64,000 nucleotides of DNA from Alteromonas sp. IB21. Lineage in GTDB: Bacteria > Pseudomonadota > Gammaproteobacteria > Enterobacterales > Alteromonadaceae. Below, piece by piece: positions 1 through 64,000 of the stretch. The stretch lies in the NCBI RefSeq assembly GCF_016405965.1, contig NZ_JAEFCD010000008.1, positions 1-64,000 on the forward strand, given 5' to 3'. Position 1 is the first letter of the stretch; every line of letters begins with the position of its first letter. The position numbers and the translations under genes were made by a program. The notes below the pieces were generated by a model. That model searched no databases. It had not been told where the DNA came from and saw only the letters and a program-made list of their open reading frames with translations.

Positions 1-134
1 CAACTGCTACCATGGTTGTTTGCTAAGCGCTAGGTGGGATTACCGGACGCTTACAATTCAACAGTAGGTGCGTGCAGTATTGCTGAGCGTTCACGTTGAA
101 TCACCGCAGTAAGTCTTGCAGTGGGGATGCTTTT
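1..134. other. window edge, no gene recognised
   Basis: No convincing coding region was seen in these first bases. They lie downstream of the minus-strand GGDEF gene, so they may hold its 3' untranslated region or part of a neighbour outside the window. Confidence 0.4.
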
Positions 135-1583
135 TTACTGCGCTATGCTTACGGTTCCGAAACCCTGGCGTTTTGACTGATACAGAGCTTTAATAGTGCG
201 TTCCATCCATTCGGGAAATTCTTCAGATTCTTTGAGTTCAGACATACCGATCGCCACGCTGAAATTTTCACTTAGCTGGTAATGACCCGTGAGGCAGGCA
301 AGCAACCTATCTGCAAGTATTTTCGCCGCGTCTAACTCAGTTTGCGGGCAAAGAATGATGAATTGCTCTCCGTTAAACCGAGATACCACATCTACTTCTC
401 TTACCGTATTCAAACAGTGATTAGCGACGACTTTCAGTGTTTCTTCTCGCGCCGACGCGTCAAGAGGAAGCCCTCCCTCTTGGGTTGGCGTTAACTCTAG
501 GATAATGAGTGAAGCGGTGGTATGAAAACGATTGAACCGAGAAATTTCTTCCTCTGCCCGCTGGATCATATGGTTGCGGTTATACAATCCAGTAATCGTG
601 TCGTGAGCGGTGAGGAAGCCCAACGTTCTGTTTTTCTCCAGCAGCGTCGCCTGTAGTGCGGCTATTTCTTCGTTTTTCTGGCTTATTATCCGTTTATAGC
701 CACCCACGTGCCGATTTCGTGATATCAGCCAAAGTAAGCTTATTAACACGATGATAGTGGTCAATATCATCACAGAATAATTGCGGCTGTAGCGAATTTG
801 AACATTGTTCCATTGTTTATATATTTCCACCTTCCGAGCTTCAGGAATACGCTCAATAGCAAAATTCAATTTTTCGACCAAATGACCGTAAGATTTATTG
901 ACGCCAAAGGCTAAAGAGTCAAATGGCTCCGCATAACCAACAATATTTAAGTCCTCTAATTCCAAATTATTAATGTGCATATTAACGCTCATCAATGACC
1001 CCACCATGACATCGAACTCATCGTTTTCGAGTTGTTTTAAGCCCTCCTCTTCTGACGGAATAAGCTTTAAACGAAGCCCTGGATAATGCCGAGAAATATA
1101 TTCTACCTGCCTGTAACCTTGAACAATGCCAACACTGCGATTTCCTACACCTGAATACCCCTGCAGCATAGGCGTACCGGCCTTTGCCACAAGTACATTG
1201 GGCGCTTCAAAATAGGGAATGCTAAAATCTAAAAATTGTTTTCGGTAGTCGGAAGTATTCAACATAGGAATAATCTGACATTCCCCTCGTTGAACATATT
1301 CTAAGCTTTGCTGCCAACTGTCGGTTCGAACCAGGGTGAATTCCAAGCCGGTAATATCGGCAATTAATTTCATATATTGCGCCGAAATACCAACGTGCAC
1401 TCCATTTCTTATGGCTTCATAGGGCGCCCAGTTTGGGTCGATACAGTAAGTAACTTCTTTGGAGGATGCGGATGGAGCTTGCTCTTCGGGCGCAGCGTGT
1501 AAAAGCGCACTGAAAAAGCTTGCTCCTACACAGAAAAAATGAATCCAAAGACGCTTTTCTATTTTTTTCAACCACACACCCAA
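135..1583 (-). CDS. periplasmic solute-binding sensor with degenerate GGDEF domain
   Basis: A membrane signalling protein of about 480 residues. The N-terminus has a positively charged stretch and hydrophobic core like a signal peptide (to about residue 30). Residues 40-265 resemble an extracellular solute-binding protein family 3 domain (CIDPNWAPYEA start, YMKLIADITG). A single membrane span lies near residues 271-289, then a short linker and a GGDEF domain starting near DTITGLYNRN. The signature motif reads NGEQF instead of GG(D/E)EF, so the first glycine and the fourth-position glutamate are changed; cyclase activity is doubtful and it may act as a c-di-GMP or GTP-binding sensor. The start is uncertain: the longest frame begins with TTG at 1583, and a GTG at 1577 is equally possible; neither has a strong ribosome site. 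It is a monocistronic-looking neighbour of kynU. Confidence 0.8.
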   Translation of the reverse strand: MGVWLKKIEKRLWIHFFCVGASFFSALLHAAPEEQAPSASSKEVTYCIDPNWAPYEAIRNGVHVGISAQYMKLIADITGLEFTLVRTDSWQQSLEYVQRGECQIIPMLNTSDYRKQFLDFSIPYFEAPNVLVAKAGTPMLQGYSGVGNRSVGIVQGYRQVEYISRHYPGLRLKLIPSEEEGLKQLENDEFDVMVGSLMSVNMHINNLELEDLNIVGYAEPFDSLAFGVNKSYGHLVEKLNFAIERIPEARKVEIYKQWNNVQIRYSRNYSVMILTTIIVLISLLWLISRNRHVGGYKRIISQKNEEIAALQATLLEKNRTLGFLTAHDTITGLYNRNHMIQRAEEEISRFNRFHTTASLIILELTPTQEGGLPLDASAREETLKVVANHCLNTVREVDVVSRFNGEQFIILCPQTELDAAKILADRLLACLTGHYQLSENFSVAIGMSELKESEEFPEWMERTIKALYQSKRQGFGTVSIAQ

Positions 1584-1669
1584 TATTGACCAAAAACAAC
1601 GACAATCGCGAAGTATTAAGCGTTATTGCTTAAATTGCAATTAATAAGCGGACGAACGCGTCTAATCGC

Positions 1670-2905
1670 TTAGGTAACACTCTGTCTTTGCTGGAAAGTA
1701 GCGTTTTCGTAGCGTTTTTCGACCATGATGTCGCTAAGCGTTTTTACTGCTTTTTCTACATTAGTGAAGCTAAGGTAAAGAGGAGCAAACCCGATACGTA
1801 AGATATTAGGCGCTCTAAAATCGGCAATAACGCCCTCCGCTATCCATGCTTGGCAAATCGCGTATGCCTCGTCATGAGCAAGGGCAAGCTGACTCCCCCT
1901 TACATCTATAGGCGGGCTAACCAGGCTGAAATATTCTAACACGCCAGCCCTTTTTGCCTCTGCAATGAAAAAAGCCTGAAGCTTCTTTGATTTTTCATCG
2001 ACAGCCTTGAGCGACACGCCGTCAAACACATCTAACGCCGCATCTAAAATACTCATCCCAATAACACCTGGCGTTCCACATAAATTCTGCTTTACCGTGC
2101 TATCTGGTGCGTAGTCTGGAGAAAATGAAAAAGGAGCGCTATGTCCCATCCAACCGGACAATGGTTGCTTGTACTGTGCTTGGTGGCGCTCGGCAACGTA
2201 AATAAATGCAGGGGCGCCTGGACCGCCGTTTAAATATTTGTAGGTGCATCCTACTGCAAAATCGACTTCACACTCGTCAACAAAAACTGGAAACGCACCG
2301 GCACTGTGGGCGAGATCCCATAACGTTAAAATGTTCTTATCGTGTGCCTGCGCTGTAATGCTTTGCATGTCTAGTTTAAGGCCAGTTCTAAAATTTACCT
2401 GCGTGAGCATGAGGACTGCTATATCATCAGATAGCTGAGAGCCGATATTCGATTCATCGATATAGCGAACACTGTATTCATCGCCTAACAGTTCGAGCAA
2501 CCCTTGGACCATATAGATATCAGTTGGAAAATTATCACGCGTAGTAGCAATGACTTTTCGCTCGGGCCGCATTTTTAACGCAGCGCTAAGTACTTTAAAT
2601 AAATTAATAGAAATTGAGTCACAGCAAATAACCTGCCCGCTCCTAGCGCCAATTAAATACCCAATCTTGTCACCCACGTGCTGCGGCAAAGAAATCCACT
2701 GATGCTTGTTCCAGCTTGTGATGAGGTCTTGCCCCCATTGCTGTTTCACTACTTCGCTTGCGCGCGCTTCAGCTGACTTAGGTAGAGGACCAAGCGAATT
2801 CCCATCAAGATAAATGGTGTCATTTGGCAGAGAGAACGCGCCTACTTTTTTAGCAAGCGGATCTTTGTTATCAAGCTGCTCTGCGGAAAAAACCTTGTTA
2901 ATCAT
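1670..2905 (-). CDS. kynU: kynureninase
   Basis: PLP enzyme that cleaves kynurenine to anthranilate and alanine in tryptophan catabolism. The 411-residue length fits the family. Visible features are LDGNSLGPLP near the N-terminus, the WDLAHSAG segment, and the cofactor lysine in CTYKYLNGGPGAPAF (Lys223), followed by the GWMGH region and the LCGTPGV motif near the C-terminus. I place the start at the ATG at 2905 (MINKVFSAEQL), preceded by AGGTTATTGG; a longer upstream reading frame lies inside the preceding gene and is unlikely. It overlaps the last 8 bases of the upstream hydrolase gene, suggesting translational coupling. That hydrolase looks like kynurenine formamidase, so the pair would carry out successive steps from N-formylkynurenine to anthranilate. 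Confidence 0.93.
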   Translation of the reverse strand: MINKVFSAEQLDNKDPLAKKVGAFSLPNDTIYLDGNSLGPLPKSAEARASEVVKQQWGQDLITSWNKHQWISLPQHVGDKIGYLIGARSGQVICCDSISINLFKVLSAALKMRPERKVIATTRDNFPTDIYMVQGLLELLGDEYSVRYIDESNIGSQLSDDIAVLMLTQVNFRTGLKLDMQSITAQAHDKNILTLWDLAHSAGAFPVFVDECEVDFAVGCTYKYLNGGPGAPAFIYVAERHQAQYKQPLSGWMGHSAPFSFSPDYAPDSTVKQNLCGTPGVIGMSILDAALDVFDGVSLKAVDEKSKKLQAFFIAEAKRAGVLEYFSLVSPPIDVRGSQLALAHDEAYAICQAWIAEGVIADFRAPNILRIGFAPLYLSFTNVEKAVKTLSDIMVEKRYENATFQQRQSVT

Positions 2906-4088
2906 GTTCACCAATAACCTCAAGTAAAGCATCAAAAGACGTGGATTCAGGGTGTAGCCAATCAAAGTGGCCACCATTATTTATTATTCGTTTTTCTGCC
3001 CCCGCCATTGTAGCGTGCTGTAACGGCACAATGCTATCTGCATCACCTTGAAGCAATACAACCGGCGTATGAATGAGCGTCGCGCTTGGCGTCGCCTTCT
3101 GATAAGCGTCTGGATTTTCAAGCGGCTCACTCTTCATAAACTTTTCGGTCGCCGTCTGACAGCTGTTAGTGCCAAGAGCATATGAGCGGATATCGGTTAT
3201 TGACGCCAATCCAATGACTTGTTGCACTTTATAGCGTGCCAACTGTTCTGACATACGTTGCGCAGCGAGCAAGGCAAGATGGCCACCGGCAGAATGGCCC
3301 ACGATAAATATTTCTGAATAGTCACCTTGTAACGTAATACGTTCAAGTGAAGTATTTATTGCATTAACTACATCATCAAGGCTTCCCGGCCAGCCACCAC
3401 CTTCATCGCCTACTCGCCGGTATTCCATTACGTAGACACCCATCCCTAAATCCGCCAACGCGCTATACATACCCTTAGCATGCTCGTAGCCATATGCATT
3501 TAGCCAACAGCCTCCATGCACAAACACCATTGCTTTCCCGCTTAAGCCCGTGTCTAGCCCATTACGCCCATGCCAAACATAAACACGCTGCAAGGTTTCT
3601 GAGCCATAGGTAAATTGCTCATCATGTTCTCGCATTGGCAAGACACCCAACGCTGCATAGGGCACTTGCGTTAACTTTTCGTTCTGTACGGCCGCTTTTT
3701 CTTCGCTATTAACATTGAGGCTTTTTGAGTGGGTGTCTTCTTTATAGTTAGCTTTATCGTGGGTGTCTTTTGTAGAAAAAGCCGATGACCTGCTGTCTGC
3801 ATTTGTGTGGTATGCAACGTTCGAAAGCTTCACCGATGCGTCATTTCTGCTATGACCTAATAAACTGTTTGAGCCCGTGCGTTGGGTGTCATTGTAAAAC
3901 GACATTGCTGGTAGTGTTTGTGAAATGGTAAAAGAAGGAATATCTGCGAGATTAGCTACGTTCACATCAGATTGTGTCACCATGGATTGATGCGGAGACA
4001 TCTGCGGTAAAGCAACAGCAGACTTTTGAACGATACAAAGCGCTATTGAAAACCCCAAATGCTTAGACGTTTTGGCTATACTTTTCAT
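2898..4088 (-). CDS. alpha/beta hydrolase, probable kynurenine formamidase with repeat-bearing N-terminus
   Basis: A 396-residue alpha/beta hydrolase. The catalytic part starts near residue 145 and shows the oxyanion motif HGGCW (191-195), the nucleophile elbow GHSAGG (Ser266), a GDADSIVP acid region and a NGGHFDW histidine region. This HGG(C/Y)W type matches the BNA7/esterase kind of arylformamidase, and coupling to kynU supports hydrolysis of N-formylkynurenine. The first 145 residues are unusual: a hydrophobic start resembling a signal peptide, then a low-complexity, Ser/Asn/Lys-rich segment that holds DTQ (67-69) and DTH (108-110, 118-120), each encoded by a copy of the GACACCCA repeat. 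The family core is normally about 250-280 residues, so this N-terminus looks like an addition shaped by the repeat. Start ATG at 4088. Export and exact substrate are inferences. Confidence 0.75.
   Translation of the reverse strand: MKSIAKTSKHLGFSIALCIVQKSAVALPQMSPHQSMVTQSDVNVANLADIPSFTISQTLPAMSFYNDTQRTGSNSLLGHSRNDASVKLSNVAYHTNADSRSSAFSTKDTHDKANYKEDTHSKSLNVNSEEKAAVQNEKLTQVPYAALGVLPMREHDEQFTYGSETLQRVYVWHGRNGLDTGLSGKAMVFVHGGCWLNAYGYEHAKGMYSALADLGMGVYVMEYRRVGDEGGGWPGSLDDVVNAINTSLERITLQGDYSEIFIVGHSAGGHLALLAAQRMSEQLARYKVQQVIGLASITDIRSYALGTNSCQTATEKFMKSEPLENPDAYQKATPSATLIHTPVVLLQGDADSIVPLQHATMAGAEKRIINNGGHFDWLHPESTSFDALLEVIGEHD
3435..3890. repeat. TGGGTGTC repeat copies inside the formamidase-like gene
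   Basis: Five core copies were found by eye: GACACCCA at 3435-3442 and 3642-3649, TGGGTGTC at 3730-3737, 3760-3767 and 3883-3890. The last three fall in the poorly conserved N-terminal region and encode DT(H/Q) in the gene's own frame; their spacings (30 and 123) are multiples of three. The first two fall in the better-conserved part and could be chance or neutral copies. Confidence 0.8.
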
Positions 4089-4122
4089 GACTTATAATTT
4101 TTTCTCTTATTAAAACACAGGA

Positions 4123-4141
4123 TGCCGCAAAAATAGCGGCA
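4123..4141 (-). terminator. candidate terminator of the acetyl-CoA acetyltransferase gene
   Basis: Arms TGCCGC (4123-4128) and GCGGCA (4136-4141) around a 7-base A-rich loop lie about 40 bases after the minus-strand stop codon at 4181. On the minus strand a weak T-rich stretch follows. The short stem makes this a moderate candidate. Confidence 0.5.
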
Positions 4142-4180
4142 CCCTACGATTAAATGTTTTTCATGTAAGCCAATTTTGAG

Positions 4181-5356
4181 CTATAGCATTTCAACAGCAA
4201 GGGCAACCCCTTCGCCACCGCCAATGCATAGAGATGCGATACCTTTACTAGCATTTTTTTGTTTTAAAGCGTGAAGAAGCGTTACAAGAATGCGCGCGCC
4301 TGATGCACCAATTGGATGGCCTAATGCACATGCCCCGCCTTTTACATTCACTTTGCTTTCATCAAGCCCTAGTTTTTTAATCGCCAGCATAGTGACCATG
4401 GCAAACGCCTCATTAATCTCAAATAGATCAACGTCCTCTTTTTTCCAGCCTGCTTTGTCTAATACCTTTTCCATTGCTCCAACAGGGGCAACAGTGAAGT
4501 TTTCCGGTTCAATGCTGTGTGTTGCATGCGCAACGATTCTCGCAAGCGGGGTTAAACCTAATTCTTTCGCTTTACTCTCACTCATAACAACAAGAGCGGC
4601 AGCACCATCAGATATTGAACTAGAGTTTGCAGCCGTTACTGTTCCATCTTTTTTAAAAGCCGGTCGTAGCGTAGGAATTTTTTCAGGGCGTGCAGAGCCT
4701 GGGCCTTCATCAGTGTCAACAACAGTATCACCTTTACGAGAAGAAACCGTAACCGGTACTATTTCGTCAGTAAAAGTGCCGCTGTTTATCGCTTCGTGGG
4801 CTTTAGAAAGTGAGCTCAATGCAAACTCGTCCATTTCCCCGCGAGAGATATTCTCTTCATCCGCGGTATCCTGTGCAAAACACCCCATCGCTTTACCGTC
4901 ATAGGCATTTTCGAGACCATCAAGCATCATATGATCGAGCACTTGTCCATGACCCATTCGATACCCCGTTCTTGCCTGGGGTAACATATAAGGTGCGTTG
5001 CTCATGCTTTCCATACCACCCGCAACAACCGCAGTAGCACTGCCCGCTTTGATAAGATCATGTGCCATCATGACTGATTTCAGGCCTGACCCGCACACCT
5101 TGTTTATGGTTGTTACACCAGCGCTAAGCGGAAGCCCGGCTCCCAATGATGCTTGACGTGCTGGTGATTGACCAAGACCCGCTGGTAAAACACATCCCAT
5201 TATAACTTCATCAATTGCAGAGACATCCACCCCTTCACAGGCGGCTTTAATCGCAACTTCTCCAAGTTTGGTCGCAGCCAACGAAGACAAGCTACCATTA
5301 AAACCGCCCATAGGAGTGCGTTTAGCCGCGACAATCACTACTGATTCATTACTCAT
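4181..5356 (-). CDS. atoB: acetyl-CoA C-acetyltransferase (thiolase)
   Basis: Thiolase that cleaves acetoacetyl-CoA to two acetyl-CoA, or runs in reverse. The protein is 391 residues, the usual length. The acyl-accepting cysteine is Cys88 in NKVCGSGLKSVM; the C-terminal NEAFA, GGACALGHPIGASGAR and CIGGGEG motifs give the His and second Cys. I chose the ATG at 5356 because AAGGG lies 7 bases upstream; ATG 5362 is too close to that site and the longest frame (5422) has no support. The gene is divergent from liuR and shares its upstream region, which holds two LiuR-type boxes. This suggests co-regulation with leucine catabolism, whose end products are acetyl-CoA and acetoacetate. No CoA-transferase or acetoacetyl-CoA synthetase for activating acetoacetate lies in the window. 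Confidence 0.93.
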   Translation of the reverse strand: MSNESVVIVAAKRTPMGGFNGSLSSLAATKLGEVAIKAACEGVDVSAIDEVIMGCVLPAGLGQSPARQASLGAGLPLSAGVTTINKVCGSGLKSVMMAHDLIKAGSATAVVAGGMESMSNAPYMLPQARTGYRMGHGQVLDHMMLDGLENAYDGKAMGCFAQDTADEENISRGEMDEFALSSLSKAHEAINSGTFTDEIVPVTVSSRKGDTVVDTDEGPGSARPEKIPTLRPAFKKDGTVTAANSSSISDGAAALVVMSESKAKELGLTPLARIVAHATHSIEPENFTVAPVGAMEKVLDKAGWKKEDVDLFEINEAFAMVTMLAIKKLGLDESKVNVKGGACALGHPIGASGARILVTLLHALKQKNASKGIASLCIGGGEGVALAVEML

Positions 5357-5491
5357 ACTCATGCCCTTCAAATTATTAAAAATCATAACGTTAAGTGAAT
5401 AAAAACTCTCAGATGTATACAAAAGTAAACACCACTATTAGTTGTAACGTCTTGCCTTCACCGTGAAAAATTGACGTTAGCAAAATGTTAC

Positions 5492-5529
5492 TTTACCTTA
5501 ACGTAAAATGTAATTAACGTTAACGTAAA
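5492..5529. promoter_or_regulatory. two tandem LiuR-type operator boxes
   Basis: Two imperfect palindromes TTTACCTTAACGTAAA (5492-5507) and TTAACGTTAACGTAAA (5514-5529) lie 22 bases apart centre to centre between the divergent atoB and liuR genes. They resemble the TTTACGTTAACGTAAA-like sites described for LiuR, the MerR-family regulator of branched-chain amino acid catabolism in gammaproteobacteria (recalled, not checked). Two turns of spacing suggests cooperative dimers. The rest of 5357-5706 holds one TGGGTGTC-type repeat copy (5653-5660) and a near copy around 5617. Confidence 0.75.
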
Positions 5530-5706
5530 CCTGTACGAAGTATGTGTCAACCAAACACTACGTTTAACTATAGCGGGATAAACCAGCTTCTTCGCTAGAA
5601 CCAAAGTGCTATTGCAGTGACACCCTCTTAATCTACAGAACTAAATTACAATGACACCCAAGTTAAATACCAGCTGTTAAACAGCGCTAAAGACAAGGTA
5701 CATGTA

Positions 5707-6114
5707 ATGAGCAAGTGCGACGAAGAACAAACGTATGCAATAGGCGAACTCGCTCGAGAGTTTGACATTACTCCTCGCTCCATCCGATTTTATGAAGAGC
5801 AAGGGCTGATGTCTCCCTCAAGAACAGGGCAGAACCGTGTTTATCTCAATAAAGACAGAGTGCGATTGAAGCTTATTCTACGAGGAAAACGCCTAGGCTT
5901 TTCGTTGGCAGAGGTGAAAACACTTTTCGACATGTACGACACTAATCCAAATTCGGCTGTTCAGTTAGAAGCAATGCTTGAAATGACTGAACAAAAAAGA
6001 GCGGTGCTGAAGCAACAATTAGAAGACATCCAGATGTTAATGACAGAACTGGACGACGTCGAAGCCCGCTGCCGAGAAGAACTCGCAGAACTCAAACGAG
6101 GAAAAATTGCATGA
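5707..6114 (+). CDS. liuR: MerR-family regulator LiuR
   Basis: A 135-residue MerR-family transcription factor. The N-terminal winged helix-turn-helix reads [28 protein letters not shown], followed by the R(V/T)Y...[19 protein letters not shown] wing and linker, then a coiled coil of about 50 residues for dimerisation. No C-terminal effector domain is present, typical of the small LiuR type. It is the first gene of the leucine/isovalerate operon and its stop overlaps the liuA start (ATGA at 6111). An AAGGT site precedes the ATG at 5707. It probably represses its own operon and atoB through the boxes at 5492-5529 and is released by a pathway acyl-CoA; the effector is inferred from the family. 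Confidence 0.92.
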
Positions 6115-7280
6115 ATACCTCCTACCCTACATTAAATTTTGGACTTGGCGAAGACATTGAAATGCTGCGTGACCAGGTCTATCAGTTTGCCCAAAACGAA
6201 ATTGCACCTCTTGCTGAACAAGCCGATGCTGACAATCAATTTCCGAACCAGTTATGGAAAAAACTTGGTGATATGGGCCTTCTAGGCGTAACAGTCTCAG
6301 AGCAATACGGTGGCTCTGACATGGGATACCTCGCGCACACCATCGCGATGGAAGAAGTTAGCCGAGCGTCTGGCGGTATTGGTCTTAGTTATGGCGCACA
6401 TTCTAACCTTTGCGTAAACCAAATTTACAAAAACGGAAACGATGAGCAAAGAGAAAAGTATCTCCCTAAATTGGTTAGCGGCGAGCATATTGGTGCACTA
6501 GCAATGAGTGAGCCTAATGCAGGTTCAGATGTTGTCAGCATGAAATTAAAAGCCGAAAAACGCGGTGACAAGTATATTCTAAACGGTAACAAAATGTGGA
6601 TCACAAATGGTCCAGACGCGCACACCTTTGTAATTTATGCGAAAACTGACCCTAATGCAGGCGCTAGAGGCATCACGGCGTTTCTAGTAGAGCGAGATTT
6701 TCCAGGCTTTAGCCGCGCACAAAAATTAGACAAACTCGGCATGAGATCTTCGAATACGTGTGAATTAGTTTTCGAAGATTGCGAGGTGCCTGCAGAAAAC
6801 ATCCTTGGTAAAGAAGGTGAAGGCGTGCGCGTATTGATGAGCGGGTTGGATTACGAGCGACTTGTTCTATCGGGTGGCCCGCTGGGTATCATGCAATCGT
6901 GTATGGACATTGTCGTTCCTTATATCCATGACCGCCAGCAATTTGGTCAATCAATAGGCCAATTCCAGCTTGTTCAAGGCAAAGTCGCTGATATGTACAC
7001 GCAAATGAATGCTGCTCGTGCCTATGTCTACACGGTTGCACAATCCTGCGATCGCGGTGAAACAACGCGAAAAGACGCCGCTGGCGCTATTCTCTATTCA
7101 GCAGAACTTGCTACCAAGATGGCACTCGACGCAATCCAGCTACTTGGCGGTAATGGCTACATCAACGAATACCCCACAGGGCGTTTATTACGAGACGCAA
7201 AGCTATATGAGATTGGAGCAGGTACGTCTGAAATCCGCAGAATGCTTATAGGACGCGAGCTATTTAACGAATCTAAATAG
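6111..7280 (+). CDS. liuA: isovaleryl-CoA dehydrogenase
   Basis: FAD flavoprotein that oxidises isovaleryl-CoA to 3-methylcrotonyl-CoA and passes electrons to ETF. The 389-residue chain carries the acyl-CoA dehydrogenase fold: N-terminal helices, the [14 protein letters not shown] and [10 protein letters not shown] flavin/substrate motifs, and C-terminal [13 protein letters not shown] and [10 protein letters not shown]. The catalytic glutamate characteristic of isovaleryl-CoA dehydrogenases sits in [14 protein letters not shown] (Glu249). Overlap with liuR (ATGA) shows coupling. Downstream is liuB after an unusually long 231-base gap filled with repeat copies. Confidence 0.95.
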
Positions 7281-7352
7281 CAGGATTAAACGGTGTCGAC
7301 CTAAGTTTTATAGCTGGGTTGTTTTTAATATGAGTTAAAAACAACTTAGCAA

Positions 7353-7456
7353 GACACCCACGCTTTAAAGCGTTTAACAAACCTAAAGCATTACTCAATT
7401 AGAAAGACGAAATTACAAAGACACCCACTGCAACAGCATCTTTTGGCATGGGTGTC
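7353..7456. repeat. three TGGGTGTC repeat copies in the liuA-liuB gap
   Basis: Core copies at 7353-7360, 7420-7427 (both GACACCCA) and 7449-7456 (TGGGTGTC). The last two face each other across 21 bases and could pair in RNA. The 17 bases AATTACAAAGACACCCA at 7411-7427 recur exactly at 25173-25189 inside the heme oxygenase gene. Nothing else was recognised in this 231-base gap within the operon, so the repeats may cause partial termination or mRNA processing between liuA and liuB; that effect is untested. Confidence 0.85.
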
Positions 7457-7511
7457 ATGCTAACAATGGTTGATGCGGCAACGTCGCCGATGCCCAACAC
7501 AAGGAGGGGTT

Positions 7512-9119
7512 ATGCCCGTTCTTCGCTCAAGTATAAATACGAAATCTGAAACATTTATCGCTAACGCCGAGCATATGCAGGCACAGGTGAATGATCTCCT
7601 CGAAAAAATTGAACAAATATGCAAGGGTGGCGGCGAAAAAGCCGCCGAACGGCACGTATCACGAGGAAAGTTATTACCTCGTGACCGAATAAATGCACTC
7701 ATTGATGACGACACGCCATTTTTAGAAATAGGACAGCTCGCCGCATGGGAAGTGTATGATGACTACGTACCCTGTGCGGGCGTTGTTGCAGGTATAGGTA
7801 TCGTTGCTGGTATTGAGTGTATGATTGTTGCCAATGATGCCACGGTGAAAGGCGGAACCTACTACCCTCTTACGGTTAAAAAACACCTTAGAGCGCAAAC
7901 CATCGCCGAGCAGAACAATCTACCTTGCATCTACTTGGTAGACTCGGGGGGCGCTAATCTACCCCGTCAAGATGAGGTTTTCCCAGATAGAGAGCACTTT
8001 GGCCGAATATTCTTTAATCAAGCCAATATGTCAGCGAAGAACATTCCTCAAATCGCGGTCGTCATGGGCTCGTGTACCGCTGGCGGTGCTTATGTTCCCG
8101 CCATGGCTGATGAGAGCATCATTGTAAAAGAGCAAGCGACTATTTTCCTTGGAGGCCCGCCTCTGGTGAAAGCTGCCACCGGCGAAGTAGTCACCGCTGA
8201 AGAACTCGGTGGTGGTGATGTGCACACGCGCATTTCTGGTGTTGCAGATCACCTTGCCAATAACGATCATCACGCCCTTTCACTGGCCCGAAATGCGGTC
8301 TCTCGGCTTAATCGGAAAAAGCCTGAATGCGCCGATGTTGCAGACGTTAAGCCCCCTCGTTACGACACTAAAGAGATTTATGGCATTGTGCCTGCTGACA
8401 GCCGTCAAACCTATGATGTACGTGAGATCATTGCTCGCATCGTCGATGACTCTGATTTTGATGAGTTCAAATCTCTATACGGCACAACGCTCGTTTGTGG
8501 CTTTGCACGTATCTTCGGTTTCCCTGTAGGCATCGTGGCTAATAACGGCATTCTTTTTGGTGAAAGTGCGCTTAAAGGCGCGCACTTTGTTGAGCTATGC
8601 GCTAAGCGCAAAATACCTTTAGTGTTTTTGCAAAACATAACCGGCTTTATGGTGGGTAAGCAATACGAACACGGTGGCATCGCGAAACACGGCGCAAAAA
8701 TGGTTACAGCAGTAGCTTGCGCGAACGTGCCTAAACTCACTGTCCTTATCGGCGGTAGCTTTGGTGCGGGGAACTACGGGATGTGTGGAAGAGCCTACGA
8801 CCCGAGGTTTTTATTCATGTGGCCTAATGCTCGTATCTCGGTTATGGGTGGTGAGCAAGCGGCAGGAGTTTTAGCTCAAGTCAAACGCGACCAAAAAGAG
8901 CGTGCTGGTGAAACATGGAGCAATGAAGAAGAAAGGACATTCAAACAACCTGTAATCGATACCTACGAAAAGCAAGGTCACCCCTACTACGCATCGGCAA
9001 GGCTTTGGGACGATGGCGTCATTGACCCTGCGGATACGCGTTTAGTGCTTGGGCTGTCTCTTTCGGCATCGCTCAACAAGCCTATTGAAGACACCCAATT
9101 TGGCATATTCAGAATGTAG
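7512..9119 (+). CDS. liuB: methylcrotonyl-CoA carboxylase, carboxyltransferase subunit
   Basis: Beta subunit of 3-methylcrotonyl-CoA carboxylase, moving CO2 from biotin to 3-methylcrotonyl-CoA to give 3-methylglutaconyl-CoA. The 535-residue protein has the two crotonase-like halves of carboxyltransferases; visible are the [51 protein letters not shown] and [22 protein letters not shown] motifs. I chose the ATG at 7512 because AAGGAGG lies at 7501-7507; the frame is open upstream to 7470 but without such support. It works with liuD. One GACACCCA copy (9090-9097) lies in its last codons, encoding EDTQ. Confidence 0.95.
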
Positions 9120-9130
9120 GAGTACAGATT

Positions 9131-9931
9131 ATGGAACAATCAGTTATTTATAGCGTAGATGAAAGAAACGTAGCCACGGTCACATTAAACAGACCAGAAA
9201 AGCATAATGCTTTTGACGATGAAATGATCAATGAACTCACCCGTGTGTTTAGAAAAGCAGGGGAAGATTCAACAGTACGAGCGCTTATTCTTAGGGCTGA
9301 AGGAAAAAGCTTTAGCGCTGGTGCAGATCTGAACTGGATGAAAAGAATGGCCAGTTTTACCAAAGAGCAAAACGAAAGTGATGCTTTAGCGCTAGCGGTA
9401 ATGCTGCAGACACTTTACGAAATGCCAAAACCAACCATCGCCAGGGTTCAAGGTGCCGCTTTCGGTGGTGCTGTAGGTTTAATCGCCTGTTGTGACATCG
9501 CCATTGGAAGCAAGCTCAGTAAGTTTTGTCTAAGTGAAGTAAAAATTGGCCTTACCCCTGCGACCATAAGCCCCTATGTGGTAGAGGCGATAGGAACGCG
9601 CGTTAGCCGACGCTATTTCCAAACAGCAGAAGTATTCTCTGCCCGTCGGGCCCGACGACTGGGTCTACTTAGTGAGTCAGTGACCGAAGATGAACTCGAC
9701 AGTACCATCGATAACCTTTTATCAAACATTCTCAAAAATGGCCCTCAAGCAGTGGCGAAAGCTAAGAGTTTAGTTCAATGGGTGTCTACGCAAGAAATTA
9801 ACGACTCGCTTCTTTCAGAAACTAGCAAGCTGATTGCTGAAGTGAGAACGTCTGAAGAAGGTCAGGAAGGTTTATCCGCCTTCCTAGAGAAACGCAGTGC
9901 TTCGTGGGTAGAGGTGAAAAATGATAAATAA
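9131..9931 (+). CDS. liuC: 3-methylglutaconyl-CoA hydratase
   Basis: Enoyl-CoA hydratase/isomerase family member of 266 residues that hydrates 3-methylglutaconyl-CoA to HMG-CoA. Family motifs are NRPEKHNAFD, the oxyanion segment GKSFSAGADLNWM, and AAFGGAVGLIACCDIAI followed by LSEVKIGLTPATISPYV. Its place between the two carboxylase subunit genes is the standard liu order and decides the assignment among crotonases. Its last 11 bases overlap liuD. A TGGGTGTC copy (9779-9786) encodes part of QWVSTQ, in the variable C-terminal part. Confidence 0.92.
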   Translation: MEQSVIYSVDERNVATVTLNRPEKHNAFDDEMINELTRVFRKAGEDSTVRALILRAEGKSFSAGADLNWMKRMASFTKEQNESDALALAVMLQTLYEMPKPTIARVQGAAFGGAVGLIACCDIAIGSKLSKFCLSEVKIGLTPATISPYVVEAIGTRVSRRYFQTAEVFSARRARRLGLLSESVTEDELDSTIDNLLSNILKNGPQAVAKAKSLVQWVSTQEINDSLLSETSKLIAEVRTSEEGQEGLSAFLEKRSASWVEVKNDK

Positions 9932-11933
9932 ACTATTAATCGCAAACCGCGGTGAAATTGCTTGCCGCGTTATCAAGACAGCCAACGCTCAGGGCATCAA
10001 AACAGTTGCTGTTTACTCCGAAGCAGATAAAAACGCGCAACACGTAAAAATGGCAGATGAGGCTGTTTTTCTGGGGCCCTCACCGTCAAAAGAGAGTTAC
10101 CTACGTGGCGAGTTAATCGTTGAAAAAGCCAAAGAACTCGGTGTAGATGCCATTCACCCAGGGTATGGCTTTCTCTCTGAAAATGCCGAGTTTGCGAACC
10201 TTTGTGCTAAGAACGATATTATTTTCGTGGGCCCACCAGCTTCTGCGATCGAAGCTATGGGGTCTAAATCTGCTGCGAAACACATCATGGAGCAAGCCGG
10301 CGTTCCCTTAGTGCCGGGCTATCATGGAGATGAGCAAAGCGAAGCTGTGTTAAAAGGCGCGGCTGATGACATGGGCTACCCGGTACTACTAAAAGCAGCT
10401 GCAGGCGGCGGTGGTAAGGGAATGCGTCAAGTCTGGAACGCAGATGAATTCTCGCAAGCGTTAAATGCAGCTAAACGTGAGTCAATGGCAAGCTTTGGCG
10501 ACGATCATATGCTGGTTGAGAAGTATCTCACTCGTCCTCGCCACGTTGAAATCCAAGTTTTCTGTGACACCCATGGTAACGGTGTATACCTGTTTGAGCG
10601 CGACTGTTCAGTGCAACGCAGACATCAGAAAATTATAGAAGAAGCGCCTGCTCCTAATATGTCTCCCTCAGTTAGAGAAAAAATGGGTGAAGCAGCAATC
10701 TTAGCTGCAAAAGCAATAAATTATGTGGGTGCAGGCACCGTCGAGTTTTTATTGGATGAAGACGAATCTTTCTATTTTATGGAAATGAACACGCGTTTGC
10801 AGGTTGAGCACCCTGTTACAGAGATGATTACTCGCGAGGATTTGGTTTATTGGCAGTTAGTCATAGCCGAGGGTAAGCCATTACCTAAAAAACAAAATGA
10901 GCTTACATTAACAGGACACGCATTCGAAGCCCGTATTTATGCTGAAGATCCAAGTAACGAGTTCTTGCCTTCTACAGGCAACCTAGCGTTACTTCGTACG
11001 CCGAAAGAGACCGATGTTGTCCGAGTTGACACCGGCGTGGTTGAAGGCGATGACGTGAGCGTTTTCTACGACCCCATGATTGCGAAACTTGTTGTATGGG
11101 GCGAGAACCGAGAAATCGCACTAAAGCGCTTACTTAGTGCGCTGAGCGAATACTATATTGATGGCGTTAGTACAAATATCGACTTCCTAAAGCGAGTAGC
11201 TGGCCACCCTGCCTTCGTTTCTGCTGAACTTACAACTACATTTGTAGAAAAACATCATGATTCCTTGTTTTATTCAGCCGCAAGCGTTGACACCCACGAA
11301 AATATTCCAGTGATGGCGTTACTAGCATTATTACACAGAAAGAAAAATGCCAAGGATGCAGCTAAGACGCCATCTGTATGGTCAGGAGCAGGTGCTTGGA
11401 GAGCAAACAGTCAACATTCTGAATCCCTTACCTTACTGTGTGATCAGAAAGAAATGAATGTTGACGTTAAGCATCAAAGTGAAGGGGTAACATACAGTTT
11501 CGATTTAACCTTAGACGACAACAATTATAACGTAACTGGTTCGATTGCTGATGGCGTTTTACATGCCACCATCGATGGGTATAAAACGGCATATACATTT
11601 TCGGAAAACGATGACGAATATACGCTTTTTAACAAAGACACCCATTCTAAGTTCACCGTCATTTCCCCTTCCCTAGGCGATGAAAGTAACGCAGATGATG
11701 ATGCGAACTTTAGCGCCCCAATGAACGGGACCATTGTTGCTCATTTGGTAGAAAAGAATCAGGCGGTTAAAAAAGGACAACCTATATTGGTAATGGAAGC
11801 GATGAAGATGGAGCATTGCATTACCGCACCTTACGATGGCTCAGTTGAGGAATTCTTCTTTCAACCGGGCGAACTCGTTGACGGAGGTTCAACCTTATTG
11901 GCTTTTTCTTCGAAAGAAGCTGACGAGGGCTAG
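9921..11933 (+). CDS. liuD: methylcrotonyl-CoA carboxylase, biotin carboxylase/carrier subunit
   Basis: Alpha subunit of 3-methylcrotonyl-CoA carboxylase, 670 residues. Domains in order: biotin carboxylase N-terminal (LLIANRGEIACRVIKTA), ATP-grasp with glycine loop AAAGGGGKGMR and EMNTRLQVEHPVTE, C-terminal carboxylase domain, a BT-like linker, and a biotinyl domain with EAMKMEH (biotinylated Lys629). The start ATG overlaps liuC and follows GAGGTG. The region between about residues 450 and 590 is variable and holds two GACACCCA copies encoding VDTHEN (11289-11296) and NKDTHSK (11637-11644); a third at 10566-10573 encodes DTHGN within the conserved ATP-grasp domain. Confidence 0.95.
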   Translation: MINKLLIANRGEIACRVIKTANAQGIKTVAVYSEADKNAQHVKMADEAVFLGPSPSKESYLRGELIVEKAKELGVDAIHPGYGFLSENAEFANLCAKNDIIFVGPPASAIEAMGSKSAAKHIMEQAGVPLVPGYHGDEQSEAVLKGAADDMGYPVLLKAAAGGGGKGMRQVWNADEFSQALNAAKRESMASFGDDHMLVEKYLTRPRHVEIQVFCDTHGNGVYLFERDCSVQRRHQKIIEEAPAPNMSPSVREKMGEAAILAAKAINYVGAGTVEFLLDEDESFYFMEMNTRLQVEHPVTEMITREDLVYWQLVIAEGKPLPKKQNELTLTGHAFEARIYAEDPSNEFLPSTGNLALLRTPKETDVVRVDTGVVEGDDVSVFYDPMIAKLVVWGENREIALKRLLSALSEYYIDGVSTNIDFLKRVAGHPAFVSAELTTTFVEKHHDSLFYSAASVDTHENIPVMALLALLHRKKNAKDAAKTPSVWSGAGAWRANSQHSESLTLLCDQKEMNVDVKHQSEGVTYSFDLTLDDNNYNVTGSIADGVLHATIDGYKTAYTFSENDDEYTLFNKDTHSKFTVISPSLGDESNADDDANFSAPMNGTIVAHLVEKNQAVKKGQPILVMEAMKMEHCITAPYDGSVEEFFFQPGELVDGGSTLLAFSSKEADEG

Positions 11934-11937
11934 CAGC

Positions 11938-12834
11938 ATGTTTCCAAAAAAAGTAAGCATTGTTGAAGTGGGTCCACGTGATGGCTTGCAAAATGAAAAA
12001 TTGGCATTAACTGCCTCTCAAAAAATTAAACTTATTGAGTTACTTTCAGATACAGGTTTGAAGCGCATAGAGGCCGGAAGTTTTGTATCACCTAAATGGG
12101 TGCCTCAGATGGCCAACTCCGGTGAAGTATTCAAAGCATTGAATGCACGAGAAGGAATTCAGTATTCTGCCCTCACACCGAATCTCAGAGGGCTAGAGGC
12201 TGCGATTGAGTCAGGAGTAAAGGAGGTAGCGGTATTTGGCGCAGCAACTGAGTCGTTTTCACAGAAAAACATTAACTGCTCAATAAGCGAAAGCTTAAAG
12301 CGTTTCGAGGCCGTGTTCAGCATGGCTAACGAAAATGACATAAAAGTGAGAGGCTATGTCTCGTGCGTAATGGGATGCCCTTACGAGGGTGAAGTTTCCC
12401 CCGAAGCTGTGTCTAAAGTAAGCAAATCAATGATTGATATGGGATGTTATGAAGTTTCTTTAGGCGACACCATTGGTGTAGGCACACCATTAAAAACGCG
12501 CCTCTTGCTAGAGAGCGTATTGAATGAGGTCACTGTCGACAAGCTGGCAGCACATTTTCACGACACATACGGACAGGCACTCGTAAATTTATACACTGCA
12601 CTTGAGTATGGTGTATCAACTATTGACTCTGCTGTTGCAGGCCTTGGCGGCTGTCCATATGCAAAAGGAGCGAGTGGAAATGTTGCTACTGAAGATGTGC
12701 TCTATATGCTTGATGGCATGGGTGTCTCTACAGGAGTTGATATGAAAAGCTTGCTTAAGGCATCTTCATACATCTCTGACACACTGGGCCGCGCGCCTAT
12801 TTCAAAGGTTGCTAATGCTCTACTCGCGAAATAG
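11938..12834 (+). CDS. liuE: hydroxymethylglutaryl-CoA lyase
   Basis: TIM-barrel lyase that splits HMG-CoA into acetyl-CoA and acetoacetate, the last step of leucine breakdown. The 298-residue chain has VEVGPRDGLQNE at the start, the metal ligands in HFHDTYGQALVN, and the GLGGCPYAKGASGNVATED signature containing the active-site cysteine. I used the ATG at 11938, four bases after the liuD stop and preceded by GAGGG; the longer frame from 11836 lies within liuD. It ends the operon; downstream is a 508-base repeat-rich gap with a weak hairpin (GCGTGC at 12847 and GCACGC at 12861) lacking a T-tract. Confidence 0.95.
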   Translation: MFPKKVSIVEVGPRDGLQNEKLALTASQKIKLIELLSDTGLKRIEAGSFVSPKWVPQMANSGEVFKALNAREGIQYSALTPNLRGLEAAIESGVKEVAVFGAATESFSQKNINCSISESLKRFEAVFSMANENDIKVRGYVSCVMGCPYEGEVSPEAVSKVSKSMIDMGCYEVSLGDTIGVGTPLKTRLLLESVLNEVTVDKLAAHFHDTYGQALVNLYTALEYGVSTIDSAVAGLGGCPYAKGASGNVATEDVLYMLDGMGVSTGVDMKSLLKASSYISDTLGRAPISKVANALLAK

Positions 12835-13342
12835 TTGTTGGGGATTGCGTGCTTGAAAACGCACGCTCCTCAATCATATAAGAGCCTACAAGCAAGCCAG
12901 TGCAAAAAACACTGGGTCAAGAGACACCCAACACAAATTTATTTTTTACAAGACACCCACTGTATAGTCGCTCTGGTGTTATTAGTGCTTTTGGTATGTT
13001 GGAAATTTCCACATGTAAGACATGGAATTCTGTTCTATAAAAGCAGTTAAAACGACGTTACGCTGGGTGTCTTTAATGTTTCTTTTCTTTACTACTAGCA
13101 ATGGATGTCATTGTAATTCACTAACATTGGATGCATTAAAAGCTTCTATTTGCTTTATCACGCAACGTCGCTCAGACAACACAAACAATAGTGGGTGTCT
13201 TCTTTACGCTCAAACAATAGTGGGTGTCTTCTTTACGCTTTTTCTCGTTACATCTGTACTTAAACTGTGCTTTCAGTCAGGTCACAAGACGCACTAAACG
13301 TTGCTATGGTCATGCGACCCTATGTTTATTTGATAATGTAAA
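12835..13342. repeat. repeat-rich gap upstream of the RAYT gene
   Basis: This 508-base gap holds five TGGGTGTC-type cores: GACACCCA at 12923-12930 and 12952-12959, then TGGGTGTC at 13064-13071, 13192-13199 and 13221-13228. Orientation switches from one strand to the other in the middle. The two small open frames crossing it (12835-13050, 13022-13297) have no recognisable product and are broken up by repeat sequence, so I do not call them genes. It is the densest intergenic cluster of the repeat, in the direct 5' flank of the HUH transposase-like gene. Confidence 0.85.
13182..13239. repeat. perfect 29-bp tandem duplication carrying the repeat
   Basis: Two identical 29-base units (13182-13210 and 13211-13239) start with CAAACAATAG and contain TGGGTGTCTTCTTTACGCT. 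Each carries one core copy. The perfect identity points to a recent local duplication, showing how the repeat number can grow. Confidence 0.9.
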
Positions 13343-14320
13343 ATGGCTCAAAGTAGAAAATCTTTAATAAGCCTTGAAGACACTCCCTATTATCACTGCA
13401 TTTCACGGTGCGTTCGTCGAAGCTACCTTTGTGGCTATGATGCAAAAAGCGATGTTAGCTACGAGCACAGAAAGTCGTGGGTAGAAAAAAGGCTCCTGTT
13501 TCTAGGTAAAATATTCGCAATTGATATCTGTGCATATGCCGTTATGAGTAACCATGTGCACATAGTGCTATGTGTCGGCAAAAAAATGGCCCTCTCCTGG
13601 ACTTTGGATAATGTATTGCTGCAATGGCATAAAATGCATAAAGGAACGCTACTTACCAGAAAGTATTTAAAAGGCGAATCGGTAAGTGAGAGTGAACTAA
13701 AAACAATACAAAACACTGCTGAAATTTACAGGAAAAGACTCCACGATATTAGCTGGTTCATGAGGAACCTTAACGAGTATATTGCCAGGAAAGCCAATAC
13801 AGAAGATGGCTGTACAGGGCGATTTTGGGAGGGCCGATTCCGTTCTCAAGCCCTGTTGACTGAAAAGGCGGTATTGTCTTGCATGGCCTATGTCGATTTG
13901 AATCCAATACGAGCGAAAGCGGCCACTAATCTGCATGATTCCTTCTACACTAGTATAAACAGAAGATTGCGATACAACGCTAAAAGTGAGCGCATAAAAG
14001 TACTAATGCCGTTTAAACATCCCGCACTCGTTAACACTAATCGCATCATTAATTTTACTTTGGCAGATTATCGTGAGCTACTTAAGTCCTCAATAGACAT
14101 AATGCATGGCAGTCTTTCATCTTCCAAAGTAACCAAACTCAACAGCACGTTGACAATGCTTGGTGTAAATCAACCCAACTGGCTCCAAATAATTACAAAC
14201 TTTGAAAACACTTTTTCCTTTGCCGCGGGAGATCGTGAATCCATGATGCTTTTCAAGCAAAACACAAATAGAAAAAGAATAGCAAAACTCAAGTCTGCAG
14301 CTTCATGCTTCGACGGTTAG
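13343..14320 (+). CDS. REP-associated tyrosine transposase (RAYT)-like Y1 HUH protein
   Basis: A 325-residue protein of the IS200-like Y1 transposase superfamily, RAYT type. Visible are the opening SLEDTPYYHCISRCVRR strand, the metal-binding HUH motif NHVHIVL (His71, His73), a probable catalytic tyrosine in MRNLNEYIARKAN (Tyr146), then GRFWEGRFRSQ and AYVDLNPIRAK, all typical of RAYTs. Such proteins nick single-stranded DNA at short, hairpin-forming repeats and are linked to the spread of REP sequences; they lack mobile ends and are usually single-copy domesticated genes. No terminal inverted repeats or partner TnpB were seen here. The segment between the HUH and tyrosine motifs is long (about 70 residues). 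The 5' flank is the densest intergenic TGGGTGTC cluster in the window, making that repeat a candidate substrate. The ATG at 13343 has only a weak ribosome site. It is tail-to-tail with the MFS gene, 4 bases apart. Confidence 0.85.
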   Translation: MAQSRKSLISLEDTPYYHCISRCVRRSYLCGYDAKSDVSYEHRKSWVEKRLLFLGKIFAIDICAYAVMSNHVHIVLCVGKKMALSWTLDNVLLQWHKMHKGTLLTRKYLKGESVSESELKTIQNTAEIYRKRLHDISWFMRNLNEYIARKANTEDGCTGRFWEGRFRSQALLTEKAVLSCMAYVDLNPIRAKAATNLHDSFYTSINRRLRYNAKSERIKVLMPFKHPALVNTNRIINFTLADYRELLKSSIDIMHGSLSSSKVTKLNSTLTMLGVNQPNWLQIITNFENTFSFAAGDRESMMLFKQNTNRKRIAKLKSAASCFDG

Positions 14321-14324
14321 CCTG

Positions 14325-15479
14325 CTATTTTTCATTGGGTAGTATCGCCGTGGCTAAAATCGCTAATAAAAGCATTACCGCCATTATATAGACGACTGTA
14401 AAAGCTAGAACGGATGACAAAAATGCGTAAATCGCGCCAAAACCAAGGAGAATAAGCCCGATCGCCGTGTTAGAGAAGCCAACAAGTTCAGTTCTTTCAT
14501 GCCCTTCCTTCACATCCAGGCTATATGTTTTCCTTCCTGTTCTAACTCCCGCGTGCGCTATCGATAACACAAAAAATAAAAGCGCCGATATGAAAATAGG
14601 CGTCGCCTCTAAGGAAAGTAGTCCAATGCATGCGATTAACGCTAGAACCCCAGAAACCTGAAGGGTGAGCTTTGCACTCTTATCTGCTATTTTGCCCCAG
14701 ATTATCGACGATAGCAGCGCTGCCAATGCTTCAGCGCCAATATAAATCGGCAATAATTCTTGCACATCGCCGTTGCGCTCAGTCATGAAGTAGGGTGCAA
14801 CCAACGCAGAGTGAACGAACAACCCTCTAACAAAAATAAATTTATAGACGGTAGAGTCGAAATTAACACTGAAAGAGTTACGTGACTTATCACCAGTATA
14901 CACACGCGTTTTGATAGGCCATACACAGACTAAAGTCAAACTAAACGATAGCAGACTCGCACACAAGATGACTAAAAGCGTGTTTGAAGAAAACGCTCCT
15001 TCAAAAACAACGAGAGGTATAGCAATACATAAAGTTACCAGCCCCGAAATAGTCGAAGCAATTCCAATTAAATTACCTCGTTGCCCCTTTTTTACTACGT
15101 CTGCCTCAATGTCCTTGACCGTTAAAGAACACGCCGAACGACCTATACTGAGAATGACAAGGGACAGTAAAACACCTATCCCAGCTTTAAATCCAGAAAA
15201 CAGAATCACGAATACTATAATTCCAACGATTGAGAAAGCTTGAATGAGCATACCTACACGCCAAACTTTGTGTCTATCCGCATGATTTCGAAGGTAAATA
15301 CTTATGAGCACCTGAGGAAGAAGCGCGCCAGACTCTCGTATTGGCACCAACCAACCGATCATCCAAACAGGGGCGCCAACACTCACTAGAAGTGCTGTCA
15401 GCGTAGTTTTGGCGGATATTAAAAGGTCGGCTAATTTGTTGAGCGATAAGCCTAAGATGAGTCGTTTTTTTTGATTCAT
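14325..15479 (-). CDS. MFS-type membrane transporter
   Basis: Hydrophobic protein of 384 residues with roughly twelve membrane spans and MFS-like organisation (two six-helix halves, basic loop segments such as NHADRHKVWR and WGKIADKSAKLT). The substrate is not recognisable. I prefer the ATG at 15479 (MNQKKRLILG); a GTG at 15506 in the same frame would add nine residues, and neither has a good ribosome site. The gene ends 4 bases from the RAYT stop, with no room for a terminator. It may be accessory DNA in the same repeat-rich segment. Confidence 0.7.
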   Translation of the reverse strand: MNQKKRLILGLSLNKLADLLISAKTTLTALLVSVGAPVWMIGWLVPIRESGALLPQVLISIYLRNHADRHKVWRVGMLIQAFSIVGIIVFVILFSGFKAGIGVLLSLVILSIGRSACSLTVKDIEADVVKKGQRGNLIGIASTISGLVTLCIAIPLVVFEGAFSSNTLLVILCASLLSFSLTLVCVWPIKTRVYTGDKSRNSFSVNFDSTVYKFIFVRGLFVHSALVAPYFMTERNGDVQELLPIYIGAEALAALLSSIIWGKIADKSAKLTLQVSGVLALIACIGLLSLEATPIFISALLFFVLSIAHAGVRTGRKTYSLDVKEGHERTELVGFSNTAIGLILLGFGAIYAFLSSVLAFTVVYIMAVMLLLAILATAILPNEK

Positions 15480-15551
15480 AGTTAGTAGAAGGAGACTCTT
15501 TATCACTGTTACTACGTCACGTTCTTTTAAGATCAGATCGTGTTGCTTATC

Positions 15552-16082
15552 TCAGCTCTTTTCTGCAAGAATTTTCAGGTTCTCTAAACCCATCTCGAAG
15601 TCTGGTCCTATCATGCTATCAATCATAAGAGCAACGTAACGATTAATCGGATTATTGTCTACTGTCCCTTCATCCCGCCAAGTAACGATTGAACCGTTTG
15701 CGGTAGGCTTAATTTCTACTGCGCCATTTGAGCCCCTATCAAAATCTGGAAAATAAATACGATAAAGAACCCTTTTGTTATGCTCCAACTGGGTTATCTC
15801 AATTTCACCATTACCCTCAGTTTCACTTTTCCACTCAGATCGCATGCCTATAGCCCTATCAGGCCCAAAAAAATCGAGTTCCATATCTGGGTCTCGTTTG
15901 AACCATACCCCCCACTTGCTCCATTCTTTTAAATCAACAACATAGGGGTAAATTTCGGATGGCTGTGCATTAATAACAATCGTTCTTTCAACGCTGTAGT
16001 CTTTCGAAATAAAGAAGCTTGTGATTACGAAAAGTGTAATCAGCACGCCCACTACCACTAAAAGTTTTTTCAATACACTCAT
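15552..16082 (-). CDS. SRPBCC (START-like) family protein with N-terminal membrane anchor
   Basis: A 176-residue protein: a hydrophobic N-terminal segment (LLVVVGVLITLFVITSFFI) followed by a domain beginning YSVERTIVINAQPSEIYPYV that matches polyketide cyclase/SRPBCC proteins, which bind hydrophobic ligands in a deep cavity. WSKWGVWFKRDPDM and TWRDEGTVDNNPINRY are typical. The ATG at 16082 gives a compact protein beginning with the membrane segment; longer in-frame starts at 16109 and 16133 are possible. Ligand and role are unknown. It may be in an operon with the MFS gene downstream (72-base gap). Confidence 0.7.
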   Translation of the reverse strand: MSVLKKLLVVVGVLITLFVITSFFISKDYSVERTIVINAQPSEIYPYVVDLKEWSKWGVWFKRDPDMELDFFGPDRAIGMRSEWKSETEGNGEIEITQLEHNKRVLYRIYFPDFDRGSNGAVEIKPTANGSIVTWRDEGTVDNNPINRYVALMIDSMIGPDFEMGLENLKILAEKS

Positions 16083-16616
16083 CTGAGAATCCCAATCCAA
16101 GTTAGCCATCCAAATATAACATTTGATTAACATTTGTCACCTAAAGATTAAGCTCCTTGGAACACATGAAATCCTTATATCTATCGCAAGACACCCAACC
16201 TCGACAAATAGAAGGTTGGGTGTCTTGCTAACTCCTTACTAGCAACTTCCTATCGTAGGTGTCTCGGCAAGTGGCTGGTAATCGCTCAATTTACAAAAGC
16301 TTCGATTGGGTGTCTCGCTACACTTTTTTACTTGCCCCCTAACTACAAAATTGGCTTCGACAAGCGTTAAAATGGGTGTCTTCGTACAGGGACTCATACA
16401 ACAACAAACAAAATTTTAAATAATTTTACTATTTCATCACAAAGACTATTAATCACACTGTCATTCTAAAATATCTTGTGTAATATGGAGTTATGTTATC
16501 AAAACGTACCTCGAATTAGAGGTTCAATGTATAGCGCTATCAATCGCAACACTTCGCTTTCTTTTTATATTTCTATCGATATTCAACTATCGCTTTTTGA
16601 CAGGAGTTTATAGGAA
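16083..16616. other. 534-base gap with repeat hairpins upstream of glgC
   Basis: Holds no gene. It carries four repeat cores: 16190-16197 (GACACCCA), 16217-16224, 16307-16314 and 16373-16380 (TGGGTGTC), plus a near copy TAGGTGTC at about 16257. The remaining 230 bases before glgC are AT-rich and probably hold its promoter and leader. Confidence 0.7.
16186..16228. repeat. inverted pair of repeat copies forming a perfect 16-bp hairpin
   Basis: Left arm GCAAGACACCCAACCT (16186-16201) and right arm AGGTTGGGTGTCTTGC (16213-16228) are exact reverse complements with an 11-base loop. Each arm contains one core. The arms match beyond the core, so the pair probably arose by inverted duplication or is kept as a structure. 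On the minus strand a GGAG tetranucleotide lies 3 bases before the stem, as in REP sequences; this may be chance. It could also work as a terminator, though no T-tract follows. Confidence 0.9.
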
Positions 16617-17903
16617 ATGGCAGATCAGAGTTCACGTTACATCAGTAACTTAACACGCGATACCTATGCGCTTATCCTCGCAGGAGGTAAAGGGTCAAGG
16701 TTGCACGAGCTCACCACGTGGCGTGCCAAGCCAGCACTTTACTTTGGTGGTAAATTTAGAATTATCGACTTCCCTCTTTCGAATTGTGTTAATTCAGGCA
16801 TCAGGCGAATAGGTGTTGTCACACAATACAAGTCCCACTCTCTCATCCGACATTTAGTCAGAGGCTGGGGCCACTTCAAGAAAGAGCTTGGTGAATCCGT
16901 TGAAATTTTACCCGCTTCTCAGCGTTTTTCCGACAACTGGTACGAAGGTACTGCCGACGCTGTTTTTCAGAATATCGATATAATCCGAGATGAGCTTCCT
17001 AAATATGTGATGATCCTTTCCGGCGACCATATCTATCGAATGGATTATGGCGATATGCTTGCAAAGCACAAGGAATCTGGTGCCAAAATGACCGTTTCCT
17101 GTATGTCAGTCCCCGTGGAAGAAGCGGCGGGCGCTTTTGGCGTAATGTCAGTAGACGAAAATTATCGCATTATCGGATTCGAAGAGAAGCCTGCCAATCC
17201 CACCCCTCTTCCCAATGACCCGTCTCGATGCTTGGCCTCAATGGGTAATTACGTCTTTGATACCGAATTTCTCTTCGAGCAACTACGTGTAGATTCAGAG
17301 AATATGGGCTCTCAACGGGATTTTGGTAAAGATATCATTCCATCTATAATTGCTGATCATCCCGTATACGCTTTTCCCTTCGAACAGAGTGGTAGCGACA
17401 ACGCCTATTGGCGAGACGTGGGTACAATAGATTCTTTCTGGGAAGCGAATATGGAAATGGTCGCCCCGGTTCCGCAACTTAATTTGTACGATAGAAAATG
17501 GCCAATTTGGACTTATCAAGAGCAACTGCCTCCAGCGAAGTTTGTATGGGAAGACCACGATAGACGGGGTGAAGCAATTAACTCTGTGGTTTCAGGTGGC
17601 TGCATAATTTCCGGTTCCACACTGCGCTCGTCTATCTGTTTTTCTAATGTGCGCGTGCACTCTTACGGTCTCATCGAGGACGCAGTAATCCTTCCCGACG
17701 TTGAAATTAAACGTCACTGCAAGTTGAAGAAAGTAGTAATCGACCGCGGTTGCGTTATTCCAGAAGGCACTACCATTGGCTACGACAACGAACAAGACAG
17801 AGCTCGTGGTTTCCGTGTATCAGAAAAAGGCGTGGTTCTTGTTACAAGAGAAATGCTTGGACAACCCGTTGGTGGCCTAAGCCCCACTAAAAAGTCTGAT
17901 TAA
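16617..17903 (+). CDS. glgC: glucose-1-phosphate adenylyltransferase
   Basis: ADP-glucose pyrophosphorylase of 428 residues, the committed enzyme of bacterial glycogen synthesis. The N-terminal nucleotidyltransferase has [15 protein letters not shown] (glycine loop at residues 23-29), the [11 protein letters not shown] and [15 protein letters not shown] segments, and the glucose-1-phosphate site region [10 protein letters not shown] left-handed beta-helix follows from about residue 300 ([41 protein letters not shown]). Start ATG 16617 is preceded by AGGAG. No other glg gene is adjacent, so it stands apart from a glycogen operon. A strong terminator follows. Confidence 0.96.
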
Positions 17904-17918
17904 AAAGCCTTAGCCTTG

Positions 17919-17942
17919 ATTTTGGCGCATTAGCGCCAAAAT
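17919..17942. terminator. terminator between glgC and the convergent hydrolase gene
   Basis: Perfect 10-bp stem ATTTTGGCGC (17919-17928) / GCGCCAAAAT (17933-17942) with loop ATTA. It lies between two convergent genes and has A/T-rich sides, so it can act for both strands. Confidence 0.8.
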
Positions 17943-17953
17943 TAAGTTATAAA

Positions 17954-18757
17954 CTAGCAATTCCATTTCGTTAGCGTATCTTTGATAAAAGCGGCAACCC
18001 TCTCTGGGTGCTCCAAAGGAAACATATGCCCGCCATCTAGAACAACGTGTTCTATATCATTGTGCTTTATCAATCGAGAAACCATTTCTGGCTTGCATAC
18101 CCTACTCTTGCTTCCGGTAGCTAAAATAGCCGGGCACTTCAACTTCCTTTTATACTTTCCAAGATCATGCGGTATATTTTGAAACAGCGCAGCCTCAACG
18201 TCAGCGCGAAAGGTCAGTGATATGGCGTCACCTTTTACTGCGGTAACCGACTTAACATAGTCCCTTACACACCGCCTATCCATGTCTTTAAATAGGGCTT
18301 TACTGTGAAAATACGACTCCATATCAGTGCTTTTTGGCCACCGCGTTTTGCGTGTTTGTGCAAGCTTGGCAGGCGTCAACTTATTGATAAGCGGTGTATG
18401 CTTTGCAACTCTAAAGAAGTAACTTAGCGGGCCAACCACCAAAGGTGGGTCAAACAAGATTATCCCTCTAAATAACTCTGGTGCTTCGCAAGCCGCCATG
18501 TAAGTAATGACGGCGCCGAATGAGTGTCCTACCCCAAATACACCACGAGGGTCTTTGTTTTCTTTTTTTACGTGCTTAATGAGCTCTTGAACTTGGTTTC
18601 GCCAATTGCCGTTAACTGGCAGCGTGGGATCATGACCAAAACGCTCAACGTGCAACCGATTAAAGTTATCCGGCAGTGCGGAAAACATCGCATTATAACT
18701 TCCTGCGGGAAATCCGTTTGCATGGGCAAAGTGGAAACTTAATTCTGTTGAAGACAC
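17954..18757 (-). CDS. alpha/beta hydrolase
   Basis: About 267 residues. The alpha/beta hydrolase fold shows FAHANGFPAGSYNAMF (oxyanion region), the nucleophile elbow GVGHSFGAVITY, and a C-terminal LDGGHMFPLEHPERV with the catalytic histidine; the acid is probably in the CKPEM/ATGSKSR region. The substrate cannot be told. GTG at 18757 is preferred because GGGAG lies 6 bases before it; a TTG at 18772 is an alternative. It is downstream of, and in the same direction as, the MFS gene at 18829, with which it may be co-transcribed. Confidence 0.8.
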   Translation of the reverse strand: MSSTELSFHFAHANGFPAGSYNAMFSALPDNFNRLHVERFGHDPTLPVNGNWRNQVQELIKHVKKENKDPRGVFGVGHSFGAVITYMAACEAPELFRGIILFDPPLVVGPLSYFFRVAKHTPLINKLTPAKLAQTRKTRWPKSTDMESYFHSKALFKDMDRRCVRDYVKSVTAVKGDAISLTFRADVEAALFQNIPHDLGKYKRKLKCPAILATGSKSRVCKPEMVSRLIKHNDIEHVVLDGGHMFPLEHPERVAAFIKDTLTKWNC

Positions 18758-18828
18758 CAAAGACTCCCTCAAATGTAGAACAAATAAGGGGCTTTAAATC
18801 AGCCCCTTAGGAGAAAGTAATGATACTA

Positions 18829-20151
18829 CTACAAGCCCCTAGCTTCTGCCATTTCCCAATCTTTTACTATTTTAGTGCTTGTCCATAGAAACACGGCAAT
18901 AGAAATGGCATAGGGTATCACTAAATAGATAAGTGCCTGTCTAAGCGCTTCTGTTTCGCCCAAAGAAGGCACTAAAGCTTGGCTAATGATACCTGTTAAT
19001 GTAGGTCCGCCGCCCAATGCAATTATGTTCAGCACAAAGAAAAAGAGTGCAGTAGACATCGCCCTTACATTTAGTGGTGCAAGGGTTTGCGCCATAGCGA
19101 AACTAGGGCCTAAATAAGAACCACTGGTGAATAAAAGTAGCGCCATTAGTGCAACTGACATCCATAAATCTTGCACCTGAAGCGATATATAAAATGCCGG
19201 AACGCCAATTATCAAGGCTATAGCAGGAAGCAGCGCATACGCTTTTTTGTTGTGCTTACCCCAGCGGTCTGCAATGTAGCCACCTAACCATACACCAAGG
19301 GCATAAGCGGTGCCGTTGATGATACCAAACACGATAAGCAACTGCGTAATATCCAACCCTGCGAAGGCGCGAACGTAATAATCGATGACCCACGTGGAAA
19401 TGGCATAATTTCCAAAAGAGCCAAATGAAATGCCCAGTGCCATTCCCCACCAAGTAGGTATTCTAAGCAAGGTTTTTAACGACGACTTCACGCTTGGTTT
19501 ATTGGCCGCATCTCCACCAGGGGCAGATGCTGTTCTAGAAGGCTCCTTTACCGTAAATTTTAGTAATATTGCAAGAATGACCCCAGGTATACCGACACTG
19601 TACATGACGGTACGCCAGTCAGCTGAGCCACCTTGCAAAAAGAAGGCAGAGGCAAAAAATGCCAACATAACGCCAAACGGTATACCTAACGAGTAGATAG
19701 CGAGTGCACCGGCCCTTTTTTCTTTAGGAAATAGGTCTGAAATGATGCTGTGCGACGGTGGACTCCCTCCCGCCTCTCCAATACCTACACCAATTCGTGC
19801 GATGGCAAGCTGCATATAGTTAGCTGCCAAGCCCGAAGCTGCGGTAAACCCGCTCCACAGCGTAAGCGAAATTGCAATAATGTTAACGCGGCTATAACGG
19901 TCAGCAAGCCACGCAATGGGGATACCCATTACCGTATAGAGAAGAGCAAAATAGATGCCCTTTAGCCACCCCAACTGGGCATCATCCAAACCTAAGTCTG
20001 CTTTAATGAACGGGGAAAGGATGCCAATAATCTGTCTATCGATAAAGTTAAACGCGTAGACCAGGGTCAATATGAATAAAACGTAGTTCCGGTAACTTCT
20101 AGATACCCCAGCTTCTGCAGCAGGAACACCTTCAACATGAGTATGGGCCAT
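18829..20151 (-). CDS. spinster-type MFS transporter
   Basis: A 440-residue major facilitator with twelve predicted spans. YVLFILTLVYAFNFIDRQIIGILSPFIKADLGL and the loop 2-3 motif AWLADRYSRVNII resemble the Spns/hexuronate-type branch common in marine proteobacteria; the second-half motif GGYIADRWGK is also present. The substrate is unknown. The ATG at 20151 is preceded by AAGGA at good spacing; an upstream ATG at 20190 adds 13 residues without support. Divergent from the thioesterase gene at 20322. Confidence 0.85.
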   Translation of the reverse strand: MAHTHVEGVPAAEAGVSRSYRNYVLFILTLVYAFNFIDRQIIGILSPFIKADLGLDDAQLGWLKGIYFALLYTVMGIPIAWLADRYSRVNIIAISLTLWSGFTAASGLAANYMQLAIARIGVGIGEAGGSPPSHSIISDLFPKEKRAGALAIYSLGIPFGVMLAFFASAFFLQGGSADWRTVMYSVGIPGVILAILLKFTVKEPSRTASAPGGDAANKPSVKSSLKTLLRIPTWWGMALGISFGSFGNYAISTWVIDYYVRAFAGLDITQLLIVFGIINGTAYALGVWLGGYIADRWGKHNKKAYALLPAIALIIGVPAFYISLQVQDLWMSVALMALLLFTSGSYLGPSFAMAQTLAPLNVRAMSTALFFFVLNIIALGGGPTLTGIISQALVPSLGETEALRQALIYLVIPYAISIAVFLWTSTKIVKDWEMAEARGL

Positions 20152-20321
20152 AACAGTCCTTTTAAGTGACGATATGTCCAGTCTACGCATCAGGTAAAAA
20201 AATAGACAACTAATTGTTACTTATTTGTAAACATAACGAAAATTACTAAGTCAGGCTTTCCGTCAGACAGCGCTTAGGGTACGATTATATCTATACAACT
20301 CATCAGACCAGACAAGTAAGC

Positions 20322-21137
20322 ATGACAGTAGACGAATTGCTCAATATTCCCCAATTATCACAGACATCAGACAATACATGGCGCGTCGATGGTCTCATTA
20401 TTCCGAAAACATGGGGGCAAGGCCGCACCGCATTTGGCGGTATTTCTGCGGGTATGCTTTATACAGCGGTAAAGCAGCAAGTCACTGATAATCGAGTATT
20501 GCGCTCTTTCACCACTAATTTTGTTGGGCCCTTGTCGTTAGAAACACCCTTTTCTATAGAAGTCACTTTGCTTAGAACGGGTAAAAACGTTTCTCAATTC
20601 ACCGCTCACGCGATGCAAGAAGGTAAAAGCTGTGTTTTTTCTCAGGCGTGTTTTGGTGTGGCCAGGGAATCTGGCATTCGCGTCGAAAATACCGAGAAAC
20701 ATGACTTACCTCTTCCCACTAAAGCTAAATTTATTCCACAAATTCCAAAGATTACACCTAAATTTTTGCGTTACTTCGATTTAGCCATTGAGGATGGCGG
20801 CATTCCTTTCACTCGCAGGAAGACCAGCCACTACGATGGATTTATGCGTTTTAAACACGCTCCAGAAGCCATTACTGATGCCCACATTATCACCATGATT
20901 GACGCGTGGCCGCCGACCCTTCTGCAGATGATGAAGTTACCTGCGCCAGCCAGCACGGTAAGTTGGAATTTAGAATTTATTCATCCTCACAAACCTGTAA
21001 GCCCGACGGACTGGTTTGGCTATAAGGCGCGAACTCGACAGGCGGCTGACGGATATGGACACACTGAGGCGACGATTTGGGACAAGGACAACGAAGTCAT
21101 TGCCATAAGCAGACAGACCGTAGCTGTATTCGATTAA
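20322..21137 (+). CDS. acyl-CoA thioesterase family protein (double hot-dog)
   Basis: A 271-residue protein resembling TesB-like/4HBT_3 thioesterases with two hot-dog folds. The first shows GQGRTAFGGISAGMLYTAV (active-site region after the TWGQGRTAFGG turn) and RSFTTNFVGPLSLETPFSIEVTLLRTGKNVSQF; the second includes AWPPTLLQMMKLPAPASTVSWNLEFIHP and ATIWDKDNEVIAISRQTVAV. It probably hydrolyses acyl-CoA in the cytoplasm; chain length is unknown. Start ATG 20322. It is followed by a strong hairpin shared with the convergent HDOD gene. Confidence 0.82.
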   Translation: MTVDELLNIPQLSQTSDNTWRVDGLIIPKTWGQGRTAFGGISAGMLYTAVKQQVTDNRVLRSFTTNFVGPLSLETPFSIEVTLLRTGKNVSQFTAHAMQEGKSCVFSQACFGVARESGIRVENTEKHDLPLPTKAKFIPQIPKITPKFLRYFDLAIEDGGIPFTRRKTSHYDGFMRFKHAPEAITDAHIITMIDAWPPTLLQMMKLPAPASTVSWNLEFIHPHKPVSPTDWFGYKARTRQAADGYGHTEATIWDKDNEVIAISRQTVAVFD

Positions 21138-21151
21138 CAGCTACGCACTTC

Positions 21152-21176
21152 CTTGAAGCGCAAGGTGCGCTTCAAG
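21152..21176. terminator. bidirectional terminator, thioesterase and HDOD genes
   Basis: Perfect 11-bp stem CTTGAAGCGCA (21152-21162) / TGCGCTTCAAG (21166-21176) with loop AGG, squeezed between the two convergent stop codons. Confidence 0.75.
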
Positions 21177-22022
21177 TTAATACAACATAAACGCGTTAGG
21201 ATTAAACAAAGATATAACTGAAATACACTGTAAATTAGTAATATCTAATGCGTCTTCTAAATCTTCTCGGTTTAATGACAGCGCTTCATGCTGTTCAGGC
21301 TTCAGATTGTGATAGCTTGGATAAATCTCAGGGTTAACGTTATCGAGCGCTAAGACGTAAGAAAGCTGTAAGATCTTATCTTCAATCCCCGTCGCGTTCT
21401 CTTCACCCTTATGAATGTTAGCAATAGGCGTATGTATAGAGCTAGGAATGCCCCACTTCTCTATGAGCTTTGCAGACAGCTCAGCATAAGTAAAACCAAG
21501 AACACCGAACTGCAGTTCAGCTGGACTCACACGAGTGTTAAAGGCCTGACATCGTGTTGCTGACTCCGGTAGTAACGAAACCGTTACCAACTCGCCAATG
21601 TTATGCAGCAAACCAGCGACAAAAAGCCGTTCGGGCTCGCGAATATTGCGCATATCTGCAAAATATTTAGCTAAGAGACCGCACGACACACTCTGTTCCC
21701 AGAATTTGTCTAAATCAATTAACTGACCGTCGATATCGCTAAACGCCTGACTTACGCCATAGGCAAGCGCAAGGTCATAAGTGGAGCGCGTGCCCACAAC
21801 TTGAATCGCTCGCGACACAGTATCTATTTTATTTGGAAATCGATATAACGCAGAGTTTGCAACCCGTAACAATTGGGTCGCTAGCGAAGGGTCGAAAGCG
21901 ATAATATCGCCGATATCATCAATACTTGAAGCTTCGTCGTCCATACAAGCTTTAAGTCGGGTAACCGAGTCTGGTAAAACGAAGAGATTTTCCGCTTTCG
22001 AAACTAGTTCTTCTAAATTCAT
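21177..22022 (-). CDS. HDOD domain signalling protein
   Basis: A 281-residue HDOD protein, a degenerate relative of HD phosphohydrolases used in bacterial signalling. The domain covers about residues 10-215 (VLPDSVTRLKACMDDEASSIDDIGDIIAFDPSLATQLLRVANSALYRFPNKIDTVSRAIQ pattern; FVAGLLHNIGELV). The HD metal pair is replaced (LLHNIGEL), so no phosphodiesterase activity is expected. There is no second signalling domain. ATG at 22022. Function is probably regulation of motility, secretion or the stress response by protein binding; that is not shown by sequence. Confidence 0.88.
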   Translation of the reverse strand: MNLEELVSKAENLFVLPDSVTRLKACMDDEASSIDDIGDIIAFDPSLATQLLRVANSALYRFPNKIDTVSRAIQVVGTRSTYDLALAYGVSQAFSDIDGQLIDLDKFWEQSVSCGLLAKYFADMRNIREPERLFVAGLLHNIGELVTVSLLPESATRCQAFNTRVSPAELQFGVLGFTYAELSAKLIEKWGIPSSIHTPIANIHKGEENATGIEDKILQLSYVLALDNVNPEIYPSYHNLKPEQHEALSLNREDLEDALDITNLQCISVISLFNPNAFMLY

Positions 22023-22496
22023 TCGTGCACTCTCATTAATGCCGCCGTTGTCAATGTAGCGTTCAAGGCACCTCCATTCGCCTTCTCATTTGTAGGTATA
22101 GGCTTAAAAAACGGGTTGGTCAACAACAACTCTCTAGTAAAAAAGTATGATTTCTATAGATATCATAACGTTACTAAAACTCTATATTATTCGTAATGTG
22201 AGTATCTTTAACGCTTTGTCTCGAACTGTAAGCAAAGTTCTACCCGATTAGGCGTCGCCATCGACCGATATCAACACTATTTCTTTAAGTACCGTATTAT
22301 AACTTGTCGTTCTAAATTCCATACCCATAATTGTAAAACAAAGAAAAACTTAGGGTAATTACCTAAAAGAATTAGATTTTCTAGGGCGTGTAGTCTTGTT
22401 CACTATCCCTGTTAGAATAGAAAATTGTGCTAGCATGTGCACAATCGCAGCTATGTCGCTTCGACATTAATTCTAATAAAGTTAAAAATCACTATC
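22023..22496. other. 474-base divergent intergenic region
   Basis: Separates the HDOD gene from the glycosyltransferase. No gene or repeat core was found. A 10-bp palindrome GGTAATTACC lies at 22354-22363 and may be an operator, though this could be chance. The region is AT-rich and likely holds both promoters. Confidence 0.4.
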
Positions 22497-23768
22497 ATGT
22501 TAAATGTTGTAATTATTGGCTACGTGTGGCCTGAGCCAAATTCATCGGCAGCGGGCCAGAATATGCAATCGATTATTACCCGCTGTGTGGCCAATAAATT
22601 CAATGTGTCATTCCTAACTGCTGCATCTGAAAGTGAGCATAAATCAGACTTAGCGACGTTTGGTGTAGATTCCTATCCAATTGCACTAAATTGCACTTCA
22701 TTCAACGTGTTAATTGAGAAATTAAAGCCTGATGTTGTTATTTTCGACCGATATATGACGGAAGAACAGTTTTCTTGGCGGGTGAAAGAAAGCTGTCCCG
22801 ATGCGGTACGTATTTTAAATACCGAAGATTTACATAGCCTTCGCCAGGCAAGGCATAACGCCGTTAAACAAAGCGGCGATGCTAAAGATGCAGAGTTAAA
22901 TAGCGAACTCGCGCAAAGAGAAATAGCAGCCATACTACGAAGTGATCTTACACTGATTATTTCTGAGCCGGAAATGGCACTTCTTACGGAATATTATGGT
23001 GTGCCAAAGACACAGCTTCATTACCATCCTCTGGTTATAGGGGAATCGCCATCATATTCAGCGCCCTTTGAAGCGCGATCGCATTTTGTCCATATCGGAA
23101 ATTTCCGCCATGCACCAAACTGGGACGCAGTTCTGCAACTTAAACAGAATATCTGGCCCGCCATTAAAAAAGCACTTCCCCATGCAGAGCTTCACATTTA
23201 CGGAGCCTATCCCCCTAAAAAGGCGACTCAGCTTCACAATGATAAACAAGGTTTCTTAGTAAAAGGTTGGGCAGAAGATGTTACGTCTTTAATGGCTGGC
23301 GCAAAACTCTTGATTGCCCCCTTGCGCTTTGGCGCAGGCATCAAAGGCAAATTACTCGACGCAATGCGTTGCTCCACGCCATCGATTACTACTTGGGTAG
23401 GTGCAGAAGGAATTATCCCTTCAGGCAAAAGTGAGGATGATAAAGGCAGACAGCAGCCTGATGTATGGCCAGGCGCGCTGTGTAGTACCGATATCTCAAA
23501 ACCAGAGGTTATTGAGGATTACGTTAATCAAGCTGTGTCGCTTTACACCAACAAGGACATCTGGGAATCAGCAAGCCTTCAAGCAAAGAGAGTGCTCGAC
23601 ATGTTTAGCGCTAAGCAGCCCGATATGTTATTAACAGATAAAATAATAAGCTTGAAAAACGATATCGAGGCACACAGAAAATCCTTGTTTATGCAAAGTC
23701 TACTATGGCATCAGACATTAAGCGCCAGTAAGTACATGAGTCAGTGGATAGAAGCGAAGAACAGATAA
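22497..23768 (+). CDS. glycosyltransferase, GT4-like
   Basis: A 423-residue protein with a GT-B layout. N-terminal strand VVIIGYVWPEPNSSAAGQNMQSII suits an acceptor-binding Rossmann half; the C-terminal half has FVHIGNFRHAPNWDAVLQL, LHIYGAYPPKK, FLVKGWAEDVTSLMAGAKLLIAPLRFGAGIKGKLLDAM, matching the nucleotide-sugar region of family 4 glycosyltransferases. Donor and acceptor are unknown and no cell-surface cluster surrounds it. I chose ATG 22497, where the Rossmann strand begins; the frame extends to 22437, and no clear ribosome site marks either. It converges on the sufE-like gene. Confidence 0.78.
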   Translation: MLNVVIIGYVWPEPNSSAAGQNMQSIITRCVANKFNVSFLTAASESEHKSDLATFGVDSYPIALNCTSFNVLIEKLKPDVVIFDRYMTEEQFSWRVKESCPDAVRILNTEDLHSLRQARHNAVKQSGDAKDAELNSELAQREIAAILRSDLTLIISEPEMALLTEYYGVPKTQLHYHPLVIGESPSYSAPFEARSHFVHIGNFRHAPNWDAVLQLKQNIWPAIKKALPHAELHIYGAYPPKKATQLHNDKQGFLVKGWAEDVTSLMAGAKLLIAPLRFGAGIKGKLLDAMRCSTPSITTWVGAEGIIPSGKSEDDKGRQQPDVWPGALCSTDISKPEVIEDYVNQAVSLYTNKDIWESASLQAKRVLDMFSAKQPDMLLTDKIISLKNDIEAHRKSLFMQSLLWHQTLSASKYMSQWIEAKNR

Positions 23769-23787
23769 GGAAGTATAAGCTTATTCA

Positions 23788-24180
23788 CTACAGGGCTTTC
23801 AGTTTAGCTATTACCGACTTTATTCCATTTCCACGAGATTGGCTTAAGTAACGCTCTAACTGACAGCGAGATAAATACTGTTCATAATCAAAATTTCTGC
23901 GCTGCTGCTTGGTCAAAGCATTCGCTTTTTCCAGTAACACCGCAAGCACACCGCGAATTACCTTACTTGGAGAGTAAGCCATAACGCTTACTTCGGTTTG
24001 AGAAAAAGCAATCCATACTGGGCTTTCACATCCTTCAACCGCATTTTTTTCGTTTCTCGCATCTTCTGGCAATGGCGCTAGCGCTTTACCCGATAACATC
24101 AGTGTTCGAGTGAAGTCATCCCAGCCCTTCGCATCAGCGAGCGATTGTGCAAGAGGTAATAGCGTATCTACAGAAGTCAT
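23788..24180 (-). CDS. SufE/CsdE-family cysteine desulfurase partner
   Basis: A 130-residue SufE-fold protein that accepts sulfur from a cysteine desulfurase. The active cysteine is Cys51 in VEGCESPVWIA, the family hallmark; VIRGVLAVLLEKANALT and SRGNGIKSVIAKLKAL at the C-terminus are also typical. No desulfurase or Fe-S scaffold gene is nearby, so CsdE versus SufE cannot be decided. It lies 11 bases after the DUF2750-like gene and is probably co-transcribed with it. Confidence 0.88.
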   Translation of the reverse strand: MTSVDTLLPLAQSLADAKGWDDFTRTLMLSGKALAPLPEDARNEKNAVEGCESPVWIAFSQTEVSVMAYSPSKVIRGVLAVLLEKANALTKQQRRNFDYEQYLSRCQLERYLSQSRGNGIKSVIAKLKAL

Positions 24181-24191
24181 AAAAAACCGAA

Positions 24192-24587
24192 TTAATCGAC
24201 GTTTAATTCCGCGGCCAGGTCTTCAGCGGTCATCACCAAATTTTCAACATCGCTTGTGGTTGGAAACATAACAAGCTCAACACCATTTTTCTCCAAACCG
24301 GGTAGCCATGTTTGCTTAAACTCGTCCAGAGCGATATTGACACATTGACCGACTATGTCGTTCATACTCACAAACTTCTGCGTCAAATCCTTATGTGGAA
24401 AAACGGGTAATTGCACGTTTCCCCCCCCTTCGAACATCACAAATCCCTCGGTGCCTTGCACCAGCCAGATTTCATTCGTCTTAGCGATATAACTCACCAC
24501 TAGCTCTTGTCGTTCTTCAGCACTTAGCTTCAACGCTTGTTCGATGACAGCATCACTTAACTTGTCTGCAATGGTTTCTGGAAACAC
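24192..24587 (-). CDS. DUF2750-like protein
   Basis: A 131-residue soluble protein without catalytic motifs. The pattern IAKTNEIWLVQGTEGFVMFEGGG followed by LPVFPHKDLTQKFV and a C-terminal acidic stretch resembles DUF2750 proteins, recalled from memory. Start GTG 24587 is preceded by a TAGG site. It is the likely first gene of a two-gene transcript with the sufE-like gene. The function is unknown. Confidence 0.6.
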   Translation of the reverse strand: MFPETIADKLSDAVIEQALKLSAEERQELVVSYIAKTNEIWLVQGTEGFVMFEGGGNVQLPVFPHKDLTQKFVSMNDIVGQCVNIALDEFKQTWLPGLEKNGVELVMFPTTSDVENLVMTAEDLAAELNVD

Positions 24588-24689
24588 GTGTTTTTACCTA
24601 TCTTTAAATTTGCCGCAAGTATACCCGCACCATGATTAGGTGCAATGCAATAAACGCGAAAAAATCCCGCACGCTCTACCCTTTGTAAA

Positions 24690-24735
24690 GACACCCATGA
24701 TAAAGTCATTGAACAACGTTTTACAAAGACACCCA
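24690..24735. repeat. two TGGGTGTC-type repeat copies
   Basis: GACACCCA at 24690-24697 and 24728-24735, both in the same orientation and preceded by TTGTAAA and TTACAAA, 38 bases apart. They lie in the region between the divergent DUF2750-like and heme oxygenase genes. A perfect GTAACGTTAC palindrome at 24764-24773 lies between them and the heme oxygenase start. Confidence 0.8.
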
Positions 24736-24821
24736 CGATTACCATGTAAGAAAGACATACAAAGTAACGTTACATAAAATCAATGACACAACTGCCAATA
24801 CAACGCGAAGAACAGTAAGCC

Positions 24822-25541
24822 ATGCGAAATCTTTTCCCTGCTCTTAAGCAAGACACCCAAGCAAGCCATACTGCTTTAGAAAATACGTTCCCCTTTTCGA
24901 TTTATCACCACAAACACCGGTTTAATAAGACAGCGTATTGCGCGGTACTTTCAATTATGAAGGAATTTCATCAAACGTCCGCTGATGTAATAAAGCAAGC
25001 AAGAGATACAGATGTAACGCTAGCTCAAATAGTCACGATGATTGACAGCAAGACGGTGTTGACGGCTATTAGCGAAGATATCCATACGCTAGAAGCAAAA
25101 AGCCAACTATTAAGTGAAACACATGACGCGCTTTACATAGACACCCACCCGCTTTACATAGACACCCATGCCAATTACAAAGACACCCACGTTAATTCAA
25201 GTTTTTCACCTACCTTTAATTCGCCAACAACCTCTGCGATAGCTGCCATCTACGTTTGGCTCGGCTCATCCATGGGGGCAAATATCATTGCAAGAAGATT
25301 AAACGAAATGGAGCAAGCTATTCCTACTCATTACTATCAAGCCATGTCCGAATGTGCGAAATCGTGGGTGTCTTTCAAACAAAATGTCGATGCATTCCTG
25401 CCAGAACTGGCTCTCAATAATGAAAACGTTGTGGATGATATCGTGCAGGATGCTAACGCTTGGTTCGAATACTTAATTAATTTAGGCGTGCAGTTTCAAG
25501 CAAAGCCTTCTTCAAACAATGTTAGAGTTGATCCGCTTTAG
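24822..25541 (+). CDS. biliverdin-producing heme oxygenase with repeat-encoded insert
   Basis: A 239-residue heme oxygenase family protein that opens heme to biliverdin, CO and iron. The N-terminal LKQDTQASHTALENTFPF gives the proximal heme ligand candidate His16, and AAIYVWLGSSMGANIIARRL (about 141-160) is the distal helix. No phytochrome gene is adjacent, so a role in iron use or a distant photoreceptor is open. Between helices lies an insert (about residues 100-130) with three DTH units (107-109, 114-116, 121-123) seven residues apart, encoded by GACACCCA copies, so it should be a surface loop. Two further copies fall at 24852 (KQDTQ) and 25365. Start ATG 24822. Confidence 0.85.
   Translation: MRNLFPALKQDTQASHTALENTFPFSIYHHKHRFNKTAYCAVLSIMKEFHQTSADVIKQARDTDVTLAQIVTMIDSKTVLTAISEDIHTLEAKSQLLSETHDALYIDTHPLYIDTHANYKDTHVNSSFSPTFNSPTTSAIAAIYVWLGSSMGANIIARRLNEMEQAIPTHYYQAMSECAKSWVSFKQNVDAFLPELALNNENVVDDIVQDANAWFEYLINLGVQFQAKPSSNNVRVDPL
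25140..25189. repeat. three repeat cores in 21-base spacing inside the heme oxygenase gene
   Basis: GACACCCA at 25140-25147, 25161-25168 and 25182-25189, exactly 21 bases apart, so the reading frame is kept and each encodes DTH. The last copy lies in a 17-base string identical to one between liuA and liuB (7411-7427), which shows that the repeat, not protein selection, explains the similarity. Confidence 0.9.
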
Positions 25542-25714
25542 CGGATACCTCTACCTAACAAGCTTTGCTTTTTAAACCCCTCTCTGACGAAAGCTATAAA
25601 TAAACTTAATCTATACAATCTGCTGGATACATTAAGATATGAGTGTCTGGGCATTAAGGACTTCCTGGCTTTCTGGTAAACTCACATCAACTTGAAACAA
25701 CCGACAAACGAAAC

Positions 25715-26524
25715 ATGAAAGTAATTTCTTTTAACATAAACGGTATCCGCGCGCGACTGCACCAGCTTCAAGCACTTATAGATGCCCATCAACCAGATGT
25801 CATCGGCTTACAAGAGATTAAGGTTCATAACGAACAATTCCCGGTAGATGCCGTTGAAGCGATGGGCTACAAGGTTTATTTTCACGGGCAGAAAAGCCAT
25901 TACGGCGTTGCGTTTTTGGTAAAGAAAACACCAATTTCTGTGTCAATGGGTTTTCCTACTGACGACGATGAGGCTCAACGTCGCATGATCATCCTAAAAA
26001 CCACGGATGATGCGGGAGACCCCGTTACCATACTGAATGGCTATTTCCCTCAGGGCGAAAACGAAAAACACGAGACGAAATACCCCGCAAAGCGTAAGTT
26101 TTATAAAGACTTAATGACTTATTTAAACGATAACCACACGCCCGATGAAAAAATTATTGTTATGGGCGACGTCAACATTTCTCATACCGACCTAGATATT
26201 GGTATTGGCGAAGACAATCGCAAACGCTGGTTAAGAACAGGTAAATGTAGTTTCTTACCCGAAGAGCGTGAATGGCTGAATACGGTTATAAACTGGGGTT
26301 TTGAAGATAGTTTTCGCTCACTAAACCCAGAAACCAATGATCGGTTTTCTTGGTTTGACTATCGTTCAAAAGGGTTTGACGACAACCGAGGTCTTCGAAT
26401 CGACCTAATTTTGGCTTCAAAACCCTTACATGCAAATCTCAGTGATGCTGGGATTGATTACGAACTCAGAGGCATTGAAAAGCCCTCTGATCACGCACCT
26501 ATCTGGGCTGATTATAAAAACTAG
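25715..26524 (+). CDS. xthA: exodeoxyribonuclease III
   Basis: Class II AP endonuclease and 3'-5' exonuclease of base excision repair, 269 residues. Family motifs: [14 protein letters not shown] with the metal-binding asparagine, [12 protein letters not shown] with the metal-binding glutamate, [14 protein letters not shown] with the catalytic Asp/Asn, and [10 protein letters not shown] with the general-base Asp-His pair. Start ATG 25715. The downstream membrane protein gene is 41 bases away and may share the transcript. Confidence 0.95.
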
Positions 26525-26565
26525 GTGCCAGAAAAACGCGTGATAGCCACAGCCGAGGAGTAAAT

Positions 26566-27207
26566 GTGAGTACACTACAAGTCTTAGCTTTTTTAGTTTA
26601 TGGCGCTTTTTTGTTGGGCGCTTTTAAACAAATCGACTTCGCTCACTTTGTCAAAAATAAAGATCAGCAACATCTCATTTTTGGTACTGCAGCTTCTTTG
26701 TTTGTGCTGTGGCTTTTTAAAGCGGGTATTTACGAAGGCTTAGATGTGCATTTTCTGGGCCTGTCGGTACTTACGCTAATGCTAGGTTTTCGTAACGCAA
26801 TTATTGCGTCTTTTATTGCGTTACTCGGTGCAAGCGCAATTGGGTACGGTGCTTGGGAGAATTTCGGTGTCAACGGGTTACTCGGTACTGTGCTTCCCAT
26901 AGGTATCACATACCTCTTTTATATGTTGTCTTTCCATCGCATACCGCGGCAGCTGTTTGTTTATATATTCGTTTGCGCTTTCTTCCCCGCAGCACTTTCC
27001 ATAGCGTTAAAAACCCTCGCCCTGGGCACTTTTTATTACGCAGAAGGGGTGTATTCTTGGGATATTGTCTTTGACAATTATATTTTGCTTGTGCCCCTTT
27101 TGGTTTTCCCTGAAGCATTACTTAATGGCATGGCGATAACCATATTGGTAATCTACCAACCGACCTGGGTTTACACCTTTCACGATAAATTCTATCTCGA
27201 TAACTAG
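26566..27207 (+). CDS. CbiM-like membrane protein (ECF-type permease family)
   Basis: A 213-residue protein with about six membrane spans. The alternation of long hydrophobic stretches and the C-terminal FPEALLNGMAITILVIYQPTWVYTF resemble the energy-coupling-factor ABC transporter permease/CbiM group found alone in many gammaproteobacteria, where the substrate is unknown. Start GTG 26566 follows GAGGAG at good spacing; an overlapping ATG is out of frame. No ATPase partner is adjacent. The assignment is from pattern resemblance only. Confidence 0.6.
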   Translation: MSTLQVLAFLVYGAFLLGAFKQIDFAHFVKNKDQQHLIFGTAASLFVLWLFKAGIYEGLDVHFLGLSVLTLMLGFRNAIIASFIALLGASAIGYGAWENFGVNGLLGTVLPIGITYLFYMLSFHRIPRQLFVYIFVCAFFPAALSIALKTLALGTFYYAEGVYSWDIVFDNYILLVPLLVFPEALLNGMAITILVIYQPTWVYTFHDKFYLDN

Positions 27208-27298
27208 AGCGAGTTAATATAATCAATTCGACTAATAGTTAATAAAGCTTTTCTAATTTTCATCTATTCTTATCTTATTGAGGAGAAGGTAGGCAAAT

Positions 27299-28474
27299 AT
27301 GCAGATAGAAACGTTTGAAATTCAATGTGCTGACACAGCAGAGCTTGGAACCCACGTCTCTGCAATATTCGAAAAAAGAGAGCCATCATTAGTTATTGGT
27401 TATGGTAATTCCCAGCTCCCGTTTGCAGAAATACAAGCGTCGCTTACCCCATATCAATTTCCTTTTCTAGTATCTAGCTCTTGCCTAGGCTCCCTGCTTT
27501 GCGACAGTCAAACTGTAAAAGCTAACTGCGATCTTGCTTTTTTCTGCGTGTTTGACGATGAAGGCGCGTATGGCGTAGGCAGTGCCAGTCTAATTGAAGA
27601 TAGCCCCTTTAAGGGGGGCGCTAACGCTCTGCTAAGTGCGCTTGAAAGCGCAGGCCGTCCTTACGAAAGTCCGGCTTTAATTTGGTGCGCCCTTCCCCCA
27701 GGAGAAGAAGAGAGAATTCTTGAAGGTTTCGCCAGCGTGGTAGGTGAAAATGTTCCCATTTTTGGCGGCTCAATGGCCGACAATACTGTACAAGGTAACT
27801 GGAATACCGTGACTTTAGACACTATGGGCCCACAAACCCTCGCAGTTGTCGCTATGTACCCATCTACCCCGTTAGGTCTAAGCTATAGTTCAGGTTATAA
27901 GCCCACGGATACTGAGTTTTGTGTATCTAAAGCTCATGGAAGACAGCTTATGGAACTCGACGGTATACCAGCCAGCTACGCATACAATAGCGCAACGAAT
28001 AACCTCATTGAAAAACAAGTCAATGGAGGGCAGATTCTAGGGCTTACCTCTTCAGCCCCTCTAGGTCGTCCAGTTGCGTTAGAAAATGGGGCGATAAATT
28101 ACCTTTTGTGCCACCCCGATTCGGTAAACGAGAACGGCGCACTTAATGTGTTCTCCGAGGTGAAAGAAAACGACAGTTTAGTGTTGATGGAGGGGAGTAT
28201 CGCAAGCCTTACGTCTCGTGCTCAACGTGTTATCAATAATGCCATTATGTTATTGCCCGAAAACAGAAAGCCCGTGGGTGTGCTTATGATTTATTGTGCG
28301 GGCTGCCGACTCATGGTTGGAGATGAAATCAAACAGATGCTTTTTTCACTGCAAAAGGAGTTTGCCTCGCTACCAATATGTGGCCCTTTTACCTTCGGCG
28401 AGCAAGGTCGCTTTCTTGATGGCAAGAATAGACACGGTAATCTTATGATATCAGCCATAGTATTTTCTCAATGA
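27299..28474 (+). CDS. FIST-domain sensor protein
   Basis: A 391-residue protein with FIST N- and C-domains, a ligand-sensing pair suggested to bind small molecules such as amino acids. Typical elements: LVIGYGNSQ, FLVSSSCLGSLL, VPIFGGSMADN, LGLSYSSGYKPT and the C-terminal MIYCAGCRLMVGDEI...PICGPFTFGEQG. It has no membrane span and should be cytoplasmic. Its stop overlaps the start of a histidine kinase gene (ATGA at 28471), so the two are almost certainly made together and may form a sensor-kinase pair. Confidence 0.85.
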   Translation: MQIETFEIQCADTAELGTHVSAIFEKREPSLVIGYGNSQLPFAEIQASLTPYQFPFLVSSSCLGSLLCDSQTVKANCDLAFFCVFDDEGAYGVGSASLIEDSPFKGGANALLSALESAGRPYESPALIWCALPPGEEERILEGFASVVGENVPIFGGSMADNTVQGNWNTVTLDTMGPQTLAVVAMYPSTPLGLSYSSGYKPTDTEFCVSKAHGRQLMELDGIPASYAYNSATNNLIEKQVNGGQILGLTSSAPLGRPVALENGAINYLLCHPDSVNENGALNVFSEVKENDSLVLMEGSIASLTSRAQRVINNAIMLLPENRKPVGVLMIYCAGCRLMVGDEIKQMLFSLQKEFASLPICGPFTFGEQGRFLDGKNRHGNLMISAIVFSQ

Positions 28475-29919
28475 ACAGAGATTACGAAAATGTTTTAGAA
28501 GACCTAGCCCTTGTTTATCGACTTAAACAACAGGCTGAGGCGCACAAAAAAGAAACCGACGCCTTGCTTGAAGGGACTCATGCGTTGCTGACGGCCGAAA
28601 ATGAACAAGACCTTTACGTGAAAATGTTTGAGGTATTTAAGGGGCTTTATAATTACGAAGTGTGCTTTGTGCTTGAAAACAGTGGGCCAAAGCGAATGAA
28701 ATGTATTAATAGTACGCACAGTCCGCTGCTAAACACCATCTGGAACATAGACGACACCCTTTCTCGCGCGGTTAAGAGCACACCTATCGCATTATTTAAC
28801 ATTAGGCACCAGCCTACGTGGCAACAGCACCTCGACCTCTTCGACTCGCCCATTACTTCAGTACTTTACTGCCCGTTTAAAGTGCATCAACAGCAAGCCG
28901 TTATTGTATTTTGCCATCAGTCCTTGGGGTATTACACGCAAGAATATGTAGAGATGGCTAACCGCTATCGTACGTTTACAGAACAAATCGCTATGGGCAT
29001 GCAGGCTAAGATGATGGCGCTGGAAACCGTCAGGCTTAAAGAAGAAAAAGCGCAGGTCGAAAAAAGCTTAATTTATTCTGAAAAAATGGCTTCACTCGGG
29101 CTTTTAGCTGCGGGCGTCGCCCATGAAATCAACAACCCCATAGCCTTTATTAACAGCAATATTCACTTTTTGAAAAATGTGATCCCCGCCTTGTTGAATA
29201 TGCAAAACATTGTAGAAAAGCTCGCAAAAAGCGAAAACGAAGAAGAAAGAGCCAAGCTCAAAAGCGACGCTATTGCATGGCAAACGCAGCATAAATTGGC
29301 GTCTCTAGTGGACGAAATTAAAGATATTTGCGACGAATCAGAGGATGGATTAAATCGAGTGACGGATATCATAACGAGTTTGCGTTCGTTCTCCCACGAT
29401 GCCGACATCCCTGATGACGAGACAATAGACGTTAATAACTGTGTTAACCACGCTCTGAGGCTAGTAAACAGCGAGCTTAAGCACAGGATCAAGATCCACC
29501 AAAAACTAGGCAACGTTTCACCAATTAAAGGAAAAACAGGTAAGTTAAATCAGGTACTTGTTAATCTGTTCGTCAATGCAGCGCAGGCCATGGAAGAAGG
29601 AGATTCGCTCACTATCACGTCGTTTAATGAAGCTAAAAGTCAAAGTGTTGTGATTACTGTTGAAGACACGGGATGTGGAATAGAAAAGCACGCGCTTCAA
29701 AAAATGTTTGAGCCCTTTTATACAACCAAACCCACCGGCAAAGGGACGGGGTTAGGGCTTTATATTTCATTTTCTATCGTAGAAGCCATGGGGGGAACCA
29801 TTAGCGTGGAAAGCGAAGTTAACGTTGGCACTACCTTTACCCTTTCCTTCCCAGCCGTCATTGAACATAAAAAAACCGCACAAACGTGCGGTCCGAATAC
29901 ATTAGGCGAAAAATCTTAA
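28471..29919 (+). CDS. soluble histidine kinase (partner of FIST protein)
   Basis: A 482-residue cytoplasmic kinase. Residues 1-180 are a GAF-like region with no membrane spans, then a coiled coil (VRLKEEKAQVEKSLIYSEK) and a HisKA-type box with GVAHEINNP (His218). The ATPase domain has VLVNLFVNAAQAM (N box), EDTGCGI (G1) and FEPFYTTKPTGKGTGLGLYI (F and G2 boxes). All catalytic elements are present. No response regulator is adjacent, so the output is unknown; the FIST protein probably supplies the input. The last 40 bases of the gene contain the terminator of the convergent gene. Confidence 0.9.
   Translation: MNRDYENVLEDLALVYRLKQQAEAHKKETDALLEGTHALLTAENEQDLYVKMFEVFKGLYNYEVCFVLENSGPKRMKCINSTHSPLLNTIWNIDDTLSRAVKSTPIALFNIRHQPTWQQHLDLFDSPITSVLYCPFKVHQQQAVIVFCHQSLGYYTQEYVEMANRYRTFTEQIAMGMQAKMMALETVRLKEEKAQVEKSLIYSEKMASLGLLAAGVAHEINNPIAFINSNIHFLKNVIPALLNMQNIVEKLAKSENEEERAKLKSDAIAWQTQHKLASLVDEIKDICDESEDGLNRVTDIITSLRSFSHDADIPDDETIDVNNCVNHALRLVNSELKHRIKIHQKLGNVSPIKGKTGKLNQVLVNLFVNAAQAMEEGDSLTITSFNEAKSQSVVITVEDTGCGIEKHALQKMFEPFYTTKPTGKGTGLGLYISFSIVEAMGGTISVESEVNVGTTFTLSFPAVIEHKKTAQTCGPNTLGEKS
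29870..29891 (-). terminator. minus-strand terminator inside the kinase 3' end
   Basis: Stem CCGCAC (29876-29881) / GTGCGG (29886-29891), loop AAAC. Read on the minus strand it is followed by seven T's, a classical intrinsic terminator for the phosphoribosyltransferase gene that ends at 29924. It lies within the coding sequence of the convergent kinase, an economical overlap. Confidence 0.75.
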
Positions 29920-29923
29920 TTTT

Positions 29924-30493
29924 TTAAGGCTTTTTATCAAACAAAATATCCATAACATCAGAAAGTTCGCCTTTCCCTTCACGGATTTCTTCTTCCGTTA
30001 GCCCTGCGATTTCATGTGGAAACACAAGCCACTCGTCACTTTCGTTAACATAGTAATCCGGTACGATATCAGTGGTGTTGTTCTGGGGCTTATACCACGG
30101 ACATGCAATACGTATATCTTTAGGCATGTTCAAGCGCATAAGCTTATTAATTTGCTTAATTAGCGCATCAACGCTGCGGCCAGAATCGAAAACATCGTCA
30201 ACAATCAATAACTTGTCATCAGCGTTCGCGTTTTCAACCAAATAGTGCAAACCGTGAACACGGATTTCTTTTGATTGTTTGTTGATACCGTAATAAGACG
30301 ATGTACGCACAGCAATGTGATCAGTAGACGTGTTCTTAAATTCAAAGAATTCTTGAACTGCGATCCCGATTGGAGCACCACCACGCCAAATACCGATAAT
30401 AAAGTCAGGGCGGAAGCCATCTTCATACACCTTTGCCGCTAAGCGAAAGGAATCCTGTAGAAGCGATTGCGAGGTGATAAAATTCTTGTTCAT
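29924..30493 (-). CDS. phosphoribosyltransferase, hypoxanthine/xanthine type
   Basis: A 189-residue type I phosphoribosyltransferase that would salvage purine bases with PRPP. The PRPP motif is LLIVDDVFDSGRS; IIGIWRGGAPIG is the PPi loop, and the C-terminal YYVNESDEWLVFPHEI gives the base-binding aromatic region. The exact base (hypoxanthine, guanine or xanthine) cannot be decided. ATG 30493. The neighbouring permease gene is upstream in the same direction with a 77-base gap. Confidence 0.85.
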   Translation of the reverse strand: MNKNFITSQSLLQDSFRLAAKVYEDGFRPDFIIGIWRGGAPIGIAVQEFFEFKNTSTDHIAVRTSSYYGINKQSKEIRVHGLHYLVENANADDKLLIVDDVFDSGRSVDALIKQINKLMRLNMPKDIRIACPWYKPQNNTTDIVPDYYVNESDEWLVFPHEIAGLTEEEIREGKGELSDVMDILFDKKP

Positions 30494-30570
30494 GACGTCT
30501 CACTGGGCAAAATTTAAAAGACCGCGAGTATAGTGAATTTCGCACTAATTTGCACGGCTAATTCAAGGAA

Positions 30571-32022
30571 TTATTCGTTTTGAAGCGCTTGTGAAGGCGC
30601 AATTTTCATCGCTTTTCGCGCTGGATATACACTGGCTATCACGCAAAGCAGCAAAGAAAGCAGAGTAATGCTAGCAATTTGTACTGCATCCATTTCTACA
30701 GGCAGTCCGCTTCCATCCGCAGCTAACGCCAAAGGCGAACCGATCAGATCCAAAAAGTTATTCAACTGTAAGGTGACGACAATGCCTAAGATTAATCCAA
30801 TCCCCGCACCTTTTAACCCATTGAATAGCCCGTTGAGCACGAAGATCCACATAATAGTTGTTGGCACCATACCCTGGGTTTGAAGCACCGCAATATCTCC
30901 CTGCTTTTCGGTGACTACCATTACCAGCGCAGACACGATGTTAAACGCGGCCACTGCGATAATGAGTAAAAGCATGAGTGTCATCATGTTCTTTTCCATC
31001 TTAACCGCATCGAATAGTGGCCCCTGACGTTCACGCCAGGTTCTAACGTTGTTTGCAAAGACACCCATCGTATCGGTGAGATAATTGACAACCGACAAAT
31101 AGTCAAATGCATCATTTAAAAAGAGGCGAAGTGACTGTCCGTTTCCTTTAGGGTCGCGCATTAAACGGTTCACATCGTGAAGGTTCATGTACATCACCTT
31201 ATCGTCCATTTGCGACCCCATATCGAAGACACCCACCACAGTAACAAGTCGCTGACTGGGCATGCGACCAAAAGGCGTATAAACACTAGCCCCGGCCACC
31301 ATGACACGTAATCTATCACCCACTCTCACATCCAATTTTATGGCAAGCGCACGACCAATTATTGCGGCAAAACTACCTTCCTTTAAGTCGTCAAATCGCC
31401 CTTGCTCCATATGGCTTGCAACCAAGGTATGCGCCAACATCACCCCAGGTTCCACACCGTGTACTTGCACACCTCTCAGTTCAGAGCGAGATTGCACAAC
31501 GGCTTCTGCTTCTCTATAAGCCATGCTGGCTACAACACCATCGATGGGTGTCTTGCTAATTTCATCTAAAGTAACGTACTGCTGTTGAGGCACATTTTCG
31601 TTGGGTGTCTCGCTAAGACTTCCACTATTAAACGTGGGTGTCTCGCTAATTCTTGATGTTGCAGTGGGTGTCTCTGTAACTCCAGTCGAGTTGCTGACGG
31701 TTGAACTATTTTGCGTGGGTGTCTTTCCAACGTTGTTGTTATTTTGTGTGGGTGTCTTCGTAATTTCGATGGGTGTCTTGCTAAGGTCGATATTTGAAGT
31801 GGGTGTCTCTGTAATTTCGATATGGGGCACTATGCCTAAAATGCGTTGTTTCAACTGCCCTTCTAGGCCGTTCATTACCGAAACTACAATGATAAGGGCC
31901 ATCAGGCCAAGTGCGATGCCGGCCACCGAGAAGCGATTTATAAAAGAGACAAAACTGGTTTGGCTTTGTTTGCTAGATTTGGCATAACGATAGGCAATGA
32001 ATGCAGAAAGAGGATAAAACAT
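30571..32022 (-). CDS. LolC/LolE-type lipoprotein-release permease with repeat-coded insert
   Basis: A 483-residue FtsX-like ABC permease. N-terminal FIAYRYAKS...FSVAGIALGLMALIIVVSVMNGLEGQLKQRILGIVPHIEI (first span and start of the periplasmic loop) and the C-terminal three spans (MTLMLLLIIAVAAFNIVSALVMVV; LFNGLKGAGIGLILGIVVTLQL; ASITLLSLLLCVIASVYPARKAMKIAPSQAL) are typical of LolC/E, which pass outer-membrane lipoproteins from the inner membrane to LolA. The usual length is about 410; here about 90 residues (71-160) form a low-complexity Thr/Pro/Asn/Ser insert with eight TP(T/I/N) units, encoded by TGGGTGTC copies on the plus strand. The insert lies early in the large periplasmic loop. No LolD ATPase gene is adjacent. 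Start ATG 32022. Confidence 0.82.
   Translation of the reverse strand: MFYPLSAFIAYRYAKSSKQSQTSFVSFINRFSVAGIALGLMALIIVVSVMNGLEGQLKQRILGIVPHIEITETPTSNIDLSKTPIEITKTPTQNNNNVGKTPTQNSSTVSNSTGVTETPTATSRISETPTFNSGSLSETPNENVPQQQYVTLDEISKTPIDGVVASMAYREAEAVVQSRSELRGVQVHGVEPGVMLAHTLVASHMEQGRFDDLKEGSFAAIIGRALAIKLDVRVGDRLRVMVAGASVYTPFGRMPSQRLVTVVGVFDMGSQMDDKVMYMNLHDVNRLMRDPKGNGQSLRLFLNDAFDYLSVVNYLTDTMGVFANNVRTWRERQGPLFDAVKMEKNMMTLMLLLIIAVAAFNIVSALVMVVTEKQGDIAVLQTQGMVPTTIMWIFVLNGLFNGLKGAGIGLILGIVVTLQLNNFLDLIGSPLALAADGSGLPVEMDAVQIASITLLSLLLCVIASVYPARKAMKIAPSQALQNE
31545..31807. repeat. eight-copy TGGGTGTC repeat array in the Lol permease gene
   Basis: TGGGTGTC cores start at 31545, 31602, 31635, 31665, 31716, 31749, 31770 and 31800. 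Every spacing (57, 33, 30, 51, 33, 21, 30) is a multiple of three, keeping the reading frame of the minus-strand gene, in which the core encodes TP within K/ETP(T/I/N). After the core most copies read CTCGCTAA, CTTGCTAA, TTCGTAA or CTCTGTAA, the same extension as in intergenic copies. GACACCCA copies at 31060 and 31228 lie in the conserved part of the gene. Confidence 0.9.
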
Positions 32023-32196
32023 AGCGCCTTGCTTTTCAGTAATACGGTAATCTGCCTCACGTTTGGCTATGCTTAACGAATGAAAAATTCAGATAAGTAG
32101 CCCAAAGGCGAGATGACGGGCTAAGCCCAAAATAGTAAAGTGGCTATACTACGTGTAAGCTACTGGCTGCACAAGAATTAGTGGCAGAGGAATGAT

Positions 32197-32796
32197 GTGA
32201 GCGAACTAAGCCTAGAACAAAAACAAGCCCAATTCGATGAATACTTCTCAATAGCACATTGTATTAATGCAAACGTGCGTCCTTTAGATATTGATGAAAC
32301 CGTACCCGATGAGGATGCACTGGAAGATTCGATGCCTTATGCCTTTCGTATTGCTAGCGAAATGGCGGCATTAGAGGCCCAGGCAATTCGACCGCTACGA
32401 AATCTTGGCGATCATGCGGAAACCTTAGCTGAATACCTAAATCATCAATCCAGAAAAATAGACCTGATGATGTCATTTGTCCTGCATCAACAAGATGAGC
32501 CAGAGCACCGCTTTAAAACGGTAAAATTAGGTGGTGGCGGTGTGATAATCGCATCCAAAGAGGCAATGGAAGTAGGTACCAAAGCTGAACTCAAGCTTTT
32601 CCTTGACGCCGAAGCCGCAGCTATTTTTTGTTATGGCGAAGTTATTACTTGCGAGCAGGTTGAAGATAGTTACCATATCGCTTTCATTTTTAATTCGATA
32701 CGAGAGCAAGATCAGGAGCTTTTGGTTCGAGCAAGTTTGCACATTCAAACCCAACAGCTAAGAAAACGGTCGAAAGAAAGAAAAGCGGGATCCTAA
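32197..32796 (+). CDS. PilZ-domain protein
   Basis: A 199-residue cytoplasmic protein whose C-terminal part (about 95-185) looks like a PilZ beta-barrel: HRFKTVKLGGGGVIIASKEAMEVGTKAELKLFLDAEAAAIFCYGEVITCEQVEDSYHIAFIF. The classical c-di-GMP motif RxxxR ... D/NxSxxG is not intact, so binding is uncertain. The N-terminal part is helical. GTG at 32197 follows AGAGGA. It stands divergent from the permease gene and 61 bases ahead of mfd. Confidence 0.7.
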   Translation: MSELSLEQKQAQFDEYFSIAHCINANVRPLDIDETVPDEDALEDSMPYAFRIASEMAALEAQAIRPLRNLGDHAETLAEYLNHQSRKIDLMMSFVLHQQDEPEHRFKTVKLGGGGVIIASKEAMEVGTKAELKLFLDAEAAAIFCYGEVITCEQVEDSYHIAFIFNSIREQDQELLVRASLHIQTQQLRKRSKERKAGS

Positions 32797-32857
32797 CAGG
32801 CCTTCGCATCAGTATATAAGCCGTAAAATCAAACTTGCATGTAAAAAACAGGACGTC

Positions 32858-35800
32858 ATGACTGCCACTTTATTATCGCTACCATTACCTGCGCCTAAAA
32901 AAGAAGCCTCATCACAAGATCACAAACACTGGGGCCAACTTCAAGGCAGCAGTGCGGCGCTATGCATCAGCCAAGCACTTAGCCAATACAAAGGCCCAAT
33001 TGTATTAATCACCGCCGACACGCCCTCGGCCATGAAGCTTGAAAAAGAAATTGCGTTTTTCCTAAGCGAAGATACAAAAAATACGCCTATTACACTTTTC
33101 CCCGACTGGGAAACGCTGCCTTATGATTCATTTTCTCCTCATCAGGATATTGTTTCACAGCGTCTTGAAACTCTGTTTCGTTTTACACAGCAAGTAGATG
33201 GGATTTTTATTGTTCCCGTTAATACCCTGATGCAGCGCCTTGCGCCTACTGATTATTTAGCAAAATACTTACTTATGCTAAATAAAGGCCAAACGTTAGA
33301 CAGAGACCAGTTCAGACGAAACTTAGAGCAAGCAGGCTATTTGCACGTTAGTCAAGTAATGAGCCACAGCGAGTTCTCGGTGCGCGGCAGCATTATCGAC
33401 TTGTTTCCGATGGGCAGCGACCAGCCGTTTCGTATCGATTTGTTCGACGATGAAATTGATTCTATTCGTTATTTCGATACCGAAACTCAGCGCTCTGGCG
33501 AAGCGGTTAACGAAATCCGCTTGTTACCCGCGCGCGAATTTCCAACAGACAAAGAAGGTATCACTCTTTTTCGTCAGCAGTTTCTACAAAAATTCGATGC
33601 TAACAACGCCTCTGAAAGCGTATTTTCGCAGGTGAGCAAAGGCACAATGCCAAGTGGTGTGGAGTATTACCTCCCCCTATTCTTTGAAAAAACGGCGACA
33701 TTATTTGACTACCTCCACCCTAAAAGTTTGCTTTTACTTCACGGTGACGTACAAGACGCCAGCGAATTTTTCTGGGCCGATGTGCAAGAGCGCTACGAGC
33801 AATACCGTTACAATTTAGCGCGCCCGTTACTTGCGCCTGATGAATTGTTTCTGCCTATTAACGAATTATTCGGTGCTATTAAGCAGTGGCCTCGCGCTTC
33901 GCTATCAAGCCAAGTGCTAGAAGAAAAATCGGGCACGACCAACCTGCAGTGCGCAAAACTTGATGACATCGCAATAAACTCGCAGAAAAAAGTTCCTGCC
34001 GAGCAACTTATTAAAACCGTTAAACAAGCAACCGACAACGGGGCGAAAGTACTGTTTTGTGCCGAAACCCAAGGTCGTCGAGAAGGATTGCTTACGGTGC
34101 TGGCCAAAGCCGGCATAAAACCCAAAATTGTCGATAGTTTTAGTGACTTTATTGCAAGTCATGACAGTATTGGTATTACGGTTGGTATGGTTGATAACAG
34201 TTTTCGCTGGCAGACGCCTGAAGGTGAACTGCTGTTTATCACCGAAACCGAGTTACTCGGCCAGAAAGTAAGTCAGCGACGCCTTCGCGATAAGCGTTCC
34301 GCCACTGACGAAAGCGCTATTATCCGCAACTTAGCCGAACTTTCCATCGGTCAGCCTGTGGTACACCTCGACCACGGTGTTGGTCGCTATTTAGGGCTTC
34401 AAACCTTGGATGCGGGCGGCGTTACCACCGAATACTTGTGCATTGAATACGCTAAGCAATCAAAATTATACGTCCCCGTTGCGTCGCTACATCTGATCTC
34501 TCGCTATACAGGCGGCGATGCCGATAGCGCCCCTGTCAGCTCGTTAGGCTCTGATGCGTGGAGCAAAGCGAAACAAAAAGCAGCTGAAAAAGTGAGAGAC
34601 GTGGCCGCAGAACTGCTAGATGTGTACGCCCGTCGCGCTGCAAAGCCTGGCTTTGCTTACAACATAAACTGGGATGACTACCAAGCCTTTTCAGACAGCT
34701 TTCCGTTTGAAGAAACGCCCGACCAGGCGCAAGCGATTGCTGCGGTTATGCACGACATGGGCAGTCCGTCAGCAATGGACCGTTTGGTATGCGGTGATGT
34801 TGGCTTCGGTAAAACCGAGGTTGCTATGCGAGCCGCCTTCCTAGCCGCAAATGCCGGCAAACAGGTAGCAATATTGGTACCCACCACCTTGCTTGCGCAG
34901 CAGCATTACGAGAACTTTAAAGATCGCTTCGCCGCCTGGCCTTTTGAAATTGAAGTGATGAGCCGCTTTGTAAGCGGTAAAGCGCAAAAGTCGGTGGTAG
35001 AGCGCATCGGTGAAGGTAAAGTCGACATCGTTGTAGGCACACACAAACTGCTTTCCAGCGATATAAAATACAAGGATTTAGGCCTTGTTATTATTGACGA
35101 AGAGCACCGATTTGGCGTACGTCAAAAAGAGAAACTTAAGTCCCTTCGCGCCGATGTAGATATTCTTACACTAACCGCCACGCCTATTCCACGTACGCTG
35201 AACATGGCGCTATCCGGCATGCGCGATCTATCGATTATCGCTACCGCACCGGCCCGTCGCCTTTCTATTAAAACCTTCGTGCAACAGCGCAACAAAGCGG
35301 TGATCCGCGAGGCAATAATGCGTGAAATTCTGCGCGGCGGTCAGGTTTACTTCCTTCATAACGAGGTAGACAGCATTGCGCGAACGGCCGAAGAAATTGC
35401 TGAAATTGTGCCCGAGGCCCGCATTGCTGTAGGTCACGGTCAAATGCGCGAGCGCGACTTAGAAGCGGTGATGAGCGATTTCTATCATCAGCGTTACAAC
35501 GTATTGGTGTGTACGACCATTATTGAAACGGGTATTGACGTGCCTAGCGCTAACACCATTATCATGGATAGAGCCGACCATTTAGGTCTGGCGCAGCTTC
35601 ACCAACTACGTGGTCGGGTTGGACGTTCTCACCACCAAGCCTACGCCTATTTGTTAACGCCGCATCCGAAGCGAATGACAAAAGATGCCGTTAAGCGCTT
35701 GGAAGCCATCTCCAAGCTAGAAGACTTAGGTGCAGGCTTTGCTCTTGCTACCCATGATTTAGAAATACGCGGCGCCGGCGAGCTGTTAGGTGACGATCAG

Positions 35801-36355
35801 TCCGGTCAGATAGCGAGCATTGGGTTTAGCTTGTATATGGACATGCTAGATAAAGCAGTTAACGCGCTGAAAGAAGGCAGAGAGCCATCGCTTGAAGACG
35901 CTACACCCGGGCACACCGAGGTCGAGTTGCGTATTCCGGCATTGCTACCGGAAGATTACATTGCTGATGTGAATACGCGCCTATCGCTATATAAGCGCCT
36001 AGCTAGCTGCACGTCGCAAGACGATATCGACGAGTTCCAAGTAGAGTGCATTGACCGCTTCGGCTTATTGCCAGAACCGGCTAAAAACTTAATTGAAGTG
36101 GCTGAAATTAAACTAAAAGCACAGGCATTGGGCATTCTAAAAGTAGACTTGTCGGCACAAGGCGGTACCATAGAGTTCAAAGAAACCACCAAGGTCAACC
36201 CTGGCTATATTATTAGCCTTGTACAAACCAAACCAAACACGTTTAAGTTTGAAGGTAGCCAAAAGCTTCGCTTGGTGAAGAAGACCGAAACAGCTAAAGA
36301 GCGCATCGCGTTTATTAGCGATATTATTGCCGATTTTGCAAAGGAGTCGCGATAA
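32858..36355 (+). CDS. mfd: transcription-repair coupling factor Mfd
   Basis: A 1165-residue DNA translocase that removes stalled RNA polymerase and recruits UvrA. Domains in order: UvrB-homologous N-terminus (to about 350), RNA-polymerase interaction domain (about 490-560), helicase motor with Walker A GDVGFGKTE (about 646), DEEH box IIDEEHRFGVRQKEKLK and LTATPIPRTLNMALSGMRDLSII, second RecA fold with TTIIETGIDVPSANTIIMDRAD and HQLRGRVGRS, TRG motif after it, and the C-terminal D7 domain (LRIPALLPEDYIADVNTRLSLYKRLA). The length is normal. It is followed directly by a CsiV-type gene with its own AAGGAG site in the mfd 3' end. Confidence 0.97.
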   Translation: MTATLLSLPLPAPKKEASSQDHKHWGQLQGSSAALCISQALSQYKGPIVLITADTPSAMKLEKEIAFFLSEDTKNTPITLFPDWETLPYDSFSPHQDIVSQRLETLFRFTQQVDGIFIVPVNTLMQRLAPTDYLAKYLLMLNKGQTLDRDQFRRNLEQAGYLHVSQVMSHSEFSVRGSIIDLFPMGSDQPFRIDLFDDEIDSIRYFDTETQRSGEAVNEIRLLPAREFPTDKEGITLFRQQFLQKFDANNASESVFSQVSKGTMPSGVEYYLPLFFEKTATLFDYLHPKSLLLLHGDVQDASEFFWADVQERYEQYRYNLARPLLAPDELFLPINELFGAIKQWPRASLSSQVLEEKSGTTNLQCAKLDDIAINSQKKVPAEQLIKTVKQATDNGAKVLFCAETQGRREGLLTVLAKAGIKPKIVDSFSDFIASHDSIGITVGMVDNSFRWQTPEGELLFITETELLGQKVSQRRLRDKRSATDESAIIRNLAELSIGQPVVHLDHGVGRYLGLQTLDAGGVTTEYLCIEYAKQSKLYVPVASLHLISRYTGGDADSAPVSSLGSDAWSKAKQKAAEKVRDVAAELLDVYARRAAKPGFAYNINWDDYQAFSDSFPFEETPDQAQAIAAVMHDMGSPSAMDRLVCGDVGFGKTEVAMRAAFLAANAGKQVAILVPTTLLAQQHYENFKDRFAAWPFEIEVMSRFVSGKAQKSVVERIGEGKVDIVVGTHKLLSSDIKYKDLGLVIIDEEHRFGVRQKEKLKSLRADVDILTLTATPIPRTLNMALSGMRDLSIIATAPARRLSIKTFVQQRNKAVIREAIMREILRGGQVYFLHNEVDSIARTAEEIAEIVPEARIAVGHGQMRERDLEAVMSDFYHQRYNVLVCTTIIETGIDVPSANTIIMDRADHLGLAQLHQLRGRVGRSHHQAYAYLLTPHPKRMTKDAVKRLEAISKLEDLGAGFALATHDLEIRGAGELLGDDQSGQIASIGFSLYMDMLDKAVNALKEGREPSLEDATPGHTEVELRIPALLPEDYIADVNTRLSLYKRLASCTSQDDIDEFQVECIDRFGLLPEPAKNLIEVAEIKLKAQALGILKVDLSAQGGTIEFKETTKVNPGYIISLVQTKPNTFKFEGSQKLRLVKKTETAKERIAFISDIIADFAKESR

Positions 36356-36356
36356 C

Positions 36357-38078
36357 ATGAAGTTATCCCGCTGGTGCCCGTTAGTCGTATCATTAAGCGC
36401 CGTTTTCTTAAATACTGTGTCAACCACGGCCCTTGCCAACGACGATTGGTGGTTTGATGTGGAAGTCATTGCATTTAAGCGTAACGTTGTGCTTTCTGAG
36501 TTGGAAGAACAATTTTCGCTTGCTGATAACTTATCAGCACCGCGAGCTCAGGCAGACCTCATCAGCGAGATTATCGCGCCAGATATTAGTTATTTAAAAC
36601 AGGGCTTACCTATTTGTGGTGCAGACAACGCCGTAACGTGGCCAGATAACAGGTCATTGAATGTTCCATCGAGCGATGTGGATTTCTTATCGCTACCTGA
36701 ATCAATGGACGGTACGCCATCTGAAACCGCAGCCGATAGGCGCACTAATGGTGAGGTATTAGCCAATGTAGTGGACGGTTTTGCTGATTCTCCCAACGAT
36801 ACTCTTTTGACTGAAGACGCTAAAACCGAAGCGTTTGCTGCTAACGCGTTCACCGTCGACGATGCTGATGACGGCATCTCCCCTGCCCCCGACGCCCAAA
36901 CCATTGCAGGTTATTGGGCATCGTTTTTCGGCGTAAAGCAAACAACGCCGCTAAGCGTTCCCGCTTTCAAATACTGCGAAGAAGATAAACCTTGGCTTAG
37001 CGCTGAAGTTACTACTGCAATCGTTGCGTCGGCGGCTTCAAATATGGGTAAGAACGAAATTGCCGCTTTGCCTTCTGCTGCCAGCAGCACGCTGCAACCC
37101 GCTATAGTCTGGAAAATAAATAAACCTGACAACCGTATGCCTGCGCCGGTTAGCCTGCCTATCATCATTGAAGGCCACGACTGGCCGTTGGCATCAAAAG
37201 CGCACTTACTTACCAGTAACGAGCAAGCTTTGTCGTCTATTTCCCGCCAAATTCGCTCCAGTCGTGATTTAGAGCGTTTATTTCACGCCACCTGGCGTCA
37301 GCCTGTAATGTTTGGTAAAAACAAGGCGTTTGACGTGCGTGTTTACGGCGGTCAAAACTATGCACAGCAGTTTAATTTAGATGGTGAAATGCGAACGCTA
37401 ACGCAAAACGCGTTATCACGCGAGGTATTAAACCAACCTTCAATGCAGTTAGCGCCCAATGAGGAAGCGCCTCGTTATAGCGAGACCGCTATCGGCGGTG
37501 AAAACCAAGCATTGATTATAAACAGCGAAGAAGAAATCGCTGGTACGAGGAGTGCTCAACGCTTAGCGAACGATGACACCCAGGCGCAACAACAAGGCAA
37601 TTCAGAATTGGTCGCCGTTTCAGATATTTTCACAGACCTTGAAATGCGCCTTGCGAACCCATCTCCTATATCCTATGACGATTTTAAAGCACTGGACTCG
37701 CCATTAATCGTAGAGCAAGACGAAGACGGCGTAAGCGATGTCGCGTTCAGAACGCCCATTTGGGAAATAGACGGCACAATAAAAGTTTTTCTTAAATACA
37801 TTAATCGGGTGCCTTATCTTCACGTAGACAGTGAGATGTATTATCGACAGCCTGTACCTTTGCACTATTTTAGTAACGAAGAAGCCAGCACTAATAACGT
37901 TAGCAACGAAAAAGGCAGCGCGGCTGATAACTCTGAGGGTCAAGCGTATAAACTGGTGTCGGTACCTCTTGTTGAACAACGTCGGATAATAAGCACCCAG
38001 CTGCATTATTTCGACCACCCATTATTTGGGTTTATTGTGCAGGTGAGACGTTACAATCGCCCGTCTGCAGAGGAATAG
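36357..38078 (+). CDS. CsiV-type peptidoglycan-binding protein, long form
   Basis: A secreted protein of 573 residues with a signal peptide (MKLSRWCPLVVSLSAVFLNTVSTTALA). The mature start DDWWFDVEVIAFKR is the CsiV signature; CsiV binds peptidoglycan and helps activate LpoA/PBP1a in Vibrio. The C-terminal DLEMRLANPSP...VEQRRIISTQLHYFDHPLFGFIVQVRRY matches the second conserved part. Between them lies about 300 residues of low-complexity sequence, so this is longer than the CsiV proteins I recall (about 250 residues). ATG 36357 follows AAGGAG. Genes of this family commonly follow mfd in Alteromonadales. A GACACCCA copy (37575-37582) lies in the low-complexity linker. Confidence 0.75.
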   Translation: MKLSRWCPLVVSLSAVFLNTVSTTALANDDWWFDVEVIAFKRNVVLSELEEQFSLADNLSAPRAQADLISEIIAPDISYLKQGLPICGADNAVTWPDNRSLNVPSSDVDFLSLPESMDGTPSETAADRRTNGEVLANVVDGFADSPNDTLLTEDAKTEAFAANAFTVDDADDGISPAPDAQTIAGYWASFFGVKQTTPLSVPAFKYCEEDKPWLSAEVTTAIVASAASNMGKNEIAALPSAASSTLQPAIVWKINKPDNRMPAPVSLPIIIEGHDWPLASKAHLLTSNEQALSSISRQIRSSRDLERLFHATWRQPVMFGKNKAFDVRVYGGQNYAQQFNLDGEMRTLTQNALSREVLNQPSMQLAPNEEAPRYSETAIGGENQALIINSEEEIAGTRSAQRLANDDTQAQQQGNSELVAVSDIFTDLEMRLANPSPISYDDFKALDSPLIVEQDEDGVSDVAFRTPIWEIDGTIKVFLKYINRVPYLHVDSEMYYRQPVPLHYFSNEEASTNNVSNEKGSAADNSEGQAYKLVSVPLVEQRRIISTQLHYFDHPLFGFIVQVRRYNRPSAEE

Positions 38079-38161
38079 TTCTCTAAACGTGCCGATAACC
38101 TGATGTTACGGGTTAAATATGGGGTTGAGCAAAGCGTTTGAGTGCGGCTCTGCCCCCCTTG

Positions 38162-38200
38162 TTTCAAATTCAGGTTTCAAATTCAGGCTTCAAATTCAGG
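38162..38200 (+). repeat. 13-bp tandem repeat upstream of the adenosyltransferase gene
   Basis: Three copies of TTTCAAATTCAGG (38162-38174, 38175-38187, 38188-38200; the third starts with C), followed by a decayed part, ending about 15 bases before the start codon. The copy number could vary and change the leader length. Confidence 0.85.
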
Positions 38201-38219
38201 TTTTAAATCAAAGGGCTTT

Positions 38220-38735
38220 ATGAAAATTTACACTCGCACTGGCGATAAAGGCAGTACGCAAATATACGCAGACAAGGCTGTTCGTGTAGACAAAGACGAT
38301 TTAGTAGTGAAAAGCTATGGGGATATGGACGAGTTAAACAGTCAAATTGGCCTTTTAGCAGCGCATGTTGCTGAGCAGCACCAGCCGATGCTCCATGACA
38401 TTCAGCGTAATCTTTTTCAGGCAGGGTTTGCCATCTCAGCTAGCTCCACATTGGCGCAGGCTGACATTGAAAACCTAGAAAACCTTATTGATAACATTAC
38501 CGCTCAAATGCCGCCCAATACATCGTTTGTTTTACCAGGTGGTTGCAAGTCGGCGGCACAAGCTCATGTATGTCGAGCAGTTTGCCGTCGTGCTGAACGC
38601 TCTGTTATCAGCCTTTCAAAGCATTATGACGTGCCTGAGGTAGTTCACGCGTACCTAAACCGCCTGAGCGACTTTTTGTTTACCTTCGCACGCTTTTTGA
38701 ATATTGAAGCCGATGTAGACGAAGTAGCGGTGTAA
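38220..38735 (+). CDS. cob(I)alamin adenosyltransferase, PduO/CobA2 type
   Basis: A 171-residue PduO-type ATP:corrinoid adenosyltransferase that makes adenosylcobalamin. MKIYTRTGDKGSTQIYADKAVRVDKDDL is the N-terminal ATP-binding motif; SYGDMDELNSQIGLL, FVLPGGCKSAAQAHVCRAVCRRAERSV and YLNRLSDFLFTFARF complete the family pattern. I chose ATG 38220, preceded by AAAGGG; the upstream part of the frame is encoded by the tandem repeat and is not protein-like. It stands alone among cobalamin genes. Confidence 0.92.
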   Translation: MKIYTRTGDKGSTQIYADKAVRVDKDDLVVKSYGDMDELNSQIGLLAAHVAEQHQPMLHDIQRNLFQAGFAISASSTLAQADIENLENLIDNITAQMPPNTSFVLPGGCKSAAQAHVCRAVCRRAERSVISLSKHYDVPEVVHAYLNRLSDFLFTFARFLNIEADVDEVAV

Positions 38736-38768
38736 ATCGCGATATTCGTTCTTACAAAATTCGTATCC

Positions 38769-38816
38769 AAGCGTTTATGAAAGCTTTTATGTAAACTTTT
38801 ATGTAAGCTTTTATAT
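38769..38816. repeat. 12-bp tandem repeat
   Basis: Four units related to AAGCTTTTATGT, each 12 bases, with one or two changes. They lie between the adenosyltransferase stop codon and the terminator at 38840. Confidence 0.75.
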
Positions 38817-38839
38817 AAAAATCCATTGGAATTAAAAGT

Positions 38840-38865
38840 AAAAGCACCGGTATAGCGGTGCTTTT
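38840..38865. terminator. bidirectional terminator between adenosyltransferase and nagZ
   Basis: 10-bp stem AAAAGCACCG (38840-38849) / CGGTGCTTTT (38856-38865) with a 6-base loop, with a T-tract on the plus strand and A-run on the other side. It separates two convergent genes. Confidence 0.85.
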
Positions 38866-38888
38866 TCACTACCTTCTTATTACCTGTT

Positions 38889-39941
38889 TTAACGCTCGCT
38901 GAGGCGCTTGATCAAATCTACTGCGCTTTCGTATTTATCTTGAAGCCCAGCAGGCAACACGCGTCCGTATAGAGCCATAACCCGCTCTTGCTTTAGCTCA
39001 TCATCGCGACTGGGGCTAGCGTAGCGAGACTCAATGCCATCAAGAATGCTCTCAGCGCCTTTAGGGTTGTTGCATGCCAGCACCATGTCACAGCCAGCCT
39101 CAAGTGCAGCTTCAGCGCGCTCCAGGTAACTACCCGCCACACTGGCACCGTGCATGGATAAATCATCAGAAAAGATAGCGCCCTGAAAGCCAATATCGTC
39201 CTTAAGAATAGATTGCAGCCATGTTGATGAAAAACCAGCTGGCTTGCCGCACACCTGATTGTAAATCACGTGTGCTGGCATCACGCCTTCCAACATTTTG
39301 CGTTCAATTAAGCGTTGAAACACTACCATATCGGTAGTTCGAATCTCTTCAAAATCACGTTCGTCCACCGGCAGTGCAATATGGGAATCTGGCGCAACGC
39401 TACCATGACCCGGGAAGTGCTTGCCAATTGCAGGCATGTTTACCGCTTTAAGACCTTGAATTAAATGGGTAGCAAGACGAATAACGTCATTTGCGTTATC
39501 CGCAAACGCTCTATCACCGATAACCTGTGACACGCCGTTAATATCGAGCACAGGCGCAAAACTGAAATCAATATCGAGGGTTTTAAGTTCGTAAGCTAAC
39601 GCAAGTCCGCAAGCTTTTGCATAGGCAGCGCTTTCATCTTGATGCTCAGACTGGCGTAAAATCTCTCCCATGGCCGGAATAGCGGTAAAGCCTTCACGAA
39701 AGCGCTGAACTCTTCCGCCTTCATGGTCAACAGCAATCAACACAGGTTTTTTCGCATAGCGCCTTATATCTTGAACAAGTGCCGATAACTGGCGCTTATC
39801 ATGATAATTGCGGCTAAATAAAATGACACCGCCCACCACAGGGTGTGCCAGCTTTTCCTTTTCTTCAGGCAAGAGTTCTTCGGCCTGACAATCCAACATT
39901 AACGGGCCCACGTCACCACCTTTACATGTGTCATAAAACAT
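38889..39941 (-). CDS. nagZ: beta-N-acetylhexosaminidase NagZ
   Basis: Cytoplasmic family 3 glycoside hydrolase of 350 residues that removes GlcNAc from anhydromuropeptides in peptidoglycan recycling. Motifs: VGGVILFSRNYHD near the N-terminus, IAVDHEGGRVQRFREGF, KHFPGHGSVAPDSH holding the catalytic histidine loop, and FSDDLSMHGA holding the nucleophile Asp. I take ATG 39941 (MFYDTCKGG); a GTG directly before it is in frame. No recycling partner (ampD, anmK) is adjacent. Confidence 0.95.
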   Translation of the reverse strand: MFYDTCKGGDVGPLMLDCQAEELLPEEKEKLAHPVVGGVILFSRNYHDKRQLSALVQDIRRYAKKPVLIAVDHEGGRVQRFREGFTAIPAMGEILRQSEHQDESAAYAKACGLALAYELKTLDIDFSFAPVLDINGVSQVIGDRAFADNANDVIRLATHLIQGLKAVNMPAIGKHFPGHGSVAPDSHIALPVDERDFEEIRTTDMVVFQRLIERKMLEGVMPAHVIYNQVCGKPAGFSSTWLQSILKDDIGFQGAIFSDDLSMHGASVAGSYLERAEAALEAGCDMVLACNNPKGAESILDGIESRYASPSRDDELKQERVMALYGRVLPAGLQDKYESAVDLIKRLSER

Positions 39942-39997
39942 CACTTTAATTTTTCGGGTTCTGTGGTTAGGATAGAGAAAAACTAGGAGTTTTACAC

Positions 39998-42412
39998 GTG
40001 ATTAATTGGATCAAGTGGTTGGTTTTAGGTGTTTTTACCCTACTTTCTCTGGCCGCTATTGCGGTTTATATTTCACTACGCTTAAGTCTTCCCGCACTTG
40101 ATGGCAATAGCGCGACTTATCACGTGGTTGCTCCTACAGAATTAAGTCGCGATAACCTGGGTCAGGCCGTTATAAACGCTAACGATATTTTTGATGCCGC
40201 CTACGCTCTTGGTTTTGCTCATGCGCAAGACAGGTTCTTCCAGATGGACCTTCAGCGTCGCGCTGCATCAGGCAATTTGTCTCAATGGGTAGGAGAAATA
40301 GCCCTAGATATCGACAAAAAAGCGCGCTTTCATCAGTTCGAGCAACGGGCAAAGGTCGTATTTGAAAATCTACCGGCAAGACAGCAGGACTTACTTGTTC
40401 GTTATGCACACGGCGTAAACGAAGGGCTTTCGGAGTTCACTTTACCCCCGTTCGAATATTTGGCAGCAGGCGTTGAAATTAAGCAGTGGCAACCTACCGA
40501 TAGCATATTGGTTATCTATAGCATGTACCTCGATTTACAGGGTAGCCAGGTAGAGTTTGACCTTGCCAGAGAAGCCCTGCTCAATACCTTTGGTGAAGAA
40601 GTTTATAATTTCATTACGCAGCCAAGCAATTACCAAGCAGCGTTGGATGCCAGTGAAATTCCCCTGCTCGAGGCTGCGGCCCCTATCTATCCGGCTATTC
40701 TTCGCTCTCCCACTGATATCATGGACACTAGTAGCAACAGCAACACTAGCCAACAGAGCCAAGCAAAAGAAGGTATAACACCAGAGATTTCTCAAAGCCC
40801 AACTACCATAAATACTGCGATTGCCAGAGCTCAATACAATGGCACCGAACTGCCCGATATCGGCAGCAACAACTGGGCAGTCACAGGGGCGTATACCGCA
40901 ACTGGCGCCGGCCTTTTGGCTAATGATATGCACTTGGGCCTTCGAGTACCCATCATTTGGTATCGCGCGCAGCTTAATTACCAAGAGTCAGGGAGCGATG
41001 TTCAGGTTACCGGCGTATCGCTACCCGGGCTTCCTGGAATTGTTGTAGGAACCAACGGTCATATTGCGTGGGGCTTTACCAATGCCAACTTAGACAATGT
41101 GGATTGGATTGAGTTAGACGAAGGCACCAAAACGAAAACCATCACAGAGCGAATTCCCCTTCCCGACGGCGAACATGAATTTACGCTACAAATCAGTGAT
41201 TTTGGCCCCGTAAAAGAGGTAAACGGAAAACGTTACGCGCTTAACTGGGTTGCACATCACCCGTTTGCGGCCAACTTAAGCATTGTGAACTTCGGTACCG
41301 CCAAAACCGTTGAAGCTGCCATGAAAGTTGCCAAGCGTATAGCCATACCAACTCAAAACCTCGTGATTGTTGATGAAAATGGCAGTGCCTCATGGCAGCC
41401 TGGGGGCGCAGTTATGGCAAGAGAACAAGCCTCATTTACAGCAATAAGCGAGGCCTCAGCAAACACCTCCCCTAAACAAGCAGAGAATTTACCCCAGGTT
41501 ATCAACCCTGATGCGGGGCGAATATGGACAGCAAACGCACGAGTGATCTCAAGTGAAGATTTTAAAACATGGGGCGGCGGCGGCTATGCGCTCGGTGCGC
41601 GTGGTCAACAAATAAGAGACCGACTGTTTGAAAAAGACACGTTCAGTGAAACCGACTTCTACGCTATTCAACTTGATAACCACGCCCGCTTTCTTATTCC
41701 ATGGCAACATCTGTTATATGGTTTGCTCAACATGAAAGATGTGGAGTTTAAGCCAGACCTTGCTTATTTAAACACATGGAAAGAATGTGCCTGCGAAGAC
41801 TCTGTAGGCTACACGTTGGTTAAACATTTCAGGCAAGAGGTAATACAAACCTTATTCGGCGACATACTCTCAAAACTAGATGAGAAGGGTGTAAACAGCC
41901 GTACTCTGCTGCGGGGCATCGAACCCGCAACATGGCAACTTATTTATAGCCAACCCGACTCTTGGCTGCCTGCCGACACTGAAACCTTCGACGAACTACT
42001 TGTTGATGCCTACAGACGAGCTAAACACAAACTGCTCGATAAATACTCGCCTGTAGAAGCTGACATGGAAACACTAGCATGGGGCAAGGTTAACGCCCTT
42101 TCAGTTGAGCACCCTTTTGCTAAACAAATTCCCTTGGTAGGAAACTTGTTAAACATGGAAAAAGTAGAAGGTTTCGGCGATACCTACATGCCTGCTGTGC
42201 AGGCACCTAGCTTTGGCGCATCTGAACGGTTTTTTGTGAGCCCAGGGCATTTAGACGATGCCATTCTAACATTACCCGGCGGCCAGTCTGGCCACCCGCT
42301 GTCAAAATTTTTTACAGCAGGCTTTAACGACTATGCCACCCATGCGGCAACGCCTCTTCTACCCAGCGAACCTGTTCACCGCCGCACTTTTTATAAAAAA
42401 GAAACTGAATGA
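39998..42412 (+). CDS. penicillin acylase family Ntn-hydrolase
   Basis: An 804-residue Ntn-hydrolase with an N-terminal membrane segment (WLVLGVFTLLSLAAIAVYISLRLSL) and the penicillin G acylase/AHL acylase layout. The alpha part has IFDAAYALGFAHAQDRFFQMDLQRR; the autocatalytic site is DIGSNNWAV, so Ser290 becomes the N-terminal nucleophile after self-cleavage, with a spacer of Ser/Gln/Thr-rich sequence removed. The beta part contains GLPGIVVGTNGHIAWGFTNANLDNVDW. It may hydrolyse acyl-homoserine lactones or other amides; the substrate is unknown. GTG 39998 is preceded by AGGAG. ybaK overlaps its end. Confidence 0.9.
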   Translation: MINWIKWLVLGVFTLLSLAAIAVYISLRLSLPALDGNSATYHVVAPTELSRDNLGQAVINANDIFDAAYALGFAHAQDRFFQMDLQRRAASGNLSQWVGEIALDIDKKARFHQFEQRAKVVFENLPARQQDLLVRYAHGVNEGLSEFTLPPFEYLAAGVEIKQWQPTDSILVIYSMYLDLQGSQVEFDLAREALLNTFGEEVYNFITQPSNYQAALDASEIPLLEAAAPIYPAILRSPTDIMDTSSNSNTSQQSQAKEGITPEISQSPTTINTAIARAQYNGTELPDIGSNNWAVTGAYTATGAGLLANDMHLGLRVPIIWYRAQLNYQESGSDVQVTGVSLPGLPGIVVGTNGHIAWGFTNANLDNVDWIELDEGTKTKTITERIPLPDGEHEFTLQISDFGPVKEVNGKRYALNWVAHHPFAANLSIVNFGTAKTVEAAMKVAKRIAIPTQNLVIVDENGSASWQPGGAVMAREQASFTAISEASANTSPKQAENLPQVINPDAGRIWTANARVISSEDFKTWGGGGYALGARGQQIRDRLFEKDTFSETDFYAIQLDNHARFLIPWQHLLYGLLNMKDVEFKPDLAYLNTWKECACEDSVGYTLVKHFRQEVIQTLFGDILSKLDEKGVNSRTLLRGIEPATWQLIYSQPDSWLPADTETFDELLVDAYRRAKHKLLDKYSPVEADMETLAWGKVNALSVEHPFAKQIPLVGNLLNMEKVEGFGDTYMPAVQAPSFGASERFFVSPGHLDDAILTLPGGQSGHPLSKFFTAGFNDYATHAATPLLPSEPVHRRTFYKKETE

Positions 42413-42879
42413 CACCTGCAATTACACTGCTGAACAAGAAACGTATTGCCCATAAGGTTTTAAAGTATGAGCACGACGCTAATGCGGCTTCGTACGGGCT
42501 AGAAGCCGTTGAAAAACTTAGCCTTGATGCCGAAACTGTATTTAAAACCTTAGTGGTTAGCACAGACACTAATAAACTGGCTGTCGCCGTTGTACCGGTA
42601 AACACCAAGCTAAGTGAAAAGAAAATGGCAAAAGCATTAGGTGTAAAAAAAGTAGAAATGGCGCAGGTCAACGCGGTGATGGTAGCAACAGGTTATGTGC
42701 TAGGTGGCGTTAGCCCATTAGGGCAAAAAAAACGGTTAGCCAGCGTTATTCACAAAAGCGCTGAAAGCCTTTCAACTATTCACGTTAGTGCGGGAAAACG
42801 AGGGTTAGAAGTGGCGCTTTCTCCCACCGACTTAGCAGTACTTACCGGTGCTAAGTTTGCGGATATCTCGGTAGGTTAG
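42409..42879 (+). CDS. ybaK: Cys-tRNA(Pro)/Cys-tRNA(Cys) deacylase YbaK
   Basis: A 156-residue editing-domain protein that hydrolyses Cys mischarged onto tRNA-Pro in trans to ProRS. Typical: VFKTLVVSTDTNKLAVAVVPVNTKLSEKKMAKALG (with the catalytic Lys in VFKTLV), and GYVLGGVSPLGQKKRLASVI. Start ATG 42409 overlaps the acylase stop by the ATGA arrangement. Downstream is the convergent TA module. Confidence 0.93.
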   Translation: MTPAITLLNKKRIAHKVLKYEHDANAASYGLEAVEKLSLDAETVFKTLVVSTDTNKLAVAVVPVNTKLSEKKMAKALGVKKVEMAQVNAVMVATGYVLGGVSPLGQKKRLASVIHKSAESLSTIHVSAGKRGLEVALSPTDLAVLTGAKFADISVG

Positions 42880-42949
42880 TTGAGTTAATTTAATGTCAAC
42901 ACTTAGTGTATTGGCAACTTAACCAAAGACCAACATTCAAGGCGTTTAA

Positions 42950-43543
42950 TTATGCAACTGCCGCCATTATATTTCTTAGGTTCGTAATTGGTTTTAGTCT
43001 TTTTTTAACTAGCACATCGTCGTTGATCTTTAAAATAATACCTTTAAGTAAGTCAGTTGTGTTTTCTATATGCGTTAGTGATTTAAGGTGCTCAATGTCT
43101 TCGAAAATTTTGCGTCCTTTTAACGACAAACGCTTCTCTGATTTGCCCGTTGCCAAATCACTTTGGAGGTAATTCGCTATTTTTTTCGCTGACTTTTCAT
43201 CTTCAGACAATGTGTGAATGTAATATTTCATCATGCTTGGAACAAAATCTGTAGTTGCACCAATTTCCAAGGTCGCCAAATTCAGTATGTCGATCAAATG
43301 GGCAGGTAATCGCCCTTCAACAGGTTTGCGCTTAGCTTCATATTGGCGTTTAACTGCAGGTGTGGATTGATGGGGCAACACGGTCACGCTGTTACACTTG
43401 TCACACACTCCCACCAAGACATTTTTCACTATCCCTCTCCCATCACTGAAAGGAACATCCCTTAACTGAAATGTTGCATTTTCAAATGATTGGCAATGAT
43501 TACATGCCGCTTTTTGCGACTCGCCCACTTTGAAAATTTTCAT
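42950..43543 (-). CDS. zinc-finger antitoxin-like protein (YgiT-like N-domain)
   Basis: A 197-residue protein with an N-terminal CxxC (14-17) and a second CxxC (47-50), the zinc ribbon arrangement of YgiT/MqsA antitoxins. The C-terminal part is not the XRE helix-turn-helix of MqsA: it holds EKRLSLKGRKIFEDIEHLKSLTHIENTTDLLKGIILKINDDV, more like a ribbon-helix-helix or other DNA-binding helical region (tentative). It follows the upstream 98-residue gene by 9 bases, and AAAGGT precedes its ATG (43543). The order small gene first, zinc-finger protein second is that of mqsRA. The function as an antitoxin is inferred from this layout. Confidence 0.55.
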   Translation of the reverse strand: MKIFKVGESQKAACNHCQSFENATFQLRDVPFSDGRGIVKNVLVGVCDKCNSVTVLPHQSTPAVKRQYEAKRKPVEGRLPAHLIDILNLATLEIGATTDFVPSMMKYYIHTLSEDEKSAKKIANYLQSDLATGKSEKRLSLKGRKIFEDIEHLKSLTHIENTTDLLKGIILKINDDVLVKKRLKPITNLRNIMAAVA

Positions 43544-43552
43544 ACCTTTTCC

Positions 43553-43849
43553 TCAATGATGAACGCTTATAAAAACGCTATTCGGCTCTACGAAATACCA
43601 TTTAACGTACCAACTCTGACCGGCTTGATTGGTCTTGATTATGTGCACCGTAATACTGGCATCAAAATGATGAGGGCTGGAAGAATAATCGTTCCCTCGA
43701 CTTCGACCTATGACTACAGCGACCTCCTCAAGTGACACTTGCCCAATTGCCAATAAATTTTTAACGTCGATGTCGTTTCTCTGCTCATGAGAAATGCGTC
43801 CCTTATTCAAGCAGTCGATGACCTGCCGCTTTACTTCCCTATACCCCAT
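43553..43849 (-). CDS. small protein, candidate MqsR-like toxin
   Basis: A 98-residue protein, the same length as E. coli MqsR. The C-terminal half (VIGRSRGNDYSSSPHHFDASITVHIIKTNQAGQSWYVKWYFVE pattern of strands) resembles the MqsR/RelE-like fold loosely: a conserved YSSS, then alternating strands with K and Y near the end. Similarity is weak, so the family is uncertain. ATG 43849 is chosen; a TTG at 43873 is an alternative. The codon is directly preceded by TTGGGTGTCTT, so one TGGGTGTC repeat copy (43852-43859) serves as the ribosome-binding region (GGGTG). Coupled by 9 bases to the zinc-finger gene. Confidence 0.5.
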   Translation of the reverse strand: MGYREVKRQVIDCLNKGRISHEQRNDIDVKNLLAIGQVSLEEVAVVIGRSRGNDYSSSPHHFDASITVHIIKTNQAGQSWYVKWYFVEPNSVFISVHH

Positions 43850-43863
43850 AAGACACCCAACAA

Positions 43864-43883
43864 TGTACGACAATTAGCGTACA
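43864..43883. promoter_or_regulatory. candidate TA operator
   Basis: Perfect 6-bp inverted repeat TGTACG (43864-43869) / CGTACA (43878-43883) with an 8-base spacer, just upstream of the candidate toxin start. The position fits autoregulation by antitoxin, as in mqsRA. The rest of 43884-44136 contains no other feature seen. Confidence 0.5.
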
Positions 43884-44136
43884 CATTCAATTTAATTTTC
43901 AACAAATATATAGTATGGAAAGTGGAGAAGACTATGAAGTTGGTCTAGGGTATAGTTTTTAGAGGTTTAAAATTTGATTCTAATACGACCAGCAGCCAGG
44001 CCGTGATATGCAGGTAAAATTTAGTTTTATAGATTAACTACTTACAGCGAGTTGCAGCCATTACAACGCAGAGTTGTGAATGCGGTGGAAAGGCGAGATA
44101 GACTACTCTATAGAGAAGAGTAGCCCTAAAAGCTGC

Positions 44137-44682
44137 CTACTTACTCGCTTGCGCTAGCCACTGCTTGCGTGCTTCTTCAAGTGCTGCTTCATCGGGCTGC
44201 TCACTACCCGAAATAGCTACAGCAATTTGCTGAATAATTGCATCGCGCTTCTCAATTAGCGCATCGGTGCGAGGGAATAAGTCTTTGGCTTCAGGGTATT
44301 GGGCTTTTAGCGGCTCTACGTCTTCCAATGCGTAATAGCGAGCTTCAAACGCTTCGTTATACAACTGACGTTTAGCATTGAAAATCACATAGTCTTTCGC
44401 GGTATCTGAACGCAGGTAGTCCATATCTTCTGAAGATAAATTAGCGGCCTGCCCTACTTCACGGGCTTGTTTCATCCAAGAGTCTACCCCTTCGGCGTTT
44501 TCGTTTTTCACCGCCTGCTTAACACCTTCTTGTAAATCGCTGGCGTGAAGAATTTCCATTACCGTAATTAATGGCACTTCAGCTGCGCTCTGGTCACGTT
44601 GGTCGGCATCTAGCGACAAATAAGCAAACCAAGAAAAAACAGCGGCGATAACAATAGCAAGAACAACAAGTGCTTTTTTCAC
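44137..44682 (-). CDS. membrane-anchored hypothetical protein
   Basis: A 181-residue protein with one N-terminal membrane span (KKALVVLAIVIAAVFSWFAYLSL), then a helical, charged domain (residues 30-181) rich in Glu, Ala and Gln, probably periplasmic or cytoplasmic coiled-coil-like. No family was recognised. GTG 44682 is preceded by GGAGG with good spacing; an in-frame TTG four codons earlier is less likely. It lies downstream of ihfA in the same direction but beyond a strong terminator, so it has its own promoter. Confidence 0.7.
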   Translation of the reverse strand: MKKALVVLAIVIAAVFSWFAYLSLDADQRDQSAAEVPLITVMEILHASDLQEGVKQAVKNENAEGVDSWMKQAREVGQAANLSSEDMDYLRSDTAKDYVIFNAKRQLYNEAFEARYYALEDVEPLKAQYPEAKDLFPRTDALIEKRDAIIQQIAVAISGSEQPDEAALEEARKQWLAQASK

Positions 44683-44750
44683 ACTTTCCTCCAAACAGAT
44701 TGCATATGAAATTCAGTGCGGGTGCACTGTTAAAAAAGAAGCAATACAAA

Positions 44751-44776
44751 AAAAGAGCGAGAGACCTCGCTCTTTT
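44751..44776 (-). terminator. terminator after ihfA
   Basis: Perfect 11-bp stem AAAAGAGCGAG (44751-44761) / CTCGCTCTTTT (44766-44776) with loop AGAC, flanked by further A and T runs. It ends the thrS-to-ihfA gene row. Confidence 0.9.
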
Positions 44777-44800
44777 TTCAATATTGTAACGACCTAAAGA

Positions 44801-45100
44801 TTATTGGTCGACAGGCTCAGAGTTTTCAACTCGGCTTTTTAATTTTTGACCCGGGCGGAAGGTTACCACTCGACGCGCTTTAATAGGAATGTCTTCACCG
44901 GTTTTAGGATTACGGCCAGGACGTTCGTTCTTATCACGCAGGTCAAAGTTGCCAAAACCTGACAGTTTTACTTGCTCACCAGATTCCAGAGCGCCTTTAA
45001 TCTCTTCGAAAAAAAGCTCTACCAGATCTTTTGCATCACGCTTGTTAATGCCTAGTTTCTCGAATAGGTGTTCAGCCATCTCGGCTTTGGTCAATGCCAT
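44801..45100 (-). CDS. ihfA: integration host factor subunit alpha
   Basis: A 99-residue DNA-bending protein that pairs with Ihf[88 protein letters not shown] is the complete HU/IHF fold with the [11 protein letters not shown]-binding arm. It follows pheT by 3 bases, the standard pheST-ihfA arrangement of gammaproteobacteria. Confidence 0.97.
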
Positions 45101-45103
45101 AGT

Positions 45104-47491
45104 TTACTCTCTTAACGCGGCCCCAAACTCAGATTCCAGACCTTTAACCACAGTATCTACGGCTTGCTGAATTTCAGCTTCTTCCAAGGTTTTATCCGGA
45201 TCTTGTAAATGAAGTGACAAAGCAAGGCTCTTGTAGCCTGGCTCAATTCCCTTGCCTTTGTACTCATCGAACAAGTTTAGAGCAACTAGTTGATTTACGC
45301 CAATTTTTTCTATGTAAGAAAGTACATTTCCTACACGCACTTCATCTTTAACCGTGATAGCAATATCACGACGGTTTGATGGGAAGCGCGATACTGGTAC
45401 GGCTGACGGTAAATTGCGTTCAGTAATGGCATCTACCACCAGTTCGAACACAAATACACGGCCGTTAACACCAAGCAATTTAGTAAACTGCGGGTGTATA
45501 GCACCAATATAGCCAACTTCTTCATCATTAAGCAAAATTTTTGCAGTCATACCAGGGTGTAACGCGCTGTGCTGCCCTGTTACGAATTGGAACTCACCGG
45601 TTTTACCTGTAAGCGCCAGTAGCGCTTCAACGTCTGCTTTTGCATCGAAGAAATCAACCGGGCTGTCGCCCAAGTCCCAATGTTCTTCATTACGACGCCC
45701 TGCTACTACACCACCAATTACTTGTTGTTGCAATACACCATTTGGCGCATCTTGTTGAGGAATAAAGCGTAATCCTGTTTCGAACAGGCGAACGCGCTGT
45801 TGCTGACGCTTCTGATTATACGCAGTAGCACCCAATAAACCTGGCCATAAACTAACGCGCATTATCGACATATCAGATGAAATTGGGTGTGGTAATACCA
45901 TGCCCTTCACATCTGGGAATAACGCGTTTTGTATTTTCGGGTCTACAAACGAGTAAGTAATCGCTTCATTGTAGCCACGGCTTAATAGCAACGACTTCAT
46001 GGTATTTAGCGGCAGCTTGGCTTCCTGAGAAGGCAACATGGCCAAGGTGGCTTGTGGCGCAACGTTTGGAATGTTGTTGTAGCCGTAAACACGCGCAATT
46101 TCTTCAATCAAATCTTCTTCAATTGAAATATCGAAACGATAGCTTGGCGCAACCGCTTCCCAACCTGCTTCGGTTTGCGTTACGTCTAAACCAAGGCGAG
46201 TAAGCATTTCCGTTACTTTTGCATCGTCAATGCTAATACCTAGCACGCGAGCTAAGCGTTCGCGACGAAGCGTAACCGTTGCTTGCTTAGGTAGCTTGTC
46301 TTCAGCCACGGCTTCAACCACAGGGCCAGCTTTACCACCACAAATTTCTAGAACTAGTGCAGTAGCGCGCTCCATAGCTTTACGCTGTAGCTGTGGGTCT
46401 ACTCCACGCTCGTAACGGTGCGACGCATCGGTGTGCAAACCATACTGACGAGCGCGGCCCATAATCGCATCGCGACTAAAGAACGCACTTTCAAGCAAGA
46501 TATCTTGAGTCTCGTCTGTTACACCAGAGTGAAGGCCGCCGAAAATACCCGCCATCGCTAACGCTTTGTTGTCATCAGCAATAACTAACGTATTGCTTTG
46601 CAGCTTAGCTTCGGTTTCGTCAAGCAGCGTCAGCGTTTCGCCTTCATTCGCCATACGCACGTTAATGTTGCCTTCAATGCTGGCAAGGTTAAACGCGTGC
46701 ATTGGCTGGCCAAGCTCTAGCAATACAAAGTTAGTCACATCTACAATGGGGTCTATACTGCGAATACCACAGCGACGAAGCTTTTCAACTAACCACAGTG
46801 GCGATGCCGCATTTACGTTAACGCCTTTAACCACACGGCCTAAGTAACGGGGGCATGCGTCATCAGCGCTTAACGTAATTGATAATTTATCATCAATAGT
46901 CGCCTCTACCGCTGCTACTTCGGGCTCGCACACGTCAAGGTTATTTAGTACACCAACTTCACGAGCAATACCGCGAATACCCAAACAGTCTGCACGGTTT
47001 GGTGTAAGGTCTACTTCAATGGCGTTGTCGTCAAGACCAAGGTAATCGCGAATATCTTCGCCAATAGGTGAATCGGCTGGAAGCTCGATAATACCGTCGT
47101 GGTCGTCGCTAATACCTAGCTCAGAGAAGCTACATAGCATGCCGAATGATGGCTCGCCGCGAAGCTTCGCTTTCTTAATTTTAAAATCGCCTGGCAACAC
47201 AGCGCCAACAACCGCGACCGCTACTTTAATGCCCTGACGGCAGTTAGGCGCACCACAAACGATATCAAGTAGCTCATCGCCACCTACGTTAATTTTGGTT
47301 ACGCGCAGTTTGTCGGCGTTCGGGTGCTGACCGCACTCCACTACTTCACCTACTAGCACGCCTTTAAAATCGCCCGCTACTGGCTCAACGCCGTCTACTT
47401 CCAGGCCAGCCATGCTCAACTGTTCAGACAGCTCATGTGCCGACAGCGACGGGTTAACCCACTCTCTTAACCATTTTTCACTGAATTTCAT
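45104..47491 (-). CDS. pheT: phenylalanyl-tRNA synthetase beta subunit
   Basis: A 795-residue beta subunit of PheRS. Domains: N-terminal [36 protein letters not shown], tRNA-binding fold ([27 protein letters not shown]), the B3/4 editing region with PRYLGRVV and [19 protein letters not shown]5 region, catalytic-like core, and C-terminal ferredoxin-like anticodon-binding domain ([15 protein letters not shown]). The length is normal. ATG 47491, 15 bases after pheS stop. Confidence 0.97.
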
Positions 47492-47505
47492 GTGTACTCT
47501 CTGCC

Positions 47506-48498
<993 letters not shown>

Positions 48499-48697
48499 TT
48501 ACATGATGACTGCATGGCCAAAGCATAGGAAGAATTTTTCTGTGCGCTAAGGCTTGCCTGAAATAAAAGCGGTAGTTTACACGAGTGACAGATACAAGGG
48601 CTAGCCTATATGGCTGATATTGACAAATTTTCTTGTAAAAGATGCTATTTGAAAGACGTTGTCTAAGCGTTTGAAGAAAACAGAGGCGAGAAAACGA

Positions 48698-48726
48698 AAA
48701 AAGGCGAGCATCCTGCTCGCCTTTTT
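48698..48726 (-). terminator. terminator after rplT
   Basis: 13-bp stem AAAAAGGCGAGCA (48698-48710) / TGCTCGCCTTTTT (48714-48726), loop TCC, about 30 bases past the rplT stop at 48758. It separates the infC-rpmI-rplT transcript from pheST and could also act as a partial terminator. Confidence 0.9.
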
Positions 48727-48757
48727 CCGAAAGAACTTAAACTTAATTAGTTAATAA

Positions 48758-49117
<360 letters not shown>

Positions 49118-49132
49118 TCAGTCTCCTAAGTC

Positions 49133-49330
49133 TTATACGTAAGGCAACATGCGCTGAACCAATTTGGTATCAGAGTCATGAACCAGTTTTTTGCCACGAA
49201 GGTGACGTTTACGCTTAGAGCTCTTCTTAGTCAAAATGTGACGTAAGTGAGACTGTTTGCTTTTAAAGCGGCCAGAACCCGTTTTCTTGAAACGCTTGGC
49301 GGCACCGCTTACAGTTTTCATTTTAGGCAT
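49133..49330 (-). CDS. rpmI: 50S ribosomal protein L35
   Basis: A 65-residue basic ribosomal protein, [44 protein letters not shown]. It lies between infC and rplT, 18 bases before rplT, in the expected order. Confidence 0.97.
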
Positions 49331-49447
49331 TGCTAAAACTCCGCATTGTTAATATCGGTATTTATTGTGTTGCAGTCACGTCATACCGGTTAATGTTTAG
49401 CAGCAAGGTGTTTAAGGGTGCAGATTCCTTAAAACTTTAGACCGTTA

Positions 49448-49987
49448 CTACTTCTTATTTGGGGCGAGCACCATGATCATCTGACGGCCTTCCACACGAC
49501 GTGGGAAAGACTCGCATGTAGCGACTTCTTCTAAATCCGTTTTAACGCGGTTTAGTAGGTCGATACCGATGTCTTGGTGCGCCATTTCACGTCCGCGGAA
49601 ACGGATCGTAACTTTGGCTTTATCACCACCTTCAAGAAAGCGACGCAGGTTGCGCAGTTTGACCTGGTAATCGCCTTCATCAGTGCCAGGGCGAAATTTA
49701 ATCTCCTTGACCTGAATTTGCTTCTGTTTTTTCTTCTGCTCTTTTTGAGCTTTACTTTTTTCGAAGAGGAATTTGCCATAGTCCATAACTTTACAGACTG
49801 GCGGCTCGGCATTCGGACTGATTTCTACTAGATCTAGGCTCGCTTCTTCAGCGGCACGCGTAGCATCTGCTAGCGAAACCACACCAACCTGTTCACCGTC
49901 TTTGCCAATTAATCTTACTTCTCTGGCTTTAATCTCATCGTTAATGCGGGCTTTGTCGCCCTGAGCCTTATTGTTAGCGCCTTTAAT
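49448..49987 (-). CDS. infC: translation initiation factor IF-3, AUU start
   Basis: IF-3 of 179 residues. ATG and GTG starts in this frame would give only a shorter protein (longest from 49882) that lacks the N-domain. Reading upstream gives [34 protein letters not shown], the normal start of IF-3, from an ATT codon at 49985-49987 with GGAGG nearby upstream. AUU initiation is the known autoregulatory feature of gammaproteobacterial infC: IF-3 itself discriminates against it. The rest ([43 protein letters not shown]) is canonical. It lies between thrS and rpmI. Confidence 0.95.
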
Positions 49988-50100
49988 GTGCTATTCCTCC
50001 AAACATTTAATTCTTCTGCCTGCTTTTGGGTGATTCGTATGAATCGGAAAATAAAACCAAAAGCAGACACCTTGTTGTGCATTATACACAAATTGCTCAA

Positions 50101-52017
50101 CTATTTAATTGTCTTTTCTACAACTTCTTGTTGAGCCATGGCAATAAAGTCTTCTAGGCGCATTTTGCCTAGGTCGTCACCGCGGCGAGAGCGCACTGCT
50201 ACTTCACCCGCTTCCATTTCTTTATCGCCCACAACTAGCATATATGGAATACGCTTTAATGTGTGCTCGCGGATTTTAAAGCCGATCTTCTCATTTCGCA
50301 AGTCAGACTTTGCTCTAAACCCTAAATCGTGCAGTTTTTTTACACAATCTGATGCATATTCAGCTTGTTTGTCAGTAATGTTCATTACCACAACTTGCTG
50401 AGGTGCCAACCACAGTGGGAAGAAGCCTGCGAATTCTTCGGTTAAAATACCGATGAAACGCTCAAGTGAACCCAAAATAGCGCGGTGAATCATTACCGGC
50501 ACTTTGCGCTCACCGTCTTCAGCTACATAAGTTGAACCCAAGCGACCTGGCATTGAGAAATCTAGCTGTACGGTTCCGCACTGCCATGCACGGTCTAAGC
50601 AATCGTGCAGTGTAAACTCAATTTTCGGTCCGTAGAACGCACCTTCTCCAGGCTGATAATCGAACTCGATGTCATTGGCTTTAAGTGCATCCGCAAGCGC
50701 AGCTTCTGATTTGTCCCAAATCTCGTCAGCACCTACACGCTTTTCTGGGCGAGTAGATAATTTGACTTTGATGTTTTCGAAACCAAACGCAGCGTATGTC
50801 TCATACACCATTTTAATACAGCCACTTACCTCATCTAGGATCTGTTCTTCTGTACAAAAGATATGAGCATCGTCTTGGGTAAAACCACGAACACGCATAA
50901 GACCGTGAAGTGCACCCGATGGTTCATTTCGGTGACAACAGCCAAACTCAGCCATACGAAGCGGTAAGTCGCGGTACGATTTCAAACCTTGGTTGAAAAT
51001 TTGTACGTGGCCTGGGCAGTTCATTGGCTTAACGGCATATTCACGCTTTTCAGACTCAGTGGTGAACATGTTTTCAGCGTACTTGTCCCAGTGACCTGAT
51101 TTTTCCCACAAAGAGCGGTCCATCATTAATGGGCCTTTTACTTCGTCGTAGCCATATTCACGCAGCTTTTTACGCACGTAGCCTTCTAGCTCGGTGTAAA
51201 TAGACCAGCCATCGTTGTGCCAAAATACCATGCCCGGCGCTTCTTCTTGCCAATGGAACAGATTAAGCGCTTTACCGATTTTACGGTGGTCGCGCTTTTC
51301 AGCTTCTTCTAAGCGCTGTAAGTAAGAATTGAGTTGCTTCTTGTCAGCCCACGCTGTGCCGTAGATACGCTGTAGCATTTTGTTGTCGCTGTCGCCACGC
51401 CAGTATGCGCCTGCTACTTTCATAAGTTTGAAATGATGGCAGAACTTCATGTTAGGAACGTGCGGGCCACGACACATATCGGTGTATTCATCGTGGTGAT
51501 AAAGTGCTGGGCGGTCGTCCTTACTGATGTTTTCATCGAGGATTTCCATTTTGTAGCTTTCGCCGCGCGCTTCAAACGCATCGCGAGCGTCTTGCCAGCT
51601 CACTTTATTCTTAACTACGTTGTAATTGGTTTTCGCCAATTCAAGCATACGCTTTTCTAATTTGGCTAAATCTTCCTGGGTCAGGCTCTCTTCCATATCA
51701 ACGTCATAGTAAAAGCCGTTGTCGATAACTGGGCCGATAGCCATTTTGGTGTTAGGCCAAAGTTGTTTGATAGCGTGGCCTAACAAGTGCGCACAGCTGT
51801 GACGAAGAATTTCTAAACCTTCATCGTCTTTTGCAGTGATAATTTGAAGTTGTGCGTCTGCGTCAATCATATCAACGGCGTCTACTAACTCGCCGTTTAC
51901 TTTTCCTGCAATGGTTGCTTTGGCTAAACCAGGGCCAATGTCGTTTGCAACCTCTAGTACAGAAACAGCGTTATCGAAAGCGCGTTGGCTTCCATCAGGA
52001 AGGGTAATTACAGGCAT
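50101..52017 (-). CDS. thrS: threonyl-tRNA synthetase
   Basis: A 638-residue class II synthetase. N-terminal TGS-like domain ([23 protein letters not shown]), editing domain with [19 protein letters not shown] and [10 protein letters not shown] (tRNA-editing Cys/His ligands), catalytic domain with [15 protein letters not shown] and the core zinc ligands ([10 protein letters not shown]), then anticodon-binding domain ([27 protein letters not shown]). I take ATG 52017 with AAGGA upstream; the longer frame (52095) has no homologous start. It heads the infC-rpmI-rplT row. Confidence 0.96.
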
Positions 52018-52445
52018 TTTAATTCCTTTACAGTGGTGACGCCTACTCTGCGCCACATGCATCTTTTTGAAAAAGTTAATTGTGCGCGTTGGCACTCGTA
52101 CGTTGCTCTACGTAAAAGCAAGGGGTGGATTATAACTAGTGTAGGGGCAACTTCAATATTCAAGAGCCGTGTTTAGCTAAATAATGCCTGTTCGCTCTTT
52201 AAAATAAAAATTTTGGATTCGGATTTGTGCATTTGTTGTTTTCTTATCCCATACTTCAAATAAATGCGAAAAGTCTTTCTGACGCTATGCTTATGTGGTG
52301 ATTTTTTGTATCTGACGATTGCAGAAATACCTTGGTCGCACTTATTTGTGAAATGGAACTCACTACTTATGAAAACGAAATCAGTGAAAATTAAAACCTG
52401 TTAAAAACCTAAGCCTGTTAAACACAGTGCGTACAGAGCGTTTAT
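52018..52445. other. 428-base divergent region with thrS leader hairpin
   Basis: Between thrS and the fructosamine kinase gene. On the minus strand a small hairpin UUGCUU / GAGCAA (52116-52121 and 52103-52108) has a 7-base loop UUACGUA containing CGU. In E. coli thrS an anticodon-like leader hairpin with CGU lets ThrRS repress its own translation, so this may be similar, though it lies about 86 bases before the start codon and the alignment is unchecked. No repeat core was found. Confidence 0.4.
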
Positions 52446-53330
52446 ATGTGGCATTTTATTAGCGAGCATATTTCAGACGAAACACAGCAATTTTTTAGCT
52501 GTCAGAAAGCTGAGCGCGTAAGCGGCGGCGATACCCACGACAGTTTTATTATTAAAGACAGTACACATCGCTATTTTGTTAAAACAAGACGCTACGACGA
52601 TACGCAGCAACTCTTCCTTGAGGCTGAAGGGCTTAACGCAATAGCAAGCTCACAAACTATTGCTACCCCCCGCGTTATTTGCCACGGCATAACTACTAAC
52701 GAAACACCCAATATGGAATATTTGGTGCTTTCACATATTCGGTTTGTTGAACCTAGCGCCGAGCGCTACTTTACCCTTGGTCAACAGTTAGCGTCATTGC
52801 ATGCCCTGAACGCTTACACTAGCTATGGATGGCCTCACGACAATTATATTGGTGTAAACGTGCAAACTAACGGTCGAATGGCGTCATGGGCAGACTTTTT
52901 CGCGGAAAAGCGCATTGGCAGTATGCTCGAGCGCTTATCCTCAGCAGGGCTTTGGAGCAAAAAAGAGGGCGATATTGACGGTATTGTTACTCACGTGCGG
53001 CACCTGCTTAGCCTGCATCAACCTCACCCTTCACTTTTACACGGCGACTTATGGACGGGAAATGCTGGCTTTAATAGTAAAGGGCCTATTTTGTATGATC
53101 CCGCCGTTTACGTAGGGGACCGCGAGACGGATTTAGCCATGGCAGAATTGTTCGGAGGCTTCCCCCAATCTTTCTTTGATGGCTACCATACACATTCGCC
53201 TATCGAAAAAAATTACCAATTAAGAAAACCAATCTACCAGCTTTACCATATTTTAAATCACGGGTTATTATTCGGCGCGCATTACATAGCACAAGCAAAA
53301 CAGCTTTTAGACGATATCTATAGGTCCTAA
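52446..53330 (+). CDS. fructosamine kinase family protein
   Basis: A 294-residue APH-like small-molecule kinase of the fructosamine/ketosamine-3-kinase family, which repairs glycated proteins. Visible are VSGGDTHDSFIIKD (glycine loop), RYFVKTR (ATP lysine), the catalytic loop LHGDLWTGNAGF, and YDPAVYVGDRETDLAMAELFGGFPQSFF. ATG 52446. It starts a row of three plus-strand genes. Confidence 0.9.
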   Translation: MWHFISEHISDETQQFFSCQKAERVSGGDTHDSFIIKDSTHRYFVKTRRYDDTQQLFLEAEGLNAIASSQTIATPRVICHGITTNETPNMEYLVLSHIRFVEPSAERYFTLGQQLASLHALNAYTSYGWPHDNYIGVNVQTNGRMASWADFFAEKRIGSMLERLSSAGLWSKKEGDIDGIVTHVRHLLSLHQPHPSLLHGDLWTGNAGFNSKGPILYDPAVYVGDRETDLAMAELFGGFPQSFFDGYHTHSPIEKNYQLRKPIYQLYHILNHGLLFGAHYIAQAKQLLDDIYRS

Positions 53331-53380
53331 CGACGCTATAACCGCCGAACGCGAATTTGAAATAGAGAGCGACTTAAATT

Positions 53381-54130
53381 ATGACAGACTCAGGCCCTGT
53401 TGCACTGATTACCGGGGCAGCGAAGCGTATTGGTGCAGCTATGGCATCGCGATTACACAGCGAAGGCTTTCGCGTGATTATCCACTATGGTCATTCAAAA
53501 GACGATGCACACACCCTTGCACAAAAACTCAATGACATCCGCCCCGAGTCTGCCACCTGCTTGCAGGCTAACTTATGCGATAGCGAAGAGGTAAAGGCCC
53601 TAAGCGATAATGCAGTAAGCGTGTGGGGACAGCTGGATGTGCTTGTTAACAATGCGTCGAGTTTTTACCCGACTCCAATTGGCAGCATTTCTGAAGATGA
53701 CTGGCTGTCGTTAGTGGGAAGCAATGTAAAAGGCCCACTGTTTTTATCTCAAGCGTTAGCCCCTGCGCTTAGAAAAACGAAAGGCTGCATTGTTAATATG
53801 GTAGACATGCACATTGACCGCCCATTGCCTAAACACAGTGTTTATTTACTGGCGAAGTCTGGGCTTGCTTCGCTCACCCAATCGCTGGCGATAGATTTAG
53901 CACCCGACATTCGTGTAAATGGTATAGGTCCTGGCGCAATACTCTGGCCAGAGAGGGAAATGGAAGACGATGAAAAAGACAAGTTGTTGTCGAGTATTCC
54001 TTTAGGCGAACTGGGCAAACCTGACGATATTGCTCAAACGCTTTCATTTTTAGTGTCGGCATCTTATGTCACCGGCCAGATTATTTTTGTAGACGGTGGA
54101 CGTAGCCTATTCACAGGAGCATCGGCATGA
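53381..54130 (+). CDS. SDR oxidoreductase, pteridine reductase-like
   Basis: A 249-residue short-chain dehydrogenase. TGAAKRIGAAMA is the cofactor glycine motif, NNASSFYPTPIG follows the NNA(S/G) pattern, and YLLAKSGLASLTQSLA gives the catalytic Tyr-Lys (YxxxK). MVDMHIDRPL in the active-site loop and VNGIGPGAILWPE resemble bacterial pteridine reductases such as FolM/PTR1. It probably reduces a pterin; this is inferred. Its stop overlaps the next gene (ATGA at 54127). Confidence 0.82.
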   Translation: MTDSGPVALITGAAKRIGAAMASRLHSEGFRVIIHYGHSKDDAHTLAQKLNDIRPESATCLQANLCDSEEVKALSDNAVSVWGQLDVLVNNASSFYPTPIGSISEDDWLSLVGSNVKGPLFLSQALAPALRKTKGCIVNMVDMHIDRPLPKHSVYLLAKSGLASLTQSLAIDLAPDIRVNGIGPGAILWPEREMEDDEKDKLLSSIPLGELGKPDDIAQTLSFLVSASYVTGQIIFVDGGRSLFTGASA

Positions 54131-55200
54131 AAAAACCTGCGCTTAACGCGGTAATACGTTGCGGTGCTGTTAGCATTGCTGCGCTATCACTGATAGGCTG
54201 CTTTGGAGGCACTACCGTCAAACACAGTTTGGAGGACTACGCCGAACGCATTTCCCGAGTACTCGACATGCCTCTGCCGGCGTCATTCGAGAAGGGTATT
54301 GTAGCGCCATTACCTAAGTTAACCGACTCAGCTACCCTTAAGCACACTATTGAAGGCATAAGTATAAACTTACGGGAGTTCTATGCGTTACAAGACTGTG
54401 AGTTAGGAACTGTGGTGGCAGAGCGCAATACTTCGCTAGGCAAAAGTCAGCTACCTTCACAAAGGTTGGTGCATGAAAGTAAATTGCTTACCGTTTTAAA
54501 AGACTGTGAAGCAGCACTCAAAGAGACAGAAAATGATGCCACTACTCAACTCGCCAATACAATCGCGTCTTGGCGCGAACAAAAAACGTTAGATTACGCC
54601 AAGACATGGGGAAATCTCATTCAGGCAAGCCAAGAGTTGCGCCTGGCCCTTAATACACCAGAACGCTTGCTATCTGTTGAAAACAATAAAGACGCGTTAT
54701 CAAGTGTAAACGCGCTGTTCTTCGTAGATACATTAAACAGCGCAGAAAGCCTCGAAAACCCCATTGATAGCACTGAGTTAGAGGAGCAATTGCAAATTAT
54801 ACGCAGTGCGCGTTTACCGGCCACGCTGTGGCAAACACAGCAAACTCTGACCTATGCACTATCTGAACTTACCCCCGTACTGAGCGCCAAGCTTGCTGCT
54901 GTGAGTTGCCCTGATGGCAGAGCCAGCGATCAGGCAGAAATTCTGCGCAATGTGTTTTATCTCTTCTTCATCGAGCAAATTCAGCCAGTAGGGAGCTTAG
55001 TTAACCAATATCACTACAAGCTTATGCCCTTATGGGATGCGTGGCTTAGTGACCCATCGCTGCATGTCGACCTTAAAGCCTATATCGAATCACAAAGCAA
55101 AGAAGGCTTCAAACAATACAGCCAGGCGATGCAAGCGCACGTGGCTCTTTGGCAAGAGTTTTTAGGTCGCTGTAACTTATCGCCTGTTGCCCCTGTCTGA
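54127..55200 (+). CDS. DUF3080-like lipoprotein
   Basis: A 357-residue lipoprotein with signal peptide and lipobox SLIGC (cysteine near residue 25). The rest is helical (LEDYAERISRVLDMPLPASFEKG; LQDCELGTVVAERNTSLGKSQ; LRSARLPATLWQTQQ pattern), resembling DUF3080 proteins of Alteromonadales, from memory. No function is known. It overlaps the SDR gene and may be co-translated with it. Confidence 0.7.
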   Translation: MKKPALNAVIRCGAVSIAALSLIGCFGGTTVKHSLEDYAERISRVLDMPLPASFEKGIVAPLPKLTDSATLKHTIEGISINLREFYALQDCELGTVVAERNTSLGKSQLPSQRLVHESKLLTVLKDCEAALKETENDATTQLANTIASWREQKTLDYAKTWGNLIQASQELRLALNTPERLLSVENNKDALSSVNALFFVDTLNSAESLENPIDSTELEEQLQIIRSARLPATLWQTQQTLTYALSELTPVLSAKLAAVSCPDGRASDQAEILRNVFYLFFIEQIQPVGSLVNQYHYKLMPLWDAWLSDPSLHVDLKAYIESQSKEGFKQYSQAMQAHVALWQEFLGRCNLSPVAPV

Positions 55201-55337
55201 TAAAACTCGACGCTATGTTGCACAAAACACATTAAAGAAAACATTGGAAGGCTGTACACAGACGCGTCCAGAGAAGCGCATCACAAGGTAAAGTGACTGG
55301 TAAAGCGGTAGGTACAGGTACAGCTATAGAAATCGAA

Positions 55338-55358
55338 AAGCCGCTGTGAAAGCGGCTT
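55338..55358. terminator. terminator between DUF3080 and mscS
   Basis: 8-bp stem AAGCCGCT (55338-55345) / AGCGGCTT (55351-55358) with a 5-base loop, between the two convergent genes. Weak T-tracts on either side. Confidence 0.65.
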
Positions 55359-55364
55359 GTTTGG

Positions 55365-56657
55365 CTAAAGAATATTCTCCCCTGCCTCAGGATCTCTTGA
55401 TTTTCGTGCCTGCTCTCTTATTTCGTGCGCGTCAGAGGTTACGTCGTCTTCCCCCTGCTGAGCCTTAACCAAATTTTTAGCAGCACTTGACGCTGCGTGC
55501 TGCGTATCTTTGCTCTTGTTGTGAGCATCGGCGTTAACTGCGTTTACCGCAACGGCATCTTCTGCCTTATCGTCAATGTTCTCGTCTTTGTGCCCGTCTC
55601 CGCTATTGCCTTTCCGCTTTTCAATCTCGTCATTCGGCTGGCCGTAAGTATCATTCTGTGATGAGAATTGAGACGCTGGCTTTTCTTTTCTCTCATATTT
55701 TTCGTTAATGCCTTCGATTTTTGCAGTGTTCACCCCTTTTACGGTAAGGCCCTGAGGGAAAATAATTTCACGCGCATCGTCAGGCATACTAATGCCCGCA
55801 TCCAGAAAGGCTAGCGTAATATTACGCATTAACACCGATGACATTTTAACCACACTGGTTTTCTCTACATCCACCCAAAAGTAAACTTTTAAATTGTAAG
55901 TAGATGAGCCAAGCTCATCGATAAGTATTTGTGGTTCGGGGTCGCGTAGTACGTTTTCTTGCCCCATCGTGATTTGACGTGCCATTTGTTGCGCATGCTG
56001 GATGTCTGCATCATAGCCGACACCCACAATAAATTGCCCCCGCATTAGCGGGTTAGCGGTAAGATTTTTGATAACGCCTTTGTAAATAGTGGCGTTAGGA
56101 ATTTGAATATGATTCCCATCGAAATCTACCAGCGTTGTGGCTCTGGCAGTAACCTTTTGAACAATGCCGGTAAAGTCATTAACCTGAACAATATCGCCAA
56201 TTTTGAAGGGGCGTTGAATAGTAAGCAACAAGCTAGAAATAAAGTTTTCGGCAATATCTCTAAACGCAAACCCGAGTATAAGGCCAACAACGCCCGTTCC
56301 ACTTACCACTGCAATCGCAAACCCTGTTAGCCCTGCTAAAAACAAAAACAAATAAATGCCAAGCAAAATGAGTACTAAACTTATACTTCGCTGAATAACT
56401 GACCGCAACAGCGGTGACGTCGTGGTTCGGGTAAGCGGCTTTACCAGAACCTTTGCAACATAAGGTGCCAGCAATATAAACACCAGCATGACTACCACAC
56501 CAAGGGCTAACCCGGGCAAACGATAGACAAAGTTACTCCAGAGCTCTGACAGTAAAGATTGGGCGTTAGATAAACTGGTTACCCCACCGCCTTCATCACT
56601 TTGCAAAAACGTAGCGAAAGGCGAAAGCCACTGAATTGATAATAGCGTTGATAACAT
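55365..56657 (-). CDS. small-conductance mechanosensitive channel (MscS family)
   Basis: A 430-residue MscS-type channel that opens on membrane tension to release osmolytes. Three spans: LALGVVVMLVFILLAPYVAKVL, LVLILLGIYLFLFLAGLTGFAIAVVSGTGVVGLILGFAFRDIAENFISSLLL (pore helix), then the beta domain (QRPFKIGDIVQVNDFTGIVQKVTARATTLVDFDGNHIQIPNATIYKGVIKNLTANPLMRG). The last 110 residues form a hydrophilic, Lys/Asp/Ala/Gln-rich tail without known motifs, longer than usual. A GACACCCA copy (56019-56026) lies in the conserved part. ATG 56657 follows AAGGA. Confidence 0.92.
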   Translation of the reverse strand: MLSTLLSIQWLSPFATFLQSDEGGGVTSLSNAQSLLSELWSNFVYRLPGLALGVVVMLVFILLAPYVAKVLVKPLTRTTTSPLLRSVIQRSISLVLILLGIYLFLFLAGLTGFAIAVVSGTGVVGLILGFAFRDIAENFISSLLLTIQRPFKIGDIVQVNDFTGIVQKVTARATTLVDFDGNHIQIPNATIYKGVIKNLTANPLMRGQFIVGVGYDADIQHAQQMARQITMGQENVLRDPEPQILIDELGSSTYNLKVYFWVDVEKTSVVKMSSVLMRNITLAFLDAGISMPDDAREIIFPQGLTVKGVNTAKIEGINEKYERKEKPASQFSSQNDTYGQPNDEIEKRKGNSGDGHKDENIDDKAEDAVAVNAVNADAHNKSKDTQHAASSAAKNLVKAQQGEDDVTSDAHEIREQARKSRDPEAGENIL

Positions 56658-56802
56658 AACCTAGTTCCTTGGTACGATGTTGTTGCATTCGCATGTTGTT
56701 GCGGCTTCAAATAACCCTAGGCGGACACCGCTTAGCCTGACTATCAAAGCGATATGCGAACAGGAATTCCCAGCGCAAATGCACAAGCGTTTATAAAACG
56801 TT

Positions 56803-57429
56803 TTACGCCGCTACGACGAGATAAGATCCCAACCCTATTGTGAAAAGAAAACTTCCCCAGATAGCATGCTCAATCACCACCACTGGCGTAGAATTGGTAT
56901 GCATGTAGCGATAGCCAAAAATAGCGCCGCCAATCCAAGACACCACCACTGCAACCCAGTTTCCATAAACCAAGTGTGCTAAGCCAAATAGAAAAGTACT
57001 TAATGCCCAGCGTGCATACTTAGAGGGTAAGATGCGCTTATAGCGATGGAAAAAGTAAGTGCGAAAAATAATTTCTTGGGGAATAACCGATACTATCGGG
57101 TAAATAAGCAGCGTGGCCACCCACATCCAGGGTTGGTTCAGGGGCCAATGTAAAAAGAGTTCTGGCTTTAAAAAATAGACCACCAGCGCAAGCAGGCTAG
57201 CCCAAGGTAAAAACAGCCTAAGCGTGCTTTTCAAATGAATTTTATAGTCGTCCCAATGCCATAACTTAATGCGCTTAAATTGTTTGTCTGCTAACAAGAT
57301 AGCCAAACAGCAAAGCCCCATTATGCCCAAAATTGGCATGAGGTAGTCCGCGAAATGTTTAATCCAGTACAGCACGGCAAAGGGCAGCGCTACAAATAGC
57401 AAGATCAATTCTGACCACAGCTTTGCCAC
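56803..57429 (-). CDS. CPBP-family membrane protease
   Basis: A 208-residue membrane protein with about six spans of the CPBP (CAAX protease/bacteriocin-processing) family. PQEIIFRTYFFHRY (motif 1; the first glutamate of EExxxR is Gln), FGLAHLVYGN (motif 2, FxxxH) and EHAIWGSFLF (motif 3) are visible. The changed first residue may alter activity. GTG 57429 follows GGGGGAG. A perfect-arm palindrome lies just upstream (57466-57485). The substrate is unknown. Confidence 0.82.
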   Translation of the reverse strand: MAKLWSELILLFVALPFAVLYWIKHFADYLMPILGIMGLCCLAILLADKQFKRIKLWHWDDYKIHLKSTLRLFLPWASLLALVVYFLKPELFLHWPLNQPWMWVATLLIYPIVSVIPQEIIFRTYFFHRYKRILPSKYARWALSTFLFGLAHLVYGNWVAVVVSWIGGAIFGYRYMHTNSTPVVVIEHAIWGSFLFTIGLGSYLVVAA

Positions 57430-57465
57430 AACTCCCCCCCTTCTAAAAACGCTAGCCGTTCGCCC

Positions 57466-57485
57466 CCTGTTAATCTATTAACAGG
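57466..57485. promoter_or_regulatory. operator-like palindrome upstream of the CPBP gene
   Basis: CCTGTTAAT and ATTAACAGG (9-bp perfect arms) flank a 2-base centre, 37 bases before the CPBP start. The centre is too small for a hairpin, so a dimeric DNA-binding protein site is more likely. The rest of 57430-57826 holds no gene I can support. Confidence 0.5.
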
Positions 57486-57826
57486 CAAGTGCAGAACAAC
57501 AAATTGATTACCAACTGATGACAGTTTTATGAATATTCTGTCTGTGCTATGAAATTGTAGTGCCAAAATGGCAGGTAAAGTGAATTAATTGATTGCAACT
57601 TTAGCCTATATACCAGAGCTGATAAGTAAGCCTCTAATTTCATTAAATTTTCGATTACGCACAGCGTTAAATAGTAGCTAAGAGAAGGCTGGTAAGGTTG
57701 GAAAAAACACTGTTCGCTGAATTTAAATCTGATAATTAGAGGTAGCAGGAGCCGCAAACTCAGTTAGTGTTTGTATAACGCACAAAAGTCGTGAAATAAT
57801 TGCACAAGATGTATAAGGCGAAACTA

Positions 57827-58660
57827 ATGACAAAAAACAGCCCTAGCGACGTTTTAGAACAAATTGAAAAACACTACGCCTCTCTCTCTCCTTCAGGCCA
57901 GTCTATTGCGCATTATATTCAGCAAAACCCTATTGCCGTGCTTAGCCAATCCATATCACTTATTGCTGAAAAAACAGGTACATCGAAGGCAACGGTAAGT
58001 CGGTTTTTTCGTCAGTTAGGTTTCGATTCTCACCAGCAGGCAAAAGACGCACTGGTGCAGCTAAGGGAGCAAGGCGTTCCCGTAGTTAGCCCTTCAAGTG
58101 GCGTATTGCAGCACGAAAGCGACAGCAAAAATCTGGCGAGCACGTTTGAAGGCACGTCACCTGCTGCGTTAAACGAGATAGCAGAAATACTTGCCACGGC
58201 TCAACAAGTCACATTAATAGGGTTTCGAAACGCCTATCCTATTGCTCTTCATTTCAGACAACAGCTAAAACAAATTCGTACTTCGGTTCGCGTGTTGCCT
58301 CAGCCTGGTCAAACGTTGAGTGAAGATATTATCGACTTAACTGAAAATGACGTTGTGGTTTTATTTGGGTTTCGCCGTAGGACGCGCCAGTTTAAATATG
58401 TTCTAAATAGTATTAAACATTGCAAAACGGTACTTATTACCGACCCAACGGGGCAAGGCTACCGGCAAGATGTTGATCACCTGCTGATAACCCATATTGG
58501 CGGAGACTCACCCTTTGACAGCTACGCGGCGCCCATGAGCCTTGTGGCCTCGCTGTGTAACTTAACTTACGAAGTATTAGGTAGTGAAGCTGCAAACCGA
58601 GTGGATGCCATTACCGACATTTATATCCAGATGGATGAATTAGAAAATCCTAAACGCTGA
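57827..58660 (+). CDS. RpiR-family regulator
   Basis: A 277-residue RpiR-type transcription factor: N-terminal helix-turn-helix (AVLSQSISLIAEKTGTSKATVSRFFRQLGF) and a C-terminal SIS domain (VTLIGFRNAYPIALHFRQQL ... VVLFGFRRRTRQFKYVLNSIKHCKTVLITD). SIS domains bind phosphosugars or other small ligands. ATG 57827 follows AAGGCG; ATG 57809 is in frame. It is upstream of the amidase/Ntn-hydrolase/aminotransferase genes and could regulate them through the palindrome at 59515-59534. In Klebsiella hpx clusters an RpiR regulator is found near purine-catabolic genes (recalled). Confidence 0.88.
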   Translation: MTKNSPSDVLEQIEKHYASLSPSGQSIAHYIQQNPIAVLSQSISLIAEKTGTSKATVSRFFRQLGFDSHQQAKDALVQLREQGVPVVSPSSGVLQHESDSKNLASTFEGTSPAALNEIAEILATAQQVTLIGFRNAYPIALHFRQQLKQIRTSVRVLPQPGQTLSEDIIDLTENDVVVLFGFRRRTRQFKYVLNSIKHCKTVLITDPTGQGYRQDVDHLLITHIGGDSPFDSYAAPMSLVASLCNLTYEVLGSEAANRVDAITDIYIQMDELENPKR

Positions 58661-58774
58661 CGCTTCCATTCGTACACTTTTTGAGCAATACTATCCGAAC
58701 ACTAAATTCCTTAGCAGGTATTCTTTACTTTTCAAGAAAAAAGGAACTTTCTAGCTAAAAATTAGGTATAAGTG

Positions 58775-58790
58775 AAATTAACGTTAATTT
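58775..58790. promoter_or_regulatory. 16-bp perfect palindrome upstream of the DUF924 gene
   Basis: AAATTAACGTTAATTT at 58775-58790 is a perfect palindrome 30 bases before the DUF924 start. Its centre TTAACGTTAA is shared with the second LiuR-type box, but the flanks differ. Confidence 0.5.
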
Positions 58791-58820
58791 TGCTGCTTTG
58801 GACGTGTTGTTGGAGTAGAT

Positions 58821-59384
58821 ATGGATAAAACACAAGTGATCATGGAAGAAGCTAACGGTGTGTTAGATTTTTGGTTCGGAGAACTTTCGCCCGAACAATG
58901 GTTTAAAGAAGATACTGCGGTTGATAAAACCATTACGTCTCGGTTTTCTACATTGCGTTTAGCAGCGTTAAAGGGCGAGCTTTGGCCTTGGCGTGCAACC
59001 CCCACCGGTCGTCTTGCAGAAATCCTCCTTCTTGACCAGTTTTCCAGAAACATATTTCGCGGCCATGCCGATGCTTACAGCGCTGACACGATTGCCTTGG
59101 TATTGGCCCAAGAAGCGGTAAGCGTTGAAGCCGATAAAGTGCTTACCCCACAGCAGCGTACATTCCTTTACATGCCTTTTATGCATAGTGAATCCCTCGC
59201 TATTCACGATGTGGCGCTAGAATTGTTTTCTCAAGAAGGTCTTGAAGAAGCGTTCCTATTCGAGCAGCAACACCAAAATATAATAGAACGGTTTGGTCGA
59301 TATCCCCACCGAAACGAAGTGTTAGGTCGTACATCAACACCGGAAGAAATCGCCTTTCTAAAGAGCGCGCCTAACGGTTTTTGA
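58821..59384 (+). CDS. DUF924 family protein
   Basis: A 187-residue soluble helical protein. LDFWFGELSPEQWFKEDTAVDKTITSRF at the start and RLAEILLLDQFSRNIFRGHADAYSADTIAL, LTPQQRTFLYMPFMHSESLAIHD and RFGRYPHRNEVLGRTSTPEE are the complete DUF924 pattern. The family is thought to be related to TPR proteins, and its function is unknown. ATG 58821 follows GGAG. It lies within the ureide-like cluster but has no proven link. Confidence 0.88.
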   Translation: MDKTQVIMEEANGVLDFWFGELSPEQWFKEDTAVDKTITSRFSTLRLAALKGELWPWRATPTGRLAEILLLDQFSRNIFRGHADAYSADTIALVLAQEAVSVEADKVLTPQQRTFLYMPFMHSESLAIHDVALELFSQEGLEEAFLFEQQHQNIIERFGRYPHRNEVLGRTSTPEEIAFLKSAPNGF

Positions 59385-59514
59385 GGTTTAATCACCGCCT
59401 CAACAGCACTTTTTTCTTGTTCGCCATCTATCTCGTCTGCTCTTTTTCCTATTTATCGTATTTTATCCCAGGTGCTTGCAGAGCAAAGTAACGAACGTTT
59501 CCCCTTGACTTTTT

Positions 59515-59534
59515 TATGAAACATATGTTTCATA
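59515..59534. promoter_or_regulatory. 20-bp perfect palindrome, candidate RpiR operator
   Basis: TATGAAACATATGTTTCATA at 59515-59534 is a perfect palindrome, 43 bases before the amidase start. A TTGACT at 59505-59510 fits a -35 element, so the palindrome would cover the spacer and -10 region, as expected for a repressor site. TGAAA...TTTCA arms are typical of RpiR-family sites, and an RpiR gene lies 0.9 kb upstream. Confidence 0.75.
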
Positions 59535-59576
59535 GAGTGAAGAATAAAATTCAAAACATGATAATAAGAAAGCGCT

Positions 59577-60836
59577 GTGAGCTCACCCTTTGTAATAAAG
59601 CCCTGCGACAAGCAATATGAGCAGGCAATTAAATCATTAGAAAACTCGTTGTTTAAGAGCAGCGGTAATGCCAAAGACGTTGCCACAGACGACGCATTAC
59701 TTAATGGGCTCGGCTTAGCGGTAAAAGACTTGTTTCATGTAAAAGGGTTGCCCACGGCAGCTGGCAACCCAGACTGGGAAGCCACTCATGCGGTACCAGA
59801 AACTACGAATTGTTGTGTAGCTCGCCTGCTTAATGCTGGCGCCAAGTTCAAAGGTAAAACCATTACCGACGAGCTAGCCTACAGTTTACATGGTCAGAAC
59901 AAGCATTATTCTAAGCTGGTAAACCCCGTTGCACCGGGCCATATTCCTGGCGGTTCTTCGTCAGGCTCAGCTGTGGCGGTTAGCGCTCACCTAGCAGACA
60001 TTGGACTTGGAACAGACACGGGCGGCTCCATTCGCGTTCCATCAAGTTACCAAGGTCTATGGGGGCTTAGAACTACTCATGGGCTCATACCTTGCGACAA
60101 TATGGTCGCGCTTGCACCCTCATTCGACACAATCGGATGGATGACAAGAGATCTTGATACACTGCAACAGGTCGCTGACGTATGCATAGCCGGTGCGTCT
60201 GCAACTGGTGCTTCTATAGATAACGAAAAGCAGACAGCAATTGGTGATGACCCCTGTTTTGGGGTAGCTACTCATTTATTTGAGAACTCGGCACATGAGG
60301 CACTGTGTAAAACATGGTTACGTAAGCTTGCAGAAAACAATCAGCACGTGGCGATATCTGCCGATCAGTTAGATCTTCAATTATTACAAACCGCTGCGAC
60401 TTTTCGCACATTACAAGGTGCTGAAATTTGGCAGCAACACGGCGAATGGATTGAGACAACTCAACCCGATATCGCCGACGATATTATGTTGCGCTTGAGT
60501 TGGTGTAAAACCATAACACCACAGGATGTACAACAAGCCAAAGCGCAGCAACAAGTGTTGATTAACCAGCTAAATATGCTCTTCGAGCATATAGATGTAT
60601 TGGTAATTCCCACAACACCAGGCGTTGCACCTCGATGCGACGCCGATGAAATAACATTGGCAAATGATAGGAACGCGCTTCTTGCGCTTACCGCAATAGC
60701 GGGGCTTGCTGGGTTACCTCAGCTACATATGCCTTTATTCACCCTACATAACGCTCCATGCGGTTTATCGCTTGTGGGCAAAAAAGGCAACGATCTTGCA
60801 CTTCTCGCGTTAGCAAAAAAGCTAACCACTGGCTAA
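59577..60836 (+). CDS. amidase signature enzyme
   Basis: A 419-residue amidase signature hydrolase. The catalytic lysine is in GLAVKDLFHVKG, the Ser-Ser cis pair in IPGGSSSGSAVAV and GTDTGGSIRVPSSYQG, giving the Ser-cisSer-Lys triad. C-terminal PTTPGVAP is typical. The substrate is probably a small amide, such as an allophanate- or ureide-type nitrogen compound given the neighbours, but this is an inference. GTG 59577 has a weak ribosome site. Probably the first gene of the operon with the Ntn-hydrolase downstream. Confidence 0.88.
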   Translation: MSSPFVIKPCDKQYEQAIKSLENSLFKSSGNAKDVATDDALLNGLGLAVKDLFHVKGLPTAAGNPDWEATHAVPETTNCCVARLLNAGAKFKGKTITDELAYSLHGQNKHYSKLVNPVAPGHIPGGSSSGSAVAVSAHLADIGLGTDTGGSIRVPSSYQGLWGLRTTHGLIPCDNMVALAPSFDTIGWMTRDLDTLQQVADVCIAGASATGASIDNEKQTAIGDDPCFGVATHLFENSAHEALCKTWLRKLAENNQHVAISADQLDLQLLQTAATFRTLQGAEIWQQHGEWIETTQPDIADDIMLRLSWCKTITPQDVQQAKAQQQVLINQLNMLFEHIDVLVIPTTPGVAPRCDADEITLANDRNALLALTAIAGLAGLPQLHMPLFTLHNAPCGLSLVGKKGNDLALLALAKKLTTG

Positions 60837-60953
60837 ACGTGTATCGCACACGCTTAATGGGCTTTCTCGCTAATTTAGAAAGCAAAAAGAAGAATGTTAT
60901 GCAGTGTTTATAACAAGTTGACTGCCGTTGCTAAATTTTCAAAGGATATAACA

Positions 60954-62531
60954 ATGAGTGAAAAACCAAACATCGCGTTTACCGCCCCACACTATGCCGC
61001 ATCTCAAGTCGGATTAAATATATTAGAAAAAGGCGGTACAGCAATTGAAGCAATGGTAGCGGCCGCGGCCTCTATAGCCGTTGAATATCCACATATGAAT
61101 GGCATGGGTGGCGATGGTTTTTGGCTTATCAGCGAACCAGGCAAGCCCCCCGTTGGCATTGATGCGTCAGGCGTTGCTGCGAAAGGTGCAACCCCTTCGT
61201 TTTACGAGGGTCTAGATGCAATTCCAAGCAGAGGCGGTAAGTCTGCGCTTACTATGGCCGGTGCAGTAGCCGGCTGGAAAAAAGCCCTTGAGATAAGCCA
61301 CGAATGGCAAAGTGGAATGCCGTTGAGCACATTGTTTGATACCGCTATAAGCCAAGCCAATTGGGGAATAGAAGTCACGCAGAGCTTGGTTGATGCAAGT
61401 AACAAAACGTTCGATGAGTTAAGTCTTGATGAAAATTTTGCGCAGTTTTTGATAAAAGGCAAAGCCCTTAAAAAAGGGAAGATACTTAAGCTCACTAAAC
61501 TTTCTGAAACCTTAGCGCATTTAGCCGAAAAGGGCTTAGATGATTTTTATCACGGTGAACTTGCAGCACAACTTGCTGAAGACTTAGAAGCCGCTGGCTC
61601 CCCTATTCGCCTTGAAGACTTTAAAGATTACGAAGCAAAAATTGTTGAACCTTTATCGGTATCGACCAGCAAGGGTAAGCTGTATAACTTGCCAGCGCCT
61701 ACCCAGGGTGTGGCTTCATTAATTATTTTAGCGCTCTACGACAAAGTTCAGCATCTTGGCAGTACCGATGCCGATATGGTGCATTTACTCATTGAGTGTA
61801 CCAAGCAAGCGTTTATTGCGCGTAACGCAAATGTGACTGACCCATCGCGTACGCCTGTAAGTTTACAAAGCCTATTGAGTGACGATGCGCTAGAGGAAAT
61901 GGCGAAGCGCATTTCTTTAGATAAAGCCTTGCCATGGCCCCATGAAGCAAAACACGGCGATACGATATGGATGGGGTGCTGTGATTCACAAGGGCGGATG
62001 GTAAGCTACATTCAGTCGCTTTATTGGGAGTTTGGATCAGGCGTGGTCAGCCCGCAAACCGGCATTGTATGGAACAACCGCGGCACCTCTTTCTCACTTG
62101 ATCCTTCTAGTAATCAGTACCTAGCGCCGGGGTTAAAACCGTTTCATACATTGAACCCGGCATTCGCTGAGCTCATTGATGGTCGCCGAATGAGTTACGG
62201 CACTATGGGTGGTGAAGGACAGCCGCAAACTCAAGCCGCCTTGTTTGCTCGCCACATCTATCATGGGCAGCCTATCGCCAAGGCGATTTCATTGGGCCGT
62301 TGGCTGCTTGGCAGAACTTGGGGCGATCAAAGTCACAACTTAAAAGCAGAAAGAGACCTTGTTGAATACGTAGGTGAAAGCCTGGTCGCTCGTGGCCATG
62401 ACATGGTGACGGTAGATCCATGCAACGAGCTAATGGGTCACGCGGGCGCGATTATTCGCGACACTGAAGGCACGGTGACCGGCGCCAGCGACCCACGTAG
62501 CGACGGTAAAGCTTATTTAGGACATCGCTAG
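60954..62531 (+). CDS. gamma-glutamyltransferase-family Ntn-hydrolase, oxamate amidohydrolase-like
   Basis: A 525-residue Ntn-hydrolase of the gamma-glutamyltranspeptidase family. MNGMGGDGFWLISEPG at the start and the autocatalytic threonine in KHGDTIWMG (Thr337), followed by SYIQSLYWEFGSGVV and AFAELIDGRRMSYGTMGGEGQPQTQAA, mark the family. No secretion signal is seen, unlike periplasmic Ggt. Context (RpiR regulator, amidase, aminotransferase) and cytoplasmic location resemble HpxW, the oxamate amidohydrolase of Klebsiella purine breakdown (from memory). I chose ATG 60954, preceded by AAAGGA; the frame extends upstream to 60894 without support. Confidence 0.8.
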   Translation: MSEKPNIAFTAPHYAASQVGLNILEKGGTAIEAMVAAAASIAVEYPHMNGMGGDGFWLISEPGKPPVGIDASGVAAKGATPSFYEGLDAIPSRGGKSALTMAGAVAGWKKALEISHEWQSGMPLSTLFDTAISQANWGIEVTQSLVDASNKTFDELSLDENFAQFLIKGKALKKGKILKLTKLSETLAHLAEKGLDDFYHGELAAQLAEDLEAAGSPIRLEDFKDYEAKIVEPLSVSTSKGKLYNLPAPTQGVASLIILALYDKVQHLGSTDADMVHLLIECTKQAFIARNANVTDPSRTPVSLQSLLSDDALEEMAKRISLDKALPWPHEAKHGDTIWMGCCDSQGRMVSYIQSLYWEFGSGVVSPQTGIVWNNRGTSFSLDPSSNQYLAPGLKPFHTLNPAFAELIDGRRMSYGTMGGEGQPQTQAALFARHIYHGQPIAKAISLGRWLLGRTWGDQSHNLKAERDLVEYVGESLVARGHDMVTVDPCNELMGHAGAIIRDTEGTVTGASDPRSDGKAYLGHR

Positions 62532-62601
62532 CACAGCTTACTTTTGTCCATGAGCTTAGGTAAGAAATATCAATTAATCATTTAATCGAGTAATAAATTT
62601 C

Positions 62602-63420
62602 ATGCAGTTTTTAATGGATAACCTTACGGTTATATTGTCTTTAATAGGCACTGGCGTATTTGCAGGTTTGTTAGCGGGTATGCTCGGTGTAGGTGGCGGC
62701 ATAGTTATTGTGCCGGTGCTGTTCTTTTTGTTCCAAGCTTTGGGAGTATCCCCAGAAAGCGCAATGGTTATAGCAACGGCGACTTCGCTGGCAACGATTG
62801 TGCCTACCTCAGTAAGCTCTATTCGCGCTCACCACGCTAAAGGCAACGTAGATTTCGGATTACTTAAGGCATGGGCCGTATTCATACTTATCGGCGTACT
62901 GGCGGGAAGTTATTTAGTAACCGTCGTTAACCCTAGGTTTCTCACTTTACTGTTTGGCGTAATTGCAACGCTTTCCGCTATCAACATGCTTATTGGGAAA
63001 AAAGACGCGTTGTTTAAGGGCCTTCCCGGACGCGTCGGGCAATCAATTATGGGCGGCTGCATTGGCCTGTTCAGCGCTATGGTAGGTATTGGCGGTGGAA
63101 CACTTACTGTTCCTACTCTGACTTTTTGTAACTATCCCGCTCACAAAGCAGTGGGTACAGCCGCGGCAGTAGGCTTAATTATCTCCCTTCCTGCGGCGTT
63201 AACCTTACTTTTTGTGGGTGCAACTCCTGCAGATGCGCCATATGCCACCTTCGGTTACGTAAACTTGTTGGGTTTCGCCTGTATTGTGCCACTAACCGTG
63301 CTGTTTGCGCCGGTAGGCGCAAGCATTGCCAACAAGCTGGATGCGGGGCTACTTAAAAAAATCTTCGCCGTCGTTTTAATCATTACTGGCTTGCGCATGT
63401 TAGCGCAAGTGCTTATCTAG
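62602..63420 (+). CDS. TauE/SafE-family membrane transporter
   Basis: A 272-residue membrane protein with about eight spans of the sulfite exporter TauE/SafE family. The two duplicated halves each carry a GG-rich loop: AGMLGVGGGIVIVPVLFFLF and GLFSAMVGIGGGTLTVPTL. Substrates in the family are organic or inorganic anions, such as sulfite or sulfoacetate; here an organic acid from ureide breakdown is possible but not shown. ATG 62602. Confidence 0.88.
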   Translation: MQFLMDNLTVILSLIGTGVFAGLLAGMLGVGGGIVIVPVLFFLFQALGVSPESAMVIATATSLATIVPTSVSSIRAHHAKGNVDFGLLKAWAVFILIGVLAGSYLVTVVNPRFLTLLFGVIATLSAINMLIGKKDALFKGLPGRVGQSIMGGCIGLFSAMVGIGGGTLTVPTLTFCNYPAHKAVGTAAAVGLIISLPAALTLLFVGATPADAPYATFGYVNLLGFACIVPLTVLFAPVGASIANKLDAGLLKKIFAVVLIITGLRMLAQVLI

Positions 63421-63430
63421 GAGTGCTCTA

Positions 63431-64000
63431 ATGTCTAACGAAATGGCTAAAAGAACATCTTACGGCGCTTTGGCACCACTATCTCCGCCTCCGCGTTTAC
63501 TCATGGGCCCAGGCCCCATCAACTGCTACCCACGCGTTTTAAGCGCTATGTCTACGCAACTCGTGGGGCAATACGACCCGGTAATGACCGGCTACATGAA
63601 TGAAGTCATGCAGCTTTACCGCGATGTTTTTAACACCAAAAATCAGCAAACCTTTTTGGTTGACGGCACGTCGCGCGCTGGCATTGAAGCCGTATTGGTG
63701 TCAGCTATAGAGCCGGGCGATAAAGTTCTCGTGCCTATTTTCGGACGCTTCGGGCATTTGCTTGCTGAAATTGCCGAGCGCGCCGATGCAGAAGTGCACA
63801 CCATAGAAGTGCCGTGGGGCGAAGTATTCACGCCTGAGCAAATTGAAGCCGCGGTAAAAGAAGTGAAACCGAAGCTCTTGGCTATTGTTCAAGGTGATAC
63901 GTCTACGACCATGCTTCAACCTTTGGCCGAAATTGGCGCTATTTGTGAGGCGCATAACGTTTTGTTCTATTGCGATGCCACAGCTTCTATAGGCGGCAAC
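63431..64000 (+). CDS. PLP aminotransferase (class V), ureidoglycine-glyoxylate aminotransferase-like, partial
   Basis: The first 190 codons of a class V aminotransferase run to the window end. ATG 63431 follows GGAG at 63420-63423. RLLMGPGPINCYPRVLSAM is the alanine-glyoxylate aminotransferase motif, and DGTSRAGIEAVL and QGDTSTTMLQP with CDATASIGGN (start of the PLP-lysine region) follow. The resemblance to PucG-type (S)-ureidoglycine-glyoxylate aminotransferases and the neighbouring amidase and oxamate-amidohydrolase-like gene suggest ureide catabolism. The cofactor lysine lies beyond the window, so the call cannot be closed here. Confidence 0.8.
   Translation, partial: MSNEMAKRTSYGALAPLSPPPRLLMGPGPINCYPRVLSAMSTQLVGQYDPVMTGYMNEVMQLYRDVFNTKNQQTFLVDGTSRAGIEAVLVSAIEPGDKVLVPIFGRFGHLLAEIAERADAEVHTIEVPWGEVFTPEQIEAAVKEVKPKLLAIVQGDTSTTMLQPLAEIGAICEAHNVLFYCDATASIGGN

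Follow-up and report, generated by a model that had tools for sequence, protein, structure and literature searches.

The genome of Alteromonas sp. IB21 probably carries a cis-confined RAYT-site system, in which an HUH enzyme would have its own local cognate word, read it in part through residue 160, and be required for the upkeep of the sites around its gene. The DNA examined is referred to here as the window, by which we mean the whole 64,000-nucleotide stretch analysed (contig NZ_JAEFCD010000008.1, positions 1 to 64,000). At the level of sequence we observe that the sites are local, that each RAYT has a private word, that residue and word are associated, and that the excess conservation of sites is lost in the one lineage that lost the RAYT. 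Locality, private words, the residue-160 match and site conservation together point to a cognate, cis-confined system.

The RAYT gene and its product

The gene at 13343..14320 (+) encodes a 325 aa RAYT/TnpA-Y1 (subclass 2.3-like) HUH protein with H71/H73, R160, W162-E163, a predicted catalytic Y183, and N187. An earlier reading of the sequence alone (the sequence-only reading) had proposed this ORF with its HVH motif as a RAYT-type HUH protein, and both proposals stand, with HuH and Y---NP motifs present and a fold match to PDB 4er8_A (Z 11.5, rmsd 3.3, 158/165 residues). HuH and Y---NP on an IS200-type fold are the features of RAYT/TnpA-REP class 2. The scores for Y1_Tnp (19.5 bits), the sole Pfam family listed for the protein, and NCBIfam REP_Tyr_transpos (36.7 bits) are each under the family's own cut-off, and the C-terminal part, where a DnaA-like helix-turn-helix of the TIRYT kind was sought, is helical in the model. 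The catalytic role previously assigned to Tyr146 is rejected because this position is variable across 47 aligned RAYTs, of which 19 have Y there, 16 P, 7 F and 5 another residue, while Y183 (in YVDLNP), N187 and H71/H73 are invariant; on this alignment the catalytic tyrosine is Y183, not Y146. By its fold, the protein would be a single-strand HUH/Y1 nickase-ligase, presumably cleaving and joining its cognate single-stranded DNA.

Two other RAYTs in the same genome are 48-49% identical to the window RAYT, and at least 51 of 59 congeneric genomes have RAYT matches (1-19 each, among the matches listed). The window RAYT keeps the same locus across species whose RAYTs share only 52-56% identity, and a recent arrival of the gene therefore fails to explain the surrounding cloud of sites.

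Sites in the window

The site, TGGGTGTCT(T), is directional and non-palindromic, with a partial TAA tail and without self-complementarity. There are 26 copies of TGGGTGTCTT in the window (0.06 expected) and 44 TGGGTGTC sites, 27 of them inside eight ORFs with homologues in relatives. The sequence-only reading had missed both the genome-wide TGGGTGTCTT count and the location of most window sites in ORFs. Across the entire window no Rfam family is found at gathering score.

The five TGGGTGTCT cores described earlier in the 5′ flank of the RAYT gene are indeed present (12922(-), 12951(-), 13064(+), 13192(+) and 13221(+)) and form a cluster at 12921..13230 (7-mer starts 12923(-), 12952(-), 13065(+), 13193(+) and 13222(+)), as is a perfect 29-bp tandem duplication at 13182..13239 (+) with one core per unit. 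We reject the view that this flank is the densest cluster, since 31546-31807 holds more cores, with eight in ~260 bp. These belong to a cluster at 31058..31809 in an FtsX/MacB-type permease ORF (30571-32022(-)), which has sites at 31060(-) and 31228(-) followed by the eight on the plus strand (31546-31801), which are mostly hosted by a hypervariable in-frame loop. A second example is an alpha/beta-hydrolase ORF (2898-4088(-)) with a cluster at 3433..3892 (3435(-), 3642(-), 3731(+), 3761(+) and 3884(+)), where three of the five sites fall in a hypervariable in-frame loop. Three further clusters are at 7351..7458 (7353(-), 7420(-) and 7450(+)), at 16188..16382 (16190(-), 16218(+), 16308(+) and 16374(+)), in which the first two sites form a 16-bp hairpin (-18.8 kcal/mol, z -8.6), and at 24688..25374 (24690(-), 24728(-), 24852(-), 25140(-), 25161(-), 25182(-) and 25366(+)), five sites of which are contained in ORF 24822-25541. 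Single sites in conserved genes are spread over 9088..12727 (9090(-), 9780(+), 10566(-), 11289(-), 11637(-) and 12720(+)), the genes being of the biotin carboxylase/methylcrotonyl-CoA carboxylase and HMG-CoA lyase types and their neighbours, and there is a single TGGGTGTC site at 5651..5660 (-). Outlying sites are at 37573..37582 (-) and, at the cloud edge, 43850..43859 (-); a TGGGTGTC outside the cloud at 56017..56026 (-) is probably background.

Sites are concentrated around the RAYT gene

The 4.54-Mb genome contains 38 copies of TGGGTGTCTT, 28 of them on the window's contig, and the copies within 32 kb of the RAYT number 19/23, 36/47 and 34/41 in three relatives with single-contig genomes (0.3-0.6 expected). 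A genome-wide REP-like repeat was considered and rejected because of this concentration around the RAYT. Site density is 1.3/kb at 0-2 kb from the RAYT, 0.15/kb at 25-30 kb, 0.32/kb at 30-35 kb and zero at 35-40 kb. The cloud follows the RAYT gene, not the locus; in G007, a related RAYT and its cloud are at 2536 kb and the HMG-CoA lyase landmark is at 1820 kb. Repeat number also goes with RAYT presence, in the comparison that the sequence-only reading had set as its own refutation test: among the matches listed, the TGGGTGTCTT count is 16-47 (median 35) in genomes with a RAYT by HMG-CoA lyase (at least 18 of 59). It is 2-14 (median 7) in the 8 of 59 congeneric genomes without a RAYT match, with similar counts for reversed-pattern controls. 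In the one sister lineage that has lost the window RAYT a decaying remnant of the sites persists.

A local cloud could be the footprint of short-range transposition, the RAYT copying REP-like units into single-stranded DNA close by. Whole units are indeed gained and lost in variable intergenic regions and in-frame loops, and there are statements in Nunvar 2010 that REPs are preferentially formed near rayt genes and in Corneloup 2021 that Marinomonas REPs are concentrated near tnpA. However, many sites in conserved genes are not associated with an insertion and are separated from RAYT-less genomes by substitutions, and the inter-site spacers are mostly unrelated by eye; we regard such mobile repeats as an unlikely explanation. 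Nor is 'repeat-mobilising', as the sequence-only reading had it, supported as the main process, since many of the conserved-gene copies arose or persist by substitution with no insertion and the cloud does not extend past ~30 kb around the gene.

Each RAYT has its own word

Paralogous RAYTs each have their own local cloud of a related word, TGNNTG[T/G]C. The word TGNNTGNC is enriched around 46 of 100 RAYTs, compared with 4 of 100 reversed sequences and none of 16 RAYT-free segments, and base 7 is T or G in all significant cases. In the other 54 neighbourhoods no word is significant by itself within 10 kb; pooled, neighbourhoods of this type are still enriched (92 vs 14.4 for R160). Clouds are unmixed inside one genome, as illustrated by G022, with 57 TGGGTGTC and 3 TGCCTGTC in the 80 kb around one RAYT, and no TGGGTGTC and 13 TGCCTGTC in the 20 kb around the second. 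The RAYT tree contains 99 loci and the window; L118 was left out because it yielded no RAYT protein of at least 220 aa.

RAYT residue 160 appears largely to track the word, with Arg mostly accompanying G at base 4, and His accompanying C. In the first set R160 occurs with GG.T words in 22/22 cases, and H160 with CC.T in 9/10, AC.T in 3/3 and GC.T in 1/1, and a third word class, TGGGTGGC, is found with both residues. Exceptions to the pairing of H160 with C at base 4 number four among 47 labelled rows (C is missing in three H160 rows and present in one R160 row), and a phylogenetic paired test, with 6 pairs only, gives p 0.06-0.125.

The rule was then applied to held-out loci as a prediction fixed beforehand. 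Eight of 40 loci were dropped before counting because their RAYTs share 99% identity or more with one from the first set; no held-out RAYT comes from outside the genus, and they are 52-91% identical to those used earlier. A significant word was found at 26 of the 32 loci, and 25 of these clearly obey the residue-160 rule, with one tie: of the 13 R160 loci, 12 have G at base 4 and the other has A, in a tie with a C word, and all 13 H160 loci have C. Pooled TGGGTGTC counts are 178 vs 5.7 expected for R160 and 7 vs 6.4 for H160. Exact TGGGTGTC is the word at only 11 of the 13 significant R160 loci, the deviants being L227, with TGAGTGTC, and L200, with TGGATGTC and TGACTGTC equally enriched. Against the written prediction, R160 held-out loci are also enriched for TGGCTGTC (34 vs 11.1) and TGACTGTC (20 vs 6.6).

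These data bear on two further explanations. The sites are constrained both within and between genes, as host sites serving regulation or chromosome structure (an operator or nucleoid motif) and lying near the RAYT by coincidence could be; but the word changes with residue 160, the clouds track each RAYT to different loci, and RAYT-less genomes are at background counts, and we consider a host function of this kind very improbable. Chance or a tandem-repeat artefact is scarcely credible: although some loci (e.g. L168) have the word in a single cluster, 35 of 46 have three or more site clusters more than 1 kb apart, the residue-160 code largely held in the held-out test, and for the window the TGGGTGTCTT excess refutes chance.

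Site conservation and loss of the RAYT

In 17 comparisons among RAYT-containing genomes 79-97% of sites are retained, compared with 15-43% of flanking 8-mers, and this excess extends to synonymous positions inside genes. At a second RAYT locus, 62 of 71 sites are kept (flanks 28-55%). Each locus pair summed has more than 8 kb of alignment with 3 or more sites in it, at less than 97% identity, and all ten qualifying pairs together keep 74 of 90 sites (flanks 37%); L109/L190 give only 3/4 and 3/6. The counts cover sites within the alignment (11 of 41 are outside it for G021 to G001), and the test for the TGCC family is underpowered.

Genome G001 has a clean absence of the window RAYT; its other RAYT matches comprise an H160 type, a Y160 type and a distant protein carrying T160. 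Of the G021 sites, 17 of 30 are kept in G001, which does not differ significantly from flanks (p 0.14), and retention from G021 to G029 (26/28) exceeds this (Fisher p 0.002). Of eleven gap-free coding sites, 9-11 are kept in seven near RAYT-containing relatives and 7 in G001, where three coding-site losses relative to G021 include two that are synonymous. The site words appear to fade once the RAYT gene is lost. Against more distant genomes, site retention in G001 continues to exceed that of flanks (11/18 vs 0.14 for G024 to G001, for example); a recent loss would lead one to expect this, but it is not a clean null. Coding sites are also poorly kept in some distant RAYT-containing genomes (G014 4/11, G034 6/11, G047/G025/G058 1/8). 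The RAYT-dependence of site conservation rests on one natural deletion because only one recent loss lineage was found; a search of five relatives with the flanking DNA of three other RAYT loci gave no second loss, the first flank being kept in 5/5 relatives with a RAYT ~1.1 kb away, and the other two being matched mostly as short pieces.

Conservation could also reflect homogenisation, if single-stranded oligomers released by the RAYT anneal to near-matches and overwrite them (concerted evolution). Such conversion would be local, would keep copies nearly identical, and would suit substitution-type differences (e.g. TGGATGTC against TGGGTGTC). However, conserved coding sites match the core, often without the TAA-type tail of variable regions (by eye), and a 9-bp match is presumably very short for homology-driven conversion; we think this explanation rather improbable.

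A model for the RAYT-site system

In the cis-confined system that we favour, the RAYT would bind and cut a short directional word in single-stranded DNA, reading it partly via residue 160, with R160 enzymes recognising TGGGTGTC and sister H160 enzymes mostly TGNCTGTC. Copies would build up only within ~20-30 kb of the enzyme's own gene, usually in clusters of minus-strand then plus-strand order (33 -+ vs 9 +- over 47 loci, p 3e-4), an arrangement that would allow inverted copies to pair as hairpins in single-stranded DNA. New copies may come from tandem duplication on the spot, from the turnover of variable sequence between genes or in in-frame loops, or from single substitutions in conserved genes, and would then be retained through a process requiring the RAYT. 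That process may be gene-linked selection, with sites aiding the persistence or recombination of the RAYT-bearing segment, which would explain why nearby sites alone are retained; the system presumably confers some benefit.

Comparison with known systems

TnpA-Y1 subclass 2.3 (Quentin et al. 2018, PMC6006769) has a median length of 325 aa, W-E and YVDLNP motifs, and several diverged copies per genome in Alteromonadales, and the window RAYT shares the length, W162-E163, YVDLNP and diverged multiple copies. The subclass HuH consensus is NHYH, whereas the window RAYT has NHVH and aligned relatives have V/T/I/L in the middle, a comparison of consensus and not of profiles. In the passages of that paper on subclasses 2.1 and 2.3, REP-like sequences were found neither automatically nor manually, but the window RAYT and its relatives have cognate local sites; the description of subclass 2.3 is thereby corrected and membership is not excluded.

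As with the REPtron (TnpA-REP, RAYT groups 2 and 3, REP/REPIN/BIME; PMC8266576), there is an HUH/Y1 fold, one private repeat class for one RAYT and an inverted repeat arrangement, and repeats denser near the gene are described there for some species. Unlike the REPtron elements described in that source, the window sites lack a GTAG/GGAG foot and within-unit palindrome, are not genome-wide, are inside genes in 27/44 cases, and are kept by point substitution. The TGGGTGTCT consensus has no foot with palindromic stem, and 38 genome copies with 28 on one contig are not a high-copy, genome-wide extragenic repeat. The earlier suggestion of an undescribed RAYT substrate distinct from classical REPs is supported: the RAYT-linked sites have no GT[AG]G foot and palindromic stem, and no description of them was found in titles and abstract openings of the open-licence literature.

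TIRYT/TIRtron elements (Di Nocera et al. 2013, PMC3733652) likewise have RAYT-like proteins without GTAG repeats, and their flanking repeats carry a short G-rich motif (GGGGWSAS). In those elements the gene is bracketed by a long terminal inverted repeat, whereas the window has tens of sites over ~50 kb; a repeat search of 12400-14700 found no inverted pair whose arms flank 13343-14320, and the next downstream sites are at 16188. IS200/IS605 elements share the HUH/Y1 catalytic fold and the expected single-strand chemistry, but have Y---Q, hairpin ends and near-identical mobile copies, in contrast to Y---NP (YVDLNP), no near-identical copy in the genome and a fixed locus. In-frame repeats are similarly tolerated in protein-coding genes by Rickettsia palindromic elements (PMC3733652), although these are palindromic and the passages describing them name no RAYT, whereas the window sites are non-palindromic and RAYT-linked.

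Implications

More broadly, we suggest tentatively, at a little short of even chances, that subclass 2.3 RAYTs may be a large and so far unrecognised class of HUH enzymes that act in cis and are either selfish or domesticated, with private ~50 kb domains holding tens of directional sites under RAYT-dependent selection, even at synonymous positions of conserved genes, and a repeatedly switched residue-160 code (Arg for G; His, perhaps Tyr, for C at base 4). A RAYT subclass described as repeat-less turns out to have a repeat, and one with features absent from classical REPtrons, namely strict locality, sites inside genes, an apparently enzyme-dependent constraint and a near one-residue specificity code. 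Binding, cleavage and maintenance become testable through one point mutation and through the lineage with the natural deletion, and the birth and death of such short sites can be dated in comparative genomes. The findings thus bear on what RAYTs do and on why cells retain them.

The RAYT protein

The gene at 13343–14320 (forward strand) encodes a 325-residue protein that a sequence-only reading had assigned to the Y1 HUH family, as a REP-associated tyrosine transposase (RAYT). Its scores fall below the cut-offs of both the Pfam Y1_Tnp profile (19.5 bits, cut-off 23) and the NCBIfam REP-associated tyrosine transposase model (36.7 bits, cut-off 80), so that standard models detect it only weakly. 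The assignment agrees with the conserved H71/H73, Y183 and N187 and with an AlphaFold model (31 input sequences, mean pLDDT 87), whose predicted fold matches the REP-bound RAYT of PDB 4er8 (Foldseek E 1.3e-3, probability 1.00; structural alignment Z 11.5, 158 of 165 residues). Residues H71, H73, W162, E163, Y183 and N187 are invariant in an alignment of 47 RAYTs, and position 146, previously taken for the catalytic tyrosine, varies; the catalytic tyrosine is therefore Y183, within YVDLNP. In length, the W-E pair, YVDLNP and host order the protein matches TnpA-Y1 subclass 2.3 (Quentin et al. 2018, PMC6006769); that survey reports REP-like sequences as not found for subclasses 2.1 and 2.3.

Directional sites around the RAYT gene

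There are 38 copies of TGGGTGTCTT in the 4.54-Mb genome, 28 of them on the window's contig and 26 in the window (0.06 expected); the reversed pattern occurs eight times genome-wide. The shorter TGGGTGTC is present 44 times in the window, with 27 copies inside eight ORFs. The unit is directional and without a palindrome, in a partial T-rich/TAA context. The five cores and 29-bp duplication described upstream of the RAYT gene are present, but this is not the densest cluster as had been claimed, the one at 31.5 kb being denser.

Most neighbouring sites less than 600 bp apart share an orientation. Where they are opposed, minus-to-plus pairs outnumber plus-to-minus pairs by 74 to 6 in the 14 genomes with any such pair, a count of orthologous and thus non-independent pairs, and by 33 to 9 over 47 loci (binomial p 3e-4). 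The pair at 16188–16226 is predicted to form a 16-bp hairpin (z −8.6), and three other pairs tested for folding are weaker (z −2.1 to −3.7). In-frame site units fill hypervariable loops in an FtsX/MacB-type permease (30571–32022, reverse strand), an alpha/beta hydrolase (2898–4088) and a small protein (24822–25541). The permease arrays encode KTPTQN/SETPT-type units at residues 70–160, and the loop varies widely in length and composition among aligned species. Comparison of three relatives (G047, G058 and G025) shows sites differing by single bases (TGGATGTC versus TGGGTGTC), an exact 28-bp tandem repeat, and site turnover in variable regions.

Three relatives assembled as single contigs have 19 of 23, 36 of 47 and 34 of 41 copies no farther than 32 kb from the orthologous RAYT (0.3–0.6 expected). 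Across 12 genomes, the density of sites is 1.3 per kb at less than 2 kb from the RAYT, 0.6–1.1 out to 20 kb, 0.4 at 20–25 kb, 0.15 at 25–30 kb, 0.32 at 30–35 kb, and zero in the 23 kb examined at 35–40 kb. The proposed relation between RAYT presence and repeat number holds: among the matches listed, 18 genomes with the RAYT beside the HMG-CoA lyase gene carry 16–47 copies of TGGGTGTCTT, and the eight of 59 congeneric genomes without a RAYT match carry 2–14; the other 33 have RAYT matches, none placed at this locus among the matches listed. Around the lyase landmark there are 25–57 copies of TGGGTGTC in 13 RAYT-positive genomes (60–160 kb each); four genomes lacking a RAYT there have 1, 1, 3 and 0 (40–60 kb each). 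In a relative (G012, C24 197608–198421), one cluster lies ~19 kb upstream of its RAYT; in the genome of the window (L038, G000 C1:76664–77717) this cluster is found on another contig, more than 55 kb from both contig ends and with four TGGGTGTCTT copies remaining, probably owing to an inserted island or rearrangement.

Site retention and RAYT loss

In 17 mutually non-independent comparisons between RAYT-positive genomes, 79–97% of aligned site 8-mers are intact, versus 15–43% of 8-mers starting 28–84 bp away. At a second RAYT locus (L105, L130 and L145; six comparisons) 62 of 71 sites are retained, versus 28–55%.

Genome G001 lacks the window-type RAYT and its upstream cluster, the lyase gene being followed closely by a transporter gene. 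The remaining RAYT matches in G001 (named by residue 160) comprise an H160 type associated with TGCC words, a Y160 type and a distant T160 one, and thus none is of the R160 type. Of 30 sites in its sister G021 (87% identical), G001 keeps 17 (flanks 42%, p 0.14), whereas 26 of 28 are kept in G029, which is more distant (Fisher p 0.002). Eleven gap-free coding sites, selected because they could be aligned and were intact in the window, are kept at 9–11 positions by seven near RAYT-positive relatives, at four by G014, six by G034 and seven of 11 by G001. Genomes without the RAYT keep 0 of 11 (G042), 1 of 9 (G039), 0 of 7 (G016) and 0 of 7 (G031); the distant RAYT-positive G047, G025 and G058 keep 1 of 8 and have their own sites elsewhere. 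Three sites intact in G021 are broken in G001, two by synonymous change; one example is site 31228, where GTG GGT GTC (VGV) in the near clade is GTG GGT GTA in G001. Protein constraint alone is therefore insufficient to explain maintenance, and from these alignments the RAYT seems to be needed for keeping the sites. Short-range transposition and, separately, conversion are rival explanations; each can explain the arrays, but they account less well for substitution-born sites conserved at the synonymous level inside genes.

Private words of other RAYTs

De novo 8-mer counts in 20 further RAYT neighbourhoods revealed local clouds, whose words are TGGGTGTCT, TGGGTGTCC, TGCCTGTCTT and TGACTGTC; three of the 20 gave no clear word. 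Clouds of different RAYTs in one genome are unmixed. In 100 neighbourhoods (these 20 and 80 named from Alteromonas, Paraglaciecola, Shewanella, Colwellia, Marinomonas, Pseudoalteromonas and others), a TGNNTGNC word is enriched in 46, base 7 being T or G in every significant case; among the controls four reversed sequences are positive, and no positive occurs in 16 RAYT-free segments. In 35 of the 46 the word forms three or more clusters separated by over 1 kb. Word labels cluster on the 100-row RAYT tree, with 26 changes where shuffled labels average 43.5; none of 200 shuffles came as low ('none' treated as one label).

Of the ±10 kb clouds examined, the largest is L211 (G015 C23:243700–263600), with 35 TGGGTGTC in 20 kb and nine TGGATGTC. 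At L106 (G047 C1:2614400–2634300, 7000–9000) a TGCC-type RAYT lies amid 60–150 bp repeated pieces that are scattered in relatives, and this may be an integron cassette array. Other strongly repeated 8-mers outside TGNNTG[TG]C occur near RAYTs at L114, L132, L134, L144, L150, L154, L161 and L168 (e.g. GTAAGCTG 18 times in L134, CTTCGAAG 16 times in L150), and would be tandem arrays or additional word classes.

Residue 160 and base 4 of the word

Residue 160, within CTG-R/H-FWEGRF, is arginine in all 22 labelled TGGGTGTC RAYTs and histidine in 9 of 10 TGCC, 3 of 3 TGAC and the single TGGC RAYT. TGGGTGGC rows carry both (six R, two H), two TGAG rows are mixed and the single TGAT row has R. A rule of H with C at base 4, and otherwise not, agrees with 43 of 47 labelled rows. 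Among phylogenetically independent pairs 4–5 of six agree and 0–1 are opposed, six being too few for a sign test at 0.05. Sister RAYTs in one genome (L103 and L104, G007) have R/H at 160 and GG/CC words (TGGG versus TGCC), which makes them well suited to a swap of specificity. At loci without an individually significant word, the 42 with R160 have 92 TGGGTGTC (14.4 expected) and 50 TGGGTGGC (29.5), and the ten with H160 have one TGGGTGTC (2.9), 11 TGCCTGTC (3.6) and 29 TGGGTGGC (5.4).

With the prediction fixed beforehand, we examined 40 new neighbourhoods of the same genus, 32 after dropping eight duplicates; 26 are significant, and one of 32 reversed controls is positive. All 13 H160 loci have C at base 4, and 11 of 13 R160 loci have TGGGTGTC, the others being L227 (TGAGTGTC) and L200 (a tie of TGGATGTC and TGACTGTC). 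Pooled TGGGTGTC counts are 178 at R160 loci (5.7 expected) and seven at H160 loci (6.4). Contrary to prediction, R160 loci also have a weaker excess of TGGCTGTC (34 versus 11.1) and TGACTGTC (20 versus 6.6). Two Y160 RAYTs, L233 (G000 C5:87086–87973) and L232 (G001 C23:272640–273542), have five and six TGTCTGTC within 1.5 kb, possibly a third residue–word class (Tyr, TC).

Residues named for GTAG recognition in E. coli TnpA-REP fall between W94 and R104 (PMC6006769). Residue 160 is two positions ahead of W162-E163, which we infer from the common W-E/Q motif to correspond to W94-Q95.

Relationship to known systems

REPs are generally genome-wide (PMC8266576), although local concentration is reported in Thauera (PMC2817692) and in Marinomonas, where it was interpreted as recent arrival (Corneloup 2021). 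Recent arrival does not fit here, because the RAYT occupies a single locus across species, with RAYT identity down to 52%. The nearest known case with a G-rich motif is that of the TIRYTs (PMC3733652); REPs located inside genes are described in that paper too. The site had been proposed as an undescribed RAYT substrate, and we found no published description of it in the open-licence literature searched.

The parsimonious reading is that sites near a RAYT gene are maintained by selection requiring that RAYT, which would recognise its own word; by analogy with proteins of related fold, the target is probably single-stranded or hairpin DNA. Cutting and joining, like the kind of benefit conferred, we infer. 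Under such RAYT-dependent selection, the locality of the sites would arise either because the protein acts near its own gene or through linkage.
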